Notes under the pieces: generated by a model | What the model was told of the DNA's origin: nothing | Databases searched by the model: none | The model's input: only the letters and a program-made list of their open reading frames with translations | In this document: piece by piece, positions 1 through 64,000 of the stretch | Layout: each line of letters opens with the position of its first letter | How positions within the stretch are numbered: position 1 is the stretch's first letter | Translations under genes and position numbers: made by a program | Assembly: GCA_036245805.1 (NCBI GenBank) | Contig: BTRK01000005.1 | Coordinates: forward strand, 5,022,001-5,086,000 | DNA from: Pristionchus mayeri | Taxonomy: Eukaryota; Nematoda; Chromadorea; Rhabditida; Neodiplogasteridae | Direction: 5' to 3' | DNA length: 64,000 nucleotides

Positions 1-778
1 CATTTTTTTAAAAAATTGTGCCTCTCATCGGGCAGACCGGAGAGATCGCACATAATGAAGAGTGAAGTAGCGTTAAAAAATCGCGTGTTCGATCTTTGAT
101 TTGAATTCCCGCAAATTCATATCTCCGTTCCCTGAAGATGCTTGGCAAAGTAGGAAAAATTGAATTTGCCCTAAATGTGTATACGCGTAGTACTCGGTGA
201 GCATAGCTCAGGCGTGGCTTATTTAGTGTTTTAGATGGCGCGCTGAGAAGTGCGCGACACTTCAGTCCAAAAATGCAAATTTTCGAATTTTGTCATTTCG
301 GAATGAGTGACATCTCAAAACATGCGCACTATTATGGTGAGCCGGTTAAACTCTTCGTGAAAAATCGAAAATTCGTCATATTTTGCTAAAACTTCGTCTA
401 AAAAAGGTAATAATTCATTCAGATGGTTGTGTAGTAACACTTTTTATTTACGAATCGTGTAGCGACTACTGATAACTTGCTAATAGGAGAAAACGAGGGA
501 AATTTATTATTTTTTTTAGGGCTCGTGATAACCAGTTTTCTAAGAAATTATGGGACACCCTATTATATGAGAGACTATCTGAGTGAGTGAACATATTTGT
601 GAAGACCTTTGGCAAAGTAGGAAAAAATGGAATTTGCCCTAAATGTGTATACGTGTAGTACTTTGTGAGCATAGTTCAGGCATGACTTATTTAGTGTTCT
701 AGATGGCGCGCTGAGAAGTGCGCGATACTTCAGTCCAAAAATGCAAATTTTCGAATTTTGTCATTTCGGAATGACTGA
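1..778. repeat. Left arm of a large foldback repeat (partner 6185-7470)
   Basis: Bases 1-137 are the reverse complement of about 7334-7470, and bases 138-780 of about 6185-6827. The short reverse-strand frame at 466-672 recurs on the + strand at 6293-6499 only because of this symmetry, so it is not taken as a gene. The arm contains the recurring block that starts near CTTGGCAAAGTAGG and includes GGCGCGCTGAGAAGTGCGCG, found several times in the window. No transposase is visible; this looks like a non-autonomous foldback element. Confidence 0.75.
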
Positions 779-782
779 TATC

Positions 783-836
783 TCACTCTCCTCTCAGCTC
801 TCACTCTCCTCTCAGCTCTCACTCTCCTCTCAGCTC
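783..836 (+). repeat. 18-bp tandem repeat in the LINE 5' leader
   Basis: The unit TCTCACTCTCCTCTCAGC occurs three times in a row. Tandem units at the 5' end of a LINE often belong to its internal promoter; that role is inference here. Confidence 0.6.
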
Positions 837-1089
837 TCGTTGCGATAGGCGCGCGCTCTCTTCTCTCTATCTTTTAGCGCTAATTACAGCTTATTAGCCT
901 CATTTCTTTCCGTTTTTCCTTGCTCAAGCTTCTGACTCCCCCTACTTACTGTACTCTACCCCAATTCATGCATTAATTCCTCATAATTAGCTCATAATTG
1001 TGTAACCTCTTATTTCCCGCCTCTTCCTCTCGTTTTCTCTCGCCCCTCTCCATCCCCTATACTCTCTCGCTCTCCACCCTCTAGTTCAC

Positions 1090-1845
1090 GTGCACTCTCA
1101 CGGTACCATGTCCACCCCCACCCCCATCCTCTCCCTCCTCTCCACTCCCATCCCCCCTTTCCCCCTCCCCAACTCCGACGGTCGCAAGCGCCGCGCCACC
1201 CAGTCGGAGGAGGATTTCCGTGCTGCAGCCAAGACCCAGCTGGAGGCCGTCACCGACAAGCTGAGGGCATACCTCGACACGGAGCCTGAGCGTACCTCTG
1301 ACCCCCTCTACGTGGCTCTCGAGGCTTGTATTGAGGTGCTGTCAAATACACTCGAGAAGCACCTACAACCCTCCGAGAGTCCTGTGGAGGCGGAGAAGAG
1401 GGCACGCTCGATTGTGGTCGAGAACTTGGCTGAGTCGACTCATTCCCTCCCCAGTCAAAGAGTCGAGGCCGACTACGCCCACGTCACTCGCTTCCTCGAT
1501 CTCACCGGAATCGAAGTCCGTCCGGACACGGTCTTCCGGATGGGAGAGAAGAGGGAGGGACGACCCCGTCCTCTCAAGATCCTCCTTCCCCGCACCTCCT
1601 CGCAGAAGCTCCTTCTCACTCGCAGCAAGAAGATCACGGACCAGCGCGAGTACTCCTCACTGCGAATTCGCCCCTCCCTCTCAGAGAAGGAGAGGCATAC
1701 GCAGTACGAGTTGAGGGAGAAGAAGCGCAAGTTGATTGAGGAAGGTAAGGGCATTTGGGTGATCTACGCTGGAGTTCTCATGAAGAAGGAAGAGGTACAG
1801 GCATTCAAGGCGAAGACAGCTAGCAAGGAGATGAAGGGAAACTAG
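1090..1845 (+). CDS. LINE ORF1 protein (RNA-binding-like, 251 aa)
   Basis: This frame is open from the first ATG of the leader to a stop 135 bases before the first recognisable ORF2 residues. The N-terminal 30 residues are rich in Pro, Ser and Thr. Residues about 30-110 are charged and helical-looking, a possible coiled coil. From about residue 140 comes the pattern DTVFRMGEKREGRPRPLKIL followed by a Lys/Arg-rich helix, which resembles the RRM-like/C-terminal region of LINE ORF1 proteins (an aromatic-Arg-Gly strand, then RPRPLKI). The expected role is to bind element RNA and chaperone it for retrotransposition. No zinc knuckle is seen. The assignment rests on position directly upstream of ORF2 plus this weak motif. 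Overlapping frames on both strands are shadows. Confidence 0.7.
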   Translation: MHSHGTMSTPTPILSLLSTPIPPFPLPNSDGRKRRATQSEEDFRAAAKTQLEAVTDKLRAYLDTEPERTSDPLYVALEACIEVLSNTLEKHLQPSESPVEAEKRARSIVVENLAESTHSLPSQRVEADYAHVTRFLDLTGIEVRPDTVFRMGEKREGRPRPLKILLPRTSSQKLLLTRSKKITDQREYSSLRIRPSLSEKERHTQYELREKKRKLIEEGKGIWVIYAGVLMKKEEVQAFKAKTASKEMKGN

Positions 1846-1979
1846 GATCCCCCTGCAGACCTCCCCCTATCCTCTCCTCGCTTTCTTCAATAACTCCCCC
1901 TTCCTCGACCCAAACTGTATATCCCAGCTTAGTTTCTCAATACGATTCCCCCTCCACTCCTTCCTCTGATATTCTGCCA

Positions 1980-4772
1980 AAGATTTCTTGTCTCTATTAC
2001 AACGCCCGATCATTAGTCAATAAGCTACCATTTTTTCACTCTATTCTAAAGGTTGAACAACCAGACATTGTGTTTATCACCGAATCATGGCTGACCTCTC
2101 GTATTCCTACCTCATTGATAATCGCTGATCTACCATATCATGCTATTAGACGTGATCGCTCCAATGGCCGTGGAGGCGGTACACTTATTGTACTTCGTGA
2201 CCATTTTCACTACTCTATCCTCGGTTCCATCCATAGTAGTCTTGAATCCCTCTCCATTGATTTGCTCACTTCCTCGTCCTCTTTCATTCGTCTTTGTGTT
2301 GTGTACCGACCTCCTAGCTACAGTACGACCCAGACGGAAAACCTCGTTGATGGTCTCTCAGACCTTCTTACCACCAGTCCCCACCCAATCATATTCATAG
2401 GAGATTTCAATAGCGACATCATTTCCAGTACCATTCCAGCCACAGAACAATCACTTCACTCCTTCGTTTCTACTTCCGACCTCAGTCATCTAATCCGTAG
2501 TCCCACTAGGATAGATCGATGCATTGATTGGCTACTTGCTAGTGATTCATCCATAGTACACAACCCCTCTGTAATTCCCTCCTTTCCTACATCCGATCAT
2601 TTTGGTATATCCTTCTCAATTGATTCAAGATGCCTCCCTCCCGCTCAATCGTTAGTTAGAGATTTCGCTCGCGCCAACTATGACCACCTCTCGTCCTTCC
2701 TTCTCACCTTCGACTGGTTTACAACATTTTCACAAGCTCCTGACCCTGAGAACATGTATTCTAACTTTGTCTCTGTAATCCACCACGCGATTGATCTTTT
2801 CGTACCGTATCACTGCCCTAAGCCTGCTACCCATTCTTATCCCCCTCATATCCGAAAGCTAATTAAACACCGAAATTCTCTGTTCACAAAGTATAATTTA
2901 CTCTCAATTCGCCCTCAATACGAGAAGTGCAGTAGAGATCTATTATTCCAAATTAAAAAATGGAACCAATTTTGCGAACATAAAAAACTAAAAAACACTA
3001 AAGATCTCTACCGTCACATCCGTACCCTTACCCAACCGAAGCCATCCATCCCCAAACAACTTATTGATTCCTCTGGAAATATCGCAACTAGTACCTTAGA
3101 TATAGCAAATACTCTCGCATCCCGTTTTGCTTCTCACTTCACACTTGATGACGGATTAGTACCCTCCATTCCATCTCACCCCTCTCATTCATATCTAAGA
3201 AATGTATCTTTCTTCCCCCATGACGTGCATAAGGCTTTAAAGCAGCTCTCCCCATCATGTTCTACGGGTCATGATAACATTCCTCAGATTGTATTTCGTA
3301 AATGTGCACGTGCCCTCTCCCTCCCCCTATGTGATATCTTCAATATTAGTATGGAAACTGGCACTGTCCCATCATTATGGAAATTCTCACTCATTACCCC
3401 AATTCCCAAACCAAATAAGAATCCCCAGTCACCCGATTCTTATCGCCCTATTGCCATACTATCTCCTGCCTCTAAAACAATGGAACGCCTTGTCAAACAT
3501 AAGCTTGCCCCTTACCTTTACCGTTCCAATATCATCCCTAATTACCAACATGGTTTTCGATCCGGTGCCTCTGTTCTTACTAACCTTGTGGACTGTGAAA
3601 ATGACTGGACTCTCGCTCATTCTCGTAAAGAACAAACTGATGTTATTTACCTCGACTTCTCTCGTGCATTTGACACCGTCCCTTTCCCTAAACTTCTCTC
3701 TAAATGCTTGCATTATGGTATTAATGGTAACCTTCTAAATTGGATCTCTGATTTTGTAACGGATAGGCACTTCTCCGTAAGGTTAGGTACTACCGTATCT
3801 AAGTCCTTCCCTGTTCTCTCCGGCGTACCACAAGGATCTGTACTAGGGCCTATTCTATTCTCTCTTTATATATCTGATATTACATATGTCATTGCTCCCT
3901 TCGCCGATGTGTTTGTGAAAGCATATGCAGATGACATTAAGATTTATGTTTCCTATTCTATTAAAAATAAAGCCTCTCGCACTGCCCAATTACAGTATGC
4001 CCTAGATGCTATCTATTCATGGACTGTATCCAATCAATTATCTCTCTCCGAATCTAAATGCACACATCTCCACATAGGTTCTTCTCTTGCTCCTCATTAT
4101 CTCATTAATAATGTTATCCTCGAGCAAGTCCCTCAACAACGCGATCTCGGCGTCCAAGTACTGCCCACCCTAAATAACTCTGCCAGTATTGATGATCGTG
4201 TAAAAAAAGCCACCACTGTCATGCATATTATGCTTCGTGCTGTATCCGTTAATGATCCCACTATCCTTATCAAATGCTTTAAAACATATGTTCTCCCTCA
4301 CATTGAATTCGCTTGCCCCTTCTGGAACCCTCATATCAAGAAACAGAGTCAGAAGCTTGAGAAAATACAAGAGAAATTCACTCGTATTCTATACTATAGA
4401 TGCTTTCCATCTCCATCATATCCTCTTGGTCTTCCCTCCTACTCTCAACGTCTGTCCTTCCTCGGTCTTCAAGCGCTTTTTGAGAGGAGAGTCACTTATG
4501 ATCTAGTCCTGGCCCGTAGGATCATGTATGGAGACACCATACTCGATAGAAGTAAATTTTTCCTGTTTGCTCCCCTAAGAGAAAGGACCAACAACTTTGG
4601 AATCTATATTGAGAAAACCAAATCCACACCTCGATATCATTGTTTTTCTCGTAGAGTTGCTAGGATTTTAAACGCTCTCCCCACCCATGTATTGTCATCC
4701 CCCAGCATCCCTGTCTTCAAGAAGAGATTGATAACTCTAGAATTTGATTTTCGGAAATATATTTTCCAATAG
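1980..4772 (+). CDS. LINE ORF2: AP-like endonuclease plus reverse transcriptase
   Basis: The first ATG is at 2070, but endonuclease homology begins upstream: the catalytic Asn motif YYNARSL starts at about 1995, and the frame stays open back into the end of ORF1. The true start is therefore upstream and may be non-AUG or reached by reinitiation. Counting from 1980, the endonuclease shows N8, E35 (ITESW), D142/N144 (GDFNSD) and the SDH triad near 205-207. The reverse transcriptase follows, with YRPIAIL, the LDFSRAFDTV palm motif, SGVPQGSVLGP and the catalytic YADD at about 649-652. The C-terminal tail is typical of CR1/Jockey ORF2. The frame is unbroken at about 930 codons, a normal length for a competent element. 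The protein nicks target DNA and reverse-transcribes the element RNA. Confidence 0.88.
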   Translation, partial: KISCLYYNARSLVNKLPFFHSILKVEQPDIVFITESWLTSRIPTSLIIADLPYHAIRRDRSNGRGGGTLIVLRDHFHYSILGSIHSSLESLSIDLLTSSSSFIRLCVVYRPPSYSTTQTENLVDGLSDLLTTSPHPIIFIGDFNSDIISSTIPATEQSLHSFVSTSDLSHLIRSPTRIDRCIDWLLASDSSIVHNPSVIPSFPTSDHFGISFSIDSRCLPPAQSLVRDFARANYDHLSSFLLTFDWFTTFSQAPDPENMYSNFVSVIHHAIDLFVPYHCPKPATHSYPPHIRKLIKHRNSLFTKYNLLSIRPQYEKCSRDLLFQIKKWNQFCEHKKLKNTKDLYRHIRTLTQPKPSIPKQLIDSSGNIATSTLDIANTLASRFASHFTLDDGLVPSIPSHPSHSYLRNVSFFPHDVHKALKQLSPSCSTGHDNIPQIVFRKCARALSLPLCDIFNISMETGTVPSLWKFSLITPIPKPNKNPQSPDSYRPIAILSPASKTMERLVKHKLAPYLYRSNIIPNYQHGFRSGASVLTNLVDCENDWTLAHSRKEQTDVIYLDFSRAFDTVPFPKLLSKCLHYGINGNLLNWISDFVTDRHFSVRLGTTVSKSFPVLSGVPQGSVLGPILFSLYISDITYVIAPFADVFVKAYADDIKIYVSYSIKNKASRTAQLQYALDAIYSWTVSNQLSLSESKCTHLHIGSSLAPHYLINNVILEQVPQQRDLGVQVLPTLNNSASIDDRVKKATTVMHIMLRAVSVNDPTILIKCFKTYVLPHIEFACPFWNPHIKKQSQKLEKIQEKFTRILYYRCFPSPSYPLGLPSYSQRLSFLGLQALFERRVTYDLVLARRIMYGDTILDRSKFFLFAPLRERTNNFGIYIEKTKSTPRYHCFSRRVARILNALPTHVLSSPSIPVFKKRLITLEFDFRKYIFQ

Positions 4773-5102
4773 TATTCCCTCCTTCCACTACCTTACCACA
4801 TTCCTTCATTCTCACCCCCTCCCCCCTTTAGAGATCCCCTGACGCTGGATCTCGGAGCAGAGTCTACCTGGTCTACCTCGAGTGCCTCCTCCTCGATAAA
4901 ACTCCCCATCAGAACAGACGAAGACAGATGAGACCAGCCGATTGGATCCTCGCATTTTACGATTGCACCTCCTTCCCCCTCATTCCCCCCTTCCTATTCG
5001 ACCTCAGTGTGAGGAGAGTCAACTCTCTTGTATCATAACACATAAGTAATTATTCGTCTTTCGTTGCGCCGCCGAGCGTAGATAAAATAATAAATAATAA
5101 TG

Positions 5103-6852
5103 AGAGACTATCTGAGTAGATGAAGTTATGCTTGGCAAAGTAGGAAAAATTGAATTTGCCCTAAATGTGTATACGTGTAGTACTCGGTGAGCATAGCTCA
5201 GGCGTGGCTTATTTAGTGTTTTAGATGGCGCGCTGAGAAGTGCGCGACACTTCAGTCCAAAAATTTTCGAATTTTGTCATTTCGGAATGAGTGACATCTC
5301 AAAACATGCGCACTATTATGGTGAGTGTATGTGCCAAGTTTCATAAGAAGCCGGTTAAACTCTTCGTGAAAAATCGAAAATTCGTCATATTTTGCTAAAA
5401 CTTCGTCTAAAAAAGGTAATAATTCATTCAGATGGTTGTGTAGTAATACTTTTTATTTACGAATCGTGTAGCGACTACTGATAACTTGCTAATAGGAGAA
5501 AACAAGGGAAATTAAAAATAGACTTTGCGAGAATTTTGTGAATAAGTTGGATCAACTTGAATAAAGTCAGTTCATGATGAAGCCAGTGGCCTACCGTACC
5601 CCAAAACAGAATCAGAGGGACAATGTTCTAAAGTTAGGCTACACATAGTAGTCGATGAGGGAAATCTCTCAGCATCAACTTAATTTCGATATGCATCCGC
5701 GCGCGACAGTGCGCTGATATTATAGATTATCGAGAGATTACGGTAGATATTCAACATCAGCGCACTGGCGCGCGCGGATGCATATCGAAATTGTATTGAT
5801 GCTGAGAGATTTCCCTCATCGACTACTATGTGTAGCCTAACTCTAGAACATTGTCCCTCTGATTCTGTGTTGGGGTACGGTAGGCCACTGGCATCATCAT
5901 GAACTGACTTTATTCAAGTTGATCGAGCTTATTCACAAAATTCTCGCAAAGTCTATTCTTAATTTCCCTTGTTTTCTCCTATTAGCAAGCGATCAGTTGT
6001 AGCTACACGATTCGTAAATAAAAAGTGTTACTACACAACCATCTGAATGAATTATTACCTTTTTGACGAAGTTTTAGCAAAATGTGACGAATTTTCGATT
6101 TTTCACGAAGAATTATAATCGGTTTCTTATGAAACTTGGCACATACGCTCACCATAATAGTGCGAATTTTTTGTCAGTCAGTCATATCAGTCATTCCGAA
6201 ATGACAAAATTCGAAAATTTGCATTTTTGGACTGAAGTATCGCGCACTTCTCAGCGCGCCATCTAGAACACTAAATAAGTCATGCCTGAACTATGCTCAC
6301 AAAGTACTACACGTATACACATTTAGGGCAAATTCCATTTTTTCCTACTTTGCCAAAGGTCTTCACAAATATGTTCACTCACTCAGATAGTCTCTCATAT
6401 AATAGGGTGTCCCATAATTTCTTAGAAAACTGGTTATCACGAGCCCTAAAAAAAATAATAAATTTCCCTCGTTTTCTCCTATTAGCAAGTTATCAGTAGT
6501 CGCTACACGATTCGTAAATAAAAAGTGTTACTACACAACCATCTGAATGAATTATTACCTTTTTTAGACGAAGTTTTAGCAAAATATGACGAATTTTCGA
6601 TTTTTCACGAAGAGTTTAACCGGCTCACCATAATAGTGCGCATGTTTTGAGATGTCACTCATTCCGAAATGACAAAATTCTAAAATTTGCATTTTTGGAC
6701 TGAAGTGTCGCGCACTTCTCAGCGCGCCATCTAAAACACTAAATAAGCCACGCCTGAGCTATGCTCACCGAGTACTACGCGTATACACATTTAGGGCAAA
6801 TTCAATTTTTCCTACTTTGCCAAGCATAACTTCATCTACTCAGATAGTCTCT
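5103..6852. mobile_element. Non-autonomous foldback element with long terminal inverted repeats
   Basis: It starts with GAGAGACTATCTGAGTAGAT and ends with the reverse complement (about 6833-6852). The arms can be followed inward almost to the centre: 5580-5700 pairs with about 5760-5900 around a GC-rich core near 5720. A second, diverged copy of the terminal motif (about 565-600 and 6365-6400) shows nesting. No coding region is seen. Flanking duplications cannot be read safely because the LINE abuts the left end. Confidence 0.7.
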
Positions 6853-7600
6853 CATATATAGTTGTGCAGTTTGCCTACCTGGACTGGATTCGGGCGGATT
6901 TAGGAAGAATTCGGTAGAAGATGCGGCAAATCCATGTGCCATCAGCACGACAGGGCGATGACAGGATGAATCTGAACATGCTTAATGAAATGTAAAATTG
7001 GAACAAGCAGATTAGAAAAAAAATAACTTCTTTCCGAGTGCTTCCCGTGAGGGATTCGAAACAGGCTCAGAATGTAGCCATCCTCTGTGACCACATCGCA
7101 ATCTTCTACCGGATAGCCCCAGTATCGAATAATTTCAACCTACAAAACTGTATTTGATGGAATAAAGGAATCGCTTGGTAAGAAATGATGCGATTTAAAA
7201 AATCGCGAGATCGATCTTTGATTTGAATTCCCGCAAATTAATGTCACTCCCTGAAGATCTCGAGACTTGTAATTTGGCTTATTAGGTTCACAGGGTCGGA
7301 TAACTCTACTAACCAACTTTCAAGTTTATATCTCTTCAGGGAACGGAGATATGAATTTGCGGGAATTCAAATCAAAGATCGAACACGCGATTTTTTAACG
7401 CTACTTCACTCTTCATTATGTGCGATCTCTCCGGTCTGCCCGATGAGAGGCACAATTTTAAAAAAAATATGTCAAAGTTGCTACTCATGGATCTATTTCT
7501 AGGGTTCTGTAACTTGAAAATTTTGGTTGACTTTTTTGTTTCAGTGACGCTGATCAGCGTTTTCTTATGTAGCACACCTTAAACGCACTCGACAATACAA
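6853..7600. repeat. Repeat-derived spacer with a small palindrome (7195-7395)
   Basis: The stretch 7195-7250 containing GATCTTTGATTTGAATTCCC is repeated in inverted orientation at 7345-7400. From about 7334 the sequence mirrors bases 1-137 of the window. No credible exon or RNA gene was found between 6853 and 7600. Confidence 0.5.
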
Positions 7601-7604
7601 CAGC

Positions 7605-8384
7605 AATACGCTGACGACGTGGCTCTCGTTGCAAAATCTCGCCCGGAATTGGAAAGAATGCTGAAGAAACTGATGGACGCTTGCAGTAGAGTTGGTCTCG
7701 AGGTGAATGCAACAAAGACCAACGTACTTACCTCATGCAGTTCTACCCGCAATCCAATCGTCATCAATAACATGCGATTCGATTTCGTCGAAAGTTCAAC
7801 CTATCTCGGAGGGAGAATCAGTCTTCCCCTAGATCATTCCGACGAGATTGAGCATCGGATTCGGTTAGGCTGGTATGCATGGAGCAAGTTATCTCATCTT
7901 CTATCGTCACGTCTTCTTCCCATGAAGATTAGGAGACGGCTTTTCGAAAGCTGCGTAACAAGTACTGTACTCTACGGATGCGAAGTTTGGGCGCTGCGAT
8001 CGAGCGAAAAGGAGCGTTTGAGTGTGACTCAGCGGAAGATGGAACGTAAGCTGCTGGGAATTACGCTGAGAGATCGTTGGAGGAATTAGCGTATTCGGGA
8101 TATTACAAAGCTGCGAGACTAGACACGGGAGGGACTGAAACAAAAAGCGCGCTGGGCTCTCAAGATTAGGCAAAAGGATCTGAATGAGTGGTCTCGCGCA
8201 ACTACAGTCTGGACGCCGTACAACAGGAATCGTCCTCCTGGGAAGCCCCGGGCACGCTGGAGAGACGACCTATCCCGAGCTATTGGCAGACACTGGTGGA
8301 GTGCACCCTATGAAGAATATCGGCCCATCCTCATCTGAGCATCTAATGCCTGATTTGATAAATGATTGATTGATTGATTGATTG
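7605..8384 (+). pseudogene. 5'-truncated, broken RTE reverse transcriptase fragment
   Basis: It begins inside the catalytic motif (YADDVALVAK at 7607) and runs through the thumb and C-terminal region to 8089, where an in-frame stop interrupts after RDRWRN. The same protein continues after further stops and frame changes to about 8340, including a WTPYNR segment and a GRHWWSAPYEEY segment. The C-terminal motifs match the RTE copy at 47968-49624 closely (LGGRISLPLD versus LGGKISLPLD). The 3' end carries a (GATT)n repeat at about 8361-8384, a usual RTE terminus. Endonuclease and fingers are missing, so it cannot be active. Confidence 0.85.
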
Positions 8385-8559
8385 TATATGTAATGTTTAA
8401 AACACTGTCTCCGTTAGAACGTCAGATCCTGGAAGCAAAGTGGCACAGAGATTTAAACTTATCACTAGAGTTGTATCGCTTTGGTGGTAGAGTCCTTATG
8501 GTCAAAGAAAAGTTTTCCAGGGATTTTGATCTACCATTTGCATATTTTTCAAAAACTGT

Positions 8560-9290
8560 CATTTTTGATATCGACCCATCGTGTTATATACCATTCGAAA
8601 GAGCATCAAAAGTTATGTCAGAATCCAAATTTGCGAAGAAATTGATCAACTTCTGTTCGGGAAACCTGCTATTATGTTAGGAAAAACAGCATGTTGAAAT
8701 TTCGATAGTTCAGTAGAACATCTTCCAATCATTTCGTATTTCTGAAAGTAATACTCCAGATGTAAAAAGATATAAGAAATTCAGAAAAAAAATGCCGAGG
8801 ACGAGCGAGGTGCCACAAATTGATAGGGTTCATAAACGCAGGTTCGATTCCTCCCGGATGCATTCATTTTTGCAGGCACTCATTGAATACATTTTGCTAT
8901 AGATTCAGCTTAAAATTGCATATTATCGAATTGGAGGCACATTAAAAGTAAAAAATTATGAGGAAGATGCTTGCAAAAACGGATGCATTCTGGAAGAATC
9001 GAACCTGCGTTTAAGAACCTTAACGGTTTTTTTGAGAAAAACTCAATTTGCGGCACCTCGCTCGTCCTCGGCATATTTTGTTCTGAATTCCATATATAAT
9101 TTACATCTGGAGTATTATTTTCGGAAATAAGAAATGATTGGAAGATATCCTGAACTATCGAAATTTCAACATGTTGTTTTTCCTAACATAATAACAAAAA
9201 ACAGATGTTGATCAATTTCTTCGCAAATTTGGATGCTGACATAACTTTTGATGCTCTTTCGAATGGTATATGAGAGGAATCGCGAGAGAA
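8560..9290. repeat. Foldback (palindromic) repeat
   Basis: The right half from about 8940 to 9290 is the imperfect reverse complement of 8560-8900, with the centre near 8920. Each half carries a short GGTTCGATTCC-like block, which looks like a tRNA B-box, but no A-box or cloverleaf goes with it. The frames at 8378-8680 and 9166-9384 are mirror images and not genes. Confidence 0.7.
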
Positions 9291-10311
9291 TCGACCATTT
9301 GAGGGGGTGGGCGGCGGTAGGAATCAAATTTGCCATATCCTGAAACAAATTAGGTGACAAGGACTTCAAATGATGTTCTTTCAAATGGCGTCGTCAGATT
9401 TTCGATATCTGTCGTCATCGTCGGGATTCAGAAGGCCAAATAGGGGACCGACAGTCAAATCGCGCTCACTTAAATGATCATAATTCCCTTTAAAATAAAG
9501 ATAGAAGGCCGTTCTTTTTTCCAACGAAAACTACCATCATGCACTACCACTTTCATGCCACTTTCATGTCATCATTCCTGGACCTCACCATGGCGCGGGG
9601 CGGTCGGGTGAGCCAAAACTTATTGTAGTCCATATATGTGCCTAACATTTCGCAAAAAAGGAAGGAAATCGGAGTATATACGAAAAAAAAGCTCTCACTT
9701 ATTTACAGCGGCCGGAAAATGACTTCCGGAAAAGAGAATTTCCGTACCTTCAATTGCCCTTATTTGTGCTCAAAAACGTTCACAAACATCCAAACGAACA
9801 TTTAAAATTGTCTCCGCCCATAATATAACACTATCATGGGCCATAAATGCTCACATTAGCCAAAACATTAAAATCGATATGTTGACATATTCCAACTTGG
9901 GGGGTGGGCCCTAATGTACTAAATGGGTTTCAAATAATGTAGAAGTATCCCTCAAAACTAGTCAACGAAAGGGGGCACCTATATATATGATTTTTCATTT
10001 GGCGAATTCAATGGAAAGCGCCAAACTACACTTTGGGTCAATGTAGTCAGAACGACCCGAGCCATCACTAGAAATGTAGAACGAGATGAGCTGAATCATC
10101 TGTTGAAAGTTTTTTTTTTTTTGATAATTGAAAATGAAGAGACCACTCTCTCTCATACCGAACCCTTCGGCGCGCGCAACCAAGAATGACTGGTCTTTCT
10201 TTTTATTGTATGTTGAAAAATATCTTCAAATCAACTAAACCTTTCTAAGGGCCAAAACGTTGCTTGGGTCCCCCTCTTTCTAGAACCGCAAATACCTTAT
10301 TCGAAAGAGTG
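9291..10311. repeat. Intergenic stretch; 10119-10275 is a dispersed repeat
   Basis: No exon-like sequence was found. The block at about 10119-10275 (including ACCGAACCCTTCGGCGCGCG) recurs almost unchanged at about 16211-16368, so it is a dispersed repeat. The remainder is AT-rich and featureless by eye. Confidence 0.5.
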
Positions 10312-10577
10312 TTGAATCATCTGTTGAAAGTAAGTTACTATTTTTCGTTGAAGCGTGCTACAGAGCTTAGAATTTGAGAAGAAACGGGCTAGAATCCCCC
10401 TAGAGCGCGCGCTCTGACCGTCTGTCGCTCTCGCCGCGTGGCCTCCCTCTCCCCCCTCTATTTACCGCTCCTCCGCGCGCTTCTTTCGTCGTTTTCTACA
10501 AACATCTAGGCTCTGTAGATCGCTTCAAAGAAAATATAGAAACTTACTTTCAACATATGAAATGTTCAGCTCATCGT
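10312..10577. repeat. Small MITE-like palindrome
   Basis: The left end GAATCATCTGTTGAAAGTAA is mirrored at the right end (TTACTTTCAACATATGAAATG) around a GC-rich core. It lies downstream of the lysozyme gene, about 90 bases beyond its poly(A) signal. Confidence 0.55.
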
Positions 10578-10665
10578 GTTCTGAGATAAGATAAGAGATA
10601 GGAGATCTGAGATAAGTCAACGCGAATTCCGCGCTCTACTCTTCTGTTCGATATCAAATTATATC

Positions 10666-10671
10666 TTTATT
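10666..10671 (-). terminator. Poly(A) signal AATAAA of the lysozyme gene
   Basis: On the minus strand, AATAAA lies 29-34 bases past the TAA stop at 10700, the spacing expected for cleavage and polyadenylation. Confidence 0.7.
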
Positions 10672-10699
10672 CGCATTGTCATCCGTCGTTTGTGAGACT

Positions 10700-12310
10700 T
10701 TACGAACATTGACAGCATGACTTGATCGTATCCCAATACTTGAGCGTCGATTGCATATTGCAACCATTTATACCTGAAATGACTATCTGATATGGCCACT
10801 TAAGCTAAGAAGGCTAAGAAAAAGCTAAGAACTGTATTAGGGGTGTAACAAATGACTGTTTAAATATTGCTCGCTCTCTGCCCTTTGATAGAGTTCGCAG
10901 AAGGGAGATTCACCCGAATCCATCTCTCATCAATGCTATTGTCTCTACGCTCTCTCGCAATTCGCTTGATTTAGAGTAGGGTTCCGGAATTGGGCGTAAT
11001 TGGGCATGTTTTGCATCATTTTCAGGTATGTTTCAAGGGCACTAAATATGCATACTACATATTGTACATGAAACATATCCGAAAATGATTCAAAAGATGC
11101 CCAATTACGCCCAATTCCGGAACACTAGTTTAGAGAGCATGCAATATGAAGAAGCAATGACCGGAATTGTTAACTCTCCTGAGAGGGTTGGGCATACCTC
11201 CATTGTGCAGTCTTGCAGACTGCTCGCATGTTCCTCTGTTGGGACAGCCTAGCTTGTAACGATCGACGAATTTCTGAAACGAAAAAATACATGTCATGAT
11301 AGATTATCATTGAAGAACTCTACGAGTGTGATGAGAAAAAAATCCATATTGATAACTTATTGCAAAAAAATTATCTCCAAGGCGAATACTTGTATAAAAT
11401 GACCTGGACACATCTAGTAGAGCAGTTGTAATCATTGGCGCATCGTTTCCATGCCGTCTCCACTGAGTCCCGGTACTCAAATTGATTTCCGTTTATTCGG
11501 AACTAGGTGGAGGAGAACTATGACGTCATGTCGCCTTTGATCTATCAGAGGCGTCATGACGTGCTCATCCGACCTAGTTCCATTTATTCATGCACAACAG
11601 TTACATTCAGATCACTCCATCCCTCTGCATATCATCTCCCCGCGTATTAGTAGTCACTCACCCTTTTGCCGGGCGCTCCTGAAAACGGTATAATTTTCTT
11701 CTATTTTTTCAAATTTTTTTGTTCGGATGACCCAACTGCGAAATAGTGAAGACAAGGACAGAAATAATATACGTTCGTCCTTCATAACATCATCCGATCA
11801 GGTTAAGATAATTACAAATCACCGCAATCCTCGTAGTAGTCCTGGCTGAACTGGTAGTATCCGCACAAGGTAGATCCGTCTTCTAGAATTCGAAATCTGT
11901 AGTCTTATGAGTTCAAGAATACACAGGTTCGGAGGTTCTCAACCCGGACAAGATTCGTGACACCAGTGAGAAAGGGGTTGAGAAAGTGCGGACAACGAAC
12001 TGGCAAATATACTTGTCTGTACCTTTCTCCACACACCCAATCGGCTGACAGTCAGACTCCTGGTTGCAGATGCACTTGAGACAGTCGGTGGCCAGAGTGA
12101 TGCCTTCAGCATTCAGCCTTTTTCATTATTATTTGAGGAATGTGAAATTGCAAAAACACTTTCTAGATAAGACACTAGAACAGGCACCTAATATAAACGC
12201 CTGAAAAGACTGCACAGAGCAATCTACCTCGAATTTGAAAGAAAATTCTTGACACAAAAATAACTGTGACTAAACTTACCAGCGAAAACGGCGAGCAGGA
12301 AGAGCTTCAT
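10700..12310 (-). CDS. ilys: Invertebrate-type (i-type) lysozyme, seven exons, 135 aa
   Basis: Exons, in transcript order: 12310-12280, 12103-12023, 11879-11823, 11678-11662 (17-base microexon), 11475-11404, 11273-11198, 10773-10700. Total 408 bases, and all intron phases agree. Residues 1-10 (MKLFLLAVFA) are a signal peptide core. The mature protein shows the destabilase/i-lysozyme pattern: CLKCICNQESDC (18-29) with the catalytic Glu26, PIGC, LCGYYQ (42-47), YYEDCG (52-57), AWKRCANDYNC (70-80), RYKLGC, CEQSARLHNGG (102-112) and YWDTI near the end. There are 16 cysteines. At the position of the second catalytic Asp of clam lysozymes I align Thr41, with Asp38 nearby, so muramidase activity is not certain. 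Acceptors of exons 2, 3 and 5 are weak and were chosen by homology and phase. It should be secreted and act on bacterial peptidoglycan in gut defence or digestion. Introns 4 and 6 carry MITEs. Confidence 0.9.
10981..11123. mobile_element. Short palindromic MITE in lysozyme intron 6
   Basis: The ends GTTCCGGAATTGGGCGTAAT and its reverse complement (to 11123) bound a 143-bp near-palindrome with arms of about 45 bases. It lies wholly within the intron between lysozyme exons 6 and 7. Confidence 0.65.
11499..11581. repeat. Short inverted repeat in lysozyme intron 4
   Basis: GGAACTAGGT at the left is mirrored by ACCTAGTTCC at the right, with inner TGACGTCATG/CGTCATGACG palindromes. It looks like a MITE remnant. 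Confidence 0.5.
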
Positions 12311-12389
12311 TGTTGCAGAGTGAAATCACTGATGAACCGAGATTTAGATAGGGGATGGCGTCACACGAATCGAGTCTAGTTATGCCGTG

Positions 12390-12395
12390 TTATCA
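12390..12395 (-). promoter_or_regulatory. GATA-factor site (TGATAA) upstream of the lysozyme gene
   Basis: TGATAA on the minus strand lies 80-85 bases upstream of the lysozyme ATG. Intestinal GATA factors (ELT-2 in C. elegans) use this site, so it suits a gut-expressed lysozyme. A six-base match is weak evidence alone. Confidence 0.35.
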
Positions 12396-12678
12396 CTCGC
12401 TTGCATGACCTTCGAGATAGCAAGGACAACGACGAGAGTCGTTTCTTCCGATTCCATCCCGGCTTTAGATAGGGAGAGACTGTAGACTAATCGCGAACGA
12501 AAGAGCGATCAACACGTGGTCATAAGAAGCACCGAAAGTAGACGAGATTTCGAGAATATATCGTGGATATATTTTTAATTTTTAATATTATGAATTTCCA
12601 GTTTAATTCTGAGGAGAGCCGGAAGTAATGAAATACAAAATGGGAGATAGAGAGAAAATGTGCGAATTGAGAGCAGAA

Positions 12679-12684
12679 TTTATT
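12679..12684 (-). terminator. Poly(A) signal AATAAA after the immunoglobulin-type exon
   Basis: AATAAA on the minus strand lies about 50 bases past the stop codon at 12733-12735. Confidence 0.5.
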
Positions 12685-12732
12685 CTTTATCTTTTCAATA
12701 ATGAAAGTCCGGATTGTCCATTCAGAATTTGA

Positions 12733-12822
12733 TTAATTCTTCGTGACTTCAATAATGAAATACTTCGAGTCGGGAGTTCCGTCCTTCTGAACAATGCATT
12801 GATATTTTCCTTTCTCTACTTC
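12733..12822 (-). CDS. Terminal exon of an immunoglobulin-domain protein (partial)
   Basis: After an acceptor (CCTAG at 12827-12823) a phase-0 exon of 30 codons reads to a TAA. It contains EKGKYQCIVQKDGTPDSKYF and ends in a beta-strand-like IIEVTKN. The GxYxC...G...V pattern is the F-G strand end of an I-set immunoglobulin domain, and the short tail after it suits a small secreted Ig protein (zig-like) or the end of a larger receptor. An AATAAA follows at a suitable distance. Upstream exons were not found: a mariner-like MITE begins about 120 bases upstream (12945) and may sit in the preceding intron or cut the gene off. It shares strand with the lysozyme gene, about 420 bases upstream of its ATG. 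Confidence 0.55.
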   Translation of the reverse strand, partial: EVEKGKYQCIVQKDGTPDSKYFIIEVTKN

Positions 12823-12944
12823 CTAGGTATCGTTCTCTAACTGTCGGTTGCCCCTTCTAATTTGAGAAGGGGGGGGAATGATCGGGGAGGGGCGAACTTT
12901 ACAAAATTGCCTATCAAAGGTAATTTAAGTGCAAACATATTATC

Positions 12945-13843
12945 AGGTTGTTGCGAAAGTCTTGTCGCGTCATATCGCTTGAACATTGTAGCGCATATAG
13001 TCCTTACTTTATCTTTCGATATCATGTAACTAATTACTATTGATGAGGTAATCGATAGTGCTCCTAGCGCACCTTACCTCGCAGCTGAAGGATCATTAAC
13101 AAATTAACAGTGCAAGACGAAACACTGCCGACTGATATCACAGACATGCTCGTTTCTACATTTACTACTACTCGGAAAAGAAAAAAAAATGATATGGCCA
13201 AACGCATAACATATTCATAAACCTCACGTACCAGGCAATACCAGGTCTCATTAATAGATGGCCAGGAATCAATGCCTTTCTGGAAATTTTTACATATTTC
13301 GGAATCAAGCCTGGAGGAGTATTCTCGAATACATGTTTTATCGTCTCATTTTCGTTCCAATAGATCTGGGAATCAATATCAATCTGAAAAACATAATATG
13401 TGAGGTGATCGACTTACCATTTAAGTTTGAAGTTGGTGGAATATTTTCCCTCCAACATTCGGCTTTCAAAATAGAGATCCTCAAATTGTATTGACGAAAA
13501 CTACACTATTTGGCAAAGTTAGTGCTTACAGCCGACTTAAATGGTAGGTCTATTGGGTTTATCTGAACAAGCAACCCTTCCTCTACTATCATTTCCCAAG
13601 AAATATTACAGAAGTCGCTAGTTGTTTTTAAATCTGTGATAAATTTGGAACATATTTTTGTCCCATTTTACTCAAAATAAAATTCGTGAAATTTTCTGAT
13701 TTTCTATTGGAGCTTCACTAGGGGTAACTACATGGCTATGGTGCGCATGTATGTCCCTAACATATATTATGAGGTCAGGCGACCTAAATTCCAGAGAAGC
13801 GAAATCGGTATAGTAACGCACGCGACAAGACTTTCGCAACAAC
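12945..13843. mobile_element. Mariner-like MITE (about 0.9 kb)
   Basis: The ends read AGGTTGTTGCGAAAGTCTTG (left) and the inverted match CAAGACTTTCGCAACAACCT (right, about 13821-13843), with TA dinucleotides next to them, as for mariner. The interior has no recognisable transposase. On the minus strand a donor/acceptor pair (GTAAGT at about 13419, TTTTTCAG near 13385) leads into a phase-0 open frame (about 13384-13170) that looks exon-like but matches no family I know. Confidence 0.6.
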
Positions 13844-13847
13844 CTAA

Positions 13848-15365
13848 TACTTTATCACGTGTATCACGAGTCAGTGGATGTGTGCGGGAACATTTTCAAA
13901 AAAGTTGTCACTAATTTAGCCCATATTATTGTGGTGCAATACCCTAAGTGTAAGATTTTGAAAAATATTGGTCATTGGTCTCAGAGCCGTCAAATAGGAA
14001 TTATCCGGTTTTGCACCTGGTCACACTGTAAATCAGCTCAGAGACGACCTAGAAAGCTGGCAAAGGGCTTAAAATGCGCGGAAAAATATTTCCAGTAACT
14101 TTTATGTCGAAACCTAATTTGGACGAATGCAATTTAAGATGTTGCGAAAATAAATATCGTTTTTGAATCAATAAAAAAATGTTTTGACCATCAAGGAGTG
14201 CAAAACTACAAAATTATTTTACTTATTAAAAGTTTGTTTCTATATCTTCAAACGTCGAATTTTCGAGGCTCAAATACGTAAGATCGATGGTGTCAGCAAT
14301 TTCTAAATTTTATATTGAGCACCTCCTTGCAAACTCTTGACCGATATTAGTTTCTAAAATTATTGTGAGGTGAGGTGAATTAGTATATAACGTAAAACAC
14401 GGAATAAACTAATATTTAAGAAAATAATTATTTACTCGTGTTCAAAATTTCGATTTTCCTTTTTAGTAAAAATACACTGCCGTTTTCAGTGTTTTACAAA
14501 ATATTTCGTCCCACAATAATTTTAAATGCTAATATCGGTCAAGAGTTTTCAAGAATGTGCTCAAAATCAAATTTAGACACCATCGATATTACGTTTTTGA
14601 GCCACGGAAATTCAATGTTTGAAGATATGTAAACAAACGATTTTGAAAGTTTCTTGAAGTCTGCGGTGCATAGTTCAAATTTAACAAAGAGTTCGCCGAT
14701 ATTGGGCAAAGATTGGCCAGTGAGGAATGAGCAAACTTGGAAAATATCGAGGTCCCCAAAATCCATTTTTCAAAATGCGTCGATTCCCTTATGTTGCAAC
14801 ATCATCTATCTTCCCTTGCCCAAACAACTAAAATTACTAACCGCTTTATTTAACATTCCATTCGAAGGATATTATAAATGAATAATCAATGAGGTCGAGC
14901 ACGAAGTCGCATTTGACCGAAGTTTTGGAACTTGAAGGGTAGGCTGAGCTCTTCAACCCCATTTTTCTTAGATAATATACGATATCTTCTATATTAATCA
15001 GTAAAATAATTTTGTAGTTTTGCACTCCTTGATGGTCAAAACATTTTTTTATTGCTTCAAAAAAGATATTTATTTTCGCAACATCTTAAATTGCATCCGT
15101 CCAAATTAGGTTTCAACATTAAAGTTACTGGAAATATTTTTCCGCGCATTTTAAGCCCTTTGCCAGCTTTCTAGGTCGTCTCTGAGCTGATTTACAGTGT
15201 GACCAGGTGCGGCTCTGAGACCAATGACCAATATTTTTCAAAATCTTACACTTAGGGTATTGCACCACAATAATATGGGCTAAATTAGTAACAACTTTTT
15301 TGAAAATGTTCCCGATGTGACGATTTTTCATCCATTGACTCGTGATACACGTGTTATAAGTTGGT
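13848..15365. repeat. Foldback element with nested inner inverted repeat
   Basis: The outer arms 13848-14220 and about 15000-15365 are inverted copies, with end motif ATCACGTGTATCACGAGTCA. An inner pair (about 14225-14350 and 14505-14650) forms a second hairpin. The same end family appears near 21660-21900, 34537 and 42357. Frames at 13859, 14438, 14654 and 15125 reflect this symmetry. Confidence 0.7.
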
Positions 15366-16089
15366 TTGACAAACTTACGTTGACTCCGTAGTACTCTCCC
15401 GCATCTCCGAAAAAAACCTAAATGGAAGACGCATTTCAAAGATACTATATTAGAGTTTTAAACAGTTACGAGCAGAGTTAGATAAACGGGTGTCGTCATT
15501 TCGCACATGCTCGACCGATCAAGCGTTGAAAAAGTATTTACAATGAAGATAAGCGGCGAACGCCCGTTTATTCTAGTCGCGAGTAGGGATGTCTATTCCG
15601 GATCTATCATTTCCCTCTCACTACAACCCGTTATCGGTCTGCTCGCCTCATTTCGTATGCGGAATGGCGAATCAAAACGGCATTTCCGTTTTGCCATTCC
15701 TCCGTTTTCGTTCAGAGAGGAGTGGTAGGAAACTCATTCTTTGGTAGATCTGGGAGTGGTAACGGCAAAAAATTTTCTCATCATTTTTATTCACCCCTAG
15801 GTATGCCCTAACACTACCTGAAGTCATTTTGTTCTGAGATCATTCTTAAGGTCACTACGTCGAATACCCTACCTGCGACCCTAACTTTAACAGCGTATAT
15901 CTCGTTTCTAGAGCGGTTTTGAGGAAAATTCCATTCTGAGGAGCCCCTGGTTATTTTTCGAGCTATATCGATCTATCAAAACTAGAAGTCATGAATGTTC
16001 TTTACAACTGAGTTACAGTTAAGGTAGGTTAAGTCAAAAGTGTAGGAAAAGATTCCATAAATTTTGGGATATGTGATAGCCCGCGTCGA
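15366..16089. other. Intergenic, no feature recognised
   Basis: Neither strand gave an exon with convincing splice sites or a known motif. The 73-codon frame at 15507-15728 has no recognisable domain and is probably chance. Confidence 0.4.
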
Positions 16090-16380
16090 GCTCTTTCGAA
16101 TAAGGTATTTGCGGTTCTAGAAAGAGGGGGACCCAAGCAACGTTTTGGCCCTTAGAAAAGGTTTAGTTGATTTGAAGTAATTTCATTTCGTCTCTCACCG
16201 CGCTCAATATACGAGAGATAATTGAAAATGAAGAGACCACTCTCTCTCATACCGAACCCTTCGGCGCGCGCAACCAAGAATGACTGGTCTTTCTTTTTAT
16301 TGTATGTTGAAAAATATCTTCAAATCAACTAAACCTTTTCTAAGGGCCAAAACGTTGCTTGGGTCCCTCTTTTTTTTTTA
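16090..16380. repeat. Second copy of the 10.1-kb dispersed repeat, with an inverted end
   Basis: Bases 16211-16368 repeat 10119-10275 directly. Bases about 16100-16180 are the inverted counterpart of about 16320-16375 (GGGACCCAAGCAACGTTTTG and its complement), so the full element is a small foldback of which the 10-kb copy shows one side. Confidence 0.6.
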
Positions 16381-17330
16381 AATTTGCAGACGTTATAACA
16401 AATATATTGAAGCAAATAATATGCAGCCATTCAATAAGGTGATGATTTTAATTAAAATAACTAGAAATCGATAGGCTAGAAATCGATATGAGAGACTTTT
16501 CGACACAGTGAACATATGCTTGGCAAAGTGCAAAAAATCGAAATCGCCCTAAATGTTCCCACGTGTAGTACTCAATGAGACTAGCTCACCCACCACTTAT
16601 GGAGTGATCTACGTCACCGTTAATAAGGTTTAAGCATGTTACCGTAATCAGACAAATTTTCGATTTCGCTATTGATCTGGGTGGCACATATATGAAAAGA
16701 TGCGCCGTTGCCTGCTCATCAACCATCCAAGGTTTCATCCTAATTGAATTTAAGACCTTCAAAAAAATCGAAAAATCGAATATTTTTTTTCTATTTTGAA
16801 TTGTATATTGTTCCGATGGGTGGGTAGCGAAGTTTTTTATTCTTTTATTTTGTAGGGCCGTCTACTGGCTGCCCATACTGAACATACAAACAAAATATTA
16901 AAAAATAGGTTTTTGAGAAAAAGACAAAAATTGGTCAACAATTTGAAATGAAATGAGTTCGTAATACTGAAAAGCTACAGTACTCAAAAACTTCGATTGA
17001 GCGCATGCCTCACTTAAAAACAGAGCGTTGATTGGGGGACATCTTCATTCTCTCTAAAAGCCACCAGAGCCCGGTGTCATGGAACCCATAATGAAGTTAT
17101 GGTTTTTCTCCTTTGGGAGTAGAAGTTACTTCCCTAGAGCACACTAAATTCATGATATTCCCATCTTTGTCTGTTGTAATTGGTTAGGCATGAAGTTTTC
17201 TTGTTTAGGAGATGATGCCACTTTACTCCATTATTTGAGCGAGTGGAGTCCGAAACAAATAGATGCGCCTTTTCATGCTGATTCGATTGGTATACACATG
17301 TGTGGGGATCAGAGGTACCCATAGTTGCCC
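16381..17330. other. AT-rich spacer with a diverged foldback end at about 16488-16620
   Basis: From 16488 a degenerate copy of the GAGAGACT...CTTGGCAAAGT end seen at 5.1 kb is readable for about 130 bases. The rest shows no exon, RNA gene or clear repeat. Confidence 0.4.
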
Positions 17331-18015
17331 ACGACGCTGCCTCGGCAGGGGGGTGGGCAGAAAACACCATGACCCTGGGTTCATGGGTGGCAGGGGGGTG
17401 GGCAGGATATTGCCCACCCCCTGCCACCCATGAACCCCGGGTCATGGTCATAAAATCGATGGTAGGTCAGGGGTAGGTCAAGATTAAGTACTGTGCCAAT
17501 CAATAGTACAATACTTCCTGATACCGTATATAGCTACCGTAACCCCGATTACCGCGAACTGATTTTTTTCAAAATTTGAAAATACCGTACCCTAATTAAA
17601 AAACCAAAGTACCGTACCCAATCGATAGTACAGTACCACCAGATACCATCTCCCGCTACCGTAACACCGACTATCGCGAACTAACTTTATTTTAAAGAAG
17701 TGCTGGCGCCGTGCCCAATCGATCTGGTACCTTGCCCGGTTGATAGTACAGTACCCAACTGAATACCGTAAGACAGTTCCGTGGGTCAGATCTAGTTCCT
17801 TGAGTCAACCATTTTCCTAAAAATCCTAAATCGATAATAAAAATTTTATGAAGCATCCTACCGTAACTCTAATTAGTGTGGAACCAATTTATGATCGATT
17901 TAAGATTTTTATAAAATGATTTTGGATTTTTAGAAAAATGTTTGACCCAATGAACTAGATCTGACCCAAGGAACTGGGTTACGGTAGTCAGTTGGATACT
18001 GTGCAATCGATCGTT
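17330..18015. repeat. GC-rich short inverted repeats, then a region related to the 44.6-kb MITE
   Basis: Bases 17334-17445 contain direct and inverted copies of a GGGGGGTGGGCAG/CCACCCATGAACCC motif. From about 17447, ATCGATGGTAGGTCA and recurring GTACCGTACCCAATCGATAG-type motifs match the interior of the element at 44576-45397. The right side (about 17800-18010) mirrors parts of the left. Confidence 0.55.
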
Positions 18016-18189
18016 TACGAACCGATTGTGCACGTTAACGTTTTATGAGTGTTATTAGAACAAATATGATTTACTATGAATTTACATGTTGAAATCCGAC
18101 AACATTTTATAAATCGTTTAGTTAAAATCGAATTTAACAATATTTTATTATATCAATCTTGCGTTTCTGAGCCACGAAATTTCGACTTT

Positions 18190-21185
18190 GGAAAGCATAG
18201 GAACCTACCATTCCTCGATTATCTTACAGAATACAGAATACAGAATATTTATCAGGAGTCGCAAAGTTGCGCTGATCAGGCTTTAGGTGGTCCATTCTTC
18301 ATCAGTTAAGCTCCACCATTTCCTGCCCTTCCCTCTTGCTATCTCGTTTCTCCATCTCTCCCGAGGTCTTCCCTGTCCTCTGCTGTTAGCTCTGGTGTAA
18401 GGGATCCATGTTGTTAACCTCCTTGTCCACCGTTCGTCCATTCTTCGGATCTTATTTGCCCAGTTCATCTTTCGTCTAGTTGCTTCCTCCACCCAGTCAA
18501 CGACTCCTGTTTCCATTCGCACTCGTTCGTTACTCCATCGATCCATCCATGTTACTCCAATCATGCGCCTCTCCATTTTTCTCTGCGCAACTCGCAGCAC
18601 TTGTTTGTCTGACTCTCTCATTGTCCAAGCTTCGCAGCCATAAAGCACGGTCGGCATGAGACAAGCGTTGAAGGCGCGTTTCCTTATCTCTCTGTTGACA
18701 GTCGCGTGTTTGAGTAAATGGCCAATGTTTCTCCAAGCGAGCCAAGCACACTGGATCCGGCGTTTGACTTCAATTGAGGGGTCCAATGGGAGGGAGATCC
18801 AACTTCCTAGATATTTTGCACCATCTTTGTACTCAAAGATTCCTCCATCGACTTCGATCTGTTCTCTATTTGTTGCACTCGAAGTCAGCAAGATGGATTT
18901 TCGTGGGTGAACTTCGAGTCCAACTCTTCCAGCCGCATGAATAACTTTTGTCAACATTCTCCTCAGTTCAACTCTGTTTTTCGCTACAATAATGACATCG
19001 TCTGCGTATGATAAGGTGGTCAGCTGCTTTCCATCAATAGTCATCCCATCTCCATCCCAATCAACGCTGTCGAGAGCCATACGTAAGACGCAGTTGAAAA
19101 GTTTCGGAGATATTGTGTCGCCCTGTTTCACTCCTCTCTTCACTCTCACTTCGACCGCACGTTCGTTTACTTGAATTCGGGTATTTGTTCCTTCATAGAA
19201 TCTTCGAAGCACATCGATCAAACGTGAATGGATTCCTTGGGTTTGGAGAGCTTGCCAAACGGCTGGCCATTCAACGCTATCAAACGCTTTCTTGAAATCT
19301 ATCAGTGCCAGGTGAATGGGTATTTTGTACTCGGTGGTTCTCTCGATAAGTTGATTGATGGAGTGAATGTGATCAACAGTCGAGTATCCAGGTCTGAACC
19401 CTGCTTGGCTGGTATCTTCTGCCTGTTCTAGCAGTGGGAGGATTCGATTGAGAATAGCTTTTGTCGCGACTTTGCATATAACACTCAGTAGGCTGATCGG
19501 ACGATAGTTGCTGATATCTGATGAGTCTCCGCCTTTGTGCAACAGGGTTACTCTCGAAGTCAGGAATTTCGGAGGAATTTCTTCTCCTGAGAGAATCCCA
19601 TTGAGCATCCGCGTGATCAATGGAGTAACTGCGGCTTCAGACAGAATGAGCATGTCAGGCTTCACTTTATCATCACCAGCAGCGTGCCCGATTCGGAGAC
19701 TTTGTATTGCATACGAGATTTCTTCTCTCAAGAAGAGCAGGATAGGCTCTGTTGACGGCGTGATAGCGAATGGAAGAGGCACTTTTGGAGTATATAGACT
19801 CTCGAAGAATTGTGTGACCGTACGTTCAGTGTATTCTTGAGAAGCTGTGCCTGTATTTGGGTCTTTGAAGAACATTCGTTTCCTTGTTAGTTCATTCTCT
19901 TTCGTCAATCTTACAATACTCCTCCCACTTCTGATCGCCTCTAACAATTGCGTTTCTTTTCTACTCCGAATGTCCTCTATTAACATTGCCCTGGCAGCTT
20001 TACAACATTGAACGTATTCCACTGCTAATTTTGGATCGCCTTTCAATAAGTGCCGCTTTTCCAGTAAACTTCGTGTGCCTTTTGATATCTTGTGTCGATT
20101 TGTTTTCTCTTTCCAGCAATCAATTGATGTAGTCTCCGTGAGTGCTATAATTGAATTGTAAGCTGCAGCCGCGTCTTGAGGTTCGCATATTTCCAGATCG
20201 CTCAGGATATGTGCATTCCTTCTGTATGCTTCCCTATCGAATTCCCATTTCTTCTTTCTGTCTTTCTGCCACCTCCGCATCCCTCCGAGATCCAATTGAA
20301 TCCGTATCATTCGATGGTCGCTATCAAATTCGAACTTGTTGACAATTTGGCAGTTTGAGACAGGAGCTGATTGTGGTCCTAGTATAAAGTCTATTTGATG
20401 TTTGGTTGATCCGTTCGGACTGCGCCAGGTCCACCTTCTCGCCTTTCTCGATTTGAACCACGAGTTCCAAACTTTCATTCGATTCCGTATACATAATTCG
20501 ACTATTCTCCTTCCTCTATCATTCATCTCTGCGTACGTGTAGTGTCCGACGATCATCTCCACTCCTGCTTCTCTCTTGACACGAGCGTTGAGGTCACCGA
20601 TAATGAAAGGACGGAATCCTTGCGGGCACGCTCTTATTGAGTTTTCTACTTGGTCGATGATCTGGTCGTATTGCTCATCAGTAGAAGCGGAAGTGGGGGC
20701 ATAAACGACGACAAGATACAGTTTCAGTGTGGGCAGAGTGAGCAGCGCCACCCTGTCACTTATTCCTGTAAACTTGATCGAACTAGCCAGTCTATCTCTG
20801 ACCACGAAAGCGACACCTTTATGAGACTGGGTGCCACCACTATGGTACAGAGTTGAAGAAGAGAGGGGTAAGCATACCGTCCCTTCGCCCACGATTCTTG
20901 CCTCGGTGACACAGACGACGTCGTAGCGGAGTTTGGCCAGAGCTCGATCGAACTCCTCTTGACGTGTCTTCGAAGAGAGTGAGCGGGCATTGATGTTGCC
21001 GATGATGAATGGTTGCCGGCAGCCCATAGCGGTGTTACGACCCCTGCCGCACCACTGGCACTTGGGGAAGGACCTCCCGGTGGAGGGGACGGAGGAGGAA
21101 AGGCGAGCTCAGCCGCTCGTCGCCCGCGCAGAGACCAGGAATGATTGGCCAGAGCTCGGCCAGAGATCTTACACATACCGGTAAA
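18190..21185 (-). mobile_element. RTE-clade LINE, minus strand, intact ORF
   Basis: A single large ORF carries endonuclease plus RT. The 3' end (low coordinates) runs into three copies of ATTCTGT at about 18220-18242, a short 3' tandem repeat typical of RTE. The 5' limit is near 21180. The protein C-terminal region is shared with the fragments at 7.6 kb and 48-49.6 kb, but this is a different subfamily. Confidence 0.85.
18283..21027 (-). CDS. RTE ORF: AP endonuclease plus reverse transcriptase, 914 aa
   Basis: The endonuclease spans residues about 1-245: IGNINARSL with the catalytic Asn, VCVTEAR with the Glu, FIIGDLNAR, and FDSDHRMIR with the SDH. RT motifs follow: ISNYRPISLL, IDFKKAFDSV, KRGVKQGDTISPKLFN, and SYADDVIIVAK with the catalytic YADD. 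The C-terminal part has VLYGCEAWT and the EERWTRR/RENE-like basic tail common to RTE. No stop interrupts it. The chosen ATG (21027) lies just before the endonuclease, but the same frame is open upstream without an ATG and carries KCQWCGRGRN at about 21050-21075, so translation may begin earlier. An overlapping frame (20760-21176) is probably a shadow. The element could be autonomous; whether it is active is not visible. Confidence 0.9.
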   Translation of the reverse strand: MGCRQPFIIGNINARSLSSKTRQEEFDRALAKLRYDVVCVTEARIVGEGTVCLPLSSSTLYHSGGTQSHKGVAFVVRDRLASSIKFTGISDRVALLTLPTLKLYLVVVYAPTSASTDEQYDQIIDQVENSIRACPQGFRPFIIGDLNARVKREAGVEMIVGHYTYAEMNDRGRRIVELCIRNRMKVWNSWFKSRKARRWTWRSPNGSTKHQIDFILGPQSAPVSNCQIVNKFEFDSDHRMIRIQLDLGGMRRWQKDRKKKWEFDREAYRRNAHILSDLEICEPQDAAAAYNSIIALTETTSIDCWKEKTNRHKISKGTRSLLEKRHLLKGDPKLAVEYVQCCKAARAMLIEDIRSRKETQLLEAIRSGRSIVRLTKENELTRKRMFFKDPNTGTASQEYTERTVTQFFESLYTPKVPLPFAITPSTEPILLFLREEISYAIQSLRIGHAAGDDKVKPDMLILSEAAVTPLITRMLNGILSGEEIPPKFLTSRVTLLHKGGDSSDISNYRPISLLSVICKVATKAILNRILPLLEQAEDTSQAGFRPGYSTVDHIHSINQLIERTTEYKIPIHLALIDFKKAFDSVEWPAVWQALQTQGIHSRLIDVLRRFYEGTNTRIQVNERAVEVRVKRGVKQGDTISPKLFNCVLRMALDSVDWDGDGMTIDGKQLTTLSYADDVIIVAKNRVELRRMLTKVIHAAGRVGLEVHPRKSILLTSSATNREQIEVDGGIFEYKDGAKYLGSWISLPLDPSIEVKRRIQCAWLAWRNIGHLLKHATVNREIRKRAFNACLMPTVLYGCEAWTMRESDKQVLRVAQRKMERRMIGVTWMDRWSNERVRMETGVVDWVEEATRRKMNWANKIRRMDERWTRRLTTWIPYTRANSRGQGRPRERWRNEIARGKGRKWWSLTDEEWTT

Positions 21186-22110
21186 TATTTTAATTTCTAG
21201 AGGGAGATGATTGGCATGTTCTTATATTTGGAAAGAATATAATGCTCAAACTTGAGAAAAATCGAGGTTTCGAAAACCGATTTTTTCGAACACGCTGATT
21301 TCACACTCTTTCACTGCCATCTAACTTAAATTGATGAATTATGTCTGGAATTACAAATTGCTTTATTCTAGATTCGGTGTGTAAGACAATCTATCGAAAA
21401 TAACGTTGATATTCAGCAATATCTCACATTTGACCAAAATTTTCATCAAAAGGGGGTAGGCTGATTGCTTCTTTCCTAATTTAAATCTATATACATTGAC
21501 TGCTACTACTATATTCGACAATAAAAATATGTAGTATCTCTCATCTTTGAGGTGAAAACATTATTTAATTGATCTAGAATCTGGTTTTTCGCAGATAACA
21601 TCGTTACTAATGGGCAAGCAAGAAAGTTGTCAACATAAAAGTTTCTGGAAATAATTTTCCGCGAATTTTAAGCCCAATGCCATCATTCTAGCTCATCTGG
21701 GAGCTGAATTACAGTGTAGCCGGGTGCAAAACCGGATAATTCCTAATTGACGGCTCTGGGACCAATGACCCAAATTTTTCGAAATCTTATGCCTAGGGTG
21801 ATCTACCACTATAATATGAGTTAAATCTAGCACAAATTTTTTAAAAAATGTTCCCGCACACATCCACTGGCTCGTGATACGTGTGATATGCTGGAAAATT
21901 GTCCCCTGGCATAGTTTTTCACGTAGATCACGAAAATCGACCTTAGCAAGCCGTATCTCTGACACCTCATTCCCTGTTGGATTCCCTCAACGGCGAGGTT
22001 GGTTTTTGTAAATCGTGAACGGCTCTAAACCCCACGCATATATAGTAATTCTGAAAATCTCGACGAGATTTTCATGTTGGAGCTGAAAGTCTAGCACGTA
22101 TGTGAAACAA
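21186..22110. repeat. Spacer with a diverged foldback-end copy (about 21650-21900)
   Basis: Bases about 21660-21900 resemble the arm at 15125-15360 (GGGACCAATGACC, then TCCACTGGCTCGTGATACGTG), a decayed copy of the same element. Nothing gene-like was seen between 21186 and 21650 or from 21970 to 22110. Confidence 0.5.
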
Positions 22111-22554
22111 GTTATGGCCGTTTGAAATGTAAAAAAAAACTTCGATGCCATGAGAAAATGGTGCTCGATAACAAAGCAGTTTTACTTTCATTCGATTCCT
22201 CATTCATTGTTAGCCAAATGTATAGGAACATCAATGGGGTGGAAGATATCTACATGTTCTAAGAAGTATTGCGAAGTCGTGATTTTTTTGGCGCCTACAA
22301 ATTTTCTTTTACGTTTTGGTGAGGAGATATAGGCAAATTCGTTAAAATTAACCCGACTTATTCTGAGATTTTCGATTTTTGGCCCCAAAAACACCGAAAA
22401 ATCATTGTTCTTGAGGCCAAAAATCGGGGTATGACATAAGCGCAACGACAAAATCGCAAAGTGCCGAAAACGATAAAAGCGCAACGACAAAAGCGCAACT
22501 CGAAATATCTCAGTCGAAAGTGGTGATATACCTTTGTGGTTGGTATCAACTAAT

Positions 22555-23045
22555 TACTAATAATTAGAAGTATCTGCTCTGAGGGCTAATTAGTGACGTC
22601 GCAATAAAAAGTGACGTCACTATTTTAGACGTAAAAATGGTGGTAGAAGTTTGTGTTGGATCTAGACGAGGTATCAATGTCCACGTAATCTGCCATACAC
22701 CCTCTTCAATTTGTCGGCTACCGTATCCCGGTACACCATAATCTAGATGATTTATTGCCGAGAAAACAATGTCGTTTACCATAAACTTTTGAGTCTATGT
22801 CAGCGAGATTATGGTGTATCGGGATACGGTAGCCCACAAATTGAAGAAGGCGTATGGTAGATTGCGTGGACATCGATACCTCGCCTAGATCCAATACAAA
22901 CTTCTATCACGATTTTTTACCATAAACCCCTTTACGTCTACAAATAGTGACGTCACTTATTCCAGTGACGTCACTAATATGCCCTAAGGGCAGATACTGC
23001 TAATCATTAGTAATTAGTTGACACCAACCACAAAGGAATATCACC
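22555..23045. mobile_element. Palindromic MITE with TGACGTCA-rich arms
   Basis: The arms 22555-22785 and 22800-23040 are inverted copies. Each contains GTGACGTCAC-type CRE-like palindromes and a GGTACACCATAAT block. Confidence 0.65.
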
Positions 23046-23704
23046 GCTCTATGAAAAGATATTTCGAGTATAAATTATTTATGACGTATTTGGACCCGTA
23101 GAAAACGAATTTGCACATACAGTTGCGCCGGAAAGTCACCGTACACTTTTTGAATTTGTTCCATCTTTTGGCCCAGGAAATGCATCATTCTGGCACTCAG
23201 GTATGATGTACCAAATCCATCGGATATTATGATCATGGCATTATGGTATGACGTCATCGCATAGTTATTGCGTAGTGATGACGCAATCAATCTGCACTTT
23301 TTCTAAACGGCATTATTCTTACATAGATTTTTTCCTTTTCACCATACTTTCTATGATTGGAGATATGGCCGAGGCCTACCCAGAATAAAATTTAGAAGGT
23401 GCTGCTCGGTCGCACATTTGCTGCAGCGAAGCTGCAAAAACAGGATCTTAAATTCGGAACTCGGCTTCTAGAGTAGCTAAAGACCCGTTCAAAGCATCAA
23501 AATGATCACCATCATGAGTACACATGATTCTGAGAATATGAATACGATATCTCATCATTTGCCCTCAGGGTATCAAAAATCACTTTTTTGTATGTTCATT
23601 TTTTGGACATCCATAACTTTACGGAAAAGTTTAGTAAAAATCTGATTTTTATGTGGAAATGTTCAAAATGTATTGAAGAACTGAATTCCAACTTTTTAGA
23701 GTGT

Positions 23705-23900
23705 TTGGATATCTTTCCAGCCCGCAGCGTGCGTTTTTCGGAGGTATACTAGGGTCGGAAAACACCCTGTTTACGCACTCTCGTCGTCTGCACTCTCTCG
23801 CCCATAGGGGTAAACAAGGTGTTTCCCGACCCTAGTATACCTCCGAAAAACGCACGCCGCGGGCTGAAAAGATATCCAAACACTAAGTTGAAAGTTGGAA
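23705..23900. mobile_element. Short near-perfect palindromic MITE
   Basis: GTGTTTGGATATCTTTCCAG at the left and its complement at the right bound arms of about 80 bases, including GGAGGTATACTAGGGTCGG, around a CTCTCG-rich loop. Confidence 0.7.
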
Positions 23901-24164
23901 TTCAGTTCTTCAATACATTGTGAACATTACCAGATAAAAATGAGATGTTTACTAAACTTTTCCTTAAAGTTATGGATGTCCAAATAATGGTCATGCAAAA
24001 AAGTGAATTTTTCATGCAGTGAGGCAAATTATGAGATATCACGTGTCTTCTGAGAGATTGCATGAATTCGATACCCCCTTTGACAAAATTTTCAAACTGC
24101 TCACATCTTGGCCATACTATCATGGTTAATGTGTCCACATACTAGAATTTTAATGTTAATGTTG

Positions 24165-25105
24165 TGGAGCCGGAATATCAAAACTACCTAAAAACCGGCT
24201 CTTGAAATTTCAAAAGTTCAAAAATTCATATTTTTCTTCAAACTTGAGCAAATGAGTAGTTCAAAAAAGATAAATGACCAACGTCTCGGGATGAATAACT
24301 TTTGTGTTGATTGTTTTTGTGTACCTTAAACGAAACAATATGAAAATTACAAAAAAAACATTTTTTGCACTATAAAAACATAAAAAGTTTTCGGGGTTTT
24401 GCGAAAAAAGATGTTCCATATCCAGATGATATCTCTTCAGATTCGGAATCTACGTCAATTTTTACCCCTGGAAAAATTGCATTTAGGAAAATTGACGAAG
24501 GAATATCTGTCTAAAAATCGCGTCGAATGTCGAAAAATGCGGATTTTTTGGGTACAGCCCAAACATCGAACTTATGAAGCGAGGCGTTTAGATCGAAATT
24601 GGTACAGTTATAATGTTTTTACATTTAATCTAGATAGGAACAATCAAACAATATTTAAAGAACATGATATTTTCGGATTTCGGAAAACTCTAATTTTTCA
24701 TTTTCGAAGGGCGAAAAATCATTTTTCGACATTCGACGCGATTTTTAGACAAATATTCCTTTGTCAATTTTCCTAAAAGCAATTTTTCCAGGGGTAAAAA
24801 TGGACGTAGATTCCGAATCTGAAGAGATCTGGATATGGGACATCTTTTTTCGCAAAACCACGAACACCACTGTTTTTATAGTGCAAAAAATTAATTTTTG
24901 GAATTTTTATATTGTTCCGTTTAAGGTACACAAAAACAATCAACACAAAAGTTATTCATCCCGAGACGATGGTCATTTATCTTTTTTTGAACTACTCATT
25001 TGCTCAAGTTTGAAGAAAGATATGAAGTTTTGAACTTTTGAAATTTCAAGAGCCGGCTTTTAGGCAGTTTTGATATTCCGGCTCCACAACATTAACATAA
25101 CAATT
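24165..25105. mobile_element. Palindromic element (about 0.94 kb)
   Basis: The sequence from GTTGTGGAGCCGGAATATCA is mirrored at about 25085-25105, and the arms are complementary almost throughout, meeting near 24640. Frames at 24399 and 24761 lie in opposite arms and are not genes. Confidence 0.7.
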
Positions 25106-25997
25106 CTAGTACTTGGACACATCAACTATGATAGTATGGCCAAGATCTGAGCAGTTTGAACATTTTGTCAAACGCCACCTGCGATAACACGTGATATCAT
25201 ATTCATATTCTCAGGATCATGTGTACTCATGATGGCGATTAGTTGTATACTTTGAACGGGTCTCTAGCTACTCTAGAAGCCGAGTTGCGAATTTCAGGTC
25301 CTGTTTTTGCAGCTTCGCTGCAGCAAATGTGCGGCCGAGCAGCACCTTCAAAAATTTATTCTGGGTAGGCCTCGGTCATATCTCCAATCACAGAAAGTAT
25401 GGCGAACAAGAAAAAATATATGTAAGAATAATGCCGTTTTGAAAAGTGCAGATTGATTGCGTCGTCACTACGCAATAACTATGCGATGATCTCCGATGGA
25501 TTTGGTACATCATACCTGAGTGCCAGAATGATGCATTTCCTGGGCCAAAAATGCAACAAATTCAAAAAGTGTACGGTGACTTTCCTGCGCGACTGTATCA
25601 CCAAAACGTGAAAGAAAATTGGGAGGTGTAGAAAATAATTTTTGGCCAAAAAATCTCGACTTCGCAATACTTCTTAGAACATGTTTATATATTTCGCCCC
25701 AACAATGTTCCTATAAATTTGATTAACAATGAATGAGGAATCGGATGAAAGTAAAACAGGCCAATGAGCTTCACCACTACATCATGCGGACAGATGCTAG
25801 AGCCGTTCATCTGACGATAGTTGATTACTAGGCATCGGAATAGGCTCCGCCCACATGATTTGTGGACGGGCACCCGTTAAACTACTCGAGAACTCTTTTC
25901 GAACCATAGTGCGAGTTAGAGTTGAGATATCGACAAACGGTCAGAAGTATCATCTTATTAGGTTCCTCATGGAAATTTTGCGCAATATTTCCAGTTA

Positions 25998-27356
25998 CAG
26001 TACCGGACAAAAGTTTCGCAACAAATTTGTCATTGTCATAACTCCGTTCAAAATTGAGCTAGAGATATATGGTTGGAAGCGTTCGAGAGGTAAATGTCAG
26101 GAGAAAATAGTCATACGGTACATGGCGTTCGAGAGGTAAATGTCAGGAGAAAATAGTCATACGGTACACGCAAACACATTTATCGCGGATTCTGAATTTA
26201 ATTTTCTGCATCACAATATTCATATATTTTTTGAAACTCAGCCGAAAGTGGATGTTATATCGCACGAACTGTGATGAAAGTATAACCATTGATGTTTACA
26301 ATCCACTATCTGGCTTGCTCGTTGGACATCGGAAAGAGCTAATATATCGATATTCAGAGACCTCCGATATGTGTTTGAACGGCTATATCTTCGCTCCCAG
26401 TTGAGCGGTAGGGCCCTTATTTCGCAGCTACTATACACTAGTAATGTGGAAACATTTTACCAAGTATGATAGTGATCAGACAACAAATTGCAAAAATCGA
26501 AAAATTTTGAACCCGAATTTTCATACCCATGGAAACGACCCTTAACGCTATCGAAAAAATCCTATTTCTTGCAGCTTTACGCAGAATCTGTTAATGAATA
26601 AGTTTGCGAAATCGCGAAGTGAGACGATTTATCCAACACATTTTACAGCCCAATAACCACAGAGAGTCAGAACGGCCAAAGTCGTCAGAAATGTTCCGTA
26701 GCGAACGTCGACCTAGTATATCGGGAGAGTTTCTTTAAAATTGGCTCCAATTCAATGAGAAATGAGCATATCTAGGACTTGCAAAGCTGATAGGTTCGTT
26801 TTATGAAATTTGAATAAGATTCAATTTTGCCTTGTATCGTGTTTTAAGAGTCATGACCATCTGACTCTCTGTGGTTATTGGGCTGTAAAATGTGCGTGAC
26901 AAATCGTCTCACTTTGCCATTTCGCACACTTGTTCATTAATAGATTCTGCGTAAAGCTGCAAGAAATCGGATTTTCTCGATGACGTTAAAGGTTTTTTCC
27001 ACGTGTATGAAAATGCATGTCCAAATTTTTTCGATTTTTGCAATTTGTTGTCTGATCACAATCAAACTTGGTAAAATGTTTCTACATTACTAGTATATAG
27101 TAGCAAAGGTTATGCTTTCATCACAGTTCGTGCGATATAACATCCACTTTCTGCTGAGTTTCAAAAAATACATGAATATTGTGATGCAGAAAATTAAATT
27201 CAGAAACCCGCTATAAAAGTGTTTCAGACCATGTACCGTATGACTGTTTTCTCCTGACATTTACCTCTCGAATGCTTCCAACCATAAGTCTCTAGCTCAA
27301 TTTTGAAAGAAGTTATGACAATGACAAATTTGTTGCGAAACTTTTGTCCGGTACTG
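25998..27356. mobile_element. Tc1-like foldback MITE with TA target duplication
   Basis: The ends are CAGTACCGGACAAAAGTTTC and its inverted copy GAAACTTTTGTCCGGTACTG, flanked by TA on both sides (25996-25997 and 27357-27358). Arms of about 600-680 bases are complementary up to a centre near 26770. A 46-bp unit (GTTCGAGAGGTAAATGTCAG...) is tandemly doubled at about 26076-26167 in the left arm only. No transposase is present. Confidence 0.8.
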
Positions 27357-27469
27357 TAACTGCGACAGTTCGGAGATCTACGTTGTGGTCCCTACTTATG
27401 TTCGCGACGGTAGCTGCCATTGAATATATTTTCGCTATAGCTTGGGAGACCTTGCAGTATTGTAGTTCT

Positions 27470-30371
27470 TTATCACGTGTCTTCTGAGAGATTGAAGGAC
27501 CCAGCGGAACCAGGAGCCCTCTCAGTAGTATGCAGGATATAATTATGTATATTGGGGATGAGAAAACTTTCTAGGTCGGCCGTTTTTTTTCAGAACGGGC
27601 TTTTAGGCATTTTCCGGTTCCGCACCCGGCTCTACGGTATTTCAGCTCCCAAATGAGCGAGGATGGTGGCATTGGGCTCAAAATGACCGGAAAATTATTT
27701 CCAACAGCTTTTATTTTGACAAAAGTTCGTAAGCGTCAACATCATAATGCAATTTACGAAAAACTGAAATCCAAAAAAAATAAATTCTACCGGCTCGGGA
27801 ACCCCTTTCAAGTATGCGGTGCTCATATTCGGAATCTCCATACCCGATTCCATCAGGAAAAAAATAGAGCCGAACTCCTTAGGTGTGACAAGTGGCCTTT
27901 CCAAGGAGAAAATAGCGGCCAACTCGATCAATTTAAAATCACTTTTCTGAAAATCATCGGATAATTGCTCCAAAACATGACTATATTGGCAAAAAAAACG
28001 TAAATAAGTACCATACCTCTAAATAACTCGAATGGGAATCATTTTGGCACTTTTTAAAAAGTCGAAAAAATTTCGAAAAAATTGTCTCAATTTTCATGAA
28101 TATGTTCTTTCATGATTTTCATGAATCTTTTATAACCAAATCACATAAAACAATGAGATGATACTGCAGAGGCATGATTTCTTCGAAAAAATCCGATTTC
28201 GGTCACAGAGCCGGAAAATACAAACTTTCCGATTTTGGTTTCCGGCTTTGGACAACACCATGAAATGTATGGAAAATAAAGCCATCTAGTTAATTGTACT
28301 TAAGAATTACTATAAATAAACACATTTTATGCTGCAAGGAAGAATTCTAGCAATATATTTCAGCGTAGATTCAGTTACAGCTGAAATTACACTTCGAAAA
28401 TTCCACAATTTACAAAATGCAGGATTATCATATCTTGACAAAAACATTCCTTTCAGCGTAAAATGAGTTTATTTACAGGGTGCGTAAAAAGTATGGTGAC
28501 AAAATCAATTATATCCTACTCGAAATACACTGTTCAAATATATCTCAATTTGTTATACTATGTTCCTCAGATATTTAACTAAGCAACGCATACATGACGT
28601 TAAAATATTCTTAACAGCTTCTTAGTATTAATGGGTTAAAGAAATGACGCATAAAATGTGGCGTTTTTACCATACTAAATGCGACGTAGTCTTTAATGCC
28701 TAATTATTCCAGATATATAGGTTGAGCATTTACATATTTTTTTCTTATAAGTAGGAGAGTATACGAGTCTAAATATGCGAATCACTCAATTCTTGGGCTA
28801 CGATATACAGCAGCAACAATTTTTAAATGGCTTTCCTAGGTACGGCCCTCGAAAAAACATTTTTGTACACAGTTGCATTCATTAATGTTGAAAGTTATAA
28901 TATTCGCATTATATTGTATATGATACTCAACCACTCAGGAGCATAATTGTACATTCAGTGTACTTCGGGATTGGGAACCTGGATCTGCAGATTGTTCGAA
29001 TCTCTCCCAAGTGGCCACATCAGCTATATTTGGCAATTTTTGATACAGACATTAGGCCCTTGTTTTCATTCAATTTGATACTATCAAAATTCATAATTCG
29101 ACCGTGTAATACGCAAAACATGTTTATTTCAAGAATATGAAAACTGAAAATCTCACTTTACAAGTTTTTGTGTCATCATCAAAGTACGAGTTCGTTATGT
29201 TGATAGTTCTCCGTTCCCTTATAATAGAGTGCAAGCTACGCACGAGCATTCTAATATGGAACGGTTTCTCTCTATAAAAAAGTTAAAATAGTAAGGTAAT
29301 GCTTATCCAAGTTTTGGAATTATCATGTATGCGAAAAATGAGATGCGGGCCAAGGTCACATGAATTTCAAATGGAAATTTTGCTCCTCTAGGTGGCAGAG
29401 CTCCTTGGTGGGAAACTAAGATAAATATCTTGGAGCAATTATGCTCAGGTAAATTGAGGCCCAACCGGGATTAATAGTTGTTGAAAGTACGCGAGAAATT
29501 ATACGTAATATTTGTCACCATACTTTTTACGCACCCTGTATAGTTAGTAATAAATAAAAATAACCATAATTTTCCATTGAGAACATAGTTTTGTCCAAAG
29601 CTGGAAACCAAAATCGGAAAGTTTTTTTTTCCGCTCTGTGACCGAAATCGGATTTTTTTCGAAGAAATCATGCCTCAGCATTGCCATCTCATTGTTTTAT
29701 ATTATTTGGTTGCAATGATTCATAAAAATCATGAAAGTATAAATTCATGAAAATCGAGACAATTTTTTTGAAATTTTTCCCACTTTTTTAAAAAGTGCCA
29801 AAATGCTTCCCATTCGAGTTATTTAGAGTTGTATTACTTATTTACGATATTTTCGACAACATAGTCATGTTTTGGAGCTTATATGCGATGTTTTATCAGA
29901 AAAGTGTTTTTGAAATTGATCGAGTTAGGCCACTTGTCACACCAAGGAGTTCGGCTCTATTTTTTTCCTGATAGAATAGGGTATGGAGATTCCGAATATG
30001 AGCACCGCATACTTGAAAGTGGGTTCCCGAGCCGGTAGAATTTATTTTCTGCTTCGGATTGCAGTTTTTCCGTAAATTGCATTATGATGTTGACGCTTAC
30101 GAACTTTTGTCAAAATAAAAGCTGTTGGAAATAATTTTCCGGTCATTTTGAGCCCAATGCCACCATCCTAGCTCATCTGGGAGCTGAAATACGGTAGAGC
30201 ATGTTGCGAAACCGGAAAATGCCTAAAATCCGGTTCTGAAAAAAACGTAGAAAGTTGTCTCATCCCAAATATACACTGTCATAATTATCTCGTGGATACT
30301 GCTGAAAGTCGGGGCTCCTGGTTCCACGGGGTGTCCGTTTTCATGCATTCTCTCCGAAGACGCGTGTTAAC
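27470..30371. repeat. Foldback element, right end cut by an assembly gap
   Basis: Arms about 27470-28300 and 29560-30371 are inverted copies (for example 27690-27760 against 30095-30160). The right arm runs directly into the N block. The centre holds a separate Tc1-like element (28476-29538). The 27653-27964 frame is a mirror frame. Confidence 0.7.
28476..29538. mobile_element. Tc1-like non-autonomous element with TA target duplication
   Basis: The ends CAGGGTGCGTAAAAAGTATG and the inverted CATACTTTTTACGCACCCTG are flanked by TA (28474-28475, 29539-29540). The terminal repeats are about 30 bases and the 1.06-kb interior has no transposase frame. Confidence 0.75.
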
Positions 30372-30871
30372 NNNNNNNNNNNNNNNNNNNNNNNNNNNNN
30401 NNNNNNNNNNNNNNNNNNNNNNNNNNNNNNNNNNNNNNNNNNNNNNNNNNNNNNNNNNNNNNNNNNNNNNNNNNNNNNNNNNNNNNNNNNNNNNNNNNNN
30501 NNNNNNNNNNNNNNNNNNNNNNNNNNNNNNNNNNNNNNNNNNNNNNNNNNNNNNNNNNNNNNNNNNNNNNNNNNNNNNNNNNNNNNNNNNNNNNNNNNNN
30601 NNNNNNNNNNNNNNNNNNNNNNNNNNNNNNNNNNNNNNNNNNNNNNNNNNNNNNNNNNNNNNNNNNNNNNNNNNNNNNNNNNNNNNNNNNNNNNNNNNNN
30701 NNNNNNNNNNNNNNNNNNNNNNNNNNNNNNNNNNNNNNNNNNNNNNNNNNNNNNNNNNNNNNNNNNNNNNNNNNNNNNNNNNNNNNNNNNNNNNNNNNNN
30801 NNNNNNNNNNNNNNNNNNNNNNNNNNNNNNNNNNNNNNNNNNNNNNNNNNNNNNNNNNNNNNNNNNNNNNN
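30372..30871. other. Assembly gap, 500 N
   Basis: Exactly 500 undefined bases. The round size suggests a placeholder, so the true distance between the foldback arm and the mariner remnant is unknown. Confidence 0.98.
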
Positions 30872-31765
30872 GTTCTAGAAGACCTGATGAGTTCGATTTG
30901 GAAACGTTGAAGAAAGGGGTTTAAACAGACCCATTTCAAACTGTCCGTGAAATGGCCATCACACTACGAGCCCACCATAGCACTGTCAAACAAAGCTTGA
31001 GATCTATTGGAATGAGGAAATTTATCGGTCGATTCATATCCCATGATCTGAGCCAAGCCAGCCGTGATCGTCGAGTCGATGATTCCATCAGTCTCGTCAT
31101 TCTCCGAGGCGGGGATCGATGGTTGGAACGGCTCATAATGGGGAATAATAAGTGGGACCTCTACGGTAATAACCACATGAGAGCCCAGCGGGTTGGAGAA
31201 GGAGAGACTCCAGAGGATTTCCCCAAACTTGACCTGTTCCCCAAGAAAAACAAGCTGTAAATATGGTGGGGAGTGGATTGCGTGATCTACTCGGAGCTAC
31301 CCACCTGAGGGCATGTCAATCACCGGGGTCAAGTACGTCACACACCTACAGAATTTGAAGTTGGAAGTCGATCGTTCAAGGCTGAATGACAAGAAATGCA
31401 CAATCAACAAAATGACCCCCGTCACCAGGTCTCTAATCAAGTCAAGCAGGAACTGGGTGGATAGGGATGGATGGTTCTCCCTCACCCCCGTATTCTCCTG
31501 ACATGGCTCCGACCGATTACTGGTTTTTCGCAGACCTGACCCATGTCGTTCGAGGTATCACATTCAATTCCCGTGGAAATTTCGATGATGCACTCACGCA
31601 ATACTTTGCATCGCGCTCAGATGGGTTATACAGGGAGGAGATTCATAAGTTGAAGGAACGTTGGGCACATATTGTCAATAATGATGACAAGTATTATTGA
31701 ACTCGTGCTATTGTTTCCTCAAAGAAATAACGTTTTGAAAAAGTGACAAAGACTTTCATGCCAAC
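30872..31765 (+). pseudogene. Mariner transposase pseudogene, 5' part lost at the gap
   Basis: Right after the gap the frame reads RRPDEFDLETLKKGV, then a stop, then TVREMAITLRAHHSTVKQSL, the second helix-turn-helix of mariner transposases. A later segment has LYGNNHMR where the first catalytic Asp motif (LYDN) should be. The second Asp region is not recognisable. The third, YSPDMAPTDYWFF (about 31490-31530), survives, followed by the C-terminal segment to about 31700. Several frame changes and stops break it. The sequence ends near GCCAACCTAAT, a mariner inverted-repeat end. It cannot make an active enzyme. Confidence 0.85.
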
Positions 31766-32499
31766 CTAATACATTCGGCTACTGATATATAAAGAGATGC
31801 TTTAACAGTTAACCACAAATTTAGACTTTTTACCAATGCTGGAAAAAAAGGAAGTTTTGTAATATTCGAATTTCGACGTTCACATTTCACAGTCAAAATA
31901 AAAAAAATGCCGCATTTTTGGTAGAAGTATTTCATGCTTACATAATATAATTTTAAGCTGACAATGGAAAGTGATATTCATTTTACTACATTTGAAATCG
32001 ATATGTCAATTGGTACGGATAAACGGCAAAGACAAGATTTTTCTATTGATGTTCGGTTACGGTCAAGTTCATAACTAAGTGCATTTTCTGGCAGGACTTT
32101 CGCAGCAAACCAGGTTCACATGTTGTAATGGGATATCCATACGACGTACTTGGCCCATGTGACTTAATATATACCCTATCATAACTCTCTGTGTATTGCT
32201 AGGGCCAAATGTAATCAGTTCAACTCTTTTATGATGCACCTTTGTCACCATCTTGTGTCCTCAATACCAATTGCATAGGCTTGAACAAGTGCGCGATGTA
32301 AAGAGTATCCAAGCACTCAACGTACATATATAACAATATGATTATCATGCGGCAACAAAAGGCGGGGTAGCTCTGAAAAGAAAATTTAAAAATCGAACGT
32401 TACTTTTTTCACAACCTGATAATTTCATATTATGATTTGATGCAGAATCTACTTTAAAAATAATAGCACGATCCTGTTAAGAAATATAATTTAATTCAG
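31766..32499. other. AT-rich spacer, no gene recognised
   Basis: Upstream exons of the CED-9-like locus at 32.5 kb were sought here and not found. A short block near 32385-32430 resembles 44150-44190 in direct orientation. Confidence 0.4.
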
Positions 32500-33332
32500 A
32501 TAATGTACCTGCTACGATCCTGCTATAAAATCCTGCTAGAGTACGGGAAAGTATCCAACTAGGAAATAAATACCAGAGTTCTCACTCTTTTCTTGAATGG
32601 GCTGATTGCAGTTCGCCGTAATATACTTCGCTGGCATGGAGTGTGCAATGCAAGTGAATGAAGGCAAGGGAATACATAATAATAATATAAATATAATTGA
32701 ATAAATGATGACGAAAACAATTGAAGGCAAAAGTGAGGAAATCGGTCGAATTGTAGCATTCACAGCATATTTTATCGATGTTAGAATCAGATCTTCATGG
32801 AAGGTATCGGGAATGAGTTGGGTGAGCATTATATCGCCACTTATATTTGAAATTAAAAGAACTGAAAGTAACCCAACAGGGATGAATTTGTGATTCGACG
32901 CGCACTGTATATGAGTGTGTGGACGAGTGAGAGAACGAAAGTGCTAACAACTCCAAAATGTTTCTTTTCGGCCGAACACGATGGACAATATTTTTTTTTT
33001 TTTTTTTGTTTTACATAGTATTCCCCATCGTATGCAGCCAGCATCTATCTGATGGGAAAATAACAATAATTCATTCCTCGTTGGGTAATTGTACATTACA
33101 GGAAAGATGCTGGAGCACCGTCATGAACTTCTCCCCGAATGGTAAACTACGGCCCTCAAGATTCCTTTCTGTCTCACCCCATCCACATTTTTCAGAGTCC
33201 GATGCTTGGATATTTCAAAAAGTTACACTCTCCGTGATTGTAAATAACTTACACCCCCATATTCTTGCCGCATATGGCGTAATTGGATTCGCCGCTTATC
33301 GTATGTTTATTCGAAAATATTACAGTACATAA
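32500..33332 (+). pseudogene. ced-9-like: CED-9/Bcl-2-like locus C, 3' exons only, disrupted
   Basis: Three exons line up with gene A in position and phase. 32500-32550 follows ATTCAG and ends LLEYGK before GTATCC, keeping the BH1 Gly. 32612-32821 follows TTGCAG, holds FAVIYFAGMECAMQVNEG and, further on, GRIVAF...DVRIRSSWKVSGMSW (BH2-like), then GTGAGC. 33102-33332 follows CATTACAG, contains NFSPNGKLRPSRFLSVSPH and ends in a hydrophobic anchor near HILAAYGVIGFAAYRMFI. The middle exon carries a 63-base insertion flanked by GAAGGCAA direct repeats with an in-frame TAA, so the product is broken unless it is spliced out. No 5' exons with a BH4 segment were found upstream. The left arm of the big inverted duplication begins inside its last intron, at 32861. 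Confidence 0.6.
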
Positions 33333-33625
33333 AGCAACAGTTTTCTAAAGTGAGCAAACAAGTTCTTCACAGGACTCTCAAGAATTCATCCACGTTAAAC
33401 TCTCTTGATATCGACTAATTTGAAAGCAAATAAATTCTGCCAAAACAAATTACCTCAGAATAATTACCTTATAACACAATCATTTACAATAATATTTAAA
33501 AGCGGAGTAAACTCAAAATTCAATTGCTGAAGCTATCATATGCACTGCCTAGAGCTCTATAACGATAAGAAGCTCCGAAATTTACGCATTGATATATGCA
33601 TTTCGAACAGAGTTATAGCTAGTTG

Positions 33626-33765
33626 GCTGGGGGCCAGATAAGGGAAAGCTCAGGGGAGGGGCGAGATAGCACGCTATTTGAAGAGAGTGCGTCGCTAGGT
33701 GGAACATATTCCAACCGGAAGCGCGTTTGCATTTACTCCTCCTTTAACAGTGATTACAAACGCGA
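33626..33765 (+). mobile_element. Short mariner-derived fragment
   Basis: A copy of the 3' part of the mariner fragment at 34.3 kb (GAAGAGAGTGCGTCGCTAGG...). Mirror copy at about 43125-43264. Confidence 0.55.
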
Positions 33766-33864
33766 TAAGAACTATTTCAAAACGCTTCAGTGCCTGCGGT
33801 AAAGAAGTTTCATAGTGACGTCACAAATCTGAGCCTGTCGTTTTCTAAAATATAATATACTATT

Positions 33865-34430
33865 GGGGTGTCCGGAAAGTTCGTATAATGCTTCGGAAAA
33901 AGTCAGTTCGCGATCAAATGCAGTGATTGCGCAATCTGTTTGTCAACAATGTATTGCATCATTCTGACGTTGAGTAGTGAGAGGATTTAATCAGTCTCCT
34001 AGTTGCTACATTGATTCTTGTGATGGACTCCCATCTCTACCTCCGAGCAGTTTTACTTCATTACTACCGTCTTGGCCGATCCGTGAACGAGGCCCACTCT
34101 GCCCTGGCCCAGTCGGAAGGAGCTGACGCCCCCTCCATACCCTTCTGCTATAAGTGGTTCTCCCGCTTCAAGAAAGGGGAGTTTGGTCTCGATGATCAAC
34201 CCCGCTCTGGACGCCTCCCTCCCTCGATCAGCCTCTCGTTCTCCGCACATTGAAGCGCAAGCCCATGGCCAGTGTGCGTGAGTTGAAGAGTTGGCTGGGA
34301 GCCAGATCAGGGAAAGCTCAGGGAAGGTGGCGAGATAGCACGCGACTTGAAGAGAGTGCGTCCCTAGGTGAAACATATTCCAACCGTCCGCGCGTTTGCA
34401 TTTACTCCTCCTTTAATGTACATTTGTATA
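33865..34430 (+). pseudogene. Mariner transposase N-terminal fragment, frameshifted (left arm)
   Basis: It starts with the inverted-repeat-like GGGGTGTCCGGAAAGTTCGT, then from 34023 encodes MDSHLYLRAVLLHYYRLGRS and CYKWFSRFKKGEFGLDDQPR, the first helix-turn-helix of mariner transposases. A missing C in the run near 34212 shifts the frame. Catalytic domain absent. Confidence 0.8.
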
Positions 34431-34717
34431 GAGATGAAATAAATGCTTGGATCCTTGCCAAATTCACACATTATAGGCGCGGGTGGAAGCAATTGTCACA
34501 AATTCAGAGATCGTGAGATGCGTGAAGAGAGTCTGCTTATCACGCGTATCACGAGTCAGTGGAGGTGGCCGGGAACAATTTGCAAAACGTTTGCTCTATC
34601 TAGCCATCATTATGGTGGGTAAATACGGGGAGGACAACAAATTGAAATTTATAGACCATTTGTCATCTTTGATAATGTTCATGTTTCTATCAGGTGCACT
34701 ACATACCTCATGATCAG

Positions 34718-35009
34718 CTATCTAGCGCACCTGAATACACATCCAAAATGACCAAATTTACATGAAAAATGAGACCCTATTACGAACTTTACGAAAAAGA
34801 CGAAGTGCATTTCCTCGAAAACTGCTGTGATTTTGCAGTGCCAAGGATTTTCTAAGCAAATGATGATGTTTGTGAAGCAGCGATGTTCGTCTTTCTCCTC
34901 GAGTTCATGCAATAGCTTATTGGCTTTCCCAATGCTGGCGCGGTCTTCCATATTCATCTTCTCTATTATTTTTGTCACGATTTCATTCGGAAAAGTGAGA
35001 AGCGGAAAC
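34718..35009 (-). CDS. F-box-like exon (left arm, partial gene)
   Basis: After TTTTTTTCAG on the minus strand the exon opens FPLLTFPNEIVTKIIEKM, then NMEDRASIGKANKLLHEL, the LPxEI..KI...L...DR pattern of an F-box helix set that binds a SKP1-like adaptor. The rest of the frame (ending RCAR then stop) matches no domain I know. The first exon with the ATG was not identified. The 3' side runs into the mariner/foldback block at 34.5-34.7 kb, so the gene is probably truncated. Identical copy at 41883-42173 (+). F-box genes are large, fast-evolving families in nematodes; this is likely a decaying member. Confidence 0.5.
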
Positions 35010-35787
35010 TGAAAAAAATGAACATTTCAAGTAATTGAATGTGATCGTAAATTAAAAGATTATTATTTATACCGAAAATTTGGCGTTCTTTTCGGGTCAG
35101 AAGTGAATGAGATCATGACGAATCCTGGGATTAGTGTAGATTGGATACTAGAATAAAAACAAAACAATATGCACGCTAAACAGGCTGATGCCATTGCACA
35201 ATCCGAATTCAGATGGAATGTTTTTTGATAATAGGATTAGTAATATACGATCTGCGACGGCCGTTCATGCAATCACGATCGATATGCGAAAACCAGTTGC
35301 GAAGCAAATACCGAATGACTGACGCACCCACGCGCGTCCTCTCTTTCTCTGTGCTCTCCCGTCAATTCCCGTATCTGCGCGCTCATCCTTTTGCATTCTA
35401 TTTATCTTGTTCTCCGTGTCCGGCCTCTCTCGTTCGATAGAATGGCAGGTCACCAAGCATTAACATTCTTACTTCTACAGTGTTCAAAAATTGGAATCGG
35501 GAGGGAATTTATCCGATCTCTTATTCAACGGTGTTCCGTCGATATTCCCTTTATCGTTGAGTTTTCTTGAGGTCTTCAATACATTCTTATGGGTGCAAGG
35601 TTAAAAAAATGCACAATGACTATTGCACAATACGTGGGTAGGGCGAAAAGGACCGCATATGAGAAAAGGGCGAATAGGACATTAGCAATGGATCGTATCT
35701 CTCTTGGAGAGATCCAGCTGAGAACTTGTAGACAACGCATGCAAAATGAAGAGTGATTGATTTATTTTCAAAGGACAGCGAACTCAT

Positions 35788-37507
35788 ATTTTTATTCCAA
35801 ACGATTCAGGTAAATGCCGTTGCTGATTTCACCATCATCCTCAACGGACAATGCATACATTCCGATATTCCATTGATCAGTTTCAGCAGCGTCGCTGTAA
35901 GCACCGAATTCCACTTTCTTAGATGTATGATGGAGAATCTGCAAATTTCCATTTATGACCGCCTTTATCGTATTTATAGAGTGTAAGCTGTGTTTCAACA
36001 CATTCGGGTGTTTTGGACAACTCAACCAAGCGCATACAAATTGCGTGGATAAGATGGGGGGGGGGGGGGGTTGAGTAAAGTGGGCGCACAATTAAAGAGA
36101 ATTTTCCGTGCTAAAATGAGCGGGATGGAATGTGAAGAATAGGGTGCAACGTACTTAGTGTGTTATGCATAGTGAATTGAAAAGTAGGCTAAAAGTAAAA
36201 AATAATGAAAGCACATACGCGAAGCAGGTTCTCAGCGTCCTTAAGCGACACCTGTCTTTCCCAAGCGAATCCAATTTCTCGGCAATTCTGATTGATCAAT
36301 GCTCGAAGTATTGGGGGCATTTTGATTCCGGAGGGCTTGATGAAATAAGCCGATAGACTATTGGTCATGTTAGCAATATGCAGCAAACAGTTTATAGATT
36401 CTGAAAAGGCTGATTTATCGTAATCCCCTAAATTCGAGCCTTGAAGTATCCGAAAAAATAGAAATTTCATGAATATCCAAAGTAGTCGAGAGAGCCTAAA
36501 TAAATTTGGATATTAATCCACCTTTTTCGCACAGATAGATTGTGCAACTGATTATGTAAGGTACGATATGCCTTATCAAAGCAGTGTAGCTAGGGCTGAA
36601 AAAATAAAAAAAATAACTTATTTAGCTTAAAAAGGAACTGACAAGCATTTTTGGATACACCCGTCGCGTATGTCAATGATATGGACAGATTTCCTGTGAA
36701 GTATATCAATGCAGATATGTATTAAATTTTCATGAACGTGTTTGAGTCTCAATTGGTGAAATAACGTTTTTCGAAAAAGAGCCTTAAAAAATCCGAAAAA
36801 TTTAGAAATTTCCTGAATATCCAAAGTAGTCGAAAGAGCCTAAATATAATAGATTGTGTTATTAATTGCAAAGTGATCTCAAACTAACACAGTGTGAATG
36901 GAACGATCGGGAAAATGTGTTAATTCCGAGCTCTTCCATGGCTGTATTGAACCACCTTTTCCAAGTATGAAACTTAATCCAATGGTCAAAGACAATCAAT
37001 ATTTCCGTGGCTGTGTCTTGGCCTTCTTTCTAAATGTCGAAAAGATGAACATGGGAAAAATATAGTATGAGTTCTCACCTTAGACTTGAACTCCAGATAT
37101 CTAATTACAATAGATCGATTGAATCCGTCTATAACTTCCCTCGTGCGCATGCAGACCTATATGTATTGTGTATACAATTGTATGTTTAATATTGTCGTAA
37201 ATATATTTTCAATATCGCTGTATGAAAGGTGAGGTATATTCTGAAAAAAAAGTAAGATACCTCTCGCAGTCGAGTTACTGTTTTGTAGTCCAGGAATGAA
37301 ATTATTTGACCCGTGCATTTGATCGGAAGTCCACAGAAATGGTGTGGCATCGATTCGGAAAGTTCTATTTAACTCTGAATTAGAAGGAAACATGGAACTT
37401 GATCTCGAGATTCTTATTTGGCGCCTATTTGAAATTACGTCCACCCGCATTCTGGTCGAATCACCCTGGCAAGGAGCCAAATATTTGAATAATGCTTTGG
37501 ATTTCAA
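35788..37507 (-). other. Candidate multi-exon gene, F-box-family-like C-terminal region (left arm)
   Basis: Mirror of 39376-41095. In transcript order the exon-like frames are 37507-37157, about 37045-36860 (continuing after a GTGAG donor and TTTAG acceptor), 36824-36627, 36470-36189 (ending ENLLR before GTATGT) and about 36000-35792 (ending EDDGEISNGIYLNRLE, stop). Here the 36470 frame has an ATG that the right arm lacks. The spacing and the F-box exon nearby suggest a member of an F-box/leucine-rich family, but exon joins are unverified. Confidence 0.35.
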
Positions 37508-37568
37508 TTTTCAGGTCATCCAGGCTCATTTTCAGATGTGTTTCAGGTGGGCTACATAGCTCATCTAA

Positions 37569-38033
37569 TCATCGGCTAACTAGATCACATGGAACGCGTT
37601 CGAAAGTGACCCATTTACAGCCCTTACTATAATCTGGAAGCTTTTTTGCTGGAGGGTTTGTAGGGGTGTGGGAGTGGGGGCGATGGAAGTGGCAACGGGG
37701 CACATGCTCAGCAGACACAAGTCTAGCCTTGGTTCCCTCGGCAAAATTTTCAGGACGATCACAAATATATGTCTGTCCAGTGTCTGTTCGGACGCACATT
37801 TTGTCCTGCGAAAACGAGGCCATCCACTTGCACTTTGCAAACAGGCACAGGTGGCCGTCGGCGGTACGAGTCATTTCATGCATAAAAATAACGTTTGGGC
37901 AAACAAATGAGAAAAATGCCGGAAAGTGGTGTGTGTGCGTCCGTCCGTCCGTCCGTACCGTAACCCGCAAGTAGCGTTGGAGCAGATGTTGTGTCAGACT
38001 CATGATTTCATCGGAGGATGTAGGATCTTCCAC
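37569..38033 (-). other. 154-codon ORF of unknown status (left arm)
   Basis: A Cys/His-bearing frame starting MEDPTSSDEIMSLTQHLLQR. A frame of 102 codons lies opposite it, so coding direction is unclear. The 5' part includes a (CGGA)n run. Mirror copy at 38850-39314. Confidence 0.25.
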
Positions 38034-38198
38034 TCAAAATTTCAAATTATTCCAAAAAAATATTTTCGTGGCTATTAGGTTATCGGCGATGCAGAATCAA
38101 AATGTCGTTGGCAGAATTTAATATAATTTCAATTTGAGTATGTATAAGGCTCTTACTCTAAGCCCCGCCCCTCGTGGTGTAGTGCAAGCCGTCCGCAT

Positions 38199-38684
38199 CT
38201 CTAATTTTCCGCATCTCTAATTTCAAACAGCTCTAATTTTCTAAATTGCTTAGGAGTCTTAGTATGAAATTGTAAAGAAGATGACTATCACGGTTACTCA
38301 GAAGATTCCCTCCCACATCATTGTAATTATAAATGTTATCTGCCAGAAGCTAATAAACGCGAATTATGTACAAGCACAAGAAGAATAATTCACGAGAAAT
38401 TAGTAAACTGTTCACCTTTGATTGTTAGAAGTTCAGACGGTAGAATACTTGAAGAAACAAGTCGCGTAGTAAACCCATTATACGTGGTAAGCCATCACAC
38501 AATGAGTAACCCACTTCCTACGCTGTCAGCGAACACTATTAGGCACACCGCAGCATAAAATTTTAAAATCTAAACTAAATAATCAAATGAATTTGCCCAA
38601 AATGAAACGAGGACGCGAATTCGAAAATATATGACCCATCGAAAAAGTGATGACACACCGTACAGCACGCAACGCCCGAAATTC
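38199..38684. other. Unique spacer between the inverted-duplication arms
   Basis: 486 bases present once. On the + strand a frame of 96 codons (38267-38558) lacks an early ATG and contains CNYKCYLPEANKREL and IVRSSDGRILEETSR. Its composition looks coding, but I recognise no family. It could be an exon or a transposon protein remnant. Confidence 0.35.
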
Positions 38685-38849
38685 ATGCGGACGGCTTGCA
38701 CTACACCACGAGGGGCGGGGCTTAGAGTAAGAGACTTATACATACTCAAATTGAAATTATATTAAATTCTGCCAACGACATTTTGATTCTGCATCGCCGA
38801 TAACCTAATAGCCACGAAAATATTTTTTTGGAATAATTTGAAATTTTGA

Positions 38850-39314
38850 GTGGAAGACCCTACATCCTCCGATGAAATCATGAGTCTGACACAACATCTG
38901 CTCCAACGCTACTTGCGGGTTACGGTACGGACGGACGGACGGACGCACACACACCACTTTCCGGCATTTTTCTCATTTGTTTGCCCAAACGTTATTTTTA
39001 TGCATGAAATGACTCGTACCGCCGACGGCCACCTGTGCCTGTTTGCAAAGTGCAAGTGGATGGCCTCGTTTTCGCAGGACAAAATGTGCGTCCGAACAGA
39101 CACTGGACAGACATATATTTGTGATCGTCCTGAAAATTTTGCCGAGGGGACCAAGGCTAGACTTGTGTCTGCTGAGCATGTGCCCCGTTGCCACTTCCAT
39201 CGCCCCCACTCCCACACCCCTACAAACCCTCCAGCAAAAAAGCTTCCAGATTATAGTAAGGGCTGTAAATGGGTCACTTTCGAACGCGTTCCATGTGATC
39301 TAGTTAGCCGATGA
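38850..39314 (+). other. 154-codon ORF of unknown status (right arm)
   Basis: Mirror of 37569-38033, same protein in this reading. The frame on the opposite strand is also open, so I do not claim a gene. Confidence 0.25.
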
Positions 39315-39375
39315 TTAGATGAGCTATGTAGCCCACCTGAAACACATCTGAAAATGAGCCGGGATGACCTGAAAA

Positions 39376-41095
39376 TTGAAATCCAAAGCATTATTCAAAT
39401 ATTTGGCTCCTTGCCAGGGTGATTCGACCAGAATGCGGGTGGACGTAATTTCAAATAGGCGCCAAATAAGAATCTCGAGATCAAGTTCCATGTTTCCTTC
39501 TAATTCAGAGTTAAATAGAACTTTCCGAATCGATGCCACACCATTTCTGTGGACTTCCGATCAAATGCACGGGTCAAATAATTTCATTCCTGGACTACAA
39601 AACAGTAACTCGACTGCGAGAGGTATCTTACTTTTTTTTCAGAATATACCTCACCTTTCATACAGCGATATTGAAAATATATTTACGACAATATTAAACA
39701 TACAATTGTATACACAATACATATAGGTCTGCATGCGCACGAGGGAAGTTATAGACGGATTCAATCGATCTATTGTAATTAGATATCTGGAGTTCAAGTC
39801 TAAGGTGAGAACTCATACTATATTTTTCCCATGTTCATCTTTTCGACATTTAGAAAGAAGGCCAAGACACAGCCACGGAAATATTGATTGTCTTTGACCA
39901 TTGGATTAAGTTTCATACTTGGAAAAGGTGGTTCAATACAGCCATGGAAGAGCTCGGAATTAACACATTTTCCCGATCGTTCCATTCACACTGTGTTAGT
40001 TTGAGATCACTTTGCAATTAATAACACAATCTATTATATTTAGGCTCTTTCGACTACTTTGGATATTCAGGAAATTTCTAAATTTTTCGGATTTTTTAAG
40101 GCTCTTTTTCGAAAAACGTTATTTCACCAATTGAGACTCAAACACGTTCATGAAAATTTAATACATATCTGCATTGATATACTTCACAGGAAATCTGTCC
40201 ATATCATTGACATACGCGACGGGTGTATCCAAAAATGCTTGTCAGTTCCTTTTTAAGCTAAATAAGTTATTTTTTTTATTTTTTCAGCCCTAGCTACACT
40301 GCTTTGATAAGGCATATCGTACCTTACATAATCAGTTGCACAATCTATCTGTGCGAAAAAGGTGGATTAATATCCAAATTTATTTAGGCTCTCTCGACTA
40401 CTTTGGATATTCACGAAATTTCTATTTTTTCGGATACTTCAAGGCTCGAATTTAGGGGATTACGATAAATCAGCCTTTTCAGAATCTATAAACTGTTTGC
40501 TGCATATTGCTAACATGACCAATAGTCTATCGGCTTATTTCATCAAGCCCTCCGGAATCAAAATGCCCCCAATACTTCGAGCATTGATCAATCAGAATTG
40601 CCGAGAAATTGGATTCGCTTGGGAAGGACAGGTGTCGCTTAAGGACGCTGAGAACCTGCTTCGCGTATGTGCTTTCATTATTTTTTACTTTTAGCCTACT
40701 TTTCAATTCACTATGCATAACACACTAAGTACGTTGCACCCTATTCTTCACATTCCATCCCGCTCATTTTAGCACGGAAAATTCTCTTTAATTGTGCGCC
40801 CACTTTACTCAACCCCCCCCCCCCCCCCATCTTATCCACGCAATTTGTATGCGCTTGGTTGAGTTGTCCAAAACACCCGAATGTGTTGAAACACAGCTTA
40901 CACTCTATAAATACGATAAAGGCGGTCATAAATGGAAATTTGCAGATTCTCCATCATACATCTAAGAAAGTGGAATTCGGTGCTTACAGCGACGCTGCTG
41001 AAACTGATCAATGGAATATCGGAATGTATGCATTGTCCGTTGAGGATGATGGTGAAATCAGCAACGGCATTTACCTGAATCGTTTGGAATAAAAA
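39376..41095 (+). other. Candidate multi-exon gene, F-box-family-like C-terminal region (right arm)
   Basis: Exon-like frames in order: 39376-39726 and onward to a donor AAG/GTGAG near 39805; 39855-40020 opening KEGQDTATEILIVFDHW after TTTAG; about 40050-40256 (KFFGFFKALFRKTLFHQLRL); about 40400-40664 (KPSGIKMPPILRAL...DAENLLR) before GTATGT; about 40862-41092 ending DDGEISNGIYLNRLE and stop. Introns of about 50-150 bases with plausible borders fit a nematode gene. No start exon was identified; an F-box exon lies downstream at 41883 and would belong to a second copy. The family assignment is inference. One segment, near 40811, contains a 16-base poly(C) run that probably lies in an intron. 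Confidence 0.4.
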
Positions 41096-41882
41096 TATGA
41101 GTTCGCTGTCCTTTGAAAATAAATCAATCACTCTTCATTTTGCATGCGTTGTCTACAAGTTCTCAGCTGGATCTCTCCAAGAGAGATACGATCCATTGCT
41201 AATGTCCTATTCGCCCTTTTCTCATATGCGGTCCTTTTCGCCCTACCCACGTATTGTGCAATAGTCATTGTGCATTTTTTTAACCTTGCACCCATAAGAA
41301 TGTATTGAAGACCTCAAGAAAACTCAACGATAAAGGGAATATCGACGGAACACCGTTGAATAAGAGATCGGATAAATTCCCTCCCGATTCCAATTTTTGA
41401 ACACTGTAGAAGTAAGAATGTTAATGCTTGGTGACCTGCCATTCTATCGAACGAGAGAGGCCGGACACGGAGAACAACATAAATAGAATGCAAAAGGATG
41501 AGCGCGCAGATACGGGAATTGACGGGAGAGCACAGAGAAAGAGAGGACGCGCGTGGGTGCGTCAGTCATTCGGTATTTGCTTCGCAACTGGTTTTCGCAT
41601 ATCGATCGTGATTGCATGAACGGCCGTCGCAGATCGTATATTACTAATCCTATTATCAAAAAACATTCCATCTGAATTCGGATTGTGCAATGGCATCAGC
41701 CTGTTTAGCGTGCATATTGTTTTGTTTTTATTCTAGTATCCAATCTACACTAATCCCAGGATTCGTCATGATCTCATTCACTTCTGACCCGAAAAGAACG
41801 CCAAATTTTCGGTATAAATAATAATCTTTTAATTTACGATCACTTGAAATATTCAATTACTTGAAATGTTCATTTTTTTCAG

Positions 41883-42173
41883 TTTCCGCTTCTCACTTTT
41901 CCGAATGAAATCGTGACAAAAATAATAGAGAAGATGAATATGGAAGACCGCGCCAGCATTGGGAAAGCCAATAAGCTATTGCATGAACTCGAGGAGAAAG
42001 ACGAACATCGCTGCTTCACAAACATCATCATTTGCTTAGAAAATCCTTGGCACTGCAAAATCACAGCAGTTTTCGAGGAAATGCACTTCGTCTTTTTCGT
42101 AAAGTTCGTAATAGGGTCTCATTTTTCATGTAAATTTGGTCATTTTGGATGTGTATTCAGGTGCGCTAGATAG
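41883..42173 (+). CDS. F-box-like exon (right arm, partial gene)
   Basis: It follows TTTTTTTCAG and reads FPLLTFPNEIVTKIIEKM, NMEDRASIGKANKLLHEL, then about 55 residues without a known domain, and a stop. The N-terminal 45 residues fit the F-box consensus (Pro-x-Glu-Ile, Asp-Arg, Leu spacing). It is followed at once by repeat and mariner sequence, so the substrate-binding part is missing and the gene is probably truncated. Confidence 0.5.
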   Translation, partial: FPLLTFPNEIVTKIIEKMNMEDRASIGKANKLLHELEEKDEHRCFTNIIICLENPWHCKITAVFEEMHFVFFVKFVIGSHFSCKFGHFGCVFRCAR

Positions 42174-42479
42174 CTGATCATGAGGTATGTAGTGCACCTG
42201 ATAGAAACATGAACATTATCAAAGATGACAAATGGTCTATAAATTTCAATTTGTTGTCCTCCCCGTATTTACCCACCATAATGATGGCTAGATAGAGCAA
42301 ACGTTTTGCAAATTGTTCCCGGCCACCTCCACTGACTCGTGATACGCGTGATAAGCAGACTCTCTTCACGCATCTCACGATCTCTGAATTTGTGACAATT
42401 GCTTCCACCCGCGCCTATAATGTGTGAATTTGGCAAGGATCCAAGCATTTATTTCATCTCTATACAAATGTACATTAAA

Positions 42480-43026
42480 GGAGGAGTAAATGCAAACGCG
42501 CTTCCGGTTGGAATATGTTTCACCTAGCGACGCACTCTCTTCAAATAGCGTGCTATCTCGCCCCTCCCCTGAGCTTTCCCTGATCTGGCTCCCAGCCAAC
42601 TCTTCAACTCACGCACACTGGCCATGGGCTTGCGCTTCAATGTGCGGAGAACGAGAGGCTGATCGAGGGAGGGAGGGCGTCCAGAGCGGGGTTGATCATC
42701 GAGACCAAACTCCCCTTTCTTGAAGCGGGAGAACCACTTATAGCAGAAGGGTATGGAGGGGGCGTCAGCTCCTTCCGACTGGGCCAGGGCAGAGTGGGCC
42801 TCGTTCACGGATCGGCCAAGACTGTAGTAATGAAGTAAAACTGCTCGGAGGTAGAGATGGGAGTCCATCACAAGAATCAATGTAGCAACTAGGAGACTGA
42901 TTAAATCCTCTCACTACTCAACGTCAGAATGATGCAATACATTGTTGACAAACAGATTGCGCAATCACTGCATTTGATCGCGAACTGACTTTCTCCGAAG
43001 CATTATACGAACTTTCCGGACACCCC
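42480..43026 (-). pseudogene. Mariner transposase N-terminal fragment (right arm, frame longer)
   Basis: Mirror of 33865-34430. This copy keeps the C lost in the left arm, so its frame runs 118 codons (42880-42524) through LKRKPMASVRELKSWL, part of the second helix-turn-helix. It ends before any catalytic residue, so it is a truncated copy despite the open frame. Confidence 0.8.
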
Positions 43027-43558
43027 AATAGTATATTATATTTTAGAAAACGACAGGCTCAGATTTGTGACGTCACTATGAAACTTCTTTACCGCTGGCA
43101 CTGAAGCGTTTTGAAATAGTTCTTATCGCGTTTGTAATTACTATTAAAGGAGGAGTAAATGCAAACGCGCTTCCGGTTGGAATATGTTCCACCTAGCGAC
43201 GCACTCTCTTCAAATAGCGTGCTATCTCGCCCCTCCCCTGAGCTTTCCCTTATCTGGCCCCCAGCCAACTAGCTATAACTCTGTTCGAAATGCATATATC
43301 AATGCGTAAATTTCGGAGCTTCTTATCGTTATAGAGCTCTAGGCAGTGCATATGATAGCTTCAGCAATTGAATTTTGAGTTTACTCCGCCTTTAAATATT
43401 ATTGTAAATGATTGTGTTATAAGGTAATTATTCTGAGGTAATTTGTTTTGGCAGAATTTATTTGCTTTCAAATTAGTCGATATCAAGAGAGTTTAACGTG
43501 GATGAATTCTTGAGAGTCCTGTGAAGAACTTGTTTGCTCACTTTAGAAAACTGTTGCT

Positions 43559-43789
43559 TTATGTACTGTAATATTTTCGAATAAACATACGATAAGCGGC
43601 GAATCCAATTACGCCATACGCGGCAAGAATATGGGGGTGTAAGTTATTTACAATCACGGAGAGTGTAACTTTTTGAAATATCCAAGCATCGGACTCTGAA
43701 AAATGTGGATGGGGTGAGACAGAAAGGAATCTTGAGGGCCGTAGTTTACCATTCGGGGAGAAGTTCATGACGGTGCTCCAGCATCTTTC
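43559..43789 (-). pseudogene. ced-9-like: Orphan last exon of CED-9-like locus C (C')
   Basis: The 231-base exon after CATTACAG is a near-identical mirror of 33102-33332 and encodes the NFSPNGKLRPSRFL linker and the C-terminal anchor. No BH1/BH2 exon follows upstream, because the duplicated arm ends at 44035. It cannot encode a functional Bcl-2 fold by itself. Confidence 0.75.
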
Positions 43790-44035
43790 CTGTAATGTAC
43801 AATTACCCAACGAGGAATGAATTATTGTTATTTTCCCATTAGATAGATGCTGGCTGCATACGATGAGGAATACTATGTAAAACAAAAAAAAATCAAAAAA
43901 ATAAATATTGTCCATCGTGTTCGGCCGAAAAGAAACATTTTGGAGTTGTTAGCACTTTCGTTCTCTCACTCGTCCACACACTCATATACAGTGCGCGTCG
44001 AATCACAAATTCATCCCTGTTGGGTTACTTTCAGT

Positions 44036-44575
44036 TTATCATTCGGGGTTTATCATTGCATATATTGGTTATGTGTACCCTTACTATACGCTACCGAGCC
44101 AGCTTATGATCTGTAAAGAAAAGGATTTTAGACGGGCTCAAACAGCATGCTTCAAATCGAGCGTTACTTATTTCACAACCTAATACTAGCAAGATCATGC
44201 TAAAATAACATTTCCTATTTGAAACATGCGTCCTACTAGAAACCGTGAAAAGCATTATTGAAAAAAATTTATTGAAATCTTAATGTAAAATTATTGCAGT
44301 TTCGTTCATAAAAAGAATATAGGTATCACGTGAAATCAATGAAAACAATTCACAAACTGCCCACTTGTTGACAGGAAATCCCGGTTGGGTTGTCCGTGCA
44401 GGTTGACCAATACTCCGCAATCTAAATTCGGAAATTATTAATGGTTAACTAGTGAGCGTAGTTCCGATATTTCGATGAATATAGAATCCGAGATACGACC
44501 TTTCCAAGGTGTCAACCCTATTCAACATGCAAGTTTCAATTTTAATACAAAATAGATCGACGTCATCGTCCTAAC
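44036..44575. other. Spacer, no gene recognised
   Basis: AT-rich. About 44150-44190 resembles 32395-32430 in direct orientation; nothing else is recognisable. Confidence 0.4.
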
Positions 44576-45397
44576 CATAGGTGTCCACGCCGCCGGCGAC
44601 AGGGGGGTGCTGCGCATAGACGCACCGTGCGTCTGTGCGCAAGCATGAATAGGGGGTCATGGTAAAAATCGATGGTAGGTCATTGGTAGGTCAAGACCAA
44701 CTACCGTACCAAATCGATAGTACAGTAACAGTAGATACCGTACATTACTGCCGTAACCTGCGATTATCGCAAGCTATTATTTTTTTTATTAAAAAAAGTC
44801 CTGGTACCGTATGCAATCGATTCTACAGTACCCAAGTAACTACAGTAACCCAGTTCCTTGTGTCAGATCCAGTTCCTTGAGTCAAACATTTTTGTAAAAA
44901 TCCAAAATCGGTTTTAAAATAATTTAAAAGTATCCTAAAGTATAAGTTATTATTGTATGACCATTTTATGACCAATTTTGGATTTTTAGAAAAATGTTTG
45001 AAATATTTAGAAAAATGTTTGACCCAAGGAACTGGGTTACGGTAGTTGCTTGGGTACTGTAGAATCGATTGCGCACGGTACCAGGACTTTTTAAAAATAA
45101 AGTTAGTTTGCGATAATTGGGGGTTACGGTAGTGGTATACGGTATCTTGGAGTACTGTACTATCGATTGGGTACGTCACTTTATTTTTTTGAAAATAAAG
45201 TTTGTTCGCGATAATTGCGGGATACGGTAGTGATATACGGTATCTACTGTTACTGTACTATCGATTGGGTACGTTGTTTTTCTCCCATGACCTACCATCG
45301 ATTTTTACCATGACCCCCTATTCATGCTTGCGCACAGACGCACGGTGCGTATATGCGCAGCACCCTCCCCCCTCGCAGCCATTCGTGGACACCTATG
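44576..45397. mobile_element. hAT-like MITE with 8-bp target duplication
   Basis: The ends CATAGGTGTCCACG and CGTGGACACCTATG are inverted, and the arms continue for more than 100 bases (GGTCATGGTAAAAATCGATG and complement). The direct repeat GTCCTAAC flanks it at 44568-44575 and 45398-45405. An 8-bp duplication with CA...TG ends suits the hAT superfamily. The interior has GTACCGTA/ATCGATTGGGTACG repeats related to 17.5-18.0 kb. It stops 91 bases before the start codon of CED-9-like gene A. Confidence 0.8.
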
Positions 45398-45488
45398 GTC
45401 CTAACGTTGATCCGTCCTACTGGTTTCAACGAAGTTTAAACCATTTTTTGCCCTGGATCAAAATGGCATAAATGCTAGTGTTTGTTAG

Positions 45489-48400
45489 ATGATAAAACAG
45501 TCTCACTGCACAGAATTTCGAGAAGCCCATGGAATTGCGGGGGCGTCCTCTTCGAGTGACTTCCTCTTCGACCTGTGCGCATCGAACTCTGCAGAATTGT
45601 AATCACTGAAGTGCTCTTGAAAGTTTTTTCTAGCACTTCAAAATTTGTTTTATCACTGAAATCACTTGTTGCACTTGTTGCACTGTTACCAGTATGCCCT
45701 CCACTACACCGCCCTGTTTAGATCCTCTAACTATATGAACTTGAGTTTCTCTCTCTACCAACGTATAGAGGTTCATAGTCCAAAATTGGGAATTTGAGTG
45801 AAAAATCATGATTATTAGGTTGATGCAAAAGTCTTGCGGTTTTTTGATATTTTTTCTTCCATCTTCCTTTCAGTTTGACCGATGACCTTCCGTGCTTTGA
45901 ACTATCATAATTCTCTCGTCCCAAATCACGATGACTAATAAACATAGCAATGTTTAGAGGTATGTTTGTACTTTACATACACGCATTTCAATCAATCCGA
46001 TATCGCAATCAACGCAATAAATTATGATAAAGCCAATTAGAATTTATTCTCAAAATTTTGCATTAAATGTATTTTACTGGATATTTGTTGTCAAAATTCA
46101 CGAAACCTGCCCATACTGATGTCTGAGAAGTATTACGTATACCCTTTCAGAAAATATGTTAGAGCTGTCTCTCGATTAAGTTTGGACCGAATTAGATGCT
46201 ATTGAAAATATGCTTTCGATTCTGGTTACATGAAACTTTTTCGGATTTTTTGCATCGAAGACCAAGCATATAGGCTTCGCTATGAGTGCGCTATATTCAT
46301 CCACCAAGAGGCTTTATTCTCAGAAAAAATATTGGCGCCTGCACCTTTCTCGTTTCAGAAAATTTGAATTTCTCATTTTCCAAAAATATGCGAAATGAAC
46401 ATAAAAAATGCAATATGTAGTCATTTACAGATCAATGCATTTCTCAAAAGGATGTAACTTCCGTCATCCATGAGAAAAAGTATGTATAGGGTAAAGATGG
46501 GAGCTTCATATAACCACCAGTAATTGAGCACTCATGCTTCAGAGGAAACAGAATATTGAAAAATGTGTCGTTTTCGATGGATAAATGTTCGCAATTTTAA
46601 CTTTGCCCTGCTCTCCCCTCTCCGATTGGGAAATGCTGATAGGGTGCGCATATGAAAGAGTATGCAAGGCCTCATTAGTAATTAATATACGGAAGGTCAT
46701 CGGTCAAACTGAAAGGAAGATGGAAGACAAAATATCAAAAAACCGCAAGACTTTTGCATCAACCTAATAATCATGATTTTTCACTCAAATTCCCAATTTT
46801 GGACTATGAACCTCTATACGTTGGTGGTGAGAGAAACTCAAGTTCACATAGTTAGAGGATCTAAGCATGGTGGCGTAGTGGAGGGTATACTAGTAACAAT
46901 GTAACAACTCCTAAGTCCCTACTTCGAATCCCGAGGGAGCTGCGATTTGTTTACGTTTTGTCGGTTCACTTTTTGTCACCCCCCCCCCTACGTGTGAGAT
47001 TTTCAAAATACATTTTTAAATAATATTCTACTTGTTTCAGGCGCGAGTCTCCAGAGGTTCCAGAGGGAGCAGAACGTGAACATTCGGAAATGAGGTATAC
47101 GTTGAGTAATCGAATTTTTCAAAATTGAATATCATCGAAGGAACCATCAGACTGTGTGCTATCATATGTTAAGTATTAATTCAAAAGTTAAGAATGAGCA
47201 AAATGATGAGTATTATTTCAGATTGAGGTGTGCATTGCTCGAAGCCCAAGAAGAGCCGGAAGAAGATGCTATGGGATTCGATGAATTTTGTACTGTAAGA
47301 ATCAGTGTGAATGACAATAGGTCGGATGAGAACAGTTGCGGGATGCCGCTTTTGCCGTACCAGGAAATTCATACTACCTAGTGTCGTGCGAATCAATCAA
47401 CATCAGTATTGCTATAATGCAAAATTCATTTTGCATTATAGCAATACTGATGTTGAGGCAATCGATGACTGGATGAATTTAAATGCGAATAATCGAAGCG
47501 ATATTTCCTACCATCAAGTGGTCAGATATTTTATGTATTCGAAAACAATCTTCCGATGTGTTTCTCAATCAAAGATGGTTAATATTTCAGTTTACCCTGG
47601 TACATAATGTTGGGTTCGAGTGTGTGGAACAAATGAGAGAAGGCAATGATAAGGATATCGGTCGGATGGTCGAATTCATTGCAAAGTGTATCGATGAGAG
47701 AATCAGATCGTCATGGAAGGATGCCGGAAGGAGTTGGGTGAGAATTATGGTCAAACTGTTATCAAGTTATGTTATTTAATATTATATTGTAATCATTATA
47801 CGTAGCAGTACATTACAGTAATAGTGTGGGATAGATGAATTGCATGAGTGGATCGCGTTAAGAGTTAGTTTAAGAGACCGGATCGGTAATTCTCGATCAC
47901 CCCCGGACACGAGTCCCCCGGAATGAGAACCGGGCTTCCATACTTTGTGTATGGGTACCCCTTGGCCACTACACTCAACCCGAAAGCGTCTTCTCGTCCC
48001 CGACCCCGTCTCTGGCGCGCTCTCCCAGCAAGCGACCACGAGCGAAGTCCAGCGCTTCTACAATACTCTCTACACGTCCGTTGTCGTCCTCCCTCTTGCC
48101 GTTCCTCCCTCTGCCGAGCCCCTTCCACCCTTCTTATCTGATGAGTGTCGTGATGCTCTTTCCTACCTCAAGAGTGGACATTCCCCTGGTTCTGACAAGG
48201 TCCTTCCTGATATGCTCAGCCTATCACGTGAATTCCTTGCACAGCCATTGGCCGATCTTCTGAACCATCTTGTGGCAGGTGATACTGTCCCCGAAGGCCT
48301 CGTCGAAGCTGTCGTCTCCTTACTGCACAAGAAAGGAGACACTACCAACATCAGCAACTACAGGCCCATTTCCCTCCTGACAGTCACCTTGAAGAGTATC

Positions 48401-51400
48401 ACTCGGGTGATCATGAAAAGAATCGAAGTGTCACTCGATGAGTCAGAGTCCCTCACCCAATGTGGATTCCGCAAGGGGCACTCGACTCTCGACAACTTAC
48501 ACGCCATTAAGCAGCTCGCAGAAAGGACGCATGAAAATAGTATCCCCCTGTATCTTGGTTTCGTCGATTTCACCAAAGCCTTCGATACAGTTGAGTGGAA
48601 TGCCGTCTGGCAGGCTCTCTGGAAGGCAGTAGTGCACCCTACCCTCGTTCACCTTCTTCGGCGCCTCTATGAGTCGTCTTCGACCCTCATCAGAGTGAAC
48701 GAAGATGTGGTCCCCGTGCAAGTGAAGAGAGGAGTACGGCAGGGTGACACTCTGTCCCCACGTCTCTTCAACTCTGTCCTCCGCCTCGCAATGGACGACA
48801 TCGACTGGGAGGACTGCGGACTTCGGATAGATGGAAGACCTCTCTTTCATCTGGAGTACGCCGATGACGTCGCTCTCATTGCCAAGAACCGTCCCGAAAT
48901 GGAGAAGATGCTAAGGAAGCTGGTAGAGGCGTGCTCTCGAGTCGGACTGGAAGTCAACGCTACCAAGACAGTCCTCCTCACATCCTGCACCACCACTCGA
49001 ACACCCATCGTAATCAACAATCAAGTGTTCTGCTTCGCTGATTCAGCCACCTATCTTGGCGGGAAGATCTCTCTCCCCCTTGATCCCTCTGCCGAACTGG
49101 AACACCGAATTCGACTGGGTTGGGCTGCATGGAGTAAGCTTTCTCATCTACTCGCCAGCCGCATTCTCCCCATGAAGACAAATAGACGCCTCTTCGATAG
49201 CTGCGTCAAATCTACCGTACTCTACGGGAGTGAGACGTGGGCTCTGCGATCAAGTGACAAAGAGCGTCTTGACGTCACACTAAGGAAGATGGAACGGAGA
49301 ATGGTCGGAGTGACTCTCAAGGACCGAATGAGGAACGAGAGACTGCGGGAGATCACTGGAGTACGCGACTGGAATAAGGAGGCCCTCAAATGCAAAGCAA
49401 AATGGGCGCTGAAGTTACGGGAGATGCGTGTCAACCACTGGACGCGTGCGACTACCGTATGGACAATCGTGCACGCCCTCAAGGCAATCCCAAGACTCGA
49501 TGGCGTGATGACCTCAGAAGAGCCATTGGACCCCATTGGTGGAGCGCAGCCTATGAAGAATATGGCCCCATCCTCACCTGAGCACTACTGCCTGATGTGA
49601 TAAATAAATAAAATAAATAAACAAAATCATTATACGTAGCAGTACATTACAGTAATAGTGTGGGATAGATGAATTGCCTGAGTGGATCGCGTTAAGAGTT
49701 AGTTTAAGAGACCGGATCGGTAATTCTCGATCACCCCCGGACACGAGTCCCCCGGAATGAGAACCGGGCTTCCATACTTTGTGTATGGGTACCCCTTGGC
49801 CCCTTATTGCACAAACTACACATGATTTCCCGGTTTCACTTTAGAGCTGTGAAATGCAAGGTCCCAAAGTTGAAAAATCGAAAAATCATAAATTTTAAAC
49901 ACGACAAGGTAGCCTCAAAATCTCTTCTGCTTTGCACTTGGGATGACCAATAACCAAAAATGAACCATCCAGATCGATTCTCAATTGATTGTAAAATTAT
50001 ATTTCTATTCGAAAATTTTGCATTTTGACCCATTTCTCCACCATATGAAAAAACGCACGCGCTCACTATGCTTAAAATGTAGCCCGATAAAAACTCTACC
50101 GAACAGTCCATAAGTTGGCCCGATTAATTTTCCCGCTAATGCTCTCCCTGAGCCTCGAATGTTTCGGAGAGTTGCGAAATTGCAGTGTTTTCATTAACAA
50201 TACCTTCAATTAAGACTAGATGAAGCGATTTTAGTATAAAAATGACTTTAAAGGATTAATATATTTAATTTTGCTTAAGAAAGCAGAAATTTCGTTTATT
50301 CACAAAAATCGATATTCGCGAATTCGTATTCATGCATATTTATGCATCTCAAAGCATCATTATCAATTCATCGGAGGCCCAGTACGTGTACGAAGGAAAG
50401 TATGCTCCACCTAGTTTACGAAGATTGTGAAATACGTATCCTTGCATTTCTTCAAGCTTGATTATTTATAGCCAAATTACGAAAAATCGAAGGTTTTGAA
50501 ATTAATTTCTCGTTATATATTTGAGCAAATGAAGTTCCTTCTACCGTGAATCGTCGCTTACAAATGAAAAACGTTAAATTTACATGAAAAAATTGAAATT
50601 TATCCAAAATTCTTAAAATCGATTTTTGCAAACTTCGATTTTCTCAAAATTTTGCATGAGAAAGCTCGGTGTAGAAAAGCTTGAATAATATGAAGATATA
50701 TGCAACGTGTACTACTGTAGTACGTTAGTAAACGTTCAAAAGCATAAGCCAACCAAATAAAGTCAATCTTCCATTATCCTTTCACAAAATTGATTAAAAT
50801 CGAGCAACTGTGAAAATGCAAATTGTAATTGTGCGTTGTATTTTCAGTCACGCATAAATCTATAATATGCGGTTTCACAATAATAATTAACTCGAAAAAT
50901 GATGTGAAATCACACAAGGAATGCAAAATTCCTAATCCTATTTCTCACAGTTTGCTCGATTTTTATCAACTTTGTGAAAGGATAATGGAAGATTGACTTT
51001 ATTTGGTTGGCTTATGTTTTGAACGTTTACTTACGTACTACAGTAGTACACGTTGCATATATCTTCATATTATTCAAGCTTTTCTACACCGAGCTTTCTC
51101 ATGCAAAATTTAATCCTATTTCTCACAGTTTGCTCGATTTTTATCAACTTTGTGAAAGGATAATGGAAGATTGACTTTATTTGGTTGGCTTATGTTTTGA
51201 ACGTTTACTTACGTACTACAGTAGTACACGTTGCATATATCTTCATATTATTCAAGCTTTTCTACACCGAGCTTTCTCATGCAAAATTTTGAGAAAATCG
51301 AAGTTTGCAAAAATCGATTTTAAGAATTTTGGATAAATTCCAATTTTTCATGTAAATTTAACGTTTTTCATTTATAAGCGACGATTCACGGTAGAAGGAA

Positions 51401-52575
51401 CTTCATTTGCTCAAATATATAACGAGAAATTAATTTCAAAACCTTCGATTTTTCGTAATTTGGCTATAAATAATCAAGCTTGAAGAAATGCAAGGATACG
51501 TATTTCACAATCTTCGTAAACTACGTGGAGCATACTTTCCTTCGTACACGTACTGGGCCTCCGATGAATTGATAATGATGCTTCTTGGATGCATAAATAT
51601 GCATGTATACGAATTCGCGAATATCGATTTTTGTGGATAAGCTAAATTTCTGCTTTCATAAGCAAAATTAAATGTATTAATCATTTAAAGTCATTTTTAT
51701 ACTAAAATCGCTTCATCTAGTCTTAATTGAAGGTATTGTTAATGAAAACACTGCAATTTCGCAACTCTCCGAAACATTCGAGGCTCAGGGAGAGCATTAG
51801 CGGGAAAATTAATCGAGCCAACTTATGGAGGGTTCGGTAGAGTTTTCATCGGGCTACATTTTAAGCATAGTGAGCGCGTGCGTTTTTTTCATATGGTGGA
51901 GAAATGGGTCAAAATGCAAAATTTTCGAATAGAAATATAATTTTACAATCAATTGAGAATCGATCTGGATGGTTCATTTTTGGTTATTGGTCATCCCAAG
52001 TGCAAAGCAGAAGAGATTTTGAGGCTACCTTGTCGTGTTTAAAATTTATGATTTTTCGATTTTTCAACTTTGGGACCTTGCATTTCACAGCTCTAAAGTG
52101 AAACCGGGAAATCATGTGTAGTTTGTGCAATAAGGGGCCAAGGGGTACCCATACACAAAGCATGGAAGCCCGGTTCTCATTCCGGGGGACCCGTGTCCGG
52201 GGAGTGCCGGATGTGGTCGAATCTTACCGATCCGATCTCTTAAGATATGTGGTCTGACATATCATTTCATATATTAATAACTTTGAACGGATTTGCTCGA
52301 CTACAGTTGCCAAATAGAGTCTCTGCATCTTCCCGCAGTTAAGTACTAATTTTCAGGCAGAATGCTTCAGGCCCATTCTGAATTTCTCCCCGATCGATCG
52401 CCTTCGGCCTTCTCGCTTCCTCGACGTTTCACCTCATCACTTGGACTGGCGTCCTGCCCCACCGCCTTCTCTCGCTTCCCGAATCTCTTCGATGATTGAT
52501 AGCGCCGATCCCGTGAAAGCGGTTGCCTACGGATTAGCAGGCATTGTTACTTACATTTGGATGATACGCAATTAA
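45489..52575 (+). CDS. ced-9-like: CED-9/Bcl-2-like gene A, six exons, 220 aa
   Basis: Exons: 45489-45598, 47041-47094, 47222-47294, 47458-47517, 47591-47737, 52357-52575; total 663 bases, all phases agree. Domains by residue: BH4-like SDFLFDL (23-29); PEGAEREHSEMR (44-55) and FDEFC (74-78), matching the alpha2-alpha3 region of CED-9; BH1-like SYHQFTLVHNVGFECVEQM (96-114); BH2-like RIRSSWKDAGRSW (136-148); a linker with NFSP..LRPSRFL; and a tail anchor AVAYGLAGIVTYIWMI near 203-218. C. elegans CED-9, as I recall it, has RIRxxWKxxxRSW at BH2. The intron after that Trp is at the classic Bcl-2 family position. The BH1 Gly-Arg is replaced by His-Gln, which could change BH3 binding. ATG 45489 directly follows an in-frame TAG; as that TAG could also be an acceptor, an upstream exon is possible. 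Poly(A) signal AATAAA at 52576. Expected at mitochondria, in apoptosis control. Confidence 0.8.
45640..46925. repeat. Long palindrome with mariner-like ends inside intron 1 of gene A
   Basis: Outer arms about 45640-45815 and 46769-46925 are inverted copies. Inside them, TTAGGTTGATGCAAAAGTCT (about 45815) and its complement (to about 46768) look like mariner ends, and the next 60 bases also pair. The arms thus continue without a break across the presumed mariner border. No transposase. The right side includes a TTCGAATCCC block. Confidence 0.65.
47397..47456. repeat. Perfect 28-bp hairpin touching a splice acceptor
   Basis: 28-base arms 47397-47424 and 47429-47456 with a 4-base loop TTCA, fully complementary (inner part ATTGCTATAATGCAAAA). 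The right arm ends on the A of the AG that precedes exon 4 of gene A. Confidence 0.85.
47791..47967 (+). repeat. 177-bp target-site duplication, left copy
   Basis: Matches 49625-49801 with one visible mismatch (GCATGAG versus GCCTGAG). The two copies bracket the RTE fragment exactly. Confidence 0.85.
47968..49624 (+). mobile_element. 5'-truncated RTE LINE inside intron 5 of gene A
   Basis: RT sequence begins at its 5' edge without endonuclease, ends with AAATA-type repeats (about 49600-49622), and is flanked by a 177-bp duplication. It belongs to the same subfamily as the fragment at 7.6 kb. Confidence 0.88.
47972..49600 (+). pseudogene. RTE reverse transcriptase, truncated ORF
   Basis: The open frame starts with an ATG at 47945 that belongs to the duplicated flank, not to the element. 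Retrotransposon homology begins about 47972 (RKRLLVPDPVSGALS). RT motifs: ISNYRPISLL, VDFTKAFDTV, KRGVRQGDTLSPRLFN, EYADDVALIAK with the YADD. The C-terminal VLYGSETWALRSSDKERL follows. Near 49440-49560 the frame differs from the other copies (WTIVHALKAIPRLDG), so the last 50 codons are probably frameshifted. Endonuclease is missing, so it is dead for autonomous movement. It lies in the same orientation as gene A, within its intron. Confidence 0.85.
49625..49801 (+). repeat. 177-bp target-site duplication, right copy
   Basis: Partner of 47791-47967. Its last part (from about 49690) is also the left end of the foldback element that follows. Confidence 0.85.
49690..52243. mobile_element. 2.5-kb foldback element in intron 5 of gene A
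   Basis: Arms 49690-50870 and about 50950-52243 are inverted copies; the ends are clear at CCGGGCTTCCATACTTTGTG (about 49766) and its complement (about 52160). Near the centre a block of about 170 bases is tandemly doubled (about 50945-51110 and 51113-51285). The frames at 49836-50111 (-) and 51904-52101 (+) are mirror images. No transposase. Confidence 0.8.
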
Positions 52576-52807
52576 AATAAATTGTTCAATCTCACTCAGT
52601 GTCCCCCGATAGCAAAATTGATCCAAATTTAGCTGAATGAGTGGATGTGGGAAATAAAATGTTCATTTATTTGATCCATCTGAACATCACAAAATCAGTT
52701 AGTGATGATTCACATCATGTATAGAAATAATATTACAAGAACGTACAATAACATTTGGTATATATTCGAATATGATTCATTTAAATATCATAATTTAAAT
52801 CTTTGAC

Positions 52808-53860
52808 TCATTTAAATAGAACAACTGCCATGAGTGTTACCAATTGGATACCAGCTGTAACAGCGAACAATATATTCGTGGATACATTATACCATGGATC
52901 ATCGGGACCAGAGGTAAGAATATTCGTGTAGTTAGGATCAATGAACCAATCTACAGCCTCTGCAGGATAGGCAAGGGGCCGCAGCAAGTGTGTTGGACGA
53001 TCGTAGTATCGATTATTGTACACAAACATGAACGATTCCTGGGATATTGTTTTATTTATAAAATTATATTTATGAACTTAGAAAGGTTCACTATTTGAAT
53101 TTGATATTTCGCTCATGCGACGTGATTTTGAAAATATTCAGTATCAGTCGTAAATGCAATAGTTTCAAAATATATGCCATTGACAATTTATATATAATTT
53201 CTCAAAATTTTCAATTAAAATCGAAAGGCGATAAGGAATGTATAGAAATACACCAAAGATTAATTCTCGTTTCGATAAATTCCGTAACGAAATCTGCCAA
53301 TGGTGCGATCTCTTCCATATTTCCCTCGCGAAATTTTTCGATGCTATTAACGCCAACTAGCATGATAGCGAAAACCTGAAATGAGCTGATGTACTTTGCA
53401 ACCCAACGAGAATGGTCCATATATATTTTGTTAGTCAATGTTTTATATGACTAAGACAAATAAGTTGGAATCTAACCAGGCTTTGATAGCAAACGTCGTA
53501 TTCTCTGAATGTGTGCGCACGTGTGAATCGCTTAATCGCCTAAATGTTCTTCAAATTAATTCTGCAAAAACATCGAATGCCACATCAATTACCAAAAATT
53601 ACACAAAAATTAACACTAATAATTTTAATAAAAACAATTAACGACGCAACTATAAATATCTCAAATCTCGCATATCGTCTCCCCAGTGTCTGTGATAAAG
53701 AAGTTCATCAGACTCGCAGATTTCGCAAGCGACTCTGCAATAGATCTTGCATTTCGGGTAATCGCCTATGTTTCGACCGGTCGAGGGAAGAGGGAGTTTG
53801 GGAAATGAAGATACCATTACCCGAATTACGGACTCTATTCACAAAGATCGGTCTCGCCAT
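52808..53860 (-). CDS. ced-9-like: CED-9/Bcl-2-like gene B, divergent, 5' structure unresolved
   Basis: Three exons align with gene A: 53539-53477 (after CATTTAG; AIKRF...DVCYQSL, before GTTAGA), 53375-53254 (after TTTCAG; VFAIMLVGVNSIEKFREGN, then a helix ending FIETRINL), and 53038-52808 (after CCCAG; RPTHLLRPLAYP, then a C-terminal hydrophobic anchor ILFAVTAGIQLVTLMAVVLF). The REGN stretch and both flanking intron positions are shared with A. The BH2 Trp-Lys...Trp segment is missing: after TRINLW the frame reads CISIHSL to a stop, and the only nearby donor is out of phase with the last exon. A possible first exon starts at 53860 (MARPIFVNRVRNSG), but joining it in phase failed. It is either a pseudogene or a strongly altered paralogue. 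It converges on gene A, with stops 232 bases apart. Confidence 0.55.
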
Positions 53861-54100
53861 GCGAATGTTATCATTATGCTATCATAATTGATAGTGTTAT
53901 CTTTAAAGGAGGACTGAAGGCAAAGTTCGACTTTGGACCCATTCATAGCCATGACCTAGCTCCTCTTAACGACTAAAGGCTTCAAAAAATTACATTAATA
54001 TCTCTACTCTCATCAGAGTTATGATTAGTTGGCTGAGTGCCACGGACGCTTGATGGGCCAGGGAAGTGCGCGAATTCAAATATCTTGAAGTTTTGTCAAA
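53861..54100. other. Spacer upstream of gene B
   Basis: No TATA box or other clear signal. Would hold the promoter of gene B if that gene is active. Confidence 0.3.
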
Positions 54101-54103
54101 AAC

Positions 54104-54173
54104 TGGGGGGATCGAACCCGCAACCTTCCGATTACGTGACGGCTGGTCTACCACTAAGCTAACTAAGCTATCC
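54104..54173 (-). tRNA. tRNA-like pseudogene or tRNA-derived SINE head
   Basis: The minus strand has an A-box-like TAGCTTAGTGGTAGA and a perfect B-box GGTTCGATCCC at tRNA spacing. However, the acceptor stem 5' GGATAGC has no 3' partner, and the anticodon arm (CCG...CGG) gives no standard 7-base loop with T33. It probably derives from a tRNA but is not a working one. Confidence 0.4.
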
Positions 54174-54419
54174 TACTGATGTGTGTACGCTTCCTAGATA
54201 TGGATACATAATTTATCTCACCTTATCACTCGATGCTCTTCCTCTGCCCCTTCTTGCACATCCGGAGCGTCGCGCCTGTCATTTATTCCTGTATTTTTCT
54301 GATTTGTCGTTTTTTCCTTACAGTAAGTGTTACATATTACACCAGCCGATCGACTGGCATACTCCGAGAGTTAGCGTTCGTCTTATTCATTTCGGATTCT
54401 TTCTCTCAAAATCCTTTAA

Positions 54420-54658
54420 CATTTATCCCTCCTTCTCTATCGCGCTCTCTCCTTCTCTCTCTCCTGTCTCCTTCTCTCCCTCTATCCATCTCTCCCTCTC
54501 TCTCTCCCTCTCCATCTGCCTCCCCCCTCCTTCTATTCCTCTCGCCGTCTCTCCCTCTTTCCTTCTCTCCCTCTTCCTCCGTCTCTCCCCCCCCCCTGTC
54601 CGTCTCTCCTGCTCTCCCTATCTCTCCCTCTCTTCCTATTTCCCCCTCTCCCTCTCGT
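54420..54658. repeat. CT-rich simple repeat, block 1
   Basis: (CTCTCC/CTCCCT)n low-complexity sequence. It keeps long frames open by composition; these are not proteins. Confidence 0.8.
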
Positions 54659-55064
54659 TTTCGAATGTTCTGGAACATTCTAGACGCTTTGGACCATTTT
54701 CGAACTTTCTGGAACATTCTAGTAGCTTTGGAACATTTTCGAACTTTCTGGAACATTCTAGAAGCTTTGGAACATTTTCGAACTTTCTGGAACATTCTAG
54801 AAGCTTTGGAACGTTTTCGAACTTTCTGGAACATGCAGAAGCTTTTGGAACATTTTCGAACGTTCTGGAACATTCAGAAGCTTTTGGAACATTTTCGAAC
54901 GTTCTGGAACATTCAGAAGTTCTGGAACATTCTAGAAGCTTTAAAACATTTTCGAACTTTCTGGAACATTCAGAAGCTTTTGGAACACTTTCGAATTTTC
55001 TGGAACATTCAGAAGCTTTTGGAACATTTTCAAACTTTCTGGAACATTCTAGAAGCTTTGACCC
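54659..55064. repeat. 39-bp tandem repeat made of heat-shock elements, block 1
   Basis: The unit contains TTCTGGAACATTCTAGAA, then GCTTTGGAACATTTTCGAAC. TTC-nn-GAA-nn-TTC-nn-GAA is a four-module HSF binding site. About ten units, some with TTCAGAAG in place of TTCTAGAAG. Because 39 is a multiple of three, a 13-residue peptide repeat appears in every frame. Confidence 0.8.
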
Positions 55065-56935
55065 ATAGCTAATTATCGATTGGTATACTGTAGTCGTCCT
55101 TTAGATCATAGATCAAAGATCAAAATCATACATCTGACCCACGGAATAAGAGGTGACCCATGGCTAATTATCGATTGGTATACGGTAGTTGCCCCAATGT
55201 TAATTATTGATTGGTAAACGGTAATTCAAAGATCAAAGATCAAAATCATAAATCTGACCCACGGAATAATAGGTGACCCATGGCTAATTATCGATTGGTA
55301 TACGGTAGTTGCCCCAATGTTAATTATTGATTGGTAAACGGTAATTCAAAGATCAAAGATCAAAATCATAAATCTGACCCACGGAATAATAGGTGACCCA
55401 AGGCTAATTATCGATTGGTATACGGTAGTTGCCCCAATGCTAGTTATTGATTGGTATACGGTAATGCAAAGATCAAAGATCAAAATCATAAATCTGGCCC
55501 ACCGAATAAGAGGTGGCCCATGGATAATTATCGATGGGTATACGGTAGTTGCCCAATGCTAATTATTGATTGGTAAACGGTAATTCAAAGATCAAAGATC
55601 AAAATCATAAATCTGACCCACGGAATAATAGGTGACCCATGGCTAATTATCGATTGGTATACGGTAGTTGCCCCAATGTTAATTATTGATTGGTAAACGG
55701 TAATTCAAAGATCAAAGATCAAAATCATAAATCTGACCCACCGAATAAGAGGTGGCCCATGAATAATTATCGATTGGTATACGGTAGTTGCCCAATGCTA
55801 ATTATTGATTGGTAAACGGTAATTCAAAGATCAAAGATCAAAATCATAAATCTGACCCACCGAATAAGAGGTGGCCCATGAATAATTATCGATTGGTATA
55901 CGGTAGTTGCCCAATGCTAATTATTGATTGGTAAACGGTAATTCAAAGATCAAAGATCAAAATCATAAATCTGACCCACGGAATAATAGGTGACCCATGG
56001 CTAATTATCGATTGGCATACGGTAGTTGACCCAATGCTAATTATTGATTGGTATACGGTAACTCAAAGATCAAAGATCAAAATCATAAATCTGACCCACG
56101 GAATAATAGGTGACCCATGGCTAATTATCGATTGGTATACGGTAGTTGCCCCAATGCTAGTTATTGATTGGTATACGGTAATGCAAAGATCAAAGATCAA
56201 AATCATAAATCTGACCCACCGAATAAGAGGTGGCCCATGGATAATTATCGATGGGTATACGGTAGTTGCCCAATGCTAATTATTGATTGGTAAACGGTAA
56301 TTCAAAGATCAAAGATCAAAATCATAAATCTGACCCACCGAATAAGAGGTGGCCCATGGATAATTATCGATGGGTATACGGTAGTTGCCCAATGCTAATT
56401 ATTGATTGGTAAACGGTAATTCAAAGATCAAAGATCAAAATCATAAATCTGACCCACGGAATAATAGGTGACCCATGGCTAATTATCGATTGGCATACGG
56501 TAGTTGACCCAATGCTAATTATTTATTGGTAAACGGTAATTCAAAGATCAAAGATCAAAATCATAAATCTGACCCACTGAATAAGAGGTGACCCATGGCC
56601 AATTATCGATTGGTATACGGTAGTTGACCCAATGCTAATTATTGATTGGTATACGGAAATTCAAAGATCAAAGATCAAAATCATAAATCTGACCCACGGA
56701 ATAATAGGTGACCCATGGCTAATTATCGATTGGCATACGGTAGTTGACCCAATGCTAATTATTGATTGGTATACGGAAATGCAAAGATCAAAGATCAAAA
56801 TCATAAATCTGACCCACGGAATAATAGGTGACCCATGGCTAATTATCGATTGGCATACGGTAGTTGACCCAATGCTAATTATTGATTGGTATACGGTAAT
56901 GCAAAGATCAAAGATCAAAATCATAAATCTGACCC
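55065..56935 (+). repeat. 120-bp tandem repeat (satellite), array 1
   Basis: About 15-16 units. Each unit holds TATCGATTGGTATACGGTAG and the related TTATTGATTGGTATACGGTA, plus AAAGATCAAAGATCAAAATC and CTGACCCACGGAATAATAGG. The unit is thus itself partly dimeric. Confidence 0.9.
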
Positions 56936-57636
56936 TCTCCCTCTCTCCCTCTCTCCTTCTCTCCCTCTCCCACTCTTCCTCTTGTATTCTCTCCCTCTAT
57001 CCATCTCTCCCTCTCTCTCTCCCTCTCCATCTGCCTCCCCCCTCCTCTTCCTCTCGCCGTCTCTCCCTCTTTCCTTCTCTTCCTCTTCCTCCGTCTCTCT
57101 CCCCCCCCCCCCCACCCCCTGTCCGTCTCTCCTTCTCTCCCTCTCTCTCTCATTCTCTCCCTCTCTCATTCTCTCCCTCTCTCATTCTCTCCCTCTCTCC
57201 TTCTCTCCTTCTCTCCCTCTCTCCTTCTCTTCCTCTCTCCTTCTCTCCTTCTCTCCCTCTTCCTCCGTCTCTCCCTCTTTACCCTTTTCTCTCTCTCCCT
57301 CTCTCTCCTTCTCTTCCTCTCTCCTTCTCTCCTCTACCATTCTCTCCCTCTCTCACTCTCTGACTCACTCTCTTTCTTCCCATCTCTCCTCTCTCCTTTT
57401 ATCTCCCTTTTCCCTCCTGCTCTCCCATTCTCTCCCTCTTGTATTCTCTCCCTCTATCCATCTCTCCCTCTCTCCCTCTCTATCTCCCTCTCCATCTGCC
57501 TCCCCCCTGCTTCTCTTCCTTTCGCCGTCTCTCCCTCTTTCCTTCTCTCCCTCTTCCTCCGTCTCTCCCCCCCTGTCCGTCTCTCCTGCTCTCCCTATCT
57601 CTCCCTCTCTTCCTATTTCCCCCTCTCCCTCTCGTT
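56936..57636. repeat. CT-rich simple repeat, block 2
   Basis: As block 1 but longer, including poly(C) runs near 57102. Recurs nearly unchanged at 59540-60254. Confidence 0.85.
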
Positions 57637-58003
57637 TTCGAATGTTCTGGAACATTCTAGACGCTTTGGACCATTTTCGAACTTTCTGGAACATTCTAGA
57701 AGCCTTGGAACATTTTCGAACTTTCTGGAACATTCTAGAAGCTTTGGAACGTTTTCGAACTTTCTGGAACATGCAGAAGCTTTTGGAACATTTTCGAACG
57801 TTCTGTAACATTCAGAAGCTTTTGAAACATTTTCGAACGTTCTGGAACATTCAGAAGCTTTTGGAACATTTTCGAACGTTCTGGAACATTCAGAAGTTCT
57901 GGAACATTCTAGAAGCTTTGGAACATTTTCGAACTTTCTGGAACATTCAGAAGCTTTTGGAACATTTTCAAACTTTCTGGAACATTCTAGAAGCTTTGAC
58001 CCA
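57637..58003. repeat. Heat-shock-element tandem repeat, block 2
   Basis: Same 39-bp unit as block 1, about nine copies, with the same order of variant units as block 3. Confidence 0.8.
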
Positions 58004-59539
58004 GAGCTAATTATCGTTTGGTATACGGTAGTTGACCCAATGCTAATTATTGATTGGTATACGGTAATTCAAAGATCAAAGATCAAAATCATACATCTGA
58101 CTCACGGAATAAGAGGTGACCCATGGCTAATTATCGATTGGTATACGGTAGTTGCCCCAATGTTAATTATTGATTGGTAAACGGTAATTCAAAGATCAAA
58201 GATCAAAATCATAAATCTGACCCACGGAATAATAGGTGACCCATGGCTAATTATCGATTGGTATACGGTAGTTGCCCCAATGTTAATTATTGATTGGTAA
58301 ACGGTAATTCAAAGATCAAAGATCAAAATCATAAATCTGACCCACCGAATAAGAGGTGGCCCATGAATAATTATCGATTGGTATACGGTAGTTGCCCAAT
58401 GCTAATTATTGATTGGTAAACGGTAATTCAAAGATCAAAGATCAAAATCATAAATCTGACCCACCGAATAAGAGGTGGCCCATGAATAATTATCGATTGG
58501 TATACGGTAGTTGCCCAATGCTAATTATTGATTGGTAAACGGTAATTCAAAGATCAAAGATCAAAATCATAAATCTGACCCACGGAATAATAGGTGACCC
58601 ATGGCTAATTATCGATTGGCATACGGTAGTTGACCCAATGCTAATTATTGATTGGTATACGGTAACTCAAAGATCAAAGATCAAAATCATAAATCTGACC
58701 CACGGAATAATAGGTGACCCATGGCTAATTATCGATTGGTATACGGTAGTTGCCCCAATGCTAGTTATTGATTGGTATACGGTAATGCAAAGATCAAAGA
58801 TCAAAATCATAAATCTGACCCACCGAATAAGAGGTGGCCCATGGATAATTATCGATGGGTATACGGTAGTTGCCCAATGCTAATTATTGATTGGTAAACG
58901 GTAATTCAAAGATCAAAGATCAAAATCATAAATCTGACCCACCGAATAAGAGGTGGCCCATGGATAATTATCGATGGGTATACGGTAGTTGCCCAATGCT
59001 AATTATTGATTGGTAAACGGTAATTCAAAGATCAAAGATCAAAATCATAAATCTGACCCACGGAATAATAGGTGACCCATGGCTAATTATCGATTGGCAT
59101 ACGGTAGTTGACCCAATGCTAATTATTTATTGGTAAACGGTAATTCAAAGATCAAAGATCAAAATCATAAATCTGACCCACTGAATAAGAGGTGACCCAT
59201 GGCCAATTATCGATTGGTATACGGTAGTTGACCCAATGCTAATTATTGATTGGTATACGGAAATTCAAAGATCAAAGATCAAAATCATAAATCTGACCCA
59301 CGGAATAATAGGTGACCCATGGCTAATTATCGATTGGCATACGGTAGTTGACCCAATGCTAATTATTGATTGGTATACGGAAATGCAAAGATCAAAGATC
59401 AAAATCATAAATCTGACCCACGGAATAATAGGTGACCCATGGCTAATTATCGATTGGCATACGGTAGTTGACCCAATGCTAATTATTGATTGGTATACGG
59501 TAATGCAAAGATCAAAGATCAAAATCATAAATCTGACCC
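58004..59539 (+). repeat. 120-bp tandem repeat, array 2
   Basis: About 12-13 units. 58638-59538 repeats 56034-56934 at a shift of 2604 bases. Confidence 0.9.
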
Positions 59540-60254
59540 TCTCCCTCTCTCCCTCTCTCCTTCTCTCCCTCTCCCACTCTCCCTCTTGTATTCTCTCCCT
59601 CTATCCATCTCTCCCTCTCTCTCTCCCTCTCCATCTGCCTCCCCCCTCCTCTTCCTCTCGCCGTCTCTCCCTCTTTCCTTCTCTTCCTCTTCCTCCGTCT
59701 CTCTCCCCCCCCCCCACCCCCTGTCCGTCTCTCCTTCTCTCCCTCTCTCTCTCATTCTCTCCCTCTCTCATTCTCTCCCTCTCTCATTCTCTCCCTCTCT
59801 CATTCTCTCCCTCTCTCCTTCTCTCCTTCTCTCCCTCTCTCCTTCTCTTCCTCTCTCCTTCTCTCCTTCTCTCCCTCTTCCTCCGTCTCTCCCTCTTTAC
59901 CCTTTTCTCTCTCTCCCTCTCTCTCCTTCTCTTCCTCTCTCCTTCTCTCCTCTACCATTCTCTCCCTCTCTCACTCTCTGACTCACTCTCTTTCTTCCCA
60001 TCTCTCCTCTCTCCTTTTATCTCCCTTTTCCCTCCTGCTCTCCCATTCTCTCCCTCTTGTATTCTCTCCCTCTATCCATCTCTCCCTCTCTCCCTCTCTA
60101 TCTCCCTCTCCATCTGCCTCCCCCCTGCTTCTCTTCCTTTCGCCGTCTCTCCCTCTTTCCTTCTCTCCCTCTTCCTCCGTCTCTCCCCCCCTGTCCGTCT
60201 CTCCTGCTCTCCCTATCTCTCCCTCTCTTCCTATTTCCCCCTCTCCCTCTCGTT
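59540..60254. repeat. CT-rich simple repeat, block 3
   Basis: Copy of block 2 at a shift growing to 2618 bases because of small length changes. Confidence 0.85.
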
Positions 60255-60621
60255 TTCGAATGTTCTGGAACATTCTAGACGCTTTGGACCATTTTCGAAC
60301 TTTCTGGAACATTCTAGAAGCCTTGGAACATTTTCGAACTTTCTGGAACATTCTAGAAGCTTTGGAACGTTTTCGAACTTTCTGGAACATGCAGAAGCTT
60401 TTGGAACATTTTCGAACGTTCTGTAACATTCAGAAGCTTTTGAAACATTTTCGAACGTTCTGGAACATTCAGAAGCTTTTGGAACATTTTCGAACGTTCT
60501 GGAACATTCAGAAGTTCTGGAACATTCTAGAAGCTTTGGAACATTTTCGAACTTTCTGGAACATTCAGAAGCTTTTGGAACATTTTCAAACTTTCTGGAA
60601 CATTCTAGAAGCTTTGACCCA
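60255..60621. repeat. Heat-shock-element tandem repeat, block 3
   Basis: Copy of block 2 at a shift of 2618 bases. Confidence 0.8.
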
Positions 60622-62020
60622 GAGCTAATTATCGATTGGTATACGGTAGTTGACCCAATGCTAATTATTGATTGGTATACGGTAATTCAAAGATCAAAGA
60701 TCAAAATCATACATCTGACTCACGGAATAAGAGGTGACCCATGGCTAATTATCGATTGGTATACGGTAGTTGCCCCAATGTTAATTATTGATTGGTAAAC
60801 GGTAATTCAAAGATCAAAGATCAAAATCATAAATCTGACCCACGGAATAATAGGTGACCCATGGCTAATTATCGATTGGTATACGGTAGTTGCTCCAATG
60901 TTAATTATTGATTGGTAAACGGTAATTCAAAGATCAAAGATCAAAATCATAAATCTGACCCACCGAATAAGAGGTGACCCATGGCCAATTATAGATTGGT
61001 ATACGCTAGTTGCCCCAATGATAATAATTGATTGGTATACGGTAATTCAAAGATCAAAGATAAAAATCACAAATCTGACCCACGGAATAATAGGTGACCC
61101 ATGGCTAATTATCGATTGGCATACGGTAGTTGACCCAATGCTAATTATTGATTGGTATACGGTAATGCAAAGATCAAAGATCAAAATCATAAATCTGACC
61201 CACCGAATAAGAGGTGGCCCATGGATAATTGTCGATTGGTATATCGTAGTTGCCCCAATGCTAATTATTGATTGGTATACGGTAATGCAAAGATCAAAGA
61301 TCAAAATCATAAATCTGACCCACGGAATAATAGGTGACCCATGGCTAATTATCGATTGGTATACGGTAGTTGACCCAATGCTAATTATTGATTGGTATAC
61401 GGTAATTCAAAGATCAAAGATCAAAATCATAAATCTGACCCACGGAATAATAGGTGACCCATGGCTAATTATCGATTGGCATACGGTAGTTGACCCAATG
61501 CTAATTATTGATTGGTATACGGTAACTCAAAGATCAAAGATCAAAATCATAAATCTGACCCACGGAATAATAGGTGACCCATGGCTAATTATCGATTGGT
61601 ATACGGTAGTTGCCCCAATGCTAATTATTGATTGGTATACGGTAACTCAAAGATCAAAGATCAAAATCATAAATCTGACCCACGGAATAATAGGTGACCC
61701 ATGGCTAATTATCGATTGGCATACGGTAGTTGACCCAATGCTAATTATTGATTGGTATACGGAAATGCAAAGATCAAAGATCAAAATCATAAATCTGACC
61801 CACCGAATATGAGGTGGCCCATGAATAATTATCGATTGGTATACGGTAGTTGCCCCAATGCTAATTATTGATTGGTATACGGAAATGCAAAGATCAAAGA
61901 TCAAAATCATAAATCTGACCCACCGAATATGAGGTGGCCCATGGATAATTATCGATTGGTATACGGTAGTTGCCCCAATGCTAATTATTGATTGGTATAC
62001 GGTAATGCAAAGATCAAAGA
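60622..62020 (+). repeat. 120-bp tandem repeat, array 3
   Basis: About 11-12 units, ending abruptly at AAAGATTTAAAATTTTTCC. The long + strand frame 61018-61812 is the 40-codon translation of the unit and is not taken as a gene. Confidence 0.9.
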
Positions 62021-64000
62021 TTTAAAATTTTTCCTCGACCAATTATCGTGACAATTTCGCCGCTCAAGTATTTCATTTAAATGTACAGCACAAGTAACAC
62101 TGCGCGAATTCGCTGACAAGTTTTGAGCCAGTAGAACTCGCTTCACTGTTTGCATGTTAATGCACGCATAAAGAATCGAGCAATAGAACACATGAATTGT
62201 CTCCAAAAAATAAACATCTCGCTGTTCGCACTATCCACTGATTTGTTCATCTACTCCACGCACACCCCCTCTCTCTGCAGAACCGAATGACTCCGAGAAT
62301 GGGGTTGCAAAGCTTCTTGACAAATCTGTCATTCTTCGCAGCGTAAAAGAAACTCGGGTATTAGTGGACGACTGCGCTGTCATAGGAAAAAAAGCCCACT
62401 CTATCTGAATCTATTGGTCCTCATTTTTCATTATGTGTTACCACTATAATTCTTAATTTCCACAAGGATGATGAAAAGGCAAAAACTCCATTATAAATGA
62501 AAACTAAAGGTAAGTTTACAAAGATATGCTCTCACAAGGGAATGGTAATCGAGGTCTGTAAAATTATCCTATGTGGCCTATTGCCATCCACGTAAATCTC
62601 CACGAATGCGCTATAGCCAAGGAATATTATCTTTAGACTAACAAAGGTATTTTTTTAAAAAAAGACGAACAATGATTTCACGGCATAGTTGCCCAGCACT
62701 GGCGGCGTCATGGCCGACTCAAAAGGTCAGAAAAGGCCGTACCTCTCATTTCAAGATGGTCATTTGCGGTGTGATTGTGAGAGGATGTTGGATTGCATTG
62801 CATATTTAGAATCTCACTATAGGTCGTAAGCGAAGCCTTGCGTGTTCTAGAATCTTCTCTTCTCGAATCCTCCAGACTCGGTGATCAATCTTTTAACGAG
62901 ATAATCGAGCCTAGATTCTGAAGAACCAAACATCTTAGTAGGTCATACCCATCACAAGGTGAATACAGAATCATCATTCAACACTCCACGTTTAGCCAAC
63001 CATATCACAGTTCCTAATTTCCACATTGCAGCGTCTACAAGGCCGAAAGGAATAGTGAAATTTGAAATGGATCTATCCTACGATTTTAGCAAACGCGCAC
63101 TAAGACAGGCGGTTTCTACCTGCACGGATATTTCATAGCATATCAATATTACATTCAGTCAATTGTTCCCTAGATCACAATAGCAAACAAATAAACAATA
63201 GCGGGGTTTGCGGTCCCAAGCTCCGGAGGAAGCACAGGTGCGTGACCAATAGTAATTTTGTTGTTATATTAGGTTGTCTCAAAAGTTTCTCCCTTTTTTA
63301 CCAATTTTAGATTTTTATGTATCCTTCCCTTCAATGTTGATGAATCCCCACAAGTCCATCAGGAGTCGAATGATGCTTGGCTACTCTTTCGAAAATACGC
63401 TATCACAGGTATACACAATTAGTAATACCAACAAAGCAATCTTCCAAAGTCAGCGAAATTGCGCCATAACCATTAGATTTATTTGCTCATAGTTGAATGG
63501 AGAATTGTGATAGGCACATAACTGACACACTAATGTAAAGCGCGATATATGGGCATATTGATGTATTCATTATACTGAGGAGGCCAGATTATCTTATTTA
63601 AGAGCTCTTGTTCGTAAAATCACGCTAGGCAGTTTTCTGTAGATAAATATTGCATAACCCTGCACCTTTTGCGATTAACCCAGCCAGCTCAATTGTTGTG
63701 GTCAGTGAAGTACTCGAAATGCTTGTTATAAACTTTAAATTCGGGAAGTCTATAACAACCTGATCGTGAACAGTAGTATTCGAAAGCTAGATGGCGAAAT
63801 TTGTCCTTCGAAATCAGCCTTTTTTGCTCTACCCTGTTTTTAATACGTCTTAAATACCGGGGGGTGACAAAACGAAAAACGATAAAACGGAAACAAATCA
63901 CAGCTCCTTCTGGATTCGACATAGGGACGTGCGGGTTGTTTCATTGTTATTAGTATGCGCTCTACTACATTTACATATATTAATCCTGTTTCCAGGCGAT
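62021..64000. other. Mostly unrecognised; one weak candidate exon
   Basis: After TCTCTCTGCAG (62270-62280) a frame reads PNDSENGVAKLLDKSV, then about 27 more residues to a stop at about 62408. It could be a last exon, but I know no family for it. A mariner-like end ATTAGGTTGTCTCAAAAGTT lies at about 63272 without a clear partner. The 77-codon minus frame at 63689-63922 has no known motif. The sequence near 63931-63970 resembles 46870-46915 in inverse orientation, a dispersed repeat. Confidence 0.3.

What the first reader, a model, noticed from the sequence alone, without database searches (positions are those of the whole stretch)
45489..52575. Complete CED-9/Bcl-2-like gene hidden in six short exons
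The exons sum to 663 bases in perfect phase and give BH4-, BH1- and BH2-like segments and a tail anchor, with an intron directly after the BH2 Trp as in vertebrate Bcl-2 genes. BH1 has His-Gln instead of Gly-Arg, so this may be a diverged or repurposed apoptosis regulator.
Basis: partly seen in the sequence, partly recalled or inferred. Interest (0 to 1): 0.88.

Follow-up and report, generated by a model that had tools for sequence, protein, structure and literature searches.

The report
Diverged CED-9 copy in Pristionchus mayeri
Besides its regular gene for CED-9, a protein known in C. elegans to hold back cell suicide, the worm Pristionchus mayeri carries altered copies on five other large contigs, and this window holds one whose predicted protein lacks parts that the death signal EGL-1 would likely need to switch it off.

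Summary
The finding is largely real. The window lies in Pristionchus mayeri. Exons 2, 4, 5 and 6 match CED-9 relatives; exon 3 fits by place, splice sites and length. A profile of 27 CED-9 proteins scores the exon 2-6 protein at E=1.4e-17.

Two corrections. Exon 4 ends at 47520, not 47517. Exon 1 (45489-45598), the supposed BH4, is unsupported: no profile score and nothing added to the total. 'Complete' and 'BH4-like' are therefore not shown.

It is not the worm's own CED-9, which is an annotated gene on contig C3 beside an SDHC-like gene. It belongs to an expansion with members on C1, C2, C4, C5 and C6. In A (this gene), C1 and C2 exon 3 is 30 bp shorter than canonical, at the place of helix alpha3. 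BH1 Gly169-Arg170 is His-Gln here and Glu-Gln in C2; C2 thus carries the kind of change (Gly to Glu) of a C. elegans gain-of-function ced-9 allele.

The likely product is a BH4-less, groove-altered, tail-anchored CED-9-like protein that EGL-1 would not switch. A decaying duplicate is the main rival. Expression could not be tested.

The parts
45489..45598 (+).
   Evidence: No profile score; 36 of 1859 window candidates fit as well; adds nothing to the protein score; missing from the partial sister copy on C5
47041..47094 (+). Exon 2 (54 bp), start of alpha2/BH3-like region
   Evidence: Profile without this gene E=6.5e-8 in the window; same 54-bp length in C1, C2, C3, C4, C6
47222..47294 (+). 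Exon 3 (73 bp); 30 bp shorter than in canonical ced-9, at the place of helix alpha3
   Evidence: 73 bp in A, C1, C2; 103 bp in C3; gap at CED-9 131-140
47458..47520 (+). Exon 4 (63 bp, corrected end), alpha4 and start of BH1 (ISYHQV); TTGAG acceptor directly after a 28-bp perfect inverted repeat at 47397-47424/47429-47456
   Evidence: 0 of 2000 shuffles as good; 63 bp in C1 and C3; inverted repeat read
47591..47737 (+). Exon 5 (147 bp), rest of BH1 to BH2 (RIRSSWKDAGRSW)
   Evidence: Profile without this gene E=1e-18; 147 bp in C1, C2, C3
52357..52575 (+). Exon 6 with LRPSRFLDVSP motif and hydrophobic tail, stop included
   Evidence: Profile of C1, C2 and C4 exon 6, E=1.5e-6
45675..46907 (.). 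Repeat element with 219-bp inverted ends inside intron 1
   Evidence: Inverted ends 94.5% identical
47738..52356 (+). Intron 5, swollen by mobile DNA: 557-codon ORF that looks like reverse transcriptase (47927-49600, by eye) and a foldback element (49732-50817/51118-52206)
   Evidence: ORF list; foldback arms 97.4% identical
32672..33332 (+). Remnant B: exon 5 with an in-frame stop and exon 6 (about 33102-33332) with motif and tail
   Evidence: tblastn, sequence; four copies of its exon 5 on C5
43559..43789 (-). Remnant B exon 6 only, in the inverted duplicate
   Evidence: tblastn and self-comparison
52808..54274 (-). Remnant C: exon 2 (54274-54221), exon 5 (53390-53262), tail-like exon (about 53038-52808, by eye); no consistent full splice model found
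   Evidence: profile E=3.5e-6 for exon 2 and 4.8e-7 for exon 5

Best explanation
Exons 2-6 at 47041-52575 encode a diverged duplicate of CED-9, the nematode Bcl-2 protein, whose product, if made, would likely sit in a membrane by its tail and would no longer be switched by EGL-1. Shown: sequence homology to CED-9, exon structure shared with copies on other contigs, an open frame of 184 codons from exon 2 on, a 10-codon shortening where CED-9 has helix alpha3, His-Gln in place of the BH1 Gly169-Arg170 pair, and no recognisable BH4 exon. Inferred: with alpha3, BH1 and BH4 altered or gone, the BH3-binding groove would not hold EGL-1 in the usual way, and the CED-4 contact at CED-9 E74-P76 would be missing while Arg211 is kept. 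Most likely it acts, or acted until recently, as a partial CED-9 that competes with or damps the canonical protein.
For: CED-9 profile without paralogs: 66.6 bits, E=1.4e-17; best of the 3887 scored shuffles (5000 made) 14.4 bits. First three PDB rows are CED-9. Exon-wise profiles. Paralog-only profile finds CED-9 at 1.8e-26. Shared exon lengths. alpha3 at CED-9 128-139 in a model and gap at 131-140 in A, C1, C2. G169 invariant in 27 CED-9s. Under neutral drift at 0.7 substitutions per codon about 0.3% of 400 simulated genes lack a stop; omega on its branch 0.33, like the other copies.
Against: No expression or splice-junction data. omega is not clearly below 1 (p=0.099). No BH4 exon; the exon 4 acceptor is weak (TTGAG) and sits beside a hairpin; introns hold mobile DNA. 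Remnants B and C and copy C4 are damaged. No annotated protein matched copy A (157 candidates, none at E<=1). Only 8 of 15 aligned positions that are invariant in CED-9 are kept. EGL-1 insensitivity is inferred only.
Confidence: 0.5

Rival explanations
1. A decaying duplicate: the gene worked for much of its history but is now dead or dying, its frame still open because the loss is recent.
For: Remnants B (stop in exon 5) and C in the same window, C4 with a stop in exon 0 and mobile DNA between exons 3 and 5, no BH4 exon found on C5, intron mobile DNA, weak exon 4 acceptor. At 0.2 neutral substitutions per codon 21% of 400 simulated genes stay open.
Against: 184 open codons and five exons with usable splice sites after about one substitution per codon on its branch; exon 6 motif conserved with C1, C2, C4 and B.
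Confidence: 0.38
2. A working full-length CED-9 type inhibitor whose BH4 is exon 1, or an undetected upstream exon.
For: Exon 1 ends in the right phase and beats all but 25 of 5000 shuffles in fixed register; a CED-9-like tail is kept.
Against: Exon 1 has no profile score, its fixed-register score is negative where a true copy scores about 93.5, 36 of 1859 window candidates do as well; alpha3 shortening and BH1 changes stand whatever the N-terminus.
Confidence: 0.1
3. A chance assembly of open segments with no relation to Bcl-2.
Against: and the matching exon structure of relatives on other contigs.
Confidence: 0.01

Closest known systems
Canonical P. mayeri CED-9 (PMAYCL1PPCAC_12121, contig C3)
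   Same: Exon order and phases; exons 2, 4 and 5 of 54, 63 and 147 bp; BH2 Trp followed by an intron; hydrophobic tail
   Different: Has the 103-bp exon 3 with alpha3, BH4, BH1 SFGRM and an SDHC-like neighbour; A lacks BH4 and alpha3, has SYHQV and the LRPSR motif
C. elegans CED-9 (P0007; PDB 1ohu, 2a5y, 1ty4)
   Same: Alignable from before BH1 to BH2 and through exon 2
   Different: 8 of 15 aligned invariant positions kept; G169-R170 replaced by His-Gln; E74-P76 region absent
C. elegans ced-9 gain-of-function allele (Gly to Glu in CED-9; n1950, position 169 recalled)
   Same: C2 has Glu and A has His at the position of G169
   Different: A point mutation in one gene there; here natural copies that also have a shortened exon 3
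Second CED-9 of P. entomophagus (P0006)
   Same: Extra Bcl-2 gene in the same genus
   Different: Keeps the alpha3 region and TYGRM; groups with its own canonical copy (84%), so probably a separate duplication
Multiple BCL-2 genes of clade I and III nematodes (PMC7456325)
   Same: Bcl-2 expansion in nematodes
   Different: Reported only in clades I and III (section 6); P. mayeri is in Rhabditina/Diplogasteromorpha, clade V by recall

Membership tests
Bcl-2 family, CED-9 branch | Sequence profile match to CED-9 | tested here: met
   E=1.4e-17 with a profile of 27 CED-9s; CED-9 first in PDB by single sequence at 0.0049
Bcl-2 family, CED-9 branch | Pfam PF00452 above its cut-off | tested here: not met
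   No report with exon 1; 14.3 bits against a cut-off of 31.4 for the 168-residue form
Bcl-2 family, CED-9 branch | BH2 (RIRxxWxxxxRSW) | tested here: met
   RIRSSWKDAGRSW; exon 5 profile E=1e-18; alignment
Bcl-2 family, CED-9 branch | BH1 with Gly-Arg | tested here: not met
   SYHQVFTLVHNVGF; G169 and F177, invariant in 27 CED-9s, are His and Asn
Bcl-2 family, CED-9 branch | BH4 helix | tested here: not met
   Exon 1 unscored; no BH4 exon in the window
Bcl-2 family, CED-9 branch | Helix alpha3 of the groove | tested here: not met
   10 residues shorter between alpha2 and alpha4; alpha3 from a model of C. elegans CED-9; A itself was not modelled
Bcl-2 family, CED-9 branch | C-terminal hydrophobic tail | tested here: met
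   AVAYGLAGIVTYIWMI before the end, read directly; no predictor was run
Bcl-2 family, CED-9 branch | Bcl-2 fold | not tested
   The spliced protein was not eligible for the folding tool
Bcl-2 family, CED-9 branch | Controls cell death through CED-4 and EGL-1 | not testable with these tools
   No binding or expression data
ced-9 orthologue | Directly downstream of SDHC/mev-1 | tested here: not met
   Found at C3 (PF01127 9.7e-13); the genes next to A in the window are other ced-9 relatives and repeats, though no family search of all window ORFs was run

The most novel reading that the evidence does not exclude
P. mayeri has evolved a family of CED-9 proteins, scattered over five contigs, that are blind to EGL-1: alpha3 removed, BH1 Gly169 turned to Glu (C2) or His (A) and Arg170 to Gln, with a new conserved tail motif. 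They are natural counterparts of the C. elegans ced-9 gain-of-function allele and act as fixed death blockers or dominant decoys beside the switchable canonical CED-9.
Probability: 0.2. Interest if true: 0.78.

Novelty: new variant of a known kind. Interest (0 to 1): 0.52.

Why it matters
C. elegans controls programmed cell death with one Bcl-2 protein, and the survey of 89 nematode taxa read here found extra copies only in clades I and III. A family of copies with a shortened groove and altered BH1 in a Pristionchus species would show that the CED-9 switch has been duplicated and modified in the same large group as C. elegans, and that surveys resting on PF00452 can miss such genes (this one at least). 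It would also offer a natural test of which CED-9 parts are needed for EGL-1 release, CED-4 binding and the pro-death role of CED-9.

Tried and rejected
Tried without result: PF00452 search of the whole genome (not completed). A CED-9 piece against the whole genome found only C1 at E=0.65, so the six-frame first look is insensitive and copy counts are lower bounds. Protein database with copy A (157 candidates, none at E<=1) and with the paralog profile A4 (1596 candidates, none at E<=0.1; canonical CED-9s did not come back either, so this absence is weak). A mixed profile, A1, returned 32 proteins at E<=0.01. Literature searches for ced-9 + Pristionchus + apoptosis, ced-9/nematode/Bcl-2/paralog/gene family expansion, 'Pristionchus mayeri' + genome, and Pristionchus + Bcl-2 showed no title on Pristionchus CED-9 copies; only listings were seen apart from the papers cited. 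G169E + CED-9 gave 0 papers.

Two weak rows, C6:12129167 (E=0.12) and C1:18761263 (E=1.23), lie in long ORFs and were dropped as unrelated, by eye. C1's exon 6 start is doubtful: its first 24 or so residues match many dispersed places. C1's exon 3 needs a GC donor and a TTGAG acceptor, so A and C2 are the firmer cases of the short exon. The C6 exon 5 start used broke the frame; an AG a few bases upstream reads in frame by eye. The aligner puts C6's gap elsewhere (138-148) than that of A, C1 and C2. The tree is weakly resolved (C6 falls with canonical copies at 92%; other nodes among paralogs at 58-60%), so a single origin of the short exon 3 is not proven. The omega test used 5 copies and 134 codon columns with long branches. 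The BH4 profile contains the P. mayeri copies that it finds, so their E-values there are by construction.
Full report
Where the window is. It is C5:5022001-5086000 of a 290.8-Mb genome in 73 contigs; contigs C1-C6 are 39.7-57.3 Mb long. Protein P0001, PMAYCL1PPCAC_12121 of Pristionchus mayeri, lies on a contig of 46,541,087 bases, exactly the length of contig C3 here, and equals my model of the C3 gene except for four extra residues at one splice join. The species is therefore taken as Pristionchus mayeri, a diplogastrid nematode.

The observation. The six exons add to 663 bases and read through. Against the PDB the spliced protein gives 8 rows up to E=10; the first three are CED-9 (E=0.0049, 0.0077, 0.029). 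Pfam gives nothing with exon 1 included and PF00452 at E=0.063 for the 168-residue form. A profile of 27 CED-9 proteins, none a P. mayeri paralog, gives 66.6 bits for exons 2-6 (E=1.4e-17 for 1e5 sequences); of 5000 shuffles, 3887 were scored and the best reached 14.4 bits. Exon profiles that leave this gene out find exon 2, exon 5 and exon 6 in the 64-kb six-frame translation at 6.5e-8, 1e-18 and 1.5e-6. Exon 4 did not pass E=1 at its own place, but none of 2000 shuffles equals it. Exon 3 was not scored.

Corrections. Exon 4 ends ..GQV in C1..EQV in C2 and ..GRM in C3; the matching end here is 47520 (GTG|GTCAGA), which gives an ungapped fit to CED-9 BH1. Exon 1 fails. The BH4 exon is strongly conserved in C1, C2, C3, C4 and C6 (where those copies are part of the profile). 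In fixed register it scores -3.0 against about 93.5 for a true copy; only 25 of 5000 of its shuffles reach that, but 36 of 1859 open candidate exons in this window do, and in the 4 kb upstream of exon 2 it ranks second of 57. Searches with BH4-bearing proteins list BH4 exons on C1, C2, C3, C4 and C6 (four places) and none on C5. A partial sister copy at C5:5.4045-5.4069 Mb, 97.5-98.9% identical, lacks 45329-46008, which includes exon 1, and stops matching just after exon 2.

The regular ced-9. The C3 gene has seven exons (30/74/54/103/63/147/195), PF00452 at 2.7e-10, and PDB CED-9 at 1e-30. Just upstream on the same strand are ORFs that together give PF01127, the SDHC family, at 9.7e-13. From memory, mev-1 (SDHC) precedes ced-9 in an operon of C. 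elegans. The window gene is therefore not the orthologue.

The family. Genome searches found relatives at C1:6.22 Mb, C2:30.65 Mb, C4:30.05 Mb, C6:5.3-5.5 Mb (four places), and on C5 the window gene A, four copies of remnant B exon 5 (one of them in the window), further exon 6 copies, and remnant C. These are lower bounds. C2 is complete in my model: 30/74/54/73/54/147/255, GT/AG at each join. C4 has a stop in exon 0 and mobile-looking DNA between exons 3 and 5, with exon 4 not recognised. B has a stop in exon 5. A profile of paralogs only (C2, C1, A, C4, C6) finds CED-9 at 1.8e-26.

What has changed. Exon 3 is 73 bp in A, C1 and C2 and 70 bp in C6, against 103 bp in C3. In a predicted model of C. 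elegans CED-9, made from 27 database proteins, helix alpha3 is 128-139 (mean pLDDT 93-94 over 121-140), and A, C1 and C2 align with a gap at 131-140. G169 is invariant in the 27 proteins: A has His, C2 Glu, C1 keeps Gly; Arg170 is Gln in these three. PMC6294797 (passages read) describes the ced-9 gain-of-function mutation as a glycine to glutamate change (printed as n1920 in that sentence; n1950 and position 169 are recalled). PMC2585808 (passages) says n1950 blocks somatic deaths. [quoted passage not shown] A lacks the first three with its N-terminus, keeps Arg at 211 and has Ser at 212. C1, C2 and C6 keep the WEDP segment. PMC7456325 (a figure legend) describes the groove as formed by alpha3 and alpha4. 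That A would not be switched by EGL-1 is inferred from these, not shown. A, B, C1, C2 and C4 share variants of a motif, in A LRPSRFLDVSP, between BH2 and the tail, which is not seen in the C3 protein.

Alive or dying. From exon 2 to the stop there are 184 open codons. In simulations of 400 genes each, without indels, about 0.3% lack a stop after 0.7 neutral substitutions per codon, 2% after 0.5 and 21% after 0.2. Long-term constraint is therefore likely, but recent loss cannot be excluded. The branch omega is 0.33, not different from the other copies (p=0.69) and not clearly below 1 (p=0.099). Against function stand the missing BH4, mobile DNA in the introns and the TTGAG acceptor of exon 4 beside a hairpin. 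The annotated canonical protein reads across a TTGAG acceptor at exon 3, so this alone does not disqualify it.

Comparison with what is known. Young et al. (PMC7456325; outline with abstract, passages, sections 6, 11 and 14 read) report multiple BCL-2 genes only in clades I and III, using PF00452 at E<1e-4 on inferred proteomes; the main text does not mention Pristionchus. Here C1 and C2 reach 7.6e-7 and 5.3e-6 but stay below the Pfam cut-off, and A reaches 0.063, so A at least would be missed. P. entomophagus has its own second CED-9, which keeps the alpha3 region and groups with its canonical copy (84%). The P. mayeri set looks like a separate, more diverged expansion; its single origin is not resolved by the tree.

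Noticed in passing
32860-38198 and 44036-38685: Inverted duplication of about 5.35 kb, 99.3% identical, with about 490 bases between the arms; its edge falls between exons 5 and 6 of remnant B. Could be recent or an assembly effect.
   Followed up: partly
C6:5307165, 5394415, 5501197, 5519828 (L019-L022): Four closely similar ced-9 relatives with BH4 exons within about 0.2 Mb; exons 0-5 modelled in one, last exon not found.
   Followed up: partly
P0006, P. entomophagus: A second CED-9 gene, annotated as partial, in another Pristionchus species.
   Followed up: partly
1824-4772 and 18283-21108: ORFs of 982 and 941 codons that look like non-LTR retrotransposon proteins by eye.
   Followed up: no
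54200-62000: Long repeated stretches open in several frames (LEHS/FGTFSNF-like and DWYTVVDPMLII-like repeats) with near-identical ORFs at 56.6-58 and 59.2-60.6 kb.
   Followed up: no
about 30371-30873: Run of 500 N, probably an assembly gap, some 2 kb upstream of remnant B.
   Followed up: no
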